A DNA stretch of 35,886 nt, taken from the IMG/VR virus record IMGVR_UViG_3300042923_001064, positions 1-35,886 of that record; one strand, written 5' to 3'. Every line of letters starts with the position of its first letter. Within the stretch, counting starts at the first letter, position 1. The translations under genes were made by a program, and so were the position numbers. Positions 1 through 35,886 of this stretch are shown here, piece after piece. The notes beneath the pieces were generated by a model. It made no database searches, was not told the origin of the DNA, and was given only the letters and a program-made list of their open reading frames with translations. The stretch comes from a virus.

Positions 1-127
1 GTCAGCGTGCCATAGTTAAAGCAAATTGTGATTATAGTGTTTCTGTACACTTTAACGCATATGGCGATGGAAAGAGCTTTAACAGTGCTGAGGGTATAGG
101 TATCTACATCCATAATCAGTACATAGA
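1..127. repeat. Terminal direct repeat, left copy
   Basis: Bases 1-127 are identical to 35760-35886, and the amidase reading frame continues through the overlap without a break. A repeat of exactly 127 bases that falls inside a gene is what a circular contig leaves when cut at an assembly word of that size. It is most simply an assembly overlap rather than a biological terminal repeat. The unique genome is therefore 35,759 bp, circular or circularly permuted in the sample. Confidence 0.93.
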
Positions 128-506
128 GCAGTCTGAGCGATTGGCAAAGGTAGTACTTAAACATCTGTCAGGCGGCAGCTCACAGAAAAATAGAGGAATT
201 ACAAAAAAATCCCTTGCCATGTGTAACTGTAATAACATGGATGTCAAAGCAGCAATCCTTGTTGAATTGGCTTTTATGACTAATCTCGATGAAGCTACCA
301 AGCTTATGGCAAATAAGGAATACTGGAAAGAAAGTGCGGTTGAAATCTGTAAAGGCATATGTGAGTACACCGGTATTAAGTACGTGCCAGAAAAGTCGGT
401 CATGTATAAGGTTCAAGTAGGAGCATATACCATCAAGAAAAATGCTGAAAGATTATCATTAGAACTGGAGAAACTCGGATATACAAATATAATAGTTGAA
501 GCATAA
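1..506 (+). CDS. N-acetylmuramoyl-L-alanine amidase (endolysin), C-terminal part
   Basis: This is the continuation of the gene that starts at 35492. Joined across the circular overlap it encodes 257 residues. It would cut the bond between N-acetylmuramic acid and L-alanine in host peptidoglycan at the end of infection. Amidase_3 hallmarks are visible: DAGHG (zinc His13), Glu43, SVHFNA (zinc His106) and the catalytic Glu in VELAFMTN (about Glu178). Residues from about 225 (YKVQVGAYT, then a KLGY motif) match a SPOR domain, which binds glycan strands stripped of stem peptides. The stop is at 504-506 and is followed at once by a terminator, so this is the last gene of the lysis operon. Confidence 0.93.
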   Translation, partial: QRAIVKANCDYSVSVHFNAYGDGKSFNSAEGIGIYIHNQYIEQSERLAKVVLKHLSGGSSQKNRGITKKSLAMCNCNNMDVKAAILVELAFMTNLDEATKLMANKEYWKESAVEICKGICEYTGIKYVPEKSVMYKVQVGAYTIKKNAERLSLELEKLGYTNIIVEA

Positions 507-510
507 GATA

Positions 511-543
511 ACCCCGGTCATATTGGCCGGGGTATTTTTTTTT
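511..543 (+). terminator. Rho-independent terminator after the amidase
   Basis: ACCCCGG and CCGGGGT pair around a 9-nt loop (511-533), followed by a run of nine T after a TA. It closes the late/lysis transcript. Because it stands upstream of the open frame at 564-854, that frame receives no obvious transcription from the lysis operon. Confidence 0.9.
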
Positions 544-563
544 ACTAAAAAAACATAGGTTCG

Positions 564-854
564 ATAAATAATAATTTATCTAATATGACAACAGAATTCA
601 TGACGGTGGCAGACACAGCGTATACGTTAGAATTAATCACCAAGCATATATATGTGATTTCAATAAATAGCACAAATTCGGCTTACCAATGTCTTTATTT
701 CCTAGTCAAACCAAATTCATCAAATACGTATGTAATACCGGTTAAGACAGCATCAGGGGTAACAGTTACAGCAAGTGGAGCCACTATTCAGATAACCACT
801 AACTCTTACCCGATGCCTATCACACTTATTGATCTGACTAAATTTGAAGCTTAG
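564..854 (+). CDS. Silent tail-tip cassette C (alternative C-terminus of the tail fibre)
   Basis: The open frame runs through the 14-bp core at 565-578, which reads INNN plus Leu, and continues for about 90 residues to the stop at 852-854. The first ATG is at 585 but has no Shine-Dalgarno sequence. The frame lies directly behind a terminator, so it looks unexpressed in this arrangement. The product is rich in Thr, Ser, Asn, Val and Ile, as in beta-structured receptor-binding heads. The active tail gene at 33027-33893 enters its variable region at the same core in the same frame, so recombination at the cores would give an in-frame fusion. The function as an alternative tip is inferred from this arrangement, and I see no sequence match to a named family. 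Confidence 0.6.
   Translation: MNNNLSNMTTEFMTVADTAYTLELITKHIYVISINSTNSAYQCLYFLVKPNSSNTYVIPVKTASGVTVTASGATIQITTNSYPMPITLIDLTKFEA
565..578 (+). repeat. Inversion core site C (TAAATAATAATTTA)
   Basis: This is one of four copies of the 14-mer I found: 565-578 (+), 1197-1210 (-), 33574-33587 (+) and 34298-34311 (-). Each stands at the same reading-frame position at the start of a tip-like coding stretch. The sequence is nearly palindromic (TAAAT and ATTTA arms) with an asymmetric AATA centre that gives it direction. Upstream, site C shares AACATnnGTTnGA with site D. Confidence 0.65.
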
Positions 855-878
855 GTTTGTTGTGGACTAATAGCCATT

Positions 879-1286
879 TTAAATCAGAACCGGTAACTGC
901 CCGCTAAGTGTTAAAATAGATAAAGGGACTGCGTAAGCCTGGCTATTCGATATAGTAATATTGTTCATGCTACCTGACACATCACTAATCGTATATGTTA
1001 ACAAACTTGCGTTAATCAAATGGTTTATACTTGCTTTTTGGGTTTGGTTTCCTGTGTTGCCTCCGTAGACAATTGATAGCCCTCTATACCCGGTTAAATA
1101 ATGATTAGTAGCAAAAACATATACACCGGGATAGTAAACGCTTATTACAATGCTTGAGTTAGCTGGTACGTTATAGGTTACATTTTTTAAAGCTCCTAAA
1201 TTATTATTTATCAAACGGATGTTCTGGATAAAGTCAACATAATGTGGATTAATATAATTACATATGACAAGTATGTGCATACACAT
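879..1286 (-). CDS. Silent tail-tip cassette D (alternative C-terminus of the tail fibre)
   Basis: This frame reads on the minus strand, tail-to-tail with cassette C, with 24 bp between the stop codons. The core at 1197-1210 encodes INNNL at about residues 26-30. The part after it, about 105 residues, is rich in Asn, Ser, Thr, Val and Tyr and looks beta-structured. An ATG at 1286 opens the frame, but no Shine-Dalgarno sequence precedes it, and the first 25 residues are probably not translated in this form. The serine recombinase gene ends 26 bp away at 1313. Inversion between this core and the one at 33574 would place the cassette in frame behind the fixed stem. The tip role is inference. Confidence 0.6.
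   Translation of the reverse strand: MCMHILVICNYINPHYVDFIQNIRLINNNLGALKNVTYNVPANSSIVISVYYPGVYVFATNHYLTGYRGLSIVYGGNTGNQTQKASINHLINASLLTYTISDVSGSMNNITISNSQAYAVPLSILTLSGQLPVLI
1197..1210 (-). repeat. Inversion core site D (TAAATAATAATTTA on minus)
   Basis: This minus-strand copy of the 14-mer is flanked on its own strand by GA before and GG after. It is inverted relative to sites A and C. Inversion against C (632 bp apart) would swap C and D in place. Inversion against A across the lysis genes would bring D behind the tail stem. Confidence 0.65.
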
Positions 1287-1312
1287 ATAAACATACTAGT
1301 CAATGGCGATAT

Positions 1313-2902
1313 TTAAAACTTAACAACGTTAGGAAATAGCTCTATTGTAAAGTTAGTATTATCTCGGTTACCCTTCTTATTAGGTTCTATTTTAATATAT
1401 TCTATCTTATCAACAATTTCCTTAAGAACTTCATTGCGACCGGCAGCAGTATCAATATCATAGTATGATTCAAGAATATTCTCAGCCATCGGTATAAATG
1501 TGTTATTTCGGTTAGACTGAACCTCTAAAATTTTTAAACCGTCTTCTAAAAATTGTATAGTGGTCCTGAGTTCCTCAGCTTCAGCATTAATTTTTTTGTT
1601 ACGTGCTGCAAATATATCAGATGAGTATAATCCCTGCTCCAAAAAAGTATAGATACGTTCATGTTGCTCTGACAATTTATCCAGACTAATCTGAGCTTGC
1701 TTGATATCAGATTTCTTTGATTCTATGGCCTGTGCATAAGGTATGTTCACTTTCTCATGATTCCATTTTACTTTAAAATCTTTCAGCCAATTCCTAAGAG
1801 CCTCAATTATAACATCTTCAACTACATATAAAGGAGCTGATATATTATCACAATAAATATTTGGACACTTAATTGCATCATAAGGTGTTTTAGAGGTCTT
1901 GGCTAATCTAGTCATAAGGGCACCACATTTACCACAATACAGTATACCGGATAATGGATTTTTAAGTATACCACTACCTGGCACAGGTGGTTGTCCTCTC
2001 TTTGCAATGATCTGCTGAGCGATATTATATGTGTCTAAATCTATGATGGGTTTATGCAAACCGTCAACTAATATATAATCATTATCATTGGGACGGGATA
2101 CTTTAATCTCACCATTTTTTAAGTACTTTTTTTCCTTACGATAGGACCATCTGATTTTGCCTAAATAAACAGGATTTTTAAGTATATCCGTTACAGATGA
2201 TTTAGACCAACTGTCTCTTATCATAGGTTTTATACCTAGGTTATTAAGCTTCATGGCTATACGAGAGGCCCCCAGCCTATCATGAGTATTATCTGGTCGC
2301 AATTCTCCAACAGTATACCAATCATATATCATGCGTACTACATCAGCCTGATCGGGATTGATATCAAGCGTATATCCCTTATCATTTTTAATTTTAACTC
2401 TATCATACCCATACGGAGCAACGGAAGATATATATTTACCTTCTTTAACAGAGGCAATCCTCCCTCGTTGGATCCGTCGATTAATCGTCTTATATTCCCG
2501 GCGGCTCATAAACAAACCGAACTCAAAGTATTCTTCGTCAAATTCATTCGACGGATCAAATACCTTGCTAGGTGTTATTATTTTAGTATTCGTATATTTA
2601 AATGCCTGAGCAACAATACCCTGATCAATGGAATCACCACGGGCAAGACGCTCTATCTCCATAACAAGTACACCATCCCAGGAACCTTGTTCAACCTCAG
2701 ATAATAACTGTTGCATCATTGGCCTAGCAGCTATTGTTTCTCCGGATACTATCTCACGGTAGATCTGAGTAACATTTAACGATTGCCTTTTAGACAGATC
2801 TAGAAGAGCCTTCTCATGTCTTAGTAACGTCTCACCTTCTCCATGGGCCTCAGCGTCCATGTCTGCCCTAGACTTACGTAGATAGATAACATATTGTGCC
2901 AT
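1313..2902 (-). CDS. Large serine recombinase (candidate tail-tip invertase or integrase)
   Basis: The protein has 529 residues. The resolvase catalytic domain begins YLRKSRAD, with nucleophile Ser11, and contains the conserved ERLARGD. A recombinase domain follows (PYGYDRV, then SWSKSSVTDILKNPVYLGK). Next comes a zinc-ribbon pattern (YCGKCG, later CPNIYC) and a coiled-coil stretch near residues 390-440. The length fits phage large serine integrases, not the roughly 190-residue Gin/Hin invertases. The start is supported by AGGAGG 7 bases upstream of ATG 2902. It lies next to cassette D, whose core site is about 100 bp beyond the stop codon. Members of this family cut a 2-bp core in pairs of att sites. 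Here the neighbouring repeats suggest it flips the tip cassettes, though an integrase role is not excluded. Confidence 0.95.
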   Translation of the reverse strand: MAQYVIYLRKSRADMDAEAHGEGETLLRHEKALLDLSKRQSLNVTQIYREIVSGETIAARPMMQQLLSEVEQGSWDGVLVMEIERLARGDSIDQGIVAQAFKYTNTKIITPSKVFDPSNEFDEEYFEFGLFMSRREYKTINRRIQRGRIASVKEGKYISSVAPYGYDRVKIKNDKGYTLDINPDQADVVRMIYDWYTVGELRPDNTHDRLGASRIAMKLNNLGIKPMIRDSWSKSSVTDILKNPVYLGKIRWSYRKEKKYLKNGEIKVSRPNDNDYILVDGLHKPIIDLDTYNIAQQIIAKRGQPPVPGSGILKNPLSGILYCGKCGALMTRLAKTSKTPYDAIKCPNIYCDNISAPLYVVEDVIIEALRNWLKDFKVKWNHEKVNIPYAQAIESKKSDIKQAQISLDKLSEQHERIYTFLEQGLYSSDIFAARNKKINAEAEELRTTIQFLEDGLKILEVQSNRNNTFIPMAENILESYYDIDTAAGRNEVLKEIVDKIEYIKIEPNKKGNRDNTNFTIELFPNVVKF

Positions 2903-2925
2903 ACATTAACCTCCTAATATTGGAT

Positions 2926-2960
2926 AAAATAAAAAGCTCCGGTTGATTAAGACCAGAGCT
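2926..2960 (-). terminator. Minus-strand terminator/attenuator in front of the recombinase gene
   Basis: On the minus strand AGCTCTGGT (complement of 2952-2960) pairs with ACCGGAGCT (complement of 2935-2943), followed by TTTTTATTTTAT. It would stop transcripts arriving from 3049-3459 just before the recombinase ribosome binding site. The left arm can pair instead with GACCAGAGCT (complement of 2992-3001), so an antiterminated form is possible. Confidence 0.6.
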
Positions 2961-2971
2961 TGTAGTATAAT
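2943..2971 (+). promoter_or_regulatory. Sigma-A-type promoter for a candidate small RNA
   Basis: TTGATT (2943-2948) and TATAAT (2966-2971) are separated by exactly 17 bases on the plus strand. No plus-strand gene follows until 3598. A structured stretch ending in a terminator begins about 8 bases downstream. The bases after the -10 box, ATGGTAAA, match half of the inverted repeat in front of the XRE gene at 3598, so that regulator may act here. Confidence 0.7.
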
Positions 2972-2978
2972 ATGGTAA

Positions 2979-3047
2979 AGACGATATCACAGCTCTGGTC
3001 AGTTGGATATCGTTAGGCCGTTCCTATTCGCAGTAGGAGCGGTTTTT
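2979..3047 (+). ncRNA. Candidate small RNA of about 70 nt
   Basis: From the predicted start near 2979 the transcript would fold into two hairpins. ACGATATC (2981-2988) pairs perfectly with GATATCGT (3006-3013). CCGTTCCTA (3018-3026) pairs with TAGGAGCGG (3034-3042), and five T follow. The 17-nt loop of the first hairpin exposes AGCTCTGGTC, complementary to the leader of the recombinase gene on the other strand. It is antisense to any minus-strand transcript coming from 3049-3459. I do not recognise a known RNA family. Expression is inferred from the promoter and terminator only. Confidence 0.55.
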
Positions 3048-3048
3048 A

Positions 3049-3459
3049 TTAGTGCAGTATTTCATAATCGTCTAGCGCAAATCCGGGTTGAGCTACTTTA
3101 ATTTGATCTTTATCATAAAAATATATATAAATTAATTTTGAATCTGAGATAATATTAAATTCCCATGCATATGTAGTAAAAACATTTCTTATTGAATTGC
3201 AAAATTTTATCTTTTCAATTTCGGATGAATTATACCATACATCACTAACAGTAATTTTATAAATGTCATCATCAATATAATCTAAATCAATTATATTATC
3301 GTTATTAGATAAGTAAGTCTCTATAGCAGTTGAAAACCCATTGACATCAGGTTTTGGTTTTAAAATAATACATATAATAAAAATAATTATTAGGATAGAT
3401 ATGATTATTCCCCAAAGTATTAATCCTATTTTCCATAATTTTTTATTAGTGATTTCCAT
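3049..3459 (-). CDS. Small membrane-anchored protein of unknown function
   Basis: The protein has 136 residues. After about ten charged N-terminal residues comes a strongly hydrophobic segment (about 11-33, IISILIIIFIICIILK) that should span the membrane once. A soluble Asp/Ile/Tyr-rich domain follows. AAGGAG stands 9 bases before ATG 3459. It lies between the candidate small RNA and the XRE gene, transcribed away from the latter. Its position in the lysogeny region suggests a gene expressed from the prophage, for example in superinfection exclusion, but nothing in the sequence proves this. AT content is higher than in the structural genes, which fits an accessory gene. Confidence 0.75.
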   Translation of the reverse strand: MEITNKKLWKIGLILWGIIISILIIIFIICIILKPKPDVNGFSTAIETYLSNNDNIIDLDYIDDDIYKITVSDVWYNSSEIEKIKFCNSIRNVFTTYAWEFNIISDSKLIYIYFYDKDQIKVAQPGFALDDYEILH

Positions 3460-3486
3460 TATTCGTAGCTCCTTATCTCATTGTAG

Positions 3487-3543
3487 TTTACCAAATTATA
3501 GGAATATAATAACTTATTAATTATAAAATAGCAATATGGTAAA
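3487..3543. promoter_or_regulatory. Candidate operator: TTTACCA / TGGTAAA inverted repeat
   Basis: TTTACCA at 3487-3493 and TGGTAAA at 3537-3543 form an inverted pair in the divergent region between the membrane protein and the XRE gene. ATGGTAAA also follows the -10 box of the small-RNA promoter (2972-2978). These are plausible binding half-sites for the XRE protein at 3598. Confidence 0.4.
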
Positions 3544-3597
3544 TGTTACAAGATGATTTTGTTTTACCCTCCATATAAACTATAACTGGAGGTATTT

Positions 3598-3795
3598 ATG
3601 AAACTACTAATATGGAACATACGGAAAAAGAAAAACATAAGTATTAAAAAATTAATAGAAATCACAGGAATAAGCAAGGGAGCTTTATATAATTATGAAA
3701 AAGGGATAAGGTATCCAAGTATGTTGCAAATGGAAAAATTAGCTGCCGCTCTTGAAGTAAAAATAAACGATTTATTTGAGTCTGAGTATAAATGA
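3598..3795 (+). CDS. XRE/Cro-family transcriptional regulator (65 aa)
   Basis: This is a single helix-turn-helix domain with almost nothing else. The core ISIKKLIEITGISKGALYNYE matches the XRE pattern, and the rest (SMLQMEKLAAALEVKINDLFE) is the usual third to fifth helices. TGGAGG stands 6 bases upstream of the ATG. That Shine-Dalgarno sequence can pair with CCTCCA just upstream (about 3570-3594), so translation may be partly hidden. It is expected to bind the divergent region in front of it. Its size fits Cro-like or accessory prophage regulators. Confidence 0.88.
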   Translation: MKLLIWNIRKKKNISIKKLIEITGISKGALYNYEKGIRYPSMLQMEKLAAALEVKINDLFESEYK

Positions 3796-3897
3796 CTAGA
3801 AAAAGTTCACATATGTGGAATTATAACCTATAATTGACATAATTGGGTGTTATAAAAAAAATAGTACATTTAGCAATGTTTTGTAAATTCTAAAACA

Positions 3898-3911
3898 AGA
3901 ACGAATGTTCG
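3898..3911. promoter_or_regulatory. LexA (SOS) box
   Basis: AGAACGAATGTTCG matches the Bacillus/Clostridia LexA consensus CGAACRNRYGTTYG at 13 of 14 positions, including both GAAC and GTTC half-sites. It ends 8 bases before the -35 box of the promoter at 3920-3948, where bound LexA could block RNA polymerase. Confidence 0.72.
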
Positions 3912-3919
3912 AAAATGAC

Positions 3920-3948
3920 TTGATTTATTTACTTTATGGGATTATAAT
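3920..3948 (+). promoter_or_regulatory. Promoter driving the 35-residue peptide
   Basis: TTGATT (3920-3925), a 17-base spacer and TATAAT (3943-3948) precede the small gene at 3999. A LexA box lies directly upstream, so this promoter is probably damage-inducible. Confidence 0.75.
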
Positions 3949-3998
3949 ACTGTTACTACCTTAGAACGTGCGTTTGATTACTAAAGGGGGACAATGTA

Positions 3999-4106
3999 TT
4001 GAGTACAAAAGATTTCAAAGAGCTGATCATCAACCTTATCAAAGGCATCGACGATATGAGTGTCTTAACAAAGATATATACAGTCGTCAAAAACTTCATC
4101 AACTAA
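3999..4106 (+). CDS. Small SOS-linked phage protein, 35 aa; possible antirepressor
   Basis: TTG at 3999 follows a GGGGG Shine-Dalgarno stretch by 8 bases. The ATG just upstream runs straight into a stop, so TTG is the likely start. The peptide starts MSTKDFKELI and has the charged/hydrophobic rhythm of a short amphipathic helix pair. Similar peptides of 35-45 residues occur beside repressors in Clostridia prophages (from memory of such loci). It is read from the LexA-linked promoter and converges on the XRE repressor at 4131-4505. A role in inactivating that repressor after DNA damage is inference. Confidence 0.65.
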   Translation: MSTKDFKELIINLIKGIDDMSVLTKIYTVVKNFIN

Positions 4107-4147
4107 AAGTAAAGAGTAGGCATAAAATGCCTACTCTTTACTTTTTT
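4107..4147. terminator. Bidirectional terminator, 16-bp perfect hairpin
   Basis: AAGTAAAGAGTAGGCA (4107-4122) and TGCCTACTCTTTACTT (4128-4143) pair without mismatch around a 5-nt loop. T residues follow on the plus strand and an A/T-rich tract follows on the minus strand. It separates the small peptide from the converging repressor gene. The last residues and stop codon of the repressor are encoded inside the stem. Confidence 0.9.
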
Positions 4148-4505
4148 CTGCAATATGTAGAATAAAATCTTTTAATAGCTTTTTACCGTTCTCATCAAGT
4201 TTCCAATATTCAATAAGTATCTGCATTGCTAACTTATCATTAGATTTAGATATCTCAGTAGCAGCCTTAAAATATTCATCTTCTTCAGGAATTTCTAGAA
4301 ACATCTTTCCTTCTCCAGTGCGAAGCCAATTTTCATTAATATTAAATACTCTACAGATTAATTCAATAACTTGATTAGATGGATTGCGTCTGTCAGTTTC
4401 ATAATTAGTAATTGTGTTGCTGGCAAGACCAATTTTTTTACCAAAATCATTCTGATTCATATCTAAATTCTTTCTTAATAGTCTTATGCGTTCACCAATT
4501 GTCAC
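4131..4505 (-). CDS. XRE-family phage repressor (CI-like, 124 aa)
   Basis: The N-terminal helix-turn-helix (about residues 5-60) contains MNQNDFGKKIGLASNTITNYE and NPSNQVIELICRVFNINENWLRTGEG, typical of prophage repressors. The C-terminal 60 residues are helical and acidic, and there is no S24/LexA-type protease domain, so RecA-driven self-cleavage is not expected. The start is GTG 4505, preceded by a GTGGGG stretch. Its own promoter (4539-4567) and the divergent early promoter (4588-4616) share operator-like sequences, so it probably controls both. It is the best candidate for the lysogeny master repressor. Confidence 0.88.
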   Translation of the reverse strand: MTIGERIRLLRKNLDMNQNDFGKKIGLASNTITNYETDRRNPSNQVIELICRVFNINENWLRTGEGKMFLEIPEEDEYFKAATEISKSNDKLAMQILIEYWKLDENGKKLLKDFILHIAEKSKE

Positions 4506-4538
4506 TTTGTAACCCCACTTTCGTAATTTATTAATTAC

Positions 4539-4567
4539 ATAATACTTTATAAAAACGTCTTAGTCAA
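4539..4567 (-). promoter_or_regulatory. Repressor promoter
   Basis: On the minus strand, TTGACT (complement of 4562-4567), 17 bases and TATTAT (complement of 4539-4544) form a promoter for the repressor gene. The operator-like ACGTCttaGTCA (4555-4566) overlaps the -35 region, which would allow autoregulation. Confidence 0.7.
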
Positions 4568-4587
4568 CAAAAATATTTAAAAAGATA

Positions 4588-4616
4588 TTGACAATAATGA
4601 CAGTGACGTATATAAT
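4588..4616 (+). promoter_or_regulatory. Early lytic promoter
   Basis: TTGACA (4588-4593), a 17-base spacer and TATAAT (4611-4616) make a near-consensus promoter reading into the early genes from 4671. The -10 box lies inside a palindrome formed by TGACGT (4604-4609) and ACGTCA (4618-4623), the likely main operator of the repressor. Confidence 0.85.
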
Positions 4617-4623
4617 AACGTCA
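4604..4623. promoter_or_regulatory. Operator palindrome TGACGT-8-ACGTCA
   Basis: Perfect 6-bp half-sites lie 8 bases apart around the early -10 box. A degenerate second copy (ACGTCttaGTCA, 4555-4566) overlaps the -35 box of the repressor promoter. This is the usual geometry of a divergent phage switch. Confidence 0.65.
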
Positions 4624-4670
4624 TAGACAACATTTATCTATAAAAATCGACCTAGAAAGGGGAACGTTTT

Positions 4671-4832
4671 ATGAGTGAATTCACACATTTAACAAAAGAA
4701 GATGAAAAAAACGGTAATGAACTTAACGAAGTAATAGAAACACTGGATGAAGCATCTAAGAAAATAATCTTAATATACGCAAGCGGATTAAGAGATAGAC
4801 AAATGATAACAGAGAGTGGTAAATCAGCCTAG
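4671..4832 (+). CDS. Early small protein, 53 aa, unknown
   Basis: The first gene of the early transcript starts at ATG 4671, behind AAAGGGGAACGTTTT. The product begins MSEFTHLTKE and is helical and acidic. Its segment ASKKIILIYASGLRDRQM is common in small proteins beside prophage repressors in Clostridia (recollection, not checked). The position directly after the operator suggests a Cro-like or antirepressor role, but there is no clear helix-turn-helix. The stop lies within the stem of the following hairpin. Confidence 0.7.
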   Translation: MSEFTHLTKEDEKNGNELNEVIETLDEASKKIILIYASGLRDRQMITESGKSA

Positions 4833-4850
4833 CCAATAGGCTAGGCTGAT
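4823..4850 (+). terminator. 12-bp hairpin after the first early gene
   Basis: ATCAGCCTAGCC and GGCTAGGCTGAT pair perfectly around AATA. There is no T-run afterwards (AAATAAAAG follows), so this may be a processing or partial termination signal rather than a full terminator. Confidence 0.5.
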
Positions 4851-4885
4851 AAATAAAAGTTAGGACAAAGAAATAGACAGTAAGT

Positions 4886-4912
4886 ATCTTCGTATCAACA
4901 CAGCTCTCCAGG
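4886..4912 (+). repeat. 27-bp inverted repeat, left arm
   Basis: The arm begins ATCTTCGTATCAACACAGC and matches the complement of 5222-5248 at 26 of 27 positions. The pair encloses 309 bp holding a single minus-strand HTH gene. Similarity stops abruptly at both ends. This could be an invertible or mobile unit, or paired operators. Confidence 0.75.
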
Positions 4913-4978
4913 AGAATGTCACAGTAGTTGTAGCTACCGTGCAGATTTATAAAAGTGAAAACACTAACCGCAAAGCTT

Positions 4979-5209
4979 TTAACGGTTTGAGTGACAGAGG
5001 TAATTGTCAGTTATCTCGAGGACATCAACGAGCTTAGCTAAATTACAGTGCCTTGGCTCGTAGGTGCCGTTTAACCAGTGCCTAATTGTTGATTTCTTTA
5101 CACCGGTGTACATGGATAGACCATATACAGACAAAGAGCGACTTTGCATCGTGTCCAATAAGCGCGTTGCAAAGGTATCATTAAAAAAGAAGAAAAAGAA
5201 GAAGACCAT
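4979..5209 (-). CDS. Small HTH (XRE-like) protein, 76 aa
   Basis: The helix-turn-helix is seen in LSVYGLSMYTGVKKSTIRHW followed by LNGTYEPRHCNLAKLVDVLE, an XRE-like arrangement. The chosen ATG at 5209 follows AAGGGGGGTG, but the protein then begins MVFFFFFFFND. Seven Phe in a row are unusual, so translation may start later, for example at the Met before QSRSL. It is read against the surrounding early genes and lies between the arms of a 27-bp inverted repeat, which sets it apart as an insertion or a self-contained switch. Confidence 0.6.
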   Translation of the reverse strand: MVFFFFFFFNDTFATRLLDTMQSRSLSVYGLSMYTGVKKSTIRHWLNGTYEPRHCNLAKLVDVLEITDNYLCHSNR

Positions 5210-5221
5210 CACCCCCCTTAA

Positions 5222-5248
5222 CCTGGAGGGCTGTGTTGATACGAAGAT
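5222..5248 (-). repeat. 27-bp inverted repeat, right arm
   Basis: This is the partner of 4886-4912, with one mismatch. On the minus strand it falls just upstream of the likely start of the HTH gene, where it could act as that gene's operator. Confidence 0.75.
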
Positions 5249-5385
5249 AAAATGGCATTTCATATGTATTCGGCTTGTCGGTAACATAGCTACATTATAG
5301 GAGAATAATGGTAACAATGCAATATTAAGTCGAACATAGTCTGAAAGGACAGTAAGGTAAATTAAGAATTATGGAGGACTGAATT

Positions 5386-5526
5386 ATGGAAGCTTATGAA
5401 AACAAAGACAAAAAATGCGAATGTTTTAAATGTGAATTACAAGGAAGTTGTCCATATAAGGATAAGTACCAGAGGCTTCCAAGATCAACACCTGGTGCAT
5501 TGGGGTTATGCAAAAAATTGAAGTAA
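5386..5526 (+). CDS. Small Cys-rich protein, 46 aa
   Basis: ATG 5386 follows GGAGG by 8 bases. The pattern CECFKC...GSCPYKD...GLC gives five cysteines and suggests a small zinc-binding fold. It sits in the early region ahead of other short genes. I do not recognise the family. Short CxCxxC proteins of this kind are frequent in Clostridia phages. Confidence 0.65.
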   Translation: MEAYENKDKKCECFKCELQGSCPYKDKYQRLPRSTPGALGLCKKLK

Positions 5527-5873
5527 ACTAAAATACCGCCTGAGGGCGGGTACTAATCTGCCTACGTCATGGTCCCCAGTCCATGAGTGAAAGAAGTGAG
5601 AGGGGTACAGATTACCCGATCTGAGAATTGTCTAGCAAGCTTTACTGGTTTCTATCGTGGAAATCTTAAAAATCGGAGGAGTTGCAGCTTATCTGCTGTC
5701 GATTGCAACTATTAACAATAGCTTTTAAGGCATTGGCCAGAATTGAGGAGATAGCCAGAGGATATGCAGGTTTTATCGCTTTAACCATAAAAAGTGGCGA
5801 TCGGGTATCTATATATAATCGAGTACAAACATAACAACATAGTATATATAGATGGATTATAAGAGGTGATCTT
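5527..5873. other. Region without a convincing gene
   Basis: This stretch holds a short GC hairpin (CCGCC/GGCGG near 5533-5548), a partly repeated motif (GGTACtaATCTG, later GGTACAGATTACC) that could form a folded RNA, and a weak open frame at 5682-5834. A TATAAT at about 5813 lacks a good -35 box. I see no tRNA or recognised riboswitch. Confidence 0.5.
5682..5834 (+). CDS. Doubtful small open frame, 50 aa
   Basis: A TTG directly behind GGAGGAG opens a frame with a plausible helical product (segment FKALARIEEIARGYAGFIAL). The spacing between the ribosome binding site and the TTG is only about two bases, too short for efficient initiation. Composition looks protein-like, and this is the only reason for listing it. 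Nothing is known of a function. Confidence 0.22.
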   Translation: MQLICCRLQLLTIAFKALARIEEIARGYAGFIALTIKSGDRVSIYNRVQT

Positions 5874-6029
5874 ATGGTGGTAGAGGAGATTAAAATTAAA
5901 AATGCTACAGTCAAGTATAACGACGCTAGCATAAAAAGCAGAGAACAGTCAGAAGAGAATATGCAGAGAGCAGCTGACATTATGCTCAGACATCTTAATG
6001 CAAAGCATAATCAAGTTAAACCTAAGTAG
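5874..6029 (+). CDS. Small early protein, 51 aa, unknown
   Basis: ATG 5874 follows AGAGGTG. The product is short and highly charged (KSREQSEENMQRAADIMLRH), predicted helical. It is the first of a tight string of genes continuing through 7398. It is not recognised. Confidence 0.6.
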   Translation: MVVEEIKIKNATVKYNDASIKSREQSEENMQRAADIMLRHLNAKHNQVKPK

Positions 6030-6050
6030 TTAAGAAAGGAAATTAAGCCT

Positions 6051-6176
6051 ATGAATTATGATGAGTTTACGCTATTTGATTGTATTGCTCTGTATGAATT
6101 TAAGGGCACGGAAGTAATCATTCAGAATGGTCACATTACAGGCCTTCTAGAAACAAATGAAAGGAGAAGAAATTGA
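6051..6176 (+). CDS. Small early protein, 41 aa, unknown
   Basis: ATG 6051 has a weak Shine-Dalgarno (AAGGAAATT). The product starts MNYDEFTLFD and has a VIIQNGHITGLLE strand pattern. The stop overlaps the TTG start of the next gene by four bases (TTGA), which supports translational coupling and the reality of both genes. Confidence 0.6.
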   Translation: MNYDEFTLFDCIALYEFKGTEVIIQNGHITGLLETNERRRN

Positions 6177-6571
6177 AAAAGCAACTTGAAACATCTGAAA
6201 TTCAAAATGGAGCATGTATATATTGCGGACAGCTCATGCCTTTTGAAACAACAGGACTAGCCAGGGAAGATGATCTAAATGAATGGGCTACTGAAAAGTG
6301 TGATTGCTCAGAGGCAAAGATATATGCCAAGAGAAAAAAATCATTATCCGGAGCAAAGGAAAAAATCAAACAATTCTTTGGTTCCGAGTCATCAGGTGAA
6401 ATAGTAATCAAATTACTGGACATGGCAACTGATGCAATCTTTGAAAATAAGATTGATGATTTAAGCATCAACATTGGTAACGGCTGCAAGGGAAAGGTAT
6501 CACAGAATTCTAAAGGTAATATCAAGGTAGAAAGAACTGATACAAGAAAAGTCAAATACGAACAAAGTTAA
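6173..6571 (+). CDS. Zinc-ribbon-like phage protein, 132 aa
   Basis: TTG 6173 follows AAGGAGAAG and overlaps the stop codon of the previous gene. The N-terminus has CIYCGQLM and, 30 residues later, CDCSEAKIY, a likely zinc ribbon. The C-terminal half (about residues 70-130) is charged and could contact nucleic acid (KVKYEQS at the end). It sits directly upstream of the ssDNA-binding protein, so a role in DNA metabolism is plausible but not shown. Confidence 0.75.
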   Translation: MKKQLETSEIQNGACIYCGQLMPFETTGLAREDDLNEWATEKCDCSEAKIYAKRKKSLSGAKEKIKQFFGSESSGEIVIKLLDMATDAIFENKIDDLSINIGNGCKGKVSQNSKGNIKVERTDTRKVKYEQS

Positions 6572-6590
6572 AAGAGAAGGAGAACATAGG

Positions 6591-7238
6591 ATGAATAACA
6601 ATAACGCTAAATTTATAGGTACCGTAGTTAGTCCATTTGAGTATAGCCATTCAATGTATGATGAAAAATTTTATACAGTATATGTAAGCTCAAATAGGAC
6701 AAGCGGTGTAGCAGACATCATGCCGGTATTAGTATCAAACCGGGTATATAGCAAAAAAGAGGACCTGCAAGGAGTACGTGTTGAGATAACCGGATCCTTC
6801 AGGAGCCACAACAAACATTTCAATGGCAAAAGCCATCTAATTCTTTATTTATTTGCTGATACATTTACCCAGACCGAAAAAGAGGTAGATGAAAACAGTA
6901 TCAAACTAAACGCATTTCTATGCAAAATTCCAAGCTACAGAGAAACACCATTTTTAAGAAAAATATCAGATGTAATACTAGCGGTAAACAGAAACTGCGG
7001 TAAATCAGATTATCTACCGGCAATTGCATGGTCTCGTAATGCTGCATATATGTCTACGCTAAAAGCTGGAGATCATGTATTAATCAAAGGTAGGATACAA
7101 TCACGCTACTACATGAAAAAAATAAAAGAAAACGATTATGAAGAGCGGATAGCATATGAGGTATCAATACAATTTATTGATTTGTTGGATACCGGAGGTG
7201 AAAGTTATGAAGGTGATAGAGAGCCAGAAGTATTATAG
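6591..7238 (+). CDS. Single-stranded DNA-binding protein
   Basis: The protein has 215 residues. The first half begins with NAKFIGTVVSPFEYSH and contains LQGVRVEITGSFRSHN, and the second half contains NAFLCKIPSYRETP...YLPAIAWSRNAAYMSTLKAGDHVLIKGRIQSR. These are OB-fold features of SSB-type proteins, with the second half closest to the classical primosomal PriB/SSB pattern. It should coat ssDNA during replication or recombination. The acidic tail (SYEGDREPEVL) replaces the usual DDDLPF tip of bacterial SSB. It precedes an HUH Rep-like gene, which would make ssDNA. Confidence 0.8.
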   Translation: MNNNNAKFIGTVVSPFEYSHSMYDEKFYTVYVSSNRTSGVADIMPVLVSNRVYSKKEDLQGVRVEITGSFRSHNKHFNGKSHLILYLFADTFTQTEKEVDENSIKLNAFLCKIPSYRETPFLRKISDVILAVNRNCGKSDYLPAIAWSRNAAYMSTLKAGDHVLIKGRIQSRYYMKKIKENDYEERIAYEVSIQFIDLLDTGGESYEGDREPEVL

Positions 7239-7398
7239 TGATGGAATTACCAAAATAACGGATCCATTCTGGGTAGTGAAATGTTTAGAATGCGGATATG
7301 GAGGATGGAACCTTATATACACGGACCATTGTCCAGAGTGCAAAACTAATAATATAAAATGCACTAATCCATACATAAAAATAAGCCCGTCCTCTTAG
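7207..7398 (+). CDS. Small zinc-ribbon protein, 63 aa
   Basis: ATG 7207 follows GGAGGTGAAAGTT inside the end of the SSB gene. CLECGYGG and, 18 residues on, CPEC form a four-Cys zinc ribbon of rubredoxin type. It is probably co-translated with SSB. The stop lies inside a strong hairpin (7385-7412). The function is unknown. Confidence 0.75.
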   Translation: MKVIESQKYYSDGITKITDPFWVVKCLECGYGGWNLIYTDHCPECKTNNIKCTNPYIKISPSS

Positions 7399-7412
7399 GA
7401 GAGAGGGCGGGC
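7385..7412 (+). terminator. Strong GC hairpin at the end of the SSB operon
   Basis: GCCCGTCCTCT and AGAGGGCGGGC form an 11-bp stem (one G-T pair) with a 6-nt loop. No T-run follows, so it may slow rather than end transcription before the Rep-like gene. Confidence 0.5.
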
Positions 7413-7569
7413 AAGTCAGCAGGTACGCTAACCAAAATATACTATAAATAGGATAGCATATCTGCCTCGTAAAGTCAAGAAAATCAAGAGGTTGTGACCT
7501 CTTTCACGACCTCGTAATGGGTATTACTTAATCAACCAACACTAAAATTAAATAGGAGTATATCTATCC

Positions 7570-8427
7570 ATGACAAAGTACTATGACTATGATCCAGAGG
7601 AGATATACGACAGAGACGTTCTAGGAGAAGAAACGACAGAGGAAAAGATAGAGCAGCTGAGAGGTAAAAATTATTCTTACGTAGTAAAGACCATAGTAAG
7701 TGGTCCGGTAGTTGAATGTGAAATATATCCGGTATTTACAAACAAAAAGAATTTACCGCGGAGGAATAAAGAAAAGACATCCAGAAATGTACAGAAGAAT
7801 TTGAATGATAAAAATGCAAAGAAGAAAGTATCACGATTAGTAAATGCAAATTTTACAAGTAAAGATTTAGCGGTAACGCTCACTTATACAGATCATTATT
7901 TACCAAACGAAAAACAAGCAAGGAAGGATGTTACTAATTTTCTTCGGAGGGTTAGTAGGTACCGTAAGAAACATGGACTACCAGATCTGAAGTACATTTA
8001 CGTAATCGGATGTGTAGATGATGAAGAACGGAAGCACTCAAAGAAAGTAAGAATACATCATCATCTGATTATAAATGATATGGACCGTGATGTGGTGGAG
8101 GGCCTTTGGGGAAAAGGAAGAGCTGAGGCAAAGCGATTACAGCCGGATGATTTTGGGCTAGAAGGTATTGCAAGATATATGGCTGGACAGAACAACGGAT
8201 CTAAGAGATGGTATGCTTCAAGAAATTTGGATCAACCTAAGGTTTATAGATCGTTTACCAAATTGACAAAAAAGAAAGCAGAGCAGATGTATCGCACACA
8301 GGCTGACTGGGAAGAGACTTTTGAAAAGATATACAAAGGTAAGTATAAATACCTTGATTGTAAACCTTATGAAAGTGATTTTACCGGAGGCTTTTATTTA
8401 TACGCAAGAATGCGTAAGAGAGAATAG
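7570..8427 (+). CDS. HUH rolling-circle Rep-like protein (replication initiator)
   Basis: The protein has 285 residues. Rep motifs appear in order: DLAVTLTYTD near residue 100 (motif 1), RIHHHLII with the HUH pair His163/His165 that holds the metal (motif 2), and GIARYMAGQ with candidate nicking Tyr203 (motif 3). Enzymes of this class nick one strand at an origin and stay linked to the 5' end. It follows SSB, and I see no helicase loader, primase or polymerase in the genome. It is therefore the best candidate for the replication initiator, perhaps recruiting host enzymes. The usual lysine after the motif-3 tyrosine is not evident (GQNNGSK instead). Confidence 0.8.
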   Translation: MTKYYDYDPEEIYDRDVLGEETTEEKIEQLRGKNYSYVVKTIVSGPVVECEIYPVFTNKKNLPRRNKEKTSRNVQKNLNDKNAKKKVSRLVNANFTSKDLAVTLTYTDHYLPNEKQARKDVTNFLRRVSRYRKKHGLPDLKYIYVIGCVDDEERKHSKKVRIHHHLIINDMDRDVVEGLWGKGRAEAKRLQPDDFGLEGIARYMAGQNNGSKRWYASRNLDQPKVYRSFTKLTKKKAEQMYRTQADWEETFEKIYKGKYKYLDCKPYESDFTGGFYLYARMRKRE

Positions 8428-8438
8428 GAGGTACGCGA

Positions 8439-8675
8439 ATGTACACATGTATGATTTTATTTATAGTTTTAACCATAGCGTATGTAGTGGAACTTAGTTA
8501 TGACTATGGAGTGGTGCTTGAAAAAAGGTATGCTAAAAATATTAGAAAAAAATATTGTATCAGATTGATATTGGCAACATTAATCATGTATTTTACCGCT
8601 TTGTGGTTAGTTACTAAATTTGGTGTCACATCATATAACTTGGGGGACTTCCTCAGGCATGGAATTGTGAGATAG
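8439..8675 (+). CDS. Small membrane protein, 78 aa
   Basis: Two membrane segments are predicted: residues about 1-20 (MILFIVLTIAYVVEL) and about 43-60 (LILATLIMYFTALWLV), joined by a basic loop (KRYAKNIRKK) that should lie inside the cell. AGGAGG stands upstream of ATG 8439. It is in the replication operon. The role is unknown, possibly anchoring replication or exclusion. Confidence 0.75.
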   Translation: MYTCMILFIVLTIAYVVELSYDYGVVLEKRYAKNIRKKYCIRLILATLIMYFTALWLVTKFGVTSYNLGDFLRHGIVR

Positions 8676-8684
8676 GAGGATACC

Positions 8685-9143
8685 ATGGAGGTTAACATTT
8701 ATATTGATGTATATCATTCGGGCCATCTAAAAAAAGGCAGCGGTACCTATAACATTGTTTTAGAGTATGCACCGGCAGGAGTCCCATGGACCAAACAATA
8801 CATATACGGAGTACGGTTTACTACTAAAAACCGTACAGCAATAATAGCCTGTATCTCAGCTCTGGAGCATATAGTCAAGCCATGTGATATCAACATCAAG
8901 ATCAATTCAGAGTACATCACCCAGGCAATCAATAGTAATGCATGGTTTACATGGTTAAGCACCGGAAAGAATGCTAAAAATCAGCCGGTGAAAAATATGG
9001 ACCTATGGCAGCAGTTGTTTGATCTAGTGGACAAGTACCATGTAACTTTTGAATATGTGGAGAAAAATCCATATACAAGTTATATGCAGACGATGGCCAA
9101 GAAAGAAAATATTGAATATAAGGAGGATACCAATAATGTATAA
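8685..9143 (+). CDS. RNase H-like protein, probably inactive
   Basis: The protein has 152 residues. The fold is recognisable from NIYIDVYHSG at the start, RTAIIACISALEHI in the middle and the CDINIKINSEYI strand. In RNase HI the acidic residues D10, E48, D70 and D134 bind metal. Here the first is kept (Asp8), the E48 position appears to be Ala52, the D70 position appears to be Asn74 (INSEY for TDSQY), and no D134 equivalent is clear. It is therefore likely a nucleic-acid-binding relative without cleavage activity. AGGAGG lies 8 bases before the ATG. Confidence 0.72.
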   Translation: MEVNIYIDVYHSGHLKKGSGTYNIVLEYAPAGVPWTKQYIYGVRFTTKNRTAIIACISALEHIVKPCDINIKINSEYITQAINSNAWFTWLSTGKNAKNQPVKNMDLWQQLFDLVDKYHVTFEYVEKNPYTSYMQTMAKKENIEYKEDTNNV

Positions 9144-9642
9144 AGTATTTGGAGAGTTTGATAGTTCGGAGGAAATCAATGAAGCCGCAGCAGGGTTATT
9201 GGCTGAAGGGGATCATGAGAACATTTTAGTTTTAGCAAAGGAAAACGGACTTGATCCGGAGTTTGCACAGGCTTACATCGATGGAGAGATTTCGGTTCTT
9301 ACAGATTCTTTAATGGCAGCAGTTGGTAAGATTGAGTTAGAGCGGAATGATATAAAAGATTCTTTCTTCAATGAAATGAAGGAAGATATGATTAATTATC
9401 TGCTATGCTCTGATGAAATGATGGCCAGGGCAATTAGAAGGAAAGGTAAGAGCTTGAAGGGATGCTTTGAATATTGCAAGAAAGAAATTGAAAAAGCATT
9501 AAGCAGGAAAAACGGAGGACTTAGAGACAGAGTAGTTTACGCGATGGAAAAAGACTATTACTTGAAGAAGGAGGTAGTTAAGAGTGAAAAAGAAGCTGCT
9601 AGAGAAGACACCGATGAAACAGATACGGATGACGAAGAATAA
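9136..9642 (+). CDS. PcfK-like protein
   Basis: The chosen start ATG 9136 has AGGAGG 9-10 bases upstream and overlaps the end of the RNase H-like gene, giving 168 residues. The C-terminal part (KSLKGCFEYCKKEIEKALSR, then RDRVVYAMEKDYYLK) resembles the PcfK family, known from conjugative plasmids next to pcfJ. Some members of that superfamily (AcrIIA9-type) inhibit Cas9. The N-terminal half is an acidic helical domain. A very acidic tail (DTDETDTDDEE) ends the protein. It is followed immediately by a PcfJ-like gene, which supports the family call. Anti-CRISPR activity is only a possibility. Confidence 0.65.
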   Translation: MYKVFGEFDSSEEINEAAAGLLAEGDHENILVLAKENGLDPEFAQAYIDGEISVLTDSLMAAVGKIELERNDIKDSFFNEMKEDMINYLLCSDEMMARAIRRKGKSLKGCFEYCKKEIEKALSRKNGGLRDRVVYAMEKDYYLKKEVVKSEKEAAREDTDETDTDDEE

Positions 9643-11548
9643 TAAAAAATGGTTGGTTTCTGCTCAGATAGTTAATTGCGCAGGTGAAAATATTTTACTT
9701 CTAGATATGTATCAAAATAAACCATACATAGACCAGACTCAATATCCTCAATACAGATTGTTTATCAATAAAAACGAAGACATGATTTATAACGTGAAGG
9801 ATAAAGAATGGCATACACAGAAAATAGAAACACTCCCCGGGATGCGGTATGGCTCTATGAAAGATTATTATGAAATGTTGGACAAAACATCAGAAAAAGT
9901 CATTGATAAATATATTCCACAAAAATGGACATGGGATACTAACCATCTAGATAGAGTAAAAAGTAAACAGGAAGAGAACCGTAGCAAAAAATCATCAAGA
10001 GCCTATGAATTAAGAGTTGCAAGAATTAAAAATAGAATGAATATAGTGAATGAACTTTCTGGGCCAGATGATTTTCTTCGATTTGTGGACGAATCATATA
10101 ATGATCTTAGATATGCATTCTATAAAGCCGAAGGAAACAAGAGATACATTCAAATATCCTGCTCTCACTGTAAATCGGAACATAAAATTGATTCTAAAAA
10201 AGAAGAACGTCCAAGACATTTAGGATATGGTATTTGTCCGGAATGTGGCAGCAGGATACAATACATTTCACCCGGGAAGAGGCAGAAGATATCTGAAAGT
10301 AAAGATGTGATCCTGATGCAGAAAATAGAAGGTGGGTTTGTAAGTAGATATTATGATGCAGATCGGGAATCAGTGTATGGAAATGAATATTACCACATCA
10401 GAGAAAAAGCAAGAGTAATATATGATGGAAAATCAGCAAAGACATATTATAACACCAATGGAAAATATGAGACAAAGGAAATATATTGGTGGGACCGAAA
10501 TGCTCAAATGTATTCGTATGATTGCCATGTAACTTATGGAAAAGGGGTTTTATATCATAAAAATCTTAATGAAGTACTTCATGATACAACATTCCGATAT
10601 AGCGCATTGAAACAACTAGCAGAACACAAACAGGGATATGTGATCAATCATGAATCATTCCTTCAACATTACGAAAGCAATCGATTTATCGAGTACTTCA
10701 TCAAAATGGGATTATATAATCTAGCAAACGATTTTGTAATAAGTGCTTACACAAATGCTATAAATCGGGCTGGTAAGAATCCATTAGAGATTTTAAAAAT
10801 ATCAAAACAACAGGTAAATAGATTAATTGAGATGGATGGAAATTTATATACTCTGAGGTTGCTTCAAGCTGAAAACGTAGCAGGTAAAAAATTCACGGAT
10901 GAGGAAATGATATACCTAACGGAGAATTCCATTGATATTGATAGGCTGGAAAAAATATTGCAGTATACTACGGCAATGAAAGCGATTCGATACCTTAAGG
11001 AAGTCAAAAGCTATAAGAAATCAAACACTAGCCTGATTGATTGGAATGACTATCTGGAAAATTGTAAGACACTGGAATATGACTTACGAAATGAATTTAT
11101 ATTGTTTCCTAGACATCTGAAAGAAGCACATGACAGGACGGTACTTCTAGTAATGGATATTAAGAATAAAGCTATGGACGTGCAATTGAAGGATTTCATG
11201 ATGCAAGCAGTACAGAAATATAAGTTTAATACAGAACATTATGAAATAGTTGTACCGAATACGACAAGTGACATCGTAAGGGAAGGCCAAGAGCTGCATC
11301 ACTGTGTTGGTACCTATGTAGACAGAGTAGTAAAAGGTGAAACAACAATTTTATTTGTAAGAGAGAAAGATTACATAGACCAGCCGTTTTACACCATGGA
11401 AGTCAAAAACGGAGCCATCGTTCAGGTTAGAGGAAAGAATAACAAGGATATGACTCCTCAGGTAAAGCAATTTATAGAAAGTTTTAAAAAGAAAAAATTA
11501 AATCAAGAGGAACCATCGTATGCGAAGGGAGGAGGCAACGTTGCATAA
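9584..11548 (+). CDS. PcfJ-like protein
   Basis: The protein has 654 residues. GTG 9584 is preceded by AGGAGG about 9 bases upstream and overlaps the end of the PcfK-like gene by 59 bp. Later ATG codons at 9614 and 9629 are alternatives. A zinc-ribbon stretch is visible at about residues 195-225 (CSHCKSE and CPECGSR). The C-terminal domain (about 555-640) has the PcfJ signature SDIVREGQELHHCVGTYVDR followed by FYTMEVKNGAIVQVRGK. PcfJ proteins accompany PcfK in plasmids and phages of Firmicutes. Their biochemical role is not established. A nucleic-acid role is likely from the zinc ribbon and the replication-module context. Confidence 0.85.
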   Translation: MKKKLLEKTPMKQIRMTKNNKKWLVSAQIVNCAGENILLLDMYQNKPYIDQTQYPQYRLFINKNEDMIYNVKDKEWHTQKIETLPGMRYGSMKDYYEMLDKTSEKVIDKYIPQKWTWDTNHLDRVKSKQEENRSKKSSRAYELRVARIKNRMNIVNELSGPDDFLRFVDESYNDLRYAFYKAEGNKRYIQISCSHCKSEHKIDSKKEERPRHLGYGICPECGSRIQYISPGKRQKISESKDVILMQKIEGGFVSRYYDADRESVYGNEYYHIREKARVIYDGKSAKTYYNTNGKYETKEIYWWDRNAQMYSYDCHVTYGKGVLYHKNLNEVLHDTTFRYSALKQLAEHKQGYVINHESFLQHYESNRFIEYFIKMGLYNLANDFVISAYTNAINRAGKNPLEILKISKQQVNRLIEMDGNLYTLRLLQAENVAGKKFTDEEMIYLTENSIDIDRLEKILQYTTAMKAIRYLKEVKSYKKSNTSLIDWNDYLENCKTLEYDLRNEFILFPRHLKEAHDRTVLLVMDIKNKAMDVQLKDFMMQAVQKYKFNTEHYEIVVPNTTSDIVREGQELHHCVGTYVDRVVKGETTILFVREKDYIDQPFYTMEVKNGAIVQVRGKNNKDMTPQVKQFIESFKKKKLNQEEPSYAKGGGNVA

Positions 11549-11861
11549 ACATCATATTGTATTCCGCTCCCAGGGAGGTCTTGACTTTGATTTAAATATG
11601 ATTGAACTGACACTAGAGCAACATGAAGGGAATAATGGACCACATCTGAACAAGTTAGTTGACAATGTGTATAAGAAGAACCTGCAGGACAAATTATTTA
11701 ACCTCTTCTGGGATGAAGAATACACCATAGGGGAGATTGCTGAAAAGTTAGGAAAATCCAAAAGATATTTTGAAAAGCACTTTCGAAAGGTACCATCGAT
11801 TGCAGGGATTTATAAATCTACTGACATCATTAAGAAATTGATGGGTGATAAATTTTATTAA
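11541..11861 (+). CDS. HNH-type protein with HTH-like tail
   Basis: TTG 11541 is favoured because GGAGGAGG stands 5-6 bases upstream. ATG 11520, inside the end of the PcfJ-like gene, is the alternative. The N-terminus KHHIVFRSQGG, then DLNMIELT and HEGNNGPH, fits a short HNH nuclease fold (His-His at the first strand, Asn in the middle, His at the end). The remainder (EEYTIGEIAEKLGKSKRYFE) looks like a helix-turn-helix. About 106 residues. It may be a homing-type or processing nuclease in the replication module. Confidence 0.7.
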   Translation: MHKHHIVFRSQGGLDFDLNMIELTLEQHEGNNGPHLNKLVDNVYKKNLQDKLFNLFWDEEYTIGEIAEKLGKSKRYFEKHFRKVPSIAGIYKSTDIIKKLMGDKFY

Positions 11862-11874
11862 GGAGGTAGTAAAA

Positions 11875-13161
11875 TTGGATAACATGCAAATGAGTTATCA
11901 GGGAATGAAAGATGCCATTAAAAGAGAATTAAATCAAATAGCAGAAAGTTTCGTAGAAATTGGATACCGATTAAAAGAAATTAGAGATAAAGAATTATAT
12001 AAGATTGATGGGTACCGCAATATCAATGAGTTTGCTCAGGCAGAGTATAACTTAAGCCAATCTACCACATCAAGGTTTATAGCCATTAACGATAATTTTT
12101 CAGTCAATGGCAGCAGTCCTAAGTTACTGGAGCAGTTTGAGGGTTATGGATTTAGTAAATTATCAGAAATGTTGACGTTATCAGAGGAGGATTTAAGGCT
12201 TGTTTCTATCAGAACAACAAGGGCGGAAATCAGAGAGATTAAGCAGGCTAAGAAAGAAGCAGAGAATGAAATTTATGCGCCGGCGCATAACGCTAGAAGC
12301 ACTGATTTTACTCAATTAAATGGCACTTTTGAAGGTGAAAAAACATACATAATTCCAGACGCTGGGAAGCTATTGATTGAGCTATTTCGGGATAAGTCTA
12401 AAAGAGTTGTTTTAAAAGAAATGGCAGCAGTTTTATCTGATTCATGGACGAATGAAGCTATAGCCAAGGCAGCAGAACTAATCAATCCTTCAGGACATCT
12501 GTTATTCAGAAAAGGAATGATAGTATTAATCTTTGAAGAGGACCATATCAAATATAACAAATTTGGTGCTGAGTCCGCTGATTATACTTATAAGGACTTT
12601 TTAAATGATTTATTCAAGACGTTTGATATGAGCCTGAAGGATCCTTGGGTTGCATTTTACGGAGAACCGATACCAGAGCCAGAACAACCAAAGAAAGAGA
12701 CAGTACCTGAGAAAAAGGATATTAAGAGCCAAGCGACCGCTAAGCCGGTGAATAAAAAACCTGAGAAGAAAGCTCCTACTACTCATCACGAGAACGATGA
12801 AGATGAAGAAGATGAAGATGAGAAGGACGAGCCGGAAACAATACCAGGGCAACAAAGAATAACCGATTATCCTGAATATATCCCAGATAAAAATGAAGTG
12901 ATTCAAGGGAAATTGGAAGAAGCAATAGAAACAGAATACAACACTGAGATATTACCGGAAATTGAGAATTATAATGTCGAGGTTGTAGAGGCCGATATTG
13001 TGGAAACACCAAAAGAGGAATGTGATATAGAAACAGTTAATATCAACTTTGATAAAACAACCGGAGAGTTAGAAATTTTATTAAAGAGCAAATTTGATAT
13101 AAAAGTTATTAAGGTTATCGATACCATAACCGGAGAAAGCTGGGAAGTATCAATTGGTTAA
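11875..13161 (+). CDS. ParB-like/DUF3102-type DNA-binding protein
   Basis: TTG 11875 has AAGGAGG 8 bases upstream, giving 428 residues. The N-terminal 140 residues resemble DNA-binding regions of ParB/DUF3102-type phage proteins: helices around IGYRLKEIRDKELYKIDGYR, then a helix-turn-helix at YNLSQSTTSRFIAIND and a second helical part ending in RAEIREIKQAKKEA. A globular middle domain follows (about 150-265). Next comes a long acidic, disordered linker (HENDEDEEDEDEKDEPE) and a beta-rich tail. It probably binds phage DNA, perhaps in replication or gene control. The exact family is uncertain. Confidence 0.6.
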   Translation: MDNMQMSYQGMKDAIKRELNQIAESFVEIGYRLKEIRDKELYKIDGYRNINEFAQAEYNLSQSTTSRFIAINDNFSVNGSSPKLLEQFEGYGFSKLSEMLTLSEEDLRLVSIRTTRAEIREIKQAKKEAENEIYAPAHNARSTDFTQLNGTFEGEKTYIIPDAGKLLIELFRDKSKRVVLKEMAAVLSDSWTNEAIAKAAELINPSGHLLFRKGMIVLIFEEDHIKYNKFGAESADYTYKDFLNDLFKTFDMSLKDPWVAFYGEPIPEPEQPKKETVPEKKDIKSQATAKPVNKKPEKKAPTTHHENDEDEEDEDEKDEPETIPGQQRITDYPEYIPDKNEVIQGKLEEAIETEYNTEILPEIENYNVEVVEADIVETPKEECDIETVNINFDKTTGELEILLKSKFDIKVIKVIDTITGESWEVSIG

Positions 13162-13222
13162 AAAGGGTTCAGAGCTGTTTATAAACATATCACAATGGAG
13201 TTAAATGGCATGTCATAGATAT

Positions 13223-13244
13223 CCGGAGGTGTAACAGCCTCCGG
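13223..13244 (+). promoter_or_regulatory. Intergenic hairpin CCGGAGG/CCTCCGG
   Basis: A perfect 7-bp stem with an 8-nt loop lies between the ParB-like gene and the small genes that follow. The stem contains an AGG that could mimic or hide a ribosome binding site. No T-run follows. It may be a processing or pausing signal. Confidence 0.4.
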
Positions 13245-13256
13245 GGAAAGGAGCCT

Positions 13257-13400
13257 ATGAGGATCATAAATAGGTACCATATCAAATTATTAACCAAAAA
13301 ATGCAGAGGACACTGTAAACGGTGTAAATCATCCAGAACATGCAAAAGCGTGAGAAGGGAGAAACGATGGGATACTGGCTTAATAAAATCAAAGAATTAG
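13257..13400 (+). CDS. Small basic Cys-rich protein, 47 aa
   Basis: ATG 13257 follows AAAGGAG. The product is strongly basic with four cysteines (CRGHCKRCKSSRTC), perhaps a miniature zinc finger. It overlaps the next gene in another frame by 34 bp. The family is not recognised. Confidence 0.5.
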   Translation: MRIINRYHIKLLTKKCRGHCKRCKSSRTCKSVRREKRWDTGLIKSKN

Positions 13401-13537
13401 AAGATGAAAAAAGTAAACTCGAACAGGAAAAGGAACATTGGAAAAGAGAAGCTATTCGTCTGGCAGCAGAGCTGGAAGAAATAAAGATTAAGATAGCTCA
13501 GGAAGCCATGAAAGTAGGTGTACATATTGGAAAATAG
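13367..13537 (+). CDS. Short coiled-coil protein, 56 aa
   Basis: ATG 13367 follows AAGGGAGAAACG. Most of the protein (residues 8-48) is a continuous charged heptad region (LEDEKSKLEQEKEHWKREA), so it should form a coiled coil. An in-frame ATG at 13340 without a ribosome binding site is less likely. The function is unknown. Confidence 0.65.
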   Translation: MGYWLNKIKELEDEKSKLEQEKEHWKREAIRLAAELEEIKIKIAQEAMKVGVHIGK

Positions 13538-13742
13538 ATGTGTATCCTGTGGAGCAATCATCCCGAAAGGTAGACAGACATGTAAAACATGTGAGGATGC
13601 AGTAACCTGCAAGTGTGAGTACTTAGATGAAATCTATTGTAAGATAACAACGTTGAGGTGCATGGGAAAGATATGTGCATTGTATGGTGGTAAGGAGCAT
13701 CTATCCTATCACCCAAATGGTATTAATGATATCAAAGCATAA
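13527..13742 (+). CDS. Cys-rich zinc-ribbon protein, 71 aa
   Basis: TTG 13527 with AGGTG 6 bases upstream is preferred. GTG 13518 is the alternative. The N-terminus NRCVSCGAIIPKGRQTCKTC is a classic four-Cys ribbon common in Clostridia phages. The second half has further cysteines (TCKCEY, YCK, RCMGKIC). Its last 42 bp overlap the converging gene 13701-13982. Confidence 0.72.
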   Translation: MENRCVSCGAIIPKGRQTCKTCEDAVTCKCEYLDEIYCKITTLRCMGKICALYGGKEHLSYHPNGINDIKA

Positions 13743-13982
13743 TGTGATTGTATTTTTAAATCCATAAGCAATATAAACACACTCAAATATTTTAACACCT
13801 GGTTTATCCTTTATAGCCTTGATAGCATCAATCTTATATTTAAAGAGCTCACAGTTATCATCCTCTACACAGAAATACCTTGGGATTAAATCACCAACAG
13901 TATTAAAAGCCACTATCACAGAGACAGGATGGCCTTGGGGATGTCTGATTATAGGTTTATGATCATGATTTAAAAATGGCAT
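13701..13982 (-). CDS. Lone minus-strand gene, 93 aa, possibly SOS-controlled
   Basis: The start is ATG 13982, with GAGGTG 8 bases upstream. The frame extends further up, but that region holds the promoter. The product begins MPFLNHDHKPIIRHPQGHPV and has the look of a compact alpha/beta protein. The family is not recognised. It is the only gene on the minus strand within 13 kb of plus-strand early genes, and it has its own promoter with a LexA-like box in the spacer. This suggests expression independent of the lytic programme, either from the prophage or after DNA damage. Confidence 0.72.
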   Translation of the reverse strand: MPFLNHDHKPIIRHPQGHPVSVIVAFNTVGDLIPRYFCVEDDNCELFKYKIDAIKAIKDKPGVKIFECVYIAYGFKNTITLCFDIINTIWVIG

Positions 13983-14001
13983 ATTATTCACCTCAGAAAA
14001 T

Positions 14002-14030
14002 ATTATAACAAACAAATGTTCTATTGACAA
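14002..14030 (-). promoter_or_regulatory. Promoter with LexA-like box for 13701-13982
   Basis: On the minus strand, TTGTCA (complement of 14025-14030), 17 bases and TATAAT (complement of 14002-14007) form the promoter. The spacer contains AGAACATTTGTTTG (complement of 14009-14022), which matches the Gram-positive LexA consensus at 12 of 14 positions. Confidence 0.65.
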
Positions 14031-14060
14031 TAAACAGTATATGTAAAAGGAGGCAATAAA

Positions 14061-14330
14061 TTGACTGCAGCTGAGATCAGAGAAAATGTATTAAGTAATT
14101 ATGCGGTAGGGCAAGAAATAACAATGAAGATATTGAATGATGTAGGAAAGGTAACAGATACTTTCCAAGCAACCATAATGAAGCTTTATCCATCTCACGT
14201 CAGCGTTAACCATAATGGATACATAGAAAGCTTTTCATACTGGGAGTTCACAAAGTATGCAAGTGGCTTTAATCAAAAGAAAAAACTTGCAATAGGAACG
14301 AAGCATGTGAGAAAAGCAAAGTATGCTTAG
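14061..14330 (+). CDS. Conserved-looking phage protein, 89 aa, unknown
   Basis: TTG 14061 follows AAGGAGGCAATAAA. The protein has a short N-terminal helix (TAAEIRENVLSNY) and then a beta-rich part (GQEITMKILNDVGKVTDTFQ...PSHVSVNHNGYIESFSY), like a small barrel. It ends in a basic tail (KHVRKAKYA) that could bind nucleic acid. It lies at the head of the accessory gene string. Confidence 0.7.
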   Translation: MTAAEIRENVLSNYAVGQEITMKILNDVGKVTDTFQATIMKLYPSHVSVNHNGYIESFSYWEFTKYASGFNQKKKLAIGTKHVRKAKYA

Positions 14331-14349
14331 TATACTAAGAAAGGAGCCG

Positions 14350-14415
14350 ATGAGAATGAAGAGAGAAGAAAAAGCATTTGCATTCTTTGCAGCATGTTTG
14401 GAACTATTTATTTAA
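14350..14415 (+). CDS. Mini-ORF, 21 aa
   Basis: ATG 14350 has AAGGAG 4-5 bases upstream. The peptide begins MRMKREEKAFAFFAACLEL, with basic residues followed by a hydrophobic stretch. The stop codon is part of the recurring linker TTAAGATTTAG (14412-14422). It may be a leader peptide or a remnant of a longer gene. Confidence 0.35.
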   Translation: MRMKREEKAFAFFAACLELFI

Positions 14416-14491
14416 GATTTAGCGCACTAACTTTAGACAAAAAGAATTAAAAGTGTAAAGCAAAAATACATAAATAAAGGATGGTGTAAAT

Positions 14492-14797
14492 ATGACAGTT
14501 AAAGAATTTGCTGAACTATTTGGAATGACCGTAACAGAATTATCAGAGTTCTCCGGGTACACCAGACAAGCACTCTATAACATCATTGAGGGGAATGCAA
14601 TTGTTAATTCGAGAAGGTATAATGCTCTGCTTTTACATCTTGAGGATTATGCATGGAAGCAGAGCTGTGAGAAGTCCGGTGCGATCATGAAGGAATATGA
14701 AACAAGGATAGCAGCCATTAAAGAGCTGAAGAACGTTAAAAGGAATTATAATCCAGTCGAGGCAGATGATTACGATTTTAAGCGGTGCATGATTTAG
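14492..14797 (+). CDS. HTH regulator-like protein, 101 aa
   Basis: The first 45 residues form a helix-turn-helix (FGMTVTELSEFSGYTRQALY), followed by a helical region with basic residues. AGGATGG stands before ATG 14492. It is probably a small DNA-binding protein of the early region. The target is unknown. Confidence 0.7.
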   Translation: MTVKEFAELFGMTVTELSEFSGYTRQALYNIIEGNAIVNSRRYNALLLHLEDYAWKQSCEKSGAIMKEYETRIAAIKELKNVKRNYNPVEADDYDFKRCMI

Positions 14798-14811
14798 CGG
14801 AGGTAAAATTG

Positions 14812-14994
14812 ATGATAGGGAAAGCAGCATTATGGAAATATGATGGTGAATTAGGCATTGCATATTTTTGCCCTGACTGTAAGAGGTTTGTTTGCTCCGA
14901 TGGAAAATGCGATTGTGGAACAGAAATAGATTTATCGCTTCCTAAAACAAAATACTGTGGAAAGGTAAAGTGGGAAAATTATCGTTTGAATTAA
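14812..14994 (+). CDS. Small zinc-ribbon protein, 60 aa
   Basis: ATG 14812 lies 8 bases after GGAGG. TTG 14809 is also in frame. The pattern YFCPDCKRFVCSDGKCDCG contains five cysteines arranged like a zinc ribbon. The function is unknown. Confidence 0.68.
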   Translation: MIGKAALWKYDGELGIAYFCPDCKRFVCSDGKCDCGTEIDLSLPKTKYCGKVKWENYRLN

Positions 14995-15028
14995 GATTTA
15001 GCTCATTGAGAGCGGAAAGAAGGTATAT

Positions 15029-15424
15029 ATGTGTAGTTTGAAGAAAGGCAGCCATACAGTAATCAAGAATGATGATGTATTTGAGCATCTTTCGTTATCG
15101 GAGCGTGAGATATTAAGGATATTGCTTGATAAGGTTGAGAATGGTAGAAAGACGGCAGGGAAGAAATTGAATGAATATTACATCTGTAACACTGATGAGC
15201 CTTATGCTGCTGGAGTATTGCAGTTAATTTTACTCGGAGAAGAGAGAAAAGCCTTTTGCGAAAATATCAAAGATGAAAAATGCAGTACCAGGGATTATGG
15301 ACCAAATCAGTATAAAGAACCTTGCTATGAATGTTGCTTAGGGTGTGCCGGTGCAATCAATATGGAGTGTAATTTTGTCTGCACTAAAGTAGCTGAGCAT
15401 TATCATCCTGAAGATGAGGATTAG
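15029..15424 (+). CDS. Cys-rich protein, 131 aa, unknown
   Basis: ATG 15029 follows AGAAGG. A helical N-terminal half (LSEREILRILLDKVENGRK) is followed by a Cys-rich C-terminal part with about ten cysteines (PCYECCLGCAG, CNFVC) and a closing HYHPEDED. Metal binding is likely. The stop overlaps a copy of the recurring linker. Confidence 0.7.
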   Translation: MCSLKKGSHTVIKNDDVFEHLSLSEREILRILLDKVENGRKTAGKKLNEYYICNTDEPYAAGVLQLILLGEERKAFCENIKDEKCSTRDYGPNQYKEPCYECCLGCAGAINMECNFVCTKVAEHYHPEDED

Positions 15425-15448
15425 AATTAAGATTTTACGGAGGTAAGT

Positions 15449-15697
15449 ATGGGATTTCAAAAAGATTGCAAACATCCATTTAAAATTACTTGTAAATTCA
15501 AAATGTATGGAATGAGAGGGTGCGAGATTAGGTTAGAAAGTGGTGAAAACTTATCATACATGCCAATTCCAGAAGATGTTAGATTTTCATTTGCAAGTAT
15601 AGAAAGATTTTATATTACTGATGCTGGGCAAAAAATCATATCAGACAAATTGGATGAAATAAATAAGCTAAAAGATAAATATATGATTAGTAACTAA
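15449..15697 (+). CDS. Small protein, 82 aa, unknown
   Basis: ATG 15449 follows CGGAGGTAAGT. The N-terminal part is beta-rich (CKFKMYGMRGCEIRLESG) and the C-terminal part is helical (SDKLDEINKLKDKYM). The family is not recognised. It belongs to the accessory string separated by linkers. Confidence 0.65.
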   Translation: MGFQKDCKHPFKITCKFKMYGMRGCEIRLESGENLSYMPIPEDVRFSFASIERFYITDAGQKIISDKLDEINKLKDKYMISN

Positions 15698-15724
15698 ACT
15701 AAAATCAAGATTTGGAGGTGCTGA

Positions 15725-16003
15725 GTGAGAAATATAAGCGCAGTATGGAAGTTAGAATTATCGAAAAGAGTAAAGCATCATTTGAAAACTCATCCCCGAT
15801 TTTATGATGATGTAATGAATGAGAAGAAATGTTTTGAACTGAGAATAAACGATAGAGATTATCAAATTGGTGATGTATTCATTCTTCATGAATTTAAAGA
15901 TGGCGAATATACAGGCAGATGGTATGTAAATGTAATAGATTATATACTTAAAGACTGTCCGGAATATGGGTTAATGGATGGCTACTGCATATTTGGTTGG
16001 TAG
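15725..16003 (+). CDS. DUF3850 (ASCH-like) protein, 92 aa
   Basis: GTG 15725 follows TGGAGG. The family pattern is clear: HHLKTHPRFYDDVMNEKK, then CFELRINDRDYQIGDVFILHE and YTGRWYVNVI. DUF3850 proteins adopt the ASCH/PUA-related fold and are expected to bind RNA or modified nucleotides. They are common in phages of Firmicutes. The biochemical role is unknown. Confidence 0.88.
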   Translation: MRNISAVWKLELSKRVKHHLKTHPRFYDDVMNEKKCFELRINDRDYQIGDVFILHEFKDGEYTGRWYVNVIDYILKDCPEYGLMDGYCIFGW

Positions 16004-16151
16004 ACTAAACTAAAATTTAGCCAATAAGACCCTAGATGTTTGAGCGAAGCGAGTTGATCTTACGAGTCTATAGGAGATTAAAATTTAGTAGAGGAAGGAA
16101 TAACGACATATGGTTAATATTTTAATTTAGTTGAAGGAAAGGAAAAAATTT

Positions 16152-16535
16152 ATGAATGCAGTAGAAACAGCCGAGAAGCTTCGATCATACATATGGGCTA
16201 CTATGGAAGTAATGGAAAGACATAATAACAGACCGGACATAGTAGAAACGGGTAAAGAAAAAATTGAAAGTCTTTTAGCTGCAGAAGAGGCAGTAAAAAA
16301 GCAAATACTAAAGCAACCAACTTTAAAAACGTTCCATGATATCATGAGACAAGCAACAGTGCAAAGAGTTCAATGTCCTTGTTGTAGCGAAAACATTACT
16401 ATTATAGAATTTGCAATAGAAAAAGAAAAAGTATTTAAAGAGAATGAGAATTATAAACATTGCGTGAATTGCGGTCAAGCTTTAGATTGGAGTGGAGAAA
16501 GCGAGGTAAAGACAGATGGGATGTCCTATACGTGA
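16152..16535 (+). CDS. Zinc-ribbon protein, 127 aa
   Basis: ATG 16152 is chosen after GAAGGAAAGG. The N-terminal 75 residues are helical (KLRSYIWATMEVMERHNN) and the C-terminal part carries VQCPCCSENI and HCVNCGQAL, a four-Cys zinc ribbon. It overlaps the next gene by 20 bp. The function is unknown. Confidence 0.72.
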   Translation: MNAVETAEKLRSYIWATMEVMERHNNRPDIVETGKEKIESLLAAEEAVKKQILKQPTLKTFHDIMRQATVQRVQCPCCSENITIIEFAIEKEKVFKENENYKHCVNCGQALDWSGESEVKTDGMSYT

Positions 16536-16785
16536 TCGATGTCCAGATGAAGATACAATCAAATGTGATACCTGTAACAAGGGTGCCAAGCTAGAGCCGG
16601 TAAAGCTAGATACTAAAGATGCAATAGAGTACTTAAAAGAAGCTAATGAATATTATGATAGAGTACTAGGAGATAAAGCCAAGCAGCTGAAGGAGTACAG
16701 AGTAAATCAGATGGCAATTAAAGCACTGGAAAGCGAATTACAGTATGAAGAATTTTTAAAGATGTATACGGCAGCAGTACAATAG
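16516..16785 (+). CDS. Small Cys-motif protein with helical tail, 89 aa
   Basis: ATG 16516 lies within the end of the previous gene. The N-terminus MGCPIRDRCPDEDTIKCDTC has four cysteines, followed by a long helical part (DAIEYLKEANEYYDR...). This is a typical small phage protein of unknown role. Confidence 0.65.
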   Translation: MGCPIRDRCPDEDTIKCDTCNKGAKLEPVKLDTKDAIEYLKEANEYYDRVLGDKAKQLKEYRVNQMAIKALESELQYEEFLKMYTAAVQ

Positions 16786-16843
16786 AAATTTGCCTTTGCA
16801 TGGCAGCAGGATTAATTCACTTAAGATTAAGGGGGAAAGCATT

Positions 16844-17851
16844 ATGTACAGTATGGATGAGGTAATATTGGGGATTACAGCAGCAATGTATAAAAGCTTA
16901 AATCAAGATCAGACAAATGAGCTAAAAACTGTTTTATATATGCACCTAGGTAAGTATCAGTTGGTCCAAGAAGAAACCGCTATATCAACAATGATAGATG
17001 ATAATTCGGATAAGATTAATATGTTTCTGGCCACGCTGAGTATTGAGGGTAAATCAGATAAAACCATTAAGGCATATAAGTGTGAGTACAGAGTATTCTT
17101 CTCAGCAGTCAATAAAAACTTTAGGGATGTCACAACTAATGATGTGAGAATGTATCTAGCACATTGTAAGACTGTAAGAAAGAATAGTGATACTACTCTC
17201 AATAATCGTATACATATGCTGATGAGCCTATTCAAGTGGTTGACAACCGAGGAGTATATAAGCCGCAATCCAATGCTTAAAATCCATATTGTAAAAACTG
17301 AAAAGAGGGTAAAAGAAGTATTATCCGATGAACAGGCAGAGATGATCCGTTGCTCTTGCGATAAAGAAAGAGATCTAGCCATAATAGATATACTCGTAAG
17401 TACCGGTATGAGAGTAGGCGAATTAGTAAAACTCAACCGATCTGACATAGACTTTGTAAATGGTCAATGTATCGTTTATGGCAAAGGCAAAAAAGAAAGA
17501 CCGGTTTATCTCAATGGTAAAGCTAAGGTCCATCTTATGTGGTACCTGGAGCAAAGGACAGATAGCAATCCTGCATTATTCGTAGGATTGAAAGAACCTC
17601 ATGAGAGATTAACAGAGTCAGGAGTAAGAGCCATGATGTCAAAGCTCTGTGAGACCAACAAAGTAAGTAATCTGCATTTGCATCCTCATAAGCTCAGGAG
17701 GACCATGGCAACCAATATGATAAACAGGGGAGCACCTGCAGAGCACGTACAAAAGATACTAGGACACGCATCAGTACAAACAACGTTAGAGTGTTACTGT
17801 AATATGAGCACACAGGTAATAAAAGAAGCATATCGAAAGTATGCCGGATAA
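16844..17851 (+). CDS. Tyrosine recombinase (integrase/XerD-like)
   Basis: ATG 16844 follows AAGGGGGAAAGC and gives 335 residues. The N-terminal SAM-like domain (about 50-130: FLATLSIEGKSDKTIKAYK) binds the core site. The catalytic set is complete: Arg190 in STGMRVGEL, Lys in GKGKKERP (about 214-217), His282 and Arg285 in LHPHKLRRTM, His308 in LGHAS and Tyr318 in TTLECY. It could integrate the phage, resolve dimers, or both. It lies between the accessory genes and the late regulator, which is unusual for a main integrase but common in Clostridia phages that carry a second recombinase. Confidence 0.95.
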   Translation: MYSMDEVILGITAAMYKSLNQDQTNELKTVLYMHLGKYQLVQEETAISTMIDDNSDKINMFLATLSIEGKSDKTIKAYKCEYRVFFSAVNKNFRDVTTNDVRMYLAHCKTVRKNSDTTLNNRIHMLMSLFKWLTTEEYISRNPMLKIHIVKTEKRVKEVLSDEQAEMIRCSCDKERDLAIIDILVSTGMRVGELVKLNRSDIDFVNGQCIVYGKGKKERPVYLNGKAKVHLMWYLEQRTDSNPALFVGLKEPHERLTESGVRAMMSKLCETNKVSNLHLHPHKLRRTMATNMINRGAPAEHVQKILGHASVQTTLECYCNMSTQVIKEAYRKYAG

Positions 17852-17864
17852 AGGGGGAATACTA

Positions 17865-18371
17865 TTGAATGAGACAAAAACAAAGGATGAGAATGTCGAA
17901 ATACTTATTGCTAAAGCAGTTAAAACAGCGATTAAGGAATTTAACCGGGAACAGGTCGTTGAGAAGAAAAGAAAAGCGTTGCACAATACGAAGATACTGT
18001 TGAAGAATTACAATAAGATTATGAGTAGTATAGAGGAAGCCATATCAGAAGAAAGTCAATTACATGATAGCTTAAGATATGATGATGAAGACGAGGTATA
18101 TATCAACAGTATCAGAAAAAGTAAACTCAAAAGCCTTATAATCATAGCTCATATAGATAAAGCCTTAAAAATAATTGAAGAGGATTATAAGAGCAAAGGA
18201 ACACCAGAGAAGTATCAAGCGTTCATAGATTGCTTCATGCATAACATGACCTATGAAGAGGCAGCAGAGATATACTTCACAAGTAAACAATCAATAAGCA
18301 GGTGGGTAGTAGATACAACTAAGCAAGTTAGTATTCAGTTATTTGGTATTGATGGGGTAGAACTCATTTGA
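17865..18371 (+). CDS. ArpU/RinA-like late transcription regulator
   Basis: TTG 17865 follows AAGGGGG and gives 168 residues. The length, the helical content and a sigma-70 region-4-like helix-turn-helix near the C-terminus (NMTYEEAAEIYFTSKQSISR, then WVVDTTKQ) match the ArpU/RinA class that switches on late genes. It is the last gene before the packaging module, as usual for this class. Its target promoter is probably in 18372-18470. Confidence 0.75.
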   Translation: MNETKTKDENVEILIAKAVKTAIKEFNREQVVEKKRKALHNTKILLKNYNKIMSSIEEAISEESQLHDSLRYDDEDEVYINSIRKSKLKSLIIIAHIDKALKIIEEDYKSKGTPEKYQAFIDCFMHNMTYEEAAEIYFTSKQSISRWVVDTTKQVSIQLFGIDGVELI

Positions 18372-18469
18372 GATAACCATGAGAAAAAGATGTGATTTAC
18401 ATGTTATTTTATCATGTGTTATCATTAAGGTGCAAAGGTTGACACAAAACCAAATAAGATACAAACGTA

Positions 18470-18501
18470 AGGCATTCTGATTATCAGCAGAGTGCCTTTT
18501 T
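18470..18501 (+). terminator. Terminator before the packaging genes
   Basis: AGGCATTCTG and CAGAGTGCCT form a 10-bp stem with an 8-nt loop, followed by TTTT. A TTGACA at about 18438 upstream has no strong -10 box. Termination here would separate early from late transcription, possibly overcome by the ArpU/RinA-like protein. Confidence 0.8.
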
Positions 18502-18516
18502 CAATTAAGGAGAAAC

Positions 18517-18849
18517 GTGAATTATAAAGATAAGCGATGGCTACATAAGCGATCAGTAATACTAAGACGAGATAAATACTTATGCCAAGAGAGTAAGCGA
18601 TACGGTAAGACAGTAGCAGCGACAACAGTACATCATATTTATCCTGTGGAACTCTATCCAGAGCTTGCGTATGAAGAATGGAATCTCATATCATTATCAG
18701 ATGGCAAAGAAAGCAAGCATAACGCAATGCACATCAGAGGAACACATGAGCTTACAGAGTTAGGCAAGCAATGGTGTGAAAGAAGGAAAGAGCAATTTAT
18801 TAAATGGTACAGTGATAGAAACATAATCCCCCCACCCTTTCCAAATTAG
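18517..18849 (+). CDS. HNH endonuclease of the packaging module
   Basis: GTG 18517 follows AAGGAG and gives 110 residues. The HNH fold is visible: TTVHHIYPVELYPE (His-His), EWNLISLSDGKESKHNAMH (Asn and His). Phage HNH proteins beside terminase work with it in genome cutting at cos sites. The C-terminus ends NIIPPPFPN, a proline run encoded by a C-rich stretch that is typical just before terS. Confidence 0.9.
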   Translation: MNYKDKRWLHKRSVILRRDKYLCQESKRYGKTVAATTVHHIYPVELYPELAYEEWNLISLSDGKESKHNAMHIRGTHELTELGKQWCERRKEQFIKWYSDRNIIPPPFPN

Positions 18850-18932
18850 TAATAACATCTAAAGGACCGGAGTAGGGAAGTGTTTCCAATAGAGCGACTT
18901 TTTAAAAATATTTTTTGGAAGGAGAAAAAAGC
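18826..18932 (+). other. Candidate cos region
   Basis: A C-rich run (AATCCCCCCACCCTTTCC) at the end of the HNH gene is followed by about 80 noncoding bases before terS. In cos-type phages with this gene order the cohesive end often lies here. There is no direct proof of a cut site. The assembly closes as a circle, which fits either cos or headful packaging. Confidence 0.3.
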
Positions 18933-19283
18933 ATGGCTGGAAAAGCGATAACTTATGATGGAATAAGAAAAAAGACGATTCGCGATATGAAAAAATTGTG
19001 CGTTTATCGGCCAGAGTATGAGCCTATTATAGATATATTTTCAGAACTTAGGGAACAGTACGCAATACTCACAGAAAAGTTTCGAAATTCTGATTACAAA
19101 TTTGAAGAAGAGACTTCACAGGGTGGCACAAAAAAAGCTCCGATTGTAGCTACTCTGGAAAGTTTGCGTAAGGATATTATTACATATTCTGATCGGCTAT
19201 GCTTAAATCCTAAAGCACTAGATGCTGTTGATATAAAGGTCCAGAAAAAATCTTCACTTGCTGAAGCATTATCTAAATTATGA
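18933..19283 (+). CDS. terS: Small terminase subunit (P27 family)
   Basis: ATG 18933 follows GAAGGAGAAAAAAGC and gives 116 residues. The helical pattern ([20 protein letters not shown]...) with [20 protein letters not shown] near the end matches the P27 family. It recognises phage DNA and delivers it to the large subunit. Its stop overlaps the next start by four bases. Confidence 0.85.
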
Positions 19284-21058
19284 GTGAATTCGCTAATTAT
19301 GATTTAGTATTCCAATATGCCAGGGATATAATCTCCGGATCCATCCCGGCAAATAAGGAGCAGATACAGGGATGTGAAAGATTCTTTAGGGACCTGGAGA
19401 ATCAGAAATACTTTTTTGATCCTAAACCTGCAGAAACTGTAATAGGAATAATCGAAAGAACCTTTGTACATGCGCAGGGTGAAAATATTCAAGGGGAGCC
19501 AATGATGGGCACTCCTTTTTTATTGTTACCTTGGCACAAGCTGACCATATATAACATCATGGGATTTTACCATATCAGGACAACAATAAGAAAGTATAAA
19601 GAAGCCTTTATATTTGTACCTAGAAAAAATGTTAAGACTACATTTGCGGCAGCTCTTGCATGGGCCTTATCAATTTATTATAGAAAATCAGGAGCCAAGT
19701 GTTATATTACAGCCAATGCATTAAATCAGTCACTAGAGAGTTTTAACTTTATCAACTTTAACATCAAGCAGATGGGTGAGGAAGATAATTTTAGAATTAT
19801 TGATAATAACCAGGAGCATTCTATAAGCGGAGCAATCGGTGGTGGATCAATATTTATAAAAGCACTAGCAGCTAATCCGGATAGTCAAGACTCCTTCAAC
19901 TGTAATATTGCAATTGCCGATGAAATACATGCTTATACAAAACCAAAACAATACAACATCATCAAGGAGGCAATGAAAGCCTATACCAATAAACTGATGA
20001 TTGGTATTACGACTGCCGGGGATAACATGAATTCATTCTGCTATCGTAAACTTCAGTATTGCATGAAGATATTGGAGCAGACAGTAGTTGATGAGCAATA
20101 TTATGTTTTCATAGCAAAGGCACCTGAAATGGAGAATGGAGAGGTAGACTATACTAATCCACTTGTACACCTAATTGCTAATCCAGGATACGGCATTACA
20201 ATCAGGCCAGATGATATCCTAAATGATGCAATGCAAGCACAGAACGATCCGCAGCAAAGAAAAGATTTTTTATCTAAAAGCTTGAATATTTATACATCAG
20301 CTATGAAAGCTTATTTCAATATTGATGAATTTAAAACATCAGATAGAAAATACACATGGACACTAGAAGATCTAAAACACTTACCGGTTAATTGGTTCGG
20401 AGGAGCAGACTTATCAAAACTTCACGACTTAACAGCATCGGCATTGTATGGAAACTATCTGCAAAAAGCTGTATTTGGAGCAGGGATATCAAGAAAAGAA
20501 ATTGATGTAGATATAGCAATTACCCATGCATGGTTTCCTATTGTGGCTGCTCACAAAAAAGCAGATGATGATGGTATTCCTTTGTTTGGATGGCTAGATG
20601 ATGGATGGCTGACTATGAGTAATGCACCTGTAGTAAATCATGCTGAGATAGTTAATTGGTTTATAGCCATGAAGAGGCAAGGATTCAAGATTAAGCAGGT
20701 AGGGCATGATAGAAAGTTTTGTAGAGAATATTTTATCGGAATGAAAAACGCTGGATTTAGTATTGTAGATCAACCTCAATATTTTTATAAAAAGTCAGAA
20801 GGTTTCCGAAGAATAGAAACAAAAGCAAAAGACGGTAAATTTTATTATTTACATTCAGATGCTTATGAATATTGCTTGCAAAATGTTAGGGCTATAGAAA
20901 AGACTGACGACATGATCCAATATGAAAAAGTTATGGAGGAACAGAGGATTGATATATTCGATGCCTCTGTTTTTGCATGTGTAAGAATGCTAGAGAATTT
21001 AGAAAAGTCCACATCAGCAGGAGCATGGTTAAATGGTGGAAGAAAGGAAGGAGAATAA
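19280..21058 (+). CDS. terL: Large terminase subunit
   Basis: The protein has 592 residues. The ATPase part has a Walker A-like motif at residues 114-121 (PRKNVKTT; the usual Gly before Lys is Val here), Walker B at 210-215 (IAIADE, Asp214/Glu215) and a coupling motif (GITTAGDN). The C-terminal nuclease domain starts with [11 protein letters not shown] (Asp377). It belongs to the HK97/P27-associated class. It pumps DNA into the prohead and cuts it. Confidence 0.95.
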
Positions 21059-21059
21059 T

Positions 21060-22292
21060 TTGGGATATATAAGAGACAGCGCAAACATAATGAAGGCCAG
21101 AGCAGAGCCAGAGAATGAAAAAAAGCCAGAGAGCGAAAAAAGGGAGGCATCATCAGTTGGTTGGTTTATAAGCACTGATGCTTACAGTACATTATGTGTA
21201 CCGGGATATACGAGATTATCAGATAATCCAGAGGTAAAAATTGCGGTAGATAAAATTGCAGATTTAGTATCATCAATGACAATACACCTTATGAAAAATA
21301 CTGATAAAGGTGATATTAGGATTAAAAATGAACTATCCAGGAAGATAGACATAAATCCATATCATCTCATGACACGCAAAGCGTGGATGTATAATATAGT
21401 CCATACTTTACTGCTAGAGGGTAAAGGAAATAGCGTGGCACATCCGAAAGTATCAGGTGGATTGATAACAGATCTTAAGCCATTCAAACCGTCGAAGACA
21501 GCATTTTATGAAACTGAAGACGGATACAAAGTGACTTATGGAAATCAAACTTATAACCACGATGAAGTATTGCATTTTATCATTAATCCGGATCCAGAAA
21601 AGCCTTACATGGGGCAGGGATATCAAGTTGTTTTAGGTGATATTGTTAAAAATCTAAAACAGGCCACAGCAACTAAAAATGCATTCATGTCTGATAAATG
21701 GAAACCTTCTGTTATTATTTCAGTTGATGCAATGACAGAAGAGTTTACCTCAAAAGAAGGTAGAGATGCAATACTTGAAAAGTATGTGGATGATACCGGA
21801 GGTGGAAAGCCTTGGGTTATACCAGCTGACTTAATTAAGGTTGAACAGGTAAAGCCATTAAGCCTCCAAGATTTAGCTATTAATGATGCAGTAGAAATTG
21901 ATAAAAAGACGGTAGCAGGAATAATTGGAGTTCCTGCTTTTTTCATGGGTGTTGGTGAATTTGATAAAGAGGAATATAACAATTTTATCAAAACGAAGAT
22001 CATGTCTATTGCATTAATAGTTCAACAAGAATTAACAAGAAAACTCTTAATCAGTCCAGACCTATATTGGAAGTTAAACGCAAGGAGCCTTTATTCTTAT
22101 GACATTAAAGAACTGTCAGAGGTAGGATCTGATTTATTTGTAAGAAGCTTGATGCTAGGTAATGAGGTTAGAGGGTGGCTAGATCTTCCTCCGCTTGAAG
22201 GGTTGGACGAAAGAATTATCCTTGAAAATTACATCCCTGCAGGAATGATAGGAGACCAAAAGAAACTGAAAGGAGGCAAGGAGGATGAATAG
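21060..22292 (+). CDS. Portal protein (HK97 type)
   Basis: TTG 21060 follows GGAAGGAGAAT and gives 410 residues. Sequence features typical of the HK97 portal family are [31 protein letters not shown]-like [12 protein letters not shown] and [13 protein letters not shown]. The twelve-part ring would form the DNA entry channel at one capsid vertex. The protein ends in a basic/acidic tail ([10 protein letters not shown]). Its stop overlaps the protease start. Confidence 0.93.
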
Positions 22293-22869
22293 GGACAAGG
22301 TTCAAACAAGAAGTTATCAAACTAATTTCAAAGCCACAAGAGCAGAAATTGATAATGGTGAGATGTATATCGAAGGTTACTTTTCCGTATTTGGAGTAGA
22401 AACAGAATTATGGCCAGGAGCTTACGAGGAAATATCACCAGAGGCTTTCAATGAAACCATGGGTAATGATATAAGAGCTTTAATCAACCATGACACAACT
22501 CTTGTGCTTGGTAGAAATAAAGCCAATACACTCGTATTGAAGATAGACAGTCACGGCCTGTGGGGGCGAATCACAATCAATCCTAACGATTCGGACGCAG
22601 TTAATCTATATGAGAGAGTAAAGCGTGGGGATGTAGATCAATGTAGCTTCGGGTTTAATATCCTATTAGAGAGTACAGATTGGAGAGATGATGGAACCGT
22701 GAAGTGGACAATCACAAAAATCGATCTTCATGAAGTAAGCGTGTGCACCTTCCCTGCATATGAAGAGACAGGTGTACAAGCTAGAATGAATGAAGTGGAG
22801 CAGCATAGGGAAAGACAGTTAGTACAACGCAAACACCAATTGAAAGAGAGGTTTAAGAAATGGCACTAA
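22285..22869 (+). CDS. Prohead protease (HK97 type)
   Basis: The protein has 194 residues. It starts overlapping the portal stop. Catalytic residues fit the S78-type fold: His69 in INHDT and Ser121 in [18 protein letters not shown] is the family end signature. It cleaves the N-terminal part of the capsid protein during maturation. Confidence 0.93.
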
Positions 22870-24524
22870 GACAATTAATGTTAAGTAAAAAGATTGAGCA
22901 AAGAAAAGCTAATCTTGCTGAGTTAGAAGCGCAGGAAACTGCATTGTTAACACGAGCAGCAGAGCTTGAAACCGCGCTAGAAGAAGCTACTACAGATGAA
23001 GAAATTGCAGCAGTAGAAACAGATGCAGAAGAAATCGATACTGAAAAAGCCGGTATCATCGAAAAGAAAAGTAAACTCGAGGGTGAAATCACAGGCCTTG
23101 AAAAAGAGCTTGAAGAGTTAAATGCAAAGGAGCCAAAAGGTGATCCGGAGCAACGCAGCAATGAAAATAAAAACCATATTAGAGAGGATGGTACACAAAT
23201 TATGAAGAGATACAGATTTTTCAAAGACATGACGAGAGAGGCAGTAAAAGAGTTTTTCACCCGGAGCGAAGTAAAGGAATTTATTGATAACATTCGTTCG
23301 ATTAAGACAAGAGGTGTTACAAACGGAAACTTAACAGTTCCGGAAGTGATGTTTGAGATGCTCAGAAATAATCTTGAGACTTATTCCAAGTTAGCTAAGT
23401 ACGTAACAGTAAAACCGGTTAGCGGAACCGCCAGACAGAACATTATGGGTGCATATCCCGAGGGTGTGTGGATGGAAGCAGAAGGTGAATTGAATGAGCT
23501 TGACATGGCACTGAACCAAATTGAAGTAGACGGATTTATGGTTGGCGGTATCTTATGGATCCACAACAATCTGTTAAAAGACAGTGACGAGGCATTAGGC
23601 AGCGAGATCATGGAACAATTAGGAAGAGCAACCGGAAAGGGTACAGACAGAGGTATCTTATACGGAACAGGCGTTAAAATGCCGTTAGGTATTGTAACCC
23701 GCTTGGCTCAGACTGCAGCTCCTTCGAACTGGGGGGCACATGCACCTACATGGACAGATTTACATACATCCAACATCAAGAAGCTTAACATTAACGCTAC
23801 AACCGGTGCTGCGTTTTACGCTTCGCTTGTAGAAAACCTTGGTATTGCAAAGCCTGATTACTCTGACGGCAAAGCATTCTGGGTTATGAACAGAAAAACA
23901 CATATCAATCTTATGACAAAGGCGCTTGCTTTTGATGCAGCTGCAGCGTTATTGGCTGGAGTTAATAATCAAATGCCGATCATCGGAGGCGATATTGTGG
24001 AGATGGAGATTGTTGGTGACAATGAAATTATCGGTGGTTTCGGATCAGTTTACTTATTGGCAGAGAGAGAAGGTTCAATGATTGAAAGTTCTGAGCATGC
24101 AAAATGGGCGCAGAACCTGACCGGGTTCAAGGGATATGCTAGATACGATGGTATGCCGGTATTTGGCGAAGCTTTTGTTATTGTATCATTTGATAACACT
24201 GATGCAGCAACAACAAGTACATTCCCGATCGATTACGCTAACACAGCTCTTGGAGCATTAGGAGTTACATCAGTTGCTGGCACATTATCAGGTGACACAT
24301 TGATCACGGTAACCGGCGCTGAAGTATCTGGAACTACTTTAGGTTATAAGGTAGCTGGCAAGGCTGCATCAGTAGCGTGTGGTGATGCTAATACAGGATA
24401 TACCGTGTTTACAACACCTGACGATATCACAGCGGCAACCGGTAAGGTTATCACTGTAGTAGAGTTTGATGCTAACGGTAGAGCAATCAAAGTAGGTACT
24501 GCTCAGATTGTAGCTAAGGCATAA
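22860..24524 (+). CDS. Major capsid protein with N-terminal scaffold domain and C-terminal extension
   Basis: The protein has 554 residues. Residues 1-115 form a coiled coil (delta/scaffold domain; AELEAQETALLTRAAELE), expected to be removed by the protease. The HK97 capsid fold follows from about residue 120 (SVTNGN-like RGVTNGNLTVPEVM, VTVKPVSGTARQ, ATGKGTDRGILYGTG). After about residue 445 comes a Thr/Ala/Gly-rich domain of about 100 residues (GVTSVAGTLSGDTLITVTGA), not part of the basic fold. It may be an Ig-like surface decoration. The start is ATG 22860 after GAGAGG. Confidence 0.92.
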   Translation: MALRQLMLSKKIEQRKANLAELEAQETALLTRAAELETALEEATTDEEIAAVETDAEEIDTEKAGIIEKKSKLEGEITGLEKELEELNAKEPKGDPEQRSNENKNHIREDGTQIMKRYRFFKDMTREAVKEFFTRSEVKEFIDNIRSIKTRGVTNGNLTVPEVMFEMLRNNLETYSKLAKYVTVKPVSGTARQNIMGAYPEGVWMEAEGELNELDMALNQIEVDGFMVGGILWIHNNLLKDSDEALGSEIMEQLGRATGKGTDRGILYGTGVKMPLGIVTRLAQTAAPSNWGAHAPTWTDLHTSNIKKLNINATTGAAFYASLVENLGIAKPDYSDGKAFWVMNRKTHINLMTKALAFDAAAALLAGVNNQMPIIGGDIVEMEIVGDNEIIGGFGSVYLLAEREGSMIESSEHAKWAQNLTGFKGYARYDGMPVFGEAFVIVSFDNTDAATTSTFPIDYANTALGALGVTSVAGTLSGDTLITVTGAEVSGTTLGYKVAGKAASVACGDANTGYTVFTTPDDITAATGKVITVVEFDANGRAIKVGTAQIVAKA

Positions 24525-24545
24525 TTTTATACAGTTTAAACTATA

Positions 24546-24577
24546 TAGGGTGGAGTGAAATATCTCCATCCTATTTT
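24546..24577 (+). terminator. Terminator after the capsid gene
   Basis: TAGGGTGGAG and CTCCATCCTA pair around an 8-nt loop (one G-T pair), followed by TTTT. It would leave more capsid messenger than connector messenger. Confidence 0.75.
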
Positions 24578-24599
24578 ATGTATTATGTGAGGTGAGAAC

Positions 24600-24881
24600 A
24601 TGGAAGTAACAACAGTGGTGCAATTAGTTAAAGATAAAGAGGGTATAAGATCTAGCACAACAAGAGATCCATTTATAACTGCTATTGTAAATGGAGTAAT
24701 AAGTGACTTGAAAGGTGACCACGGTCTTACTATAGACTTAGAAAACCATAGTCACATCATGTTTATTACTGATTATGCATCATGGAGATATAACAATAAA
24801 GAATCTAAAGAAAAGTTGCCGAGGCACTTACAATTTAGACTACACAATATGATTATACATAATAAAGAGGTGGTCCAATGA
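24600..24881 (+). CDS. Head-tail connector protein (gp6-like)
   Basis: The protein has 93 residues and is largely helical. YASWRYNNKESKEKLPRHLQ resembles the gp6/DNA-packaging family of siphophages. ATG 24600 follows GTGAGGTGAGA. It is expected as a ring under the portal. The position directly after the capsid gene supports the call. Confidence 0.78.
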   Translation: MEVTTVVQLVKDKEGIRSSTTRDPFITAIVNGVISDLKGDHGLTIDLENHSHIMFITDYASWRYNNKESKEKLPRHLQFRLHNMIIHNKEVVQ

Positions 24882-25195
24882 GTGGAGATAGCGGTGATGC
24901 AAAATTAATCTATTTAAAATTAGTAGCAGGTGCAATTACAGAAATAGAAGTAGATGTCTATGTAAAAGAAGTTGATATATATGGTCAAGAATTCTACTCC
25001 TCATATCAAAAAGGTATATCTGTGAATAATGCTTTTGAAGTAAACTGTTATGATTTTGAAGAAACAAAGCATATTGATGTTAATACTCAAAAGTCATTAT
25101 ATGCAACAAATTTACTTTATAATGGTGCAAAATACGATATAGTAAGGCACCAGTCTATTAAGAATAGTGACAGAATATTGCTGATTTGTAGTTAG
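24878..25195 (+). CDS. Head closure/head-tail adaptor protein
   Basis: The protein has 105 residues and is beta-rich (VEVDVYVKEVDIYGQEFYSS). The position between the connector and the gp10-like protein fits a head-completion factor (stopper). Its start overlaps the preceding stop by four bases. There is no strong sequence signature, so the call rests mainly on gene order. Confidence 0.6.
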   Translation: MSGDSGDAKLIYLKLVAGAITEIEVDVYVKEVDIYGQEFYSSYQKGISVNNAFEVNCYDFEETKHIDVNTQKSLYATNLLYNGAKYDIVRHQSIKNSDRILLICS

Positions 25196-25204
25196 GAGAT
25201 TCAC

Positions 25205-25627
25205 ATGGATATAACCTTTGATTATGAAAATATGATGTATTCCATTGAACAAGAGCTTGCAAAGATACCGCAAACGATAATGAGTGAAAGAAAGCAGGTA
25301 TTACAAAAAGCCGCTAAAATAATTCATAAAAATGTAGTAGAAAATTTACCAATGTCGGACTTAGATGAAACTGCAACTAATTATGATGGTACTCCTTATG
25401 TTCATATGAAAAACGACGTTAAGACATCAGTAAAAGATGATAAGCAAGGGACAATATTTGCAATTATACGCGGTGGAAAATACACAGGATACAAGTGGCA
25501 TCTGGTAAACAATGGTACATCATCACCGGACAGACCGGCCTTGCATTTTATAGACAAGGCAATGAAGCAATCTGAAAATGAAATAGATATGTTAATAGAA
25601 TCAATGATAAACAAGGCGGTGCAGTGA
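25205..25627 (+). CDS. HK97 gp10-like tail-joining protein
   Basis: The protein has 140 residues. The segment QKAAKIIHKNVVENLPMSD, followed by a Trp-His motif (YKWHLVNNGTSSPDRPALHF), is typical of gp10/minor tail proteins at the head-tail joint. GGAGATTCAC precedes ATG 25205. Confidence 0.82.
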   Translation: MDITFDYENMMYSIEQELAKIPQTIMSERKQVLQKAAKIIHKNVVENLPMSDLDETATNYDGTPYVHMKNDVKTSVKDDKQGTIFAIIRGGKYTGYKWHLVNNGTSSPDRPALHFIDKAMKQSENEIDMLIESMINKAVQ

Positions 25628-25977
25628 TGGAGGAGAGAATTAAAACTTTTATAGAAACGGCTATAAGCAATAACACAATACCAGTACTGCCGGATGCTGT
25701 ACCAGGTATAATTCCATGTGTTACCTTCCATTTTTATTACGATGGCGGTGCTGTATATGGTTCAGGAGTGCCAACAGAAGAAACAGCATCCTGCCAAATA
25801 GATTTTTGGTATTATGTAAAATCATCGGAAATTCTAAAAGCAATTAAAGATACAAAACAAGCTATCATTTCAGAAAAGACGTTTTCAAATCCTATCAAGG
25901 ATAATCTTTTTGAAAATGATAAAAAACTTCATCATACATATTTTACCTTTGAATTAATCAAAGAAAGTGAGGAATAA
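25627..25977 (+). CDS. Tail-completion protein
   Basis: ATG 25627 overlaps the stop of the previous gene. GTG 25624 is also possible. The 116 residues fit the family just before the tail tube, with PVLPDAVPGIIPCVTFHFYY and a beta strand ending FTFELIKE. The call is by order and general pattern. Confidence 0.65.
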   Translation: MEERIKTFIETAISNNTIPVLPDAVPGIIPCVTFHFYYDGGAVYGSGVPTEETASCQIDFWYYVKSSEILKAIKDTKQAIISEKTFSNPIKDNLFENDKKLHHTYFTFELIKESEE

Positions 25978-25979
25978 AA

Positions 25980-26567
25980 ATGTCAGCAAGTGTAAAAGCA
26001 AACAGATTTAACGTGAGTAGAATTGTATATTCTGTAATCTCTAAAGATGATGAAACAGCATATAACTATGGTCCTATTAAGAAATTCGGAGATCCAATGA
26101 CGGTACAGCTTACACCTTCCTATGCATCAGGAAAGTTATATGGTGGCGGTGTTGTAACAGAAGATCACACAAAAATTACAGGTATCGCTTTAAAGGTTGA
26201 TGTAAATAAAGTACCGATAGAGGTAAGAGCTGAAATCGGGGGACATGATTATACGGACGGAGTATTAACTACGAATAAGAAGGATCAACCGAAGGAAATC
26301 GCTATTGGCTATGAAGTGGAGCAGACAGGTGATAATGTAGAAGTAGTGTGGCTCCTGAAAGGAAAAGCTAAGCCATTCGGTAACAGTGTGCAGCAGACAA
26401 CAGACAATATCAATTACTCAACTGATTCAATTGATATTGGTTTTATGCCTACAGTATTTACCGGTGATATCAAGAAGGATGGAGATACCGCTAACGAAGC
26501 CTTTACAGCTGTGGTGGCAGCAGCATTTCTTGATACGATACCTGGCGGAACGTTAGTGGGGGTATAG
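25980..26567 (+). CDS. Major tail tube protein
   Basis: The protein has 195 residues and is a beta-sandwich type. YGPIKKFGDPMTVQLTPSYA and YGGGVVTEDHTKITGIALKVDV are features of the phi13-like tail tube family, with KDGDTANEAFTAVVAAAF at the end. It forms the tube around DNA. The gene is followed by the tail chaperones, as expected. Confidence 0.9.
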   Translation: MSASVKANRFNVSRIVYSVISKDDETAYNYGPIKKFGDPMTVQLTPSYASGKLYGGGVVTEDHTKITGIALKVDVNKVPIEVRAEIGGHDYTDGVLTTNKKDQPKEIAIGYEVEQTGDNVEVVWLLKGKAKPFGNSVQQTTDNINYSTDSIDIGFMPTVFTGDIKKDGDTANEAFTAVVAAAFLDTIPGGTLVGV

Positions 26568-26570
26568 TAT

Positions 26571-26942
26571 ATGAAAAAAAGAATTAATGTTCAACCGGTA
26601 ACAGAAATAGAATTAGTATTTGAAGATGGAAGTAGCCTTGACATTAAATTTGATGCCGAGGCTATTTCTAATTTTAACGAGCTGGATGGTGGAATTACAG
26701 CCTTTATCAAAGAAGATAAACTACCAGAACGATGCGCAAAAATTATTTATGTAGGTGCAAGATCCTACAAACAAGATTTTACGCTTGATGAGGCAAGAAA
26801 AATAACATCAGAATTAAGTCCTATAACAATTACTGAAATTGTAAGCGAATTCAATGAAAGTATGGGAGCTGCCAAAAATGGGGTGCAAAGTGAAATGCAA
26901 AAAAAGTTGATGGAGGACTTCACGAAGTTGATTATGAAATAG
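26571..26942 (+). CDS. Tail assembly chaperone gpG
   Basis: The protein has 123 residues. Acidic and helical, it binds tape measure protein during tail assembly. The gene ends with a slippery A AAA AAG at 26900-26906, 12 codons before the stop, where ribosomes may shift into the -1 frame to make gpGT. Confidence 0.85.
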   Translation: MKKRINVQPVTEIELVFEDGSSLDIKFDAEAISNFNELDGGITAFIKEDKLPERCAKIIYVGARSYKQDFTLDEARKITSELSPITITEIVSEFNESMGAAKNGVQSEMQKKLMEDFTKLIMK

Positions 26943-27166
26943 ATTTCGACTATCTGTTTTATATGTATTGCATCAAACTAGGTAGAAGTCAAGATGAATT
27001 TTGGCATAGCTCTCTTGCGCAGATACTCCAAATGATTGAAATGTATGCTGACGAGATGCAAGTGAAAGCGGCAGCAATAAACAATAATGAGTATAATTCA
27101 AAATATTTTCAACCTAAGGAAGAGGTAAGAGTTATACAAAGTATGAAAGAAATAGAAGGTTGGTGA
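26571..27166 (+). CDS. Tail assembly chaperone fusion gpGT (-1 frameshift)
   Basis: A canonical slippery heptamer A AAA AAG is in the zero frame (CAA AAA AAG) at 26898-26906. The -1 frame is open from there through 27166 and reads VDGGLHEVDYEIDFDY and onwards to EIEGW. This predicts a fusion of about 198 residues. In lambda and many siphophages the ratio of G to GT sets correct tail assembly. The separate ATG at 26963 lacks a ribosome binding site, so the T part is made only as a fusion. Confidence 0.85.
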
Positions 27167-27170
27167 TGAT

Positions 27171-28880
27171 ATGAGCAATAAAAAAACGATTTACCTAGGC
27201 ATGGACTACTCTAATTTTGACGGTGGAGCTACAGAAGTGAACCGAAAAATGGCATTATTAGATGCGCAATTTAAATTGAGTAAAGAGGAAATTAAAGCCT
27301 ATGGCAATGAAACCGACCAGTTAACACTGAAGCAAGAGCAATTAACTCAAAAGATAAATTTGCAGACACAAAAAGTCAATCTGTCAAAAGAAGCATATGA
27401 TAAAGCTGTAGTAAGCGGTAAGGCATCAGATAAACAGCTTGATAATCTTCAAAAAGCATACATCACCAACCAAACTACATTACAGAAATTGAACAATGAG
27501 CTGGCTGAGAATAAAACTAAAATTGATACAGTCAACAAGAGTACTAATACATTCGGGGACTCTATGCGAGGAATGGCATCAAGTTTAGGAATAAACGTCA
27601 GCCCAGCACTTGAAGCAGTAGCAACGAAGTTTGACGGTGTTGATGCAAGTGTAGGAAATGCGGTTTTGGGAATCGGTGCTATTATTTCTGTATTTGCAAG
27701 CTGTACCATTTCAGCAGCGAATATGGCAGATGAAGTATTAACACTAAGTTCAGTTACTGGAATAGCAACTGATGAACTGCAAAAAATGCAATATGCTTCT
27801 AAATTCTTAGACGTTGAAGTTAATACAATGACAGGAAGCATTACCAAACTAACAAGAAGTATGGATGATGCAAGAAAAGGTTCAAAAGAACAGGAAGAGG
27901 CATTTAAAACACTAAGAATCAGATTCAAAGAAACCAATGGAGAATTGAGAGATGCAAATACAGTATTCTATGAAACAATAGATGCTCTTAGTAAGGTTAC
28001 GAATGAGACTGAACGGGATGCATTAGCGATGACTCTAATGGGGAAATCAGCAAAAGATTTAAATCCATTGATTGAAGCGGGAAGTAAACGATTAAAAGAA
28101 TTAGGTATTGAAGCTGAGGACATGGGTGCTATTATGTCTGATACTGCACTCGAAGACCTTGGAAAAATGAAAGATTCCATGGATAAATTAGACAGTACGG
28201 TAGATGCTTTAAAGAATAGATTAGGGCTAGTTTTATTACCGATATTGTCTGGTGTTTTAGATGTTATAGACGATATACCTGCACCTGTGCTAGCGGGAAT
28301 AGTTGTATTTGCAGCATTGACATCAATAGTTTTTATGGTTGCAAAAGCGGCACAGTCAATGGCAGTAGCAAATGCTTTATTATCGGCATCAAATGTAACA
28401 CTTGGAGCAACTGGAACTGTAGCAACCGTTGGAATGGGACCACTGCTACTAATTTTACTTGCAATAGCTGCAGCAATAGCATTAATAGTAGGAGGAGCTG
28501 TAGGAATTAAGCACGCAATGGATGAGGTTAAGGATTCCACATCAGGAATAGTTGATAATGCAAATGCATCTGTTGCAAACTTACAAAATGCATCAACCAG
28601 AACTAAGACATATGCTAAAACCACAACAGGAAAAGGCTATGCTAACGGAACAGATGATTATCCGGGAGGAGAGGCTTGGGTAGGAGAAGCCGGACCTGAG
28701 CGTATAAAGCTACCACGTGGCAGTAGAATATATTCCAATGCTGAAAGCAAAGAAATGTCGGGAGGCGATACTTTTATATTCCAAGTAGATACTAAAAATA
28801 TAAAAGAATTTTTGCAGCTGATAGAAATAGCTAACAATTATAGGCAGGCGGTAAGACAGGGGGTGGCTGAAATTGGTTAG
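27171..28880 (+). CDS. Tape measure protein
   Basis: The protein has 569 residues. A coiled-coil N-terminal part (about 30-130) is followed by a helical region with GMASSLGINVSPAL. Hydrophobic membrane-like segments are at about 365-400 and 420-445 (GPLLLILLAIAAAIALIVGG). The end has an EAWVGEAGPERIKLPRGSRI motif common to tape measure tails. By the usual 0.15 nm per residue the tail would be near 85 nm. Confidence 0.92.
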   Translation: MSNKKTIYLGMDYSNFDGGATEVNRKMALLDAQFKLSKEEIKAYGNETDQLTLKQEQLTQKINLQTQKVNLSKEAYDKAVVSGKASDKQLDNLQKAYITNQTTLQKLNNELAENKTKIDTVNKSTNTFGDSMRGMASSLGINVSPALEAVATKFDGVDASVGNAVLGIGAIISVFASCTISAANMADEVLTLSSVTGIATDELQKMQYASKFLDVEVNTMTGSITKLTRSMDDARKGSKEQEEAFKTLRIRFKETNGELRDANTVFYETIDALSKVTNETERDALAMTLMGKSAKDLNPLIEAGSKRLKELGIEAEDMGAIMSDTALEDLGKMKDSMDKLDSTVDALKNRLGLVLLPILSGVLDVIDDIPAPVLAGIVVFAALTSIVFMVAKAAQSMAVANALLSASNVTLGATGTVATVGMGPLLLILLAIAAAIALIVGGAVGIKHAMDEVKDSTSGIVDNANASVANLQNASTRTKTYAKTTTGKGYANGTDDYPGGEAWVGEAGPERIKLPRGSRIYSNAESKEMSGGDTFIFQVDTKNIKEFLQLIEIANNYRQAVRQGVAEIG

Positions 28881-30942
28881 TACAGTTACACTAAATGCTG
28901 TCAAGGACACCTATGTATCACTCAATCATCAAAGCTCAAATTTTGTTAACTCGTTAGGGCTTAAAGCCGGAGCTGTCGGATTTGGCAGTGATAAAACAAA
29001 TGTTTACATGTCATTCATAGCCTTTGACTTATCATCTATACCTGTAAACAAAGTGATTACAGATATCACTTTACAAATATTCTTAACAAGTATGAGTGCG
29101 TTGGGAATAACCATATCTCCGGAGCTATATCAAGGTCAGCCTTTAGTAATTAGAGGCAGAAGATTAAACGATTATACAATAGATGAGTTAAGCACATTAA
29201 CCTATACATCCTTACAAGGAAAAACAGGTATAGATAACCCGTATGCTACTAGCTCTGATTTATTGGATTCATCAATTAATCTTTCGTATTATTCGAATAG
29301 TTACATTTCCTTGAAAATAAAGGATATATCGAAAGACTCAAAGTGTATAGTTGCATTTTTCAGAGATGAAGACTATCAGAATAATATAACCTATAATTTT
29401 GCATCTATGGAACATGGAGCTAGCTATACTCCTAAACTACTAGTTACTTACGATGATTACGTGCCTCCAAAGCCCACTAATTTATCACCAAACCTAACAA
29501 CTAAAAATAAAGCAGGGATCACAAAGTTAAGTTGGGTTTTTGAAGATTCATACATGGGGACGCTCCAAGCTTCCTATGAACTTGCTTATTCAACAAATAA
29601 TTTCAGCTCATCCACAACAGTAACAGGTGCTACGAATAACTATCATAATTTGGCAGCAGATATATTCACCAATGGACAGACGGTTAAGTGGAAAGTACGG
29701 ATAACTGATACGAATGGTGATACTTCATTATGGTCTGATATAGCAAGCTTCTTAATAGGTGCAACTGTACCTTCAGCTCCAGAGCTATTGAACCCAGTAA
29801 ATACGATTGTAAATTCTGCTGATCAGATATATTTCAGATGGAAGTTTAAGGATCTATATGGTTACAATCAATCAAAGTATGATCTTCAATACAAAAAAGC
29901 CGGAGAAGCTGAGACCACTATCACAGTAACAAGTCAAACCACGGAATATATAATGCCTGTGAATACGTTATTGGGGGGAGATTATCTGTGGAGAGTAAGA
30001 TGTTATAATCCATTTAATGAGGTTAGCGCATACTCTGAGTGGTTATCGTTTTATTCGATAGGACAGCCCAACGCACCAATCATAAATAGCGTGAGTAATA
30101 GCATGCATCCACTAATCAAATGGACTGCGGTAGAACAGGATTTATATGTCATTAAGATATATAAGGGGACAACCACTGTTTATGACTCAGGTGAGCAACC
30201 TAGTGCGTCAACGAATGAATATATAGTGGAAGACTTCCTCGACAATGGGACCTATACGGCCGGTGTGAAGACAAGTAATGTTTATGGCTTCTGGAGTGCC
30301 GAGACATTATCAGCATTTACTATTAACACAGTAAAGCCATCAAAACCATCAATCTTAGGAAATGTAAATGGATTATATATTGCACTCATTATTGCTTCAT
30401 CAACTGTTGATAATATAATTTACCGTAAAAGTCAAAGGGAAGATGAATTCAAACTGCTTGCAATGTTAGATGATAATGCATTTATTGATTATACTGCTCC
30501 TGCCGGGGATGTACAGTACTACGTTAGATCAATCACCGCAGACGGTTATATGGACAGTGACATTATAACGATGCATATGAGCTTTTTAGGAGTGGTTTTA
30601 TCGGGACTGGAAAATCAGACAGATTACATCAATCTTTATAACACGAAGGATTTTGACAAAAGAAAAAACATATCTTCATCAAAATCACAATATTTAGTCA
30701 ATTTGAACGGTAGGACTTATCCGGTGCAGCAGAGTATGCCATTTAAAAATCATGCAGAAAACCATGAGTATTTTATTCACGAAGAGGACTTTGATAAACT
30801 GTACAGAATAATCAACTACAATACTTTAGTCTACCGTAATAGCTATGGTTATAGTTTTGTGGTTAGTATCTCAAATCCTATTATTCAAGAAGATATATTC
30901 GGTTTTATCATAGCATTTACGCTTACGCGATTGGAGGAATAA
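28873..30942 (+). CDS. Tail protein with DNRLRE-like and fibronectin type III domains
   Basis: TTG 28873 follows AGGGGGTGG and overlaps the tape measure stop, giving 689 residues. The first 195 residues match the DNRLRE domain pattern (LNAVKDTYVSL, then SFIAFDLSSIPVNK). Fibronectin III-like repeats follow from about 197 (PPKPTNLSPN, PSAPELLNPVN, KPSKPSILGN), with Trp in DTSLWSDIA and similar edges. It occupies the place of the distal tail protein, where it may act as a sugar-binding tail tip. The final 120 residues have no recognised match. Confidence 0.7.
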   Translation: MVSTVTLNAVKDTYVSLNHQSSNFVNSLGLKAGAVGFGSDKTNVYMSFIAFDLSSIPVNKVITDITLQIFLTSMSALGITISPELYQGQPLVIRGRRLNDYTIDELSTLTYTSLQGKTGIDNPYATSSDLLDSSINLSYYSNSYISLKIKDISKDSKCIVAFFRDEDYQNNITYNFASMEHGASYTPKLLVTYDDYVPPKPTNLSPNLTTKNKAGITKLSWVFEDSYMGTLQASYELAYSTNNFSSSTTVTGATNNYHNLAADIFTNGQTVKWKVRITDTNGDTSLWSDIASFLIGATVPSAPELLNPVNTIVNSADQIYFRWKFKDLYGYNQSKYDLQYKKAGEAETTITVTSQTTEYIMPVNTLLGGDYLWRVRCYNPFNEVSAYSEWLSFYSIGQPNAPIINSVSNSMHPLIKWTAVEQDLYVIKIYKGTTTVYDSGEQPSASTNEYIVEDFLDNGTYTAGVKTSNVYGFWSAETLSAFTINTVKPSKPSILGNVNGLYIALIIASSTVDNIIYRKSQREDEFKLLAMLDDNAFIDYTAPAGDVQYYVRSITADGYMDSDIITMHMSFLGVVLSGLENQTDYINLYNTKDFDKRKNISSSKSQYLVNLNGRTYPVQQSMPFKNHAENHEYFIHEEDFDKLYRIINYNTLVYRNSYGYSFVVSISNPIIQEDIFGFIIAFTLTRLEE

Positions 30943-30944
30943 AA

Positions 30945-32051
30945 ATGTATGAATTGGCAGCAAGTGGATTATCAGCCCAGCAGGTCATAAAGGCATTACA
31001 ATCCAACCGGGAAATAAAGTATGAATATGATCTTCTAAACAAAGAAGATAAAAAGATAGGGGCCTTATCCGAAGTGGAGGGCTCCTATTCTTTCAATTCT
31101 GAGGCTGTGATCAAGGGTACCGGTAGATTTATATTAAATGAAAAAGAATATAAAAACATCGATTTTCTAAGCGAAAGAATAAAACCATATTATTGCCTTA
31201 AGGTAGGATCTGAATGGATAAGGTGGGCCCAGGGAATATATCTTATGAACTCTCCTGATCGGAATGAACAGGATGGAGGTATATATAGAAATATAGAAGC
31301 CTACGATAAATCAATTATCCTTAAGGAAGATAAAGTTGATACCAGGTATTTTATAGCAGCTGGGACCATCTATACTGACGCTGTAAGAGATCTGATATTA
31401 TCTTCAGGCATTAACAAAATTAGCATTCAGGAAAGTAGCCTAGTCCTTACTGTAGATAAAGAATATGAGATAGGTACTAGCAAACTTGACATTATTAATA
31501 ACCTGCTCAACAGCATCAACTATAATTCGGTATGGTTTGATAATAATGGGTTCTGTGTAGTAAGAAAGTACATTAATCCTAAGGAAAGATCTTATGAATT
31601 TGTATATAAAACGGATAATAACTCGATTACAACCTATGGTTCATCTGAGACAATTGATGCTTTCAGTATACCGAATAAATTTATAAGATACGTGGAAAAT
31701 CCTGAAACGGATTATATGATATCAATATTTATAAACGATAAGGCAAGTAATCCATTATCTACTGTAAGCCGCGGAAGGACCATAACGGATATCGAAGCAA
31801 TTAATGATATACCGGATCAGGCGACCTTAGATGATTATGTAAAAAGGATTGCAAATGAAAAGAGTAAGGTAATCGGGGGGATAAAATTTAATACATTACC
31901 TATGCCTCATCATTCCTTCCTGGATTGTCTATATATCAAAAATACAACCTTAGATATATCAGAAAAATTTATTGAAACAGCATGGAGCATCAATACATCA
32001 GTAAATGGTCTGATGTCTCATACCTGCAGAAAGGTGGTTGAACTATGGTAG
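30945..32051 (+). CDS. Tail tip/baseplate hub-like protein
   Basis: The protein has 368 residues. The pattern (IKYEYDLLNKEDKKIGALSE, GTGRFILNE, IRWAQGIYLMNSPDR) is seen in hub-like (DUF5048-type) phage tail proteins. The beta-rich build and the order between distal tail protein and fibre support a baseplate hub. The function is by analogy. Confidence 0.65.
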   Translation: MYELAASGLSAQQVIKALQSNREIKYEYDLLNKEDKKIGALSEVEGSYSFNSEAVIKGTGRFILNEKEYKNIDFLSERIKPYYCLKVGSEWIRWAQGIYLMNSPDRNEQDGGIYRNIEAYDKSIILKEDKVDTRYFIAAGTIYTDAVRDLILSSGINKISIQESSLVLTVDKEYEIGTSKLDIINNLLNSINYNSVWFDNNGFCVVRKYINPKERSYEFVYKTDNNSITTYGSSETIDAFSIPNKFIRYVENPETDYMISIFINDKASNPLSTVSRGRTITDIEAINDIPDQATLDDYVKRIANEKSKVIGGIKFNTLPMPHHSFLDCLYIKNTTLDISEKFIETAWSINTSVNGLMSHTCRKVVELW

Positions 32052-33034
32052 ATGCAAATGAATTAGTAAAATTACAAACCAATCAACCATCTGAAAATAA
32101 AGTGAAACTTGCCACAGTATCAGGATTATATGAAAACGGTACAGCAAAAATAACATTTTTTGGAGAGGCAGTAGAAAGCCAAAAAAGCTACAGTTACTTA
32201 GCTGGTTATCAGCCGGCAATCGATGATACTGTATTAATGCTTCCTTGCGCTGACACATACATCATTGTAGACAGAGTGCTATTACAATCGGAAGTACCCA
32301 TTGACCTAGTAACACAATTGGAGATGCAAGATGCTATACAGGATTTTGTTACCGAAGCAGCACTTACATTAATACTTACTGGTTACGCACTAACTGGACA
32401 CACTCATTCAACATATTCATTGACGGGCCACACACATACAACATATTCTTTAACCACTCATGATCACACCGGTACATATGCTCCAATAACTCACTATCAT
32501 AGTTCAGTGAGACATGCTTCAGAGACATCCTATAATGCCGGACTTAATATTATATCTAACGGATACCCAGCATTTATACCGAGCTCTAATAATATGGATT
32601 TAGGATCTTCTTCATACAAATGGAGGGTAGTATATGCAGGAACAGGTACGATAAACACATCAGATAAGAGACAAAAGAAAAATATAAAACCTATCTCAGA
32701 TAAGTATGAAAAACTTTTCAAAATGTTACGTCCTGTGTCTTATAAATTCAGGAAAAATCAAAGTAACAGATTACATATTGGATTTATTGCACAAGAGGTT
32801 GAAAAGTCAATGGATGAGATCGGAATGACTTCATCAGAATTTGCAGGATTTATAAAAGCTCCGGTAACCGATAAAAAAGGAAATATAAAGGACTATCAAT
32901 ACGGTCTGAGATATTCAGAGTTTATCGCTCTGAACAGCCACATGATACAACTACAAGAGAAAAAAATAAGTAAATTAGAGCAAAAAGTAAACATACTTGA
33001 AAATATAATTAAGGGAGGTGGAGCGAATGGTTAA
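32045..33034 (+). CDS. Tail fibre with HxH repeats and Peptidase_S74 chaperone
   Basis: The protein has 329 residues. Residues about 113-152 contain repeated GHTH and THDH motifs (YALTGHTHSTYSLTGHTHTT), which bind metal ions in trimeric fibres. The C-terminal S74 domain starts at SDKRQKKNI (catalytic Ser206), followed by FIAQEVEKSM and RYSEFIALNSHMIQLQEKK. This domain folds the trimer and then cuts itself off. It should yield a trimeric fibre involved in host binding. It overlaps the tip gene by a few bases. Confidence 0.92.
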   Translation: MVDANELVKLQTNQPSENKVKLATVSGLYENGTAKITFFGEAVESQKSYSYLAGYQPAIDDTVLMLPCADTYIIVDRVLLQSEVPIDLVTQLEMQDAIQDFVTEAALTLILTGYALTGHTHSTYSLTGHTHTTYSLTTHDHTGTYAPITHYHSSVRHASETSYNAGLNIISNGYPAFIPSSNNMDLGSSSYKWRVVYAGTGTINTSDKRQKKNIKPISDKYEKLFKMLRPVSYKFRKNQSNRLHIGFIAQEVEKSMDEIGMTSSEFAGFIKAPVTDKKGNIKDYQYGLRYSEFIALNSHMIQLQEKKISKLEQKVNILENIIKGGGANG

Positions 33035-33893
33035 TGTGTCTTTTTCGGAATCCGGAGTGGCCACATATGATAAGCATGCATTTTATCAATATGATTATGG
33101 ACGTACATTAGTAATTGATGGGTTGGAACTGCCGGCAACTGTACAGGTCCATTTTGCAAGAAAAGATGTTCCGGCCGAGATTATGCTAGGGACAACGGTA
33201 GATGGAGTAATGACAGTTGAGGTACCTGCAACAACATTACAATATGCAGGTGAATTCAATGTTTACATATTTCTAACCACAGATACAACAGGGAAAACAT
33301 ATAAAACATTATCATTTACCACGAGAAAAAGAGAAAAGCCATTAGACTATGCTGCAGAGGCTGAACCGGGAATTATAGACCAATTAACACAAAAGCTTAA
33401 TCAGATTATTGATACAGGAATAGCATCCTATGTACCAGATGAGGCAGCAGTAAATGCAATGATATTGTCATACGTACAGGCTAATTTGATTACCAATAAT
33501 GATGCTGCTACGGTACCTGGTACCGCTTGGGACGCTGTAAGAGGTAAGCAGATTAGGACAGATCTGAATACGCTAAATAATAATTTAGCTTATACAAGAG
33601 GTACTATTACTTTAAGCTCTGGATTTACCGCGGTCATTAATAAAACGTGGAAGCAGGGCATCCTAAGGGTAATATCTGGGTCGATAAATGGCACATTTGC
33701 AGCCGGTGTAGCACATACGATTGGTACGGTACCGGCTGATTTTAAGCCTGATGTTACACGATGGACAGCAGGGGCTACTCCGTCCGGAGCATCGGCAACG
33801 GTTGGTGTAACTGGAACGGCAGGCGAAGTTGTCATAATACCCAAAGATGCTGCCACCGAAATAAGATTCACGCTGATATATTTTACTTGGTAA
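33027..33893 (+). CDS. BppU-like tail-tip protein with switchable C-terminus (active cassette A)
   Basis: ATG 33027 follows GGGAGGTGGAGCGA and gives 288 residues. Residues 1-100 match BppU-type baseplate proteins (FYQYDYGRTLVIDGLELP). A short coiled linker (KLNQIIDTG) leads to the codons for LNTLNNNLA at residues 180-188, which carry the 14-bp core at 33574-33587. Beyond it, about 100 residues form a beta-rich tip (ASATVGVTGTAGEVV). The core marks the fixed/variable border shared with the silent frames at 564-854, 879-1286 and 33902-34313. The stop is 8 bp from the stop of cassette B. It is the currently expressed receptor-binding variant, by inference from order. Confidence 0.8.
   Translation: MVNVSFSESGVATYDKHAFYQYDYGRTLVIDGLELPATVQVHFARKDVPAEIMLGTTVDGVMTVEVPATTLQYAGEFNVYIFLTTDTTGKTYKTLSFTTRKREKPLDYAAEAEPGIIDQLTQKLNQIIDTGIASYVPDEAAVNAMILSYVQANLITNNDAATVPGTAWDAVRGKQIRTDLNTLNNNLAYTRGTITLSSGFTAVINKTWKQGILRVISGSINGTFAAGVAHTIGTVPADFKPDVTRWTAGATPSGASATVGVTGTAGEVVIIPKDAATEIRFTLIYFTW
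33574..33587 (+). repeat. Inversion core site A (active position)
   Basis: TAAATAATAATTTA lies inside the tail-tip gene, flanked by GC on both sides (GCTAAATAATAATTTAGC). The silent sites have GA on the left. This site faces B (34298-34311) and D in inverted orientation, and C in direct orientation. Confidence 0.7.
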
Positions 33894-33901
33894 ATAGCTA
33901 T

Positions 33902-34313
33902 TTATGGAACAAAATAAAACCCACTTAAATGCACCTCGAATGCATCTGATATACTGCCAACGTTCAACAATGCTACTCCTGAATTATCTGAAATTAGATA
34001 GAATATAATGTAGTTCGTTCCAGCACCAACTGTAGCTGTTATTTCTTTGTAGGCACCGAAATTAACATAATTCGCTATGCCGATATGCATACTAGTTCTC
34101 GTACCTGTGGCTGTAAAAGGTAAATTCCCAATTAGGACACCGCCTGCCATTCCGCCTTTTGCTGATATCTTGATTGATACATTTATAAAGACCATTTTAC
34201 CTATACGGTAATAAAATCCGGATTGAGTTGCATATGTTGGTGATCCGGCTGTAGTCGAACCATAAAGCACAGGTGAAAAACTGCTGGATTGCAACGCTAA
34301 ATTATTATTTATC
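33902..34313 (-). CDS. Silent tail-tip cassette B
   Basis: A minus-strand open frame without an ATG or ribosome binding site at its head runs from the core at 34298-34311 (read INNNLAL) to a stop at 33902-33904. The product is about 135 residues after the core. It contains Ser/Thr/Gly-rich beta pattern segments (LYGSTTAGSPTYATQSG, then GNLPFTATGTRTSM) and ends LSGFYFVP. It lies tail-to-tail with the active tip, 8 bp between stops. Inversion of 33574-34311 would swap the two tips and join this frame to the stem. The function as an alternative receptor-binding head is inferred. Confidence 0.7.
34298..34311 (-). repeat. Inversion core site B
   Basis: The minus-strand copy of TAAATAATAATTTA shares a further GC on the right with site A (16 identical bases). 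It lies 738 bp from the far edge of site A, a suitable span for a local inversion. Confidence 0.7.
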
Positions 34314-34358
34314 TCACTAAGAAAGTTATAAAATCAAACAAGAAAGGATGATAAAACA

Positions 34359-34703
34359 ATGATCAAATTGAAATCAGGAGAAGTATTAGAAGTAGAAAAT
34401 ATTTCTCAGCCTTCAGAAGACACTCTGGAAATTACAGTAATCGGTATTACAGATTACAATGCATTCAGAGCTAAATTAACAAAGACAGCTCTATCAGACA
34501 TAAAAGCCTACAATGGAGATAATTTGACCGGTGACTACGGAAAATATCCAAATGTAGTGTTCCCGATCGGAATAGCAGAGCAGGAAGACGGAACTATTAA
34601 AGCATCTGTAACATTAAAAAAAGAAAATGAAACAGAGGTAAGATTGGCAGCTGTGGAAGATGCAGTAGATAAAATGATTTTATCAGAATTGGGGGTGCTA
34701 TAA
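34359..34703 (+). CDS. Phage protein of the tail/lysis border, 114 aa
   Basis: ATG 34359 follows AAAGGATGATAAAACA. The first half is beta-rich (MIKLKSGEVLEVENIS, TLEITVIGITDYNAF) and the last 30 residues are helical (LAAVEDAVDKMILSELGVL). Similar small proteins stand before XkdX-like genes in Clostridia phages. The function is unknown. It sits directly after the silent cassette B and must be transcribed through it. Confidence 0.7.
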   Translation: MIKLKSGEVLEVENISQPSEDTLEITVIGITDYNAFRAKLTKTALSDIKAYNGDNLTGDYGKYPNVVFPIGIAEQEDGTIKASVTLKKENETEVRLAAVEDAVDKMILSELGVL

Positions 34704-34834
34704 TGTTTGTAAGATTATTAGCATTATTCAAAGAAGGTAAAATTGATGAAGTATCATTAGATACCGCAGTTTATAAGAGATGGATAACAGAAGAAGAAAA
34801 AAATCAAATTATAGTAAGTAGATCAGAGGAGTAA
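34703..34834 (+). CDS. XkdX-like small protein, 43 aa
   Basis: ATG 34703 overlaps the preceding stop (TAATG). GGGGGTG lies upstream. The pattern MFVRLLALFKEGKIDEVSLD followed by YKRWITEEEKNQI fits the XkdX family of tiny proteins next to tail genes. The role is unknown. Confidence 0.7.
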   Translation: MFVRLLALFKEGKIDEVSLDTAVYKRWITEEEKNQIIVSRSEE

Positions 34835-34876
34835 TAGGCTTATATAATGTAAAATGAAAGGATGGTATATCATGTA

Positions 34877-35203
34877 ATGACTATCGAAATAGCAGTAATA
34901 TTATCGGTATTATCTGTAGGGTTTAGTATTTATTTTGGAATAACATCAAACAAAAGAAATAAAGCAAAAGACGATAAACAGGATGCAAGCCAAATGACTA
35001 CAGTATTAATAAAACTTGAAACCATAGGTAATGGCATCACAAAAATTGAAACTAAGATGGATCGTTTTGAAATTGACCGAAAAGAGGACAGGGAAAAACT
35101 AATCAGAGTAGAAGAATCCCTTAAGTCAGCATGGATACGCATACAGGAACTTATCAAAATTATTGAAACAATGAAAAAGAGATCCGGAGAACCGGAAGAA
35201 TAG
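34877..35203 (+). CDS. XhlA-like membrane/coiled-coil protein
   Basis: The N-terminus (IEIAVILSVLSVGFSIYFGI) is a membrane helix, and the following 80 residues form a coiled coil (KLETIGNGITKIETKMDRFE). This fits hemolysin XhlA-like lysis helpers just before holin and amidase. ATG 34877 gives 108 residues. ATG 34862 is also in frame and closer to an AAAGGATGG. Confidence 0.72.
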   Translation: MTIEIAVILSVLSVGFSIYFGITSNKRNKAKDDKQDASQMTTVLIKLETIGNGITKIETKMDRFEIDRKEDREKLIRVEESLKSAWIRIQELIKIIETMKKRSGEPEE

Positions 35204-35214
35204 GAGATTATATT

Positions 35215-35508
35215 ATGGATTTATCATTTTTAAACGGTTATATTAACCTGGTTGTATTAGGTATCTGCTTATGCATTGGGTATGTTATTAAACAGGGTTT
35301 TGATTTCATTAATAATAAATACATACCAGCTATCATGTTGATTACTGGAACAGGTATTAATATTATGATAAACCTTCCAAATTTCAATGCAATTATCGTA
35401 TTAAGCGGGATGATCAGCGGACTTGCTTCTACTGGACTTTATGAAGCTATGCGAAACCTAATTGAGAAAGATGGAAAGAAAGAAGGTGAAGATGATGAAG
35501 ATAATTAA
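35215..35508 (+). CDS. Holin (Phage_holin_5_2-like)
   Basis: The protein has 97 residues with two to three membrane segments: residues about 8-26 (NLVVLGICLCIGYVIK), 37-55 and 58-78 (FNAIIVLSGMISGLASTGLY). YIPAIMLITGTGI and SGLASTGLYEA are family signatures. It ends in an acidic tail. It makes pores that let the amidase reach the wall. It overlaps the amidase start. Confidence 0.88.
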   Translation: MDLSFLNGYINLVVLGICLCIGYVIKQGFDFINNKYIPAIMLITGTGINIMINLPNFNAIIVLSGMISGLASTGLYEAMRNLIEKDGKKEGEDDEDN

Positions 35509-35886
35509 GATTAATGTAGATGCTGGGCACGGTTCCAACACAGCCGGCAAAAGAACTCCACCCATGCCAACCTCAATTGATGTAGATGGTGACGGAGTGC
35601 ATGATATAAAAAAAGGTGAGCAGTACCGCGAACACATAGCCAATGTAGGAGTTGCATCTTTTTTGCTTGAAGAACTCAGGCGGTGTGGATTTGAAACCAA
35701 TCAAACCGGCTTTGATGACGATAATGCAATGGATGATATTGACGAAGCTCTATCAGCTCGTCAGCGTGCCATAGTTAAAGCAAATTGTGATTATAGTGTT
35801 TCTGTACACTTTAACGCATATGGCGATGGAAAGAGCTTTAACAGTGCTGAGGGTATAGGTATCTACATCCATAATCAGTACATAGA
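35492..35886 (+). CDS. N-acetylmuramoyl-L-alanine amidase (endolysin), N-terminal part
   Basis: ATG 35492 lies inside the end of the holin gene, with GAAGGTGAAG upstream. A second ATG follows at once. The reading frame starts MMKIIKINVDAGHG (zinc His13) and includes GEQYREH (Glu43), ARQRAIVKAN and SVHFNA (His106). It runs off the window end and continues at base 128 of the window, since the last 127 bases equal the first 127. The catalytic Glu and SPOR domain are in the continuation that ends at 506. Confidence 0.93.
   Translation, partial: MMKIIKINVDAGHGSNTAGKRTPPMPTSIDVDGDGVHDIKKGEQYREHIANVGVASFLLEELRRCGFETNQTGFDDDNAMDDIDEALSARQRAIVKANCDYSVSVHFNAYGDGKSFNSAEGIGIYIHNQYI
35760..35886. repeat. 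Terminal direct repeat, right copy
   Basis: This is identical to bases 1-127 and joins the two window ends into a circle without disrupting the amidase frame. Confidence 0.93.

Follow-up and report, generated by a model that had tools for sequence, protein, structure and literature searches.

The window analysed here is the whole stretch of 35,886 nucleotides of the IMG/VR virus record IMGVR_UViG_3300042923_001064. Its two ends share an exact overlap of 127 bases, and the window is thus read as a circle of 35,759 bp. Around this circle lie a stem gene, two tail-to-tail tips (A and B), a group of small and lysis genes, a terminator, a second pair of tips (C and D), an attP-like sequence and the gene of a large serine recombinase. 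As the genome is circular, C and D are found 2013 bp from the site of tip B and not remote from it, as the linear coordinates would suggest.

The stem gene (33027-33584, + strand) encodes the constant part of a tail-fibre or receptor-binding protein (phrog_16164, E 1.3e-17, over residues 1-126), and its frame continues into tip A (33576-33893, +), which is fused to the stem and is the expressed tip. Tip B (33902-34309, - strand) is silent, is placed tail-to-tail with A and is matched by phrog_28473, tail fiber, at E 1.6e-6. The + strand between 34359 and 35508 then carries genes for a 114-aa protein, a 113-aa coiled-coil/holin-like protein and a 97-aa holin-like protein, all named by reading rather than from a family search, and a similar gene order is annotated in locus L092. 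The C-terminal part of an endolysin, amidase-like by reading, occupies 1-506 (+), with its start near 35462-35500 across the circle join, and is followed by an intrinsic terminator at 511-533 (+). The silent tips C (567-854, +) and D (879-1208, -), again tail-to-tail, are both open frames that run from a core, and beyond them are the attP-like sequence (1257-1300, -) and the serine recombinase (1313-2902, -). Ahead of the stem, the gene at 32045-33034 has a Peptidase_S74 (endosialidase chaperone) domain; it is a second fibre-like protein, outside the shufflon. Elsewhere, a run of A and G only is present at 5183-5205, near repressor-like genes.

The core and its four cassettes

Central to this layout is an exact 14-bp core, TAAATAATAATTTA, which has four matches in the window, where 100 dinucleotide shuffles gave a mean of 0 and a largest count of 0; the reversed 12-mer of the core is absent from the window. 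Site 1 (33574-33587, +) is the active junction and corresponds to residues 184-187 of the stem gene, with site 2 (34298-34311, -), site 3 (565-578, +) and site 4 (1197-1210, -) at the starts of B, C and D, respectively. Sites 1 and 3 are in direct orientation, as are sites 2 and 4, and the two sets are opposite to one another, the distances being 737 bp (1-2), 645 bp (3-4), 2013 bp (2-3) and 3395 bp (1-4). From the core, the frame that continues the stem remains open for 105, 135, 95 and 109 codons in A, B, C and D, and it is the sole open frame in all four cassettes, the other two frames meeting a stop after 0-6 codons. The convergent stops are separated by 8 bases in A/B and by 24 bases in C/D (854 and 879). 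The sequence shared between the window cassettes ends at 14-17 bp, and within it the codon third positions are identical, even in the untranslated copies. The two bases that precede TAAAT are GC at the expressed site and GA at the silent sites (3/3 in the window and 1/1 in phage Y, a relative described below).

Much of this agrees with what had been proposed from the letters alone. Recomputation of the positions confirms that C and D start in one 14-bp core and converge with 24 bases from stop to stop, and that they are unrelated in sequence is supported by BLASTP between them, which gives no match at E<=1. By eye, no ribosome binding site is seen ahead of ATG 585 or ATG 1286, and the terminator said to precede C is present as a 10-bp stem with 7 G-C pairs and a T run. 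The proposal of four alternative tips for one stem, held in inverted cassettes of the shufflon type, is upheld by the shared core and the open frames, as well as by phage Y and by two relatives whose tips are rearranged. Tip D, which had been drawn as 879-1286, is shortened to 879-1208, as the frame upstream of the core (1209-1286) enters the attP-like sequence, and in our reading that upstream frame is no part of a gene.

Homologues and models of the stem and tips

Few relatives of the stem were found, with identities of 67% to locus L005 and 54% to phage Y (L009). Bacterial genome contigs searched with the stem alignment and with a 368-aa tail-protein alignment gave no relative, and an exact 22-mer of the stem end occurs in 0 viral contigs, so that no alternative arrangement of the window phage was found. 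Tip B has matches in 24 phage records, several of which are named tailspike or tail protein. Searches of tips A, C and D against phages by tblastn gave no match at 0.01, and tip D likewise had no match among the viral contigs. Against solved structures, the stem with tip A had no match at E<=1 and tip D had a single match at chance level. The model of C (mean pLDDT 62.2) finds its best PDB match in a phage tailspike (E 6.5e-3), with viral matches from 1.5e-3 and none at E<=0.001; coming from a low-confidence model, this weak likeness to phage tailspike/tail-fibre domains is suggestive only. The model of D, with a mean pLDDT of 43.6, was left unused. Diversification by a reverse transcriptase was also considered and is thought unlikely, because the tips fail to align with one another.

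Phage Y and L005

Phage Y, which forms part of record G005, has a stem and one tail-to-tail tip pair. Its core, TAAATGATAATTTA, differs from that of the window by one base and is accompanied by TAAATGATAATTTT in inverted orientation, the inverted repeat (ACGCTAAATGATAATTTAGTAGTGGAAGA versus ACGATAAATGATAATTTTGTGGTAGAAGA) being identical at 25 of 29 positions. The two repeats are alike over ~60 bp and their differences still encode similar residues. The 54-kb record holds no PF00589 protein, that is, no tyrosine recombinase, and either a host enzyme serves phage Y, or its pair is frozen, or its serine enzyme does more. L005 has the stem without an inverted core or cassettes, and without a serine recombinase. 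The record G005 itself contains a 3.9 kb repeat, 12606-16536 matching 49994-53858 by ORFs, and at its start a second serine recombinase accompanies a comM-like host gene (by reading). The assembly has probably joined a circular phage of ~37 kb to part of another prophage.

The long likeness between the repeats of phage Y bears on whether the cassettes could be inert leftovers of homologous or illegitimate tip exchange, the core being shared simply as coding sequence for NNNL or NDNL, and the occurrence of LNDNL/INDNL-like stretches in fibres and HsdS alike would fit such an origin. In the window, however, the shared stretch stops within 14-17 bp and keeps its third positions in copies that are untranslated, and both the permutation of L142 and L143 and the spacer regularity among loci (see below) point to site-specific recombination, which leaves inert leftovers as the least probable of the explanations weighed here. 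A working set of cassettes is the reading that we prefer.

The large serine recombinase as a probable integrase

Which enzyme, then, moves the tips? The serine recombinase is a protein of 529 aa with resolvase, recombinase and zinc-ribbon domains (PF07508, PF00239, PF13408), and it matches the phrog_95 integrase at E 3.7e-102. The attP-like sequence is located 12 bases past its stop in both the window and L009, and is identical between the two at 35 of 44 positions, against a shuffled maximum of 29. A 30/44 match is found in L007 at offset 11 (shuffled maximum 27), and the 27/44 match in L006 is weak, its shuffled maximum being 26. The cassette sites reach at best an ungapped match of 19/44 to the attP-like sequence. 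In L006 a relative of the serine recombinase abuts a LysM-domain host-like gene (7581-8469; YaaH-like, by reading), and this junction is probably an integration site. After integration the recombinase and the cassettes would come to lie at opposite ends of the prophage, such that the two would be adjacent in the circle only. It is on the basis of the attP-like sequence (whose att role is predicted from its sequence), the phrog_95 match, the host-gene junction of L006 and the prophage geometry that the serine recombinase is taken as an integrase, one that probably acts at its own attP.

Could the same enzyme both integrate the phage and shuffle the tips? It adjoins C and D, it is common to the window and to phage Y, whose record is without a tyrosine recombinase, and L005 presents a stem that has neither cassettes nor serine recombinase. 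Opposed to this are the fixed offset of the attP-like sequence, the host-like gene that begins directly past the recombinase in L006, the poor match of the cassette sites to the attP-like sequence and the position of the recombinase, in the prophage, at the opposite end from the cassettes; such a double role is very unlikely. The earlier suggestion that the adjacent serine recombinase is the shuffler is accordingly given up as the leading explanation: the relatives of this enzyme resemble ordinary integrases, an attP-like sequence of its own lies beside it and the core does not occur with its relatives. As judged from the ORF list and a Pfam scan of 8 proteins, the window contains no small serine invertase, the sole resolvase-fold protein being the 529-aa recombinase.

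The tyrosine recombinase and its family

The window phage also encodes an XerD-like tyrosine recombinase (16844-17851, +; PF00589, E 3.2e-35), separate from the probable integrase, which is proposed as the tip shuffler. It is located ~15 kb from the cassettes and does not flank the tips in the window. Four homologues, three of which come from hsdS loci, align with it from end to end, N-terminal region included, at 37-45% identity. The best matches in the phage collection are L104 (45%), L105 (44%) and L103 (41%), gut contigs with type I restriction genes. These three (MT838471, MT839915 and MT835621, respectively) were deposited as human-gut bacteriophage and look like invertible hsdS loci. 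The core of phage Y is present in 4 exact copies in each of L103 and L104, where it encodes INDNL within HsdS-like frames, and in L105 as 1 exact copy and 2 copies with one mismatch.

In a tree made by a quick method from 61 recombinases of at least 280 residues, with locus numbers no higher than L170, the hsdS recombinases group together (84), with the window recombinase next (SH-aLRT 91) and most of the tail ones elsewhere, on branches that are long and unstarred. The spacing from H to Y is 10 residues in the window recombinase. Of the 83 relatives, 15 are without an LGH motif as searched, and among the 68 in which it was recognised 63 have a spacing of 9. The recombinases of L142 and L143 have no Y at nine either, and the spacing in the window may therefore be harmless. 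Taken together, the enzyme that swaps the tips is most likely the phage tyrosine recombinase, a member of the family of recombinases of invertible hsdS loci. As a separate observation, several members of this recombinase family are clustered in L140 and in L146 (records G035 and G041).

A site rule across loci

The sites of this family appear to follow the form TAAAY-N4-ATTTA. An inverted pair of such sites with the same N4 is found in 17 of 83 tyrosine-recombinase loci and in 0 of 80 serine-recombinase loci, and permuted-arm controls (n=150) gave a mean of 0.09 loci with a maximum of 2. The absence of same-spacer pairs from the serine set, in an exact test that misses L009 on account of one mismatched arm, is a further point against the serine recombinase as both integrase and shuffler. 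The 83 loci are made up of 77 from the viral-contig search plus L102-L105, L107 and L108; L106, L109, L110 and L111, weaker matches with no core at one mismatch, are outside the count, which would be 17/87 with them. As the pair test is exact it also misses L105, L113 and L137. This spacer-matched count replaces counts of the exact core, which stood at 8 in the 77 tyrosine loci against 0 reversed, and at 1 in the 80 serine loci against 0.

The spacers found are GATA, CATA, AATC, GAGA, AAGA, GCTA, AGGG and CGTG, with one spacer per locus, L135 with its two being the exception. Such uniformity within a locus would be expected if a tyrosine recombinase needs identical crossover regions. Of the 17 positive loci, 16 carry the hsdS label; the remaining one, L123, is a tail-fibre locus. 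A search with PF01420 covered 50 of the 83 loci and gave an HsdS match in 25 of the 50 records, the remainder including tail-fibre loci. In the window all 4 sites have the spacer AATA, which none of the 16 pair-bearing hsdS loci shows.

These comparisons bear on the thought that a host-encoded hsdS invertase acts in trans on the phage sites, the phage tyrosine recombinase being otherwise employed. Phage Y makes the case for it, given that its core is also that of the hsdS loci L103, L104, L118 and L127, yet it has no PF00589 protein. The window phage, however, encodes its own member of the family, and its AATA spacer is that of none of the paired hsdS loci, and a host enzyme is for these reasons an unlikely shuffler in the window. 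The tyrosine recombinase of the phage itself is the preferred candidate.

Tail loci of the same family

In L123 a stem (6003-6899) is followed by a silent tip that ends at 6924 (-), the recombinase (8001-8999) and then a further + and - cassette, with four cores, AAATAGGGATTTA, and two tail-to-tail pairs in all. L108 has the recombinase and then two tail-to-tail tips that start at TAAATAATAATTTG and adjoin lysis-type genes. The recombinase adjoins the tips in L123, L142 and L143. In TPELB_ph1 (L102) a homologue of the recombinase adjoins a tail gene, and no convincing inverted site was found there.

The most instructive comparison is between two related phages, L142 (7293-9789) and L143 (7266-9763), in which slots 1-4 hold the tips p, q, r, s and s, r, q, p, respectively. 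Corresponding tips are 85-100% identical in protein. Identity is 99.8% between slots 1-2 of L142 and 4-3 of L143 and 93.5% between slots 3-4 and 2-1, and the recombinase block between the slots has kept its position (99.5%). The breakpoints are at an 11-bp repeat, CTAAATTCTGA, found in eight copies, one per slot in each phage, of which one has one mismatch. On these sequences L142 and L143 provide a naturally occurring case of a shufflon that works with four tips. Their site resembles that of the window in the TAAAT half only, and their recombinase is a distant member of the family, about a third identical to that of the window; they thus show what such a layout does and not that the window copy is active.

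Proposed mechanism

Our reading, which we regard as likely, is that the phage has a shufflon of four tips in which C and D form an unexpressed store, with the tyrosine recombinase as the likely shuffler and the serine recombinase as the integrase. The stem gene (33027) ends in the putative recombination site TAAAT-AATA-ATTTA, which also codes for the first residues, NNNL, of each tip. Inversion between opposite sites (1x2, 3x4, 1x4 or 2x3) would bring another tip behind the stem, and the tips would presumably bind receptors. The inversions would be performed by the tyrosine recombinase at 16844-17851, whose activity on these sites is predicted from its family and from the sites themselves. As deduced from the layout, use of D via 1x4, or of C after 3x4, would flip the lysis genes, and a 2x3 inversion would restore them.

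Relation to known systems

The inversion enzymes of the Min, Gin and Cin tail-fibre systems are small serine invertases. The window resembles these systems in having alternative tail-fibre ends that would be changed by inversion and is unlike them in the enzyme, as no small serine invertase is seen in it; all three systems are described as forming alternative phage tail-fibre ends via DNA inversion (PMC6109161). Closer in enzyme type is the Rin shufflon of Bifidobacterium prophages, where a phage tyrosine recombinase shuffles a receptor-binding protein (PMC6109161), and a Rin-type shufflon is reported in Eggerthella lenta prophages too (PMC8778435). Like the window phage, the Rin phages encode a tyrosine recombinase that is separate from their integrase (PMC6109161), and the two also share a constant N-terminus of the receptor-binding protein, several dissimilar C-termini and short repeats at their starts. 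The sites differ, the Rin site rix being given as the 11-bp asymmetric TTCCCTAACCC, whereas that of the window is TAAAT-AATA-ATTTA. They also differ in layout, since rin is said to flank its tips and the window recombinase is ~15 kb away, with lysis genes between the tip pairs.

On the side of restriction, PsrA drives hsdS inversions in Streptococcus pneumoniae, as set out in PMC7096588 and PMC4948785. From these descriptions the PsrA system, like that proposed for the window, pairs a tyrosine recombinase with inverted repeats that are short (15 bp for IR1 of PsrA), and cassettes kept silent are exchanged into a single expressed gene. Its target is a restriction specificity subunit whereas that of the window is a tail fibre, and the two are likened here by description. 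With the gut hsdS loci (L103-L105, L112 and others) the window shares both the recombinase family and the core. What is already known, therefore, are tyrosine-type tail shufflons (Rin) and the much-studied inversion of hsdS by PsrA, and what is new is a tail shufflon in which recombinase and site are of the hsdS type, the recombinase gene is remote and lysis genes separate the two pairs. A literature search that was thin on subscription papers gave nothing that joins hsdS invertases with tail shufflons or that names the core or the TAAAY-N4-ATTTA rule.

Implications

The rule TAAAY-N4-ATTTA with one spacer per locus offers a simple finder of such systems and a predictor of recombinase-site pairing. 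More tentatively, and doubtful as a whole, it may be proposed that tail and hsdS shufflons share one family and one site grammar, that shuffling in trans goes both ways, with phage Y dependent on its host, and that use of C or D flips the lysis genes. If this is true, phage Y would depend on a host hsdS invertase, a phage recombinase could rearrange the restriction genes of its host, and the flipping of the lysis genes would link the choice of tip to cell lysis. The tail tips of a phage determine its choice of host, and hsdS inversion gives bacteria a changing restriction specificity. Were enzymes and sites interchangeable between the two, the diversification of attack and that of defence would be exchangeable, and might even be cross-regulated.

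Follow-up and report, generated by a model that had tools for sequence, protein, structure and literature searches.

The phage genome analysed here (the window: all 35,886 nucleotides of IMG/VR virus record IMGVR_UViG_3300042923_001064) carries one constant tail-tip half and four alternative C-terminal cassettes joined to identical 14-bp sites, an arrangement that is probably a receptor-binding tail-tip shufflon driven by the hsdS/PsrA-type tyrosine recombinase encoded at 16790–17851 (Table 1). An earlier reading of the DNA made from sequence only had proposed an invertible tip with one active and one silent cassette; this is supported by our analysis and is extended from two cassettes to four. 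The tail-tip switch is well supported and of a known kind; what is new lies in the family of enzyme and site, the split storage of the cassettes and the distance of the recombinase from them.

Table 1. Features of the proposed tail-tip shufflon and of neighbouring elements in the window.
Feature	Position	Strand	Basis
Intrinsic terminator between endolysin gene and stored cassettes C/D	511..533	+	
Crossover site sC, directly downstream of terminator after endolysin gene	565..578	+	
Silent cassette C, in frame with site	579..854	+	
Silent cassette D, in frame with site	879..1196	-	
Crossover site sD	1197..1210	-	
Putative attP of large serine integrase	1244..1297	-	Conserved just 3' of gene in homologues
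Large serine recombinase, most likely phage integrase	1313..2902	-	Homologues, structure match
Xer-like tyrosine recombinase, proposed invertase	16790..17851	+	SAM-like and catalytic domains; family–site association; tree
Constant N-terminal part of tail-tip (receptor-binding) gene, BppU-like	33018..33573	+	ATG 33027; orthologues L005 67%, G002 54%; Foldseek 4v96
Crossover site sA, TAAATAATAATTTA, translated LNNNL	33574..33587	+	
Cassette A, tip C-terminus expressed now	33588..33893	+	
Silent cassette B, resembles phage tail protein C-termini	33902..34297	-	phrog_28473 match
Crossover site sB	34298..34311	-	

At the tip locus one copy of the 14-bp core TAAATAATAATTTA is within the tail-tip gene (plus strand), where it corresponds to residues 183–187 counted from the ATG at 33027 or 186–190 from the GTG at 33018, and the other heads a reverse open frame on the minus strand; the exact repeat around the core at this locus is 16 bp. 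The active and reverse frames traverse the core in identical phase and their stops are separated by a gap of 8 bp, the active frame stopping at 33893 and the reverse stop codon ending at 33902. In the reverse frame (cassette B) an in-frame stop is located 8 codons before the isoleucine codon that enters the core, and ATG, GTG and TTG are all absent between that stop and the core. The positions of the core, the shared phase, the start-less reverse frame and the close stops had all been described previously and were confirmed. The point at which A and B meet (33879–33916) is a near-perfect palindrome around TAAATAGCTATTTA, with arms that are site-like yet self-complementary; it may act as a bidirectional terminator or as a decoy.

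Cassette B matched a tail fiber family (phrog_28473, E = 1.6e-6) and resembles the extreme C-terminus of the tail protein of Klebsiella phage UPM 2146. B was rejected as an ordinary separate gene because a start codon is missing at its head and because its relatives are the C-terminal ends of longer tail proteins. No phage relatives of cassettes A, C or D were detectable, and a structural model of B alone was unusable (mean pLDDT 43).

The same 14-mer is also present at 565–578 and, on the opposite strand, at 1197–1210, two copies missed by the sequence-only reading. The first and last 127 bp of the contig are identical, giving a circle of 35,759 bp, and this overlap places the four sites within approximately 3.4 kb of the circle with the C/D pair some 2 kb downstream of the A/B pair. 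In gene order, tip A / B is followed by small genes, the holin and endolysin genes, the terminator, C / D, attP and the serine integrase. Counted from the site, cassette C is open for 96 codons and cassette D for 110; the two frames converge, with stops at 854 and 879, and both lack a start codon at the head. The D frame stays open as far back as an ATG at 1286, which falls within the attP-like stretch, and in C an ATG occurs only 21 bp past the start of its site. When the constant half was joined in silico to A, B, C and D, tips of 291, 321, 281 and 295 residues were obtained, all via the sequence ...LNNNL; the 321-residue tip produced by the A/B switch in silico is intact. The four cassettes are barely similar to one another, which fits the expectation for alternative binding domains. 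Of 150 dinucleotide-preserving shuffles, not one had a 14-mer with two or more copies on each of the two strands, and an inverted repeat of at least 14 bp with meeting convergent frames of at least 90 amino acids occurred in 0 of 100 shuffles; the window itself contains two pairs of this kind.

We propose that, via the 14-bp site, the single constant half can be joined in frame to four unrelated C-terminal domains, one at a time. Domain A would be the one expressed now and B would lie behind it in reverse; a second head-to-head pair, C and D, would be stored with the lysis genes on one side and the integrase on the other. Recombination between any two copies of the site that face in opposite directions would most likely be carried out by the Xer-like tyrosine recombinase. 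Inversion between A and B would swap these two tips directly, while inversion between A and D would bring D to the gene and reverse the lysis module; a subsequent B by C inversion would restore the orientation of the lysis module and leave D (or C) at the tip. By this presumed order of events all four tips could be reached, and a phage population would hold particles with differing tips and potentially differing host ranges. That C or D can only be reached through inversion of the lysis module, or through an even number of such events, weighs against this scheme.

A record with the other tip orientation, which the earlier reading had proposed should be sought in related phages, was not found among the IMG/VR viral contigs, a collection that holds no second record of the window phage. 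This also counts against the proposed shufflon and would suit an alternative in which the pairs are relics, their cassettes having once been exchanged in a lineage that no longer inverts. All four cassettes, however, keep full open frames in phase from the site and the four sites are identical; we therefore consider the relic interpretation extremely improbable.

The constant half had been described as BppU-like, and this held at the level of fold but not of sequence family, as the tip has no match in Pfam. Only about the first 105 residues of the tip are modelled reliably by AlphaFold, and these match BppU-type baseplate proteins. Foldseek searches with this N-terminal part retrieved 4v96 (E = 9e-6) and 6v8i (E = 1e-4), matches driven by residues with a pLDDT of 70–85; the best matches in the PDB were to individual chains from 4v96 and from the baseplate of phage 80alpha, and several matches in BFVD carry the name BppU domain protein. 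A BppU-like fold is therefore supported for the modelled N-terminal part.

The only resolvase-domain protein in the window is the 529-amino acid serine recombinase beside cassette D; no small serine invertase was found. The sequence-only reading had taken this neighbouring enzyme as the inverter, and we consider that assignment probably wrong. Its closest solved relative is YokA of SPbeta, several of its homologues sit at the ends of prophage-like contigs, and an attP-like site with inverted arms TGACWAGTATGT is conserved in the homologues, unlike the tip core. Taken together, these features indicate that the protein is most likely the phage integrase. It could be argued that the enzyme inverts the tips irrespective of whether it also integrates, given that its gene ends approximately 100 bp from site sD and that it is the only recombinase common to both phages found to bear a switch (the second, G002, is described below). 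However, the conserved site 3' of the gene differs in sequence from the core, and among 80 homologue loci the core or a cassette pair was present only in G002. Large serine integrase sites are roughly 40–50 bp, and 14-bp sites with diverged flanks are unlike these. The homologues thus share no core and have a distinct attP, and we rejected the serine recombinase as the invertase, a role that we regard as very unlikely.

The preferred candidate is the tyrosine recombinase encoded shortly before the terminase, around 16 kb from the cassettes, which had been overlooked. Its catalytic columns R/K/H/R/H/Y are intact, no arm-binding domain was matched in the protein, and it shares 40–47% identity with recombinases from the hsdS shufflons of bacterial type I restriction systems. 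In the tree it forms, with a 72% identical relative from another phage (G003), a clade that is sister to the hsdS clade (support 100/90 and 98/93), a topology compatible with transfer between phage and hsdS recombinases in either direction. For the relatives in L119, L127 and L128 the locus also has hsd genes, and the recombinase is surrounded by four copies of TAAATGATAATTTA in L119 and L127. L119 was considered as a second tail switch and rejected, as PADLOC identified an hsdS locus. No hsd genes were present among the window proteins scanned; here the sites lie in a tail gene, away from the recombinase. This distance, unlike the arrangement in the hsdS cases, is a point against the tyrosine recombinase as invertase, as is the G003 contig, which has no visible sites, although it ends inside the endolysin gene.

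Across 392 sampled genomes from one bacterial order, and in viral contigs, this pattern recurred with locus-specific centres (TAAACAATAATTTA, TAAACGATAATTTA, TAAATCATAATTTA, TAAACAAGAATTTA, TAAATGCTAATTTA and others). An inverted identical pair of TAAA-N5-ATTTA within 6 kb was present at 30 of 80 loci with recombinases of the family, all 30 of them beside hsd genes; by comparison, 39 controls with permuted arms had a mean of 0.46 loci with a pair and a maximum of 12, this highest-scoring control having arms that overlap the true site shifted by one base. No inverted pair was found at any of 14 more remote recombinases. In the hsdS genes the sites are translated as xINxNL, also (I/L/V)N(N/D/K/..)NL, for which the counterpart in the tip is LNNNL. 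A flank of AAT-NN-G upstream of the core is present in some phage sites and most hsdS sites, consistent with the published requirement of PsrA for a 15-bp inverted repeat plus upstream sequence (PMC7096588, PMC4948785). At L190 a family tyrosine recombinase (7515–8285) lies beside hsdS fragments with a pair of TAAATGATTATTTA, near mobile-element genes of which one is a serine recombinase homologue.

The switch design is preserved in the second phage, G002 (contig L009/L095/L105), in which the constant half of the tip is 54% identical and is followed by an active cassette and a reversed silent cassette. Both copies of the G002 site read TAAATGATAATTT, a sequence diverged from the window core; the site thus differs between the two phages yet matches within G002, indicating that the copies change together. 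Such paired change would be the expected outcome of recombination between the copies, or of selection for identity within a genome. The only other match to the site pattern among IMG/VR contigs, in L270, was a chance match in an unrelated phage.

No tyrosine recombinase was found in G002, which bears a switch nonetheless, and this counts against a phage-encoded invertase and would suit the alternative that a host enzyme acts in trans, for example a host hsdS shufflon recombinase using the same site, with the phage enzyme having another job or merely helping. The G002 form of the site, TAAATGATAATTTA, is letter-for-letter the same as the sites in the hsdS shufflons of L119, L127 and L179, and a trans-supplied invertase has been proposed for a second bifidophage locus (PMC6109161). 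The window phage, however, encodes its own member of the family with catalytic columns intact, and the records analysed include no host genome that carries both. The public G002 contig contains a 4.1-kb exact direct repeat (12.6–16.7 kb and 49.9–54.1 kb) and a second serine recombinase that adjoins a ComM-like gene, which suggests that it joins two phages; as it is partly chimeric, its gene content is uncertain. We consider supply in trans unlikely as the explanation for the window phage and retain its own tyrosine recombinase as the probable invertase.

A single recombination system thus seems to serve phage and host to opposite ends. A more tentative idea, which we think rather unlikely, is that the shuffling of tips and of restriction specificity shares an interchangeable system, such that a host hsdS recombinase acts on tips and a phage recombinase reshuffles the hsdS genes of the host. 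G002, having the exact hsdS site and no recombinase of its own, would require the host hsdS recombinase in trans. By reshuffling the hsdS genes the phage recombinase could alter the very restriction barrier that the phage meets. If the proposed shufflon itself is right, a single family of enzymes and a single DNA site would link variation in phage host range with variation in bacterial restriction, and cross-talk would be predicted in both directions. In-frame repeats of TAAA-N5-ATTTA, translated as xINxNL, would then be a simple signature for finding further switches, and a function would be offered for an Xer-like 'second integrase' whose gene lies shortly ahead of the terminase. None of the open-access papers searched joins phage tails with hsdS-type sites or recombinases.

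Among known switches, Rin was reported as the first phage-encoded invertase of the tyrosine family, in bifidobacterial prophages (PMC6109161), and a Rin shufflon has also been described for Eggerthella prophages (PMC8778435). The window resembles it in having a constant receptor-binding N-terminus with several unrelated C-terminal cassettes, short crossover sites and an Xer-like tyrosine recombinase that lacks an arm-binding domain and is distinct from the integrase. Rin sites are 11 bp (TTCCCTAACCC) and rin adjoins its cassettes, whereas the window has the 14-bp TAAATAATAATTTA, a recombinase about 16 kb away and cassettes in two head-to-head pairs split by lysis genes. The window recombinase belongs to the hsdS shufflon family; the comparison with Rin is by published description.

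PsrA and other hsdS systems (pneumococcal cod/SpnD39III and others; PMC4948785, PMC7096588, PMC7394358) have a homologous tyrosine recombinase, and the hsdS loci examined share with the window tip the in-frame TAAA-N5-ATTTA site, 14 bp long, identical within a locus and read as xINxNL. The window differs in that its target is a tail-tip gene instead of hsdS and its recombinase lies outside the locus. The likeness to PsrA itself is by published description.

Min of p15B, Gin of Mu and Cin of P1 likewise exchange a tail-fibre C-terminus by inversion from silent reversed cassettes, of which Min has several. These are small serine invertases, with sites of roughly 26 bp in the Gin/Cin/Hin systems; no enzyme of this class was found in the window. 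Min, Gin and Cin inversion involves Fis-bound enhancers. In common with Min and Rin, the window has a constant gene with alternative in-frame cassettes and sites in opposed orientation; in Min and Rin the invertase adjoins the cassettes, whereas in the window only the serine integrase does so.

A closer relative (L005/G001) has an orthologue of the constant half with 67% identity and a single tip, and the site is absent. In GTDB genomes no relative of the tip was found by tip alignment; a search with the neighbouring tail gene gave seven distant tails, and the core occurs in none of these. Deep-branching recombinases of the family lie directly beside phage tail-fibre genes at four loci (L118, 17645–18640; L131, 6758–7765; L233, 9989–10999; L235, 9740–10840); no convincing cassette pair was found at these four, and their recombinases may be tail invertases too. 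Another phage (L117) has a related tail module with a tail gene that is 46% identical, and in it a reverse transcriptase (RVT_1, E = 6e-10) adjoins the tail protein (2510–3355 and 4041–5276), an arrangement that resembles a diversity-generating retroelement occupying the position of the switch. Finally, two related metagenome contigs (L109, ending at 9258, and L111, ending at 9663) both break at the same residue of the tail-tip C-terminus, resembling the behaviour of assemblies at invertible or variable sequence.
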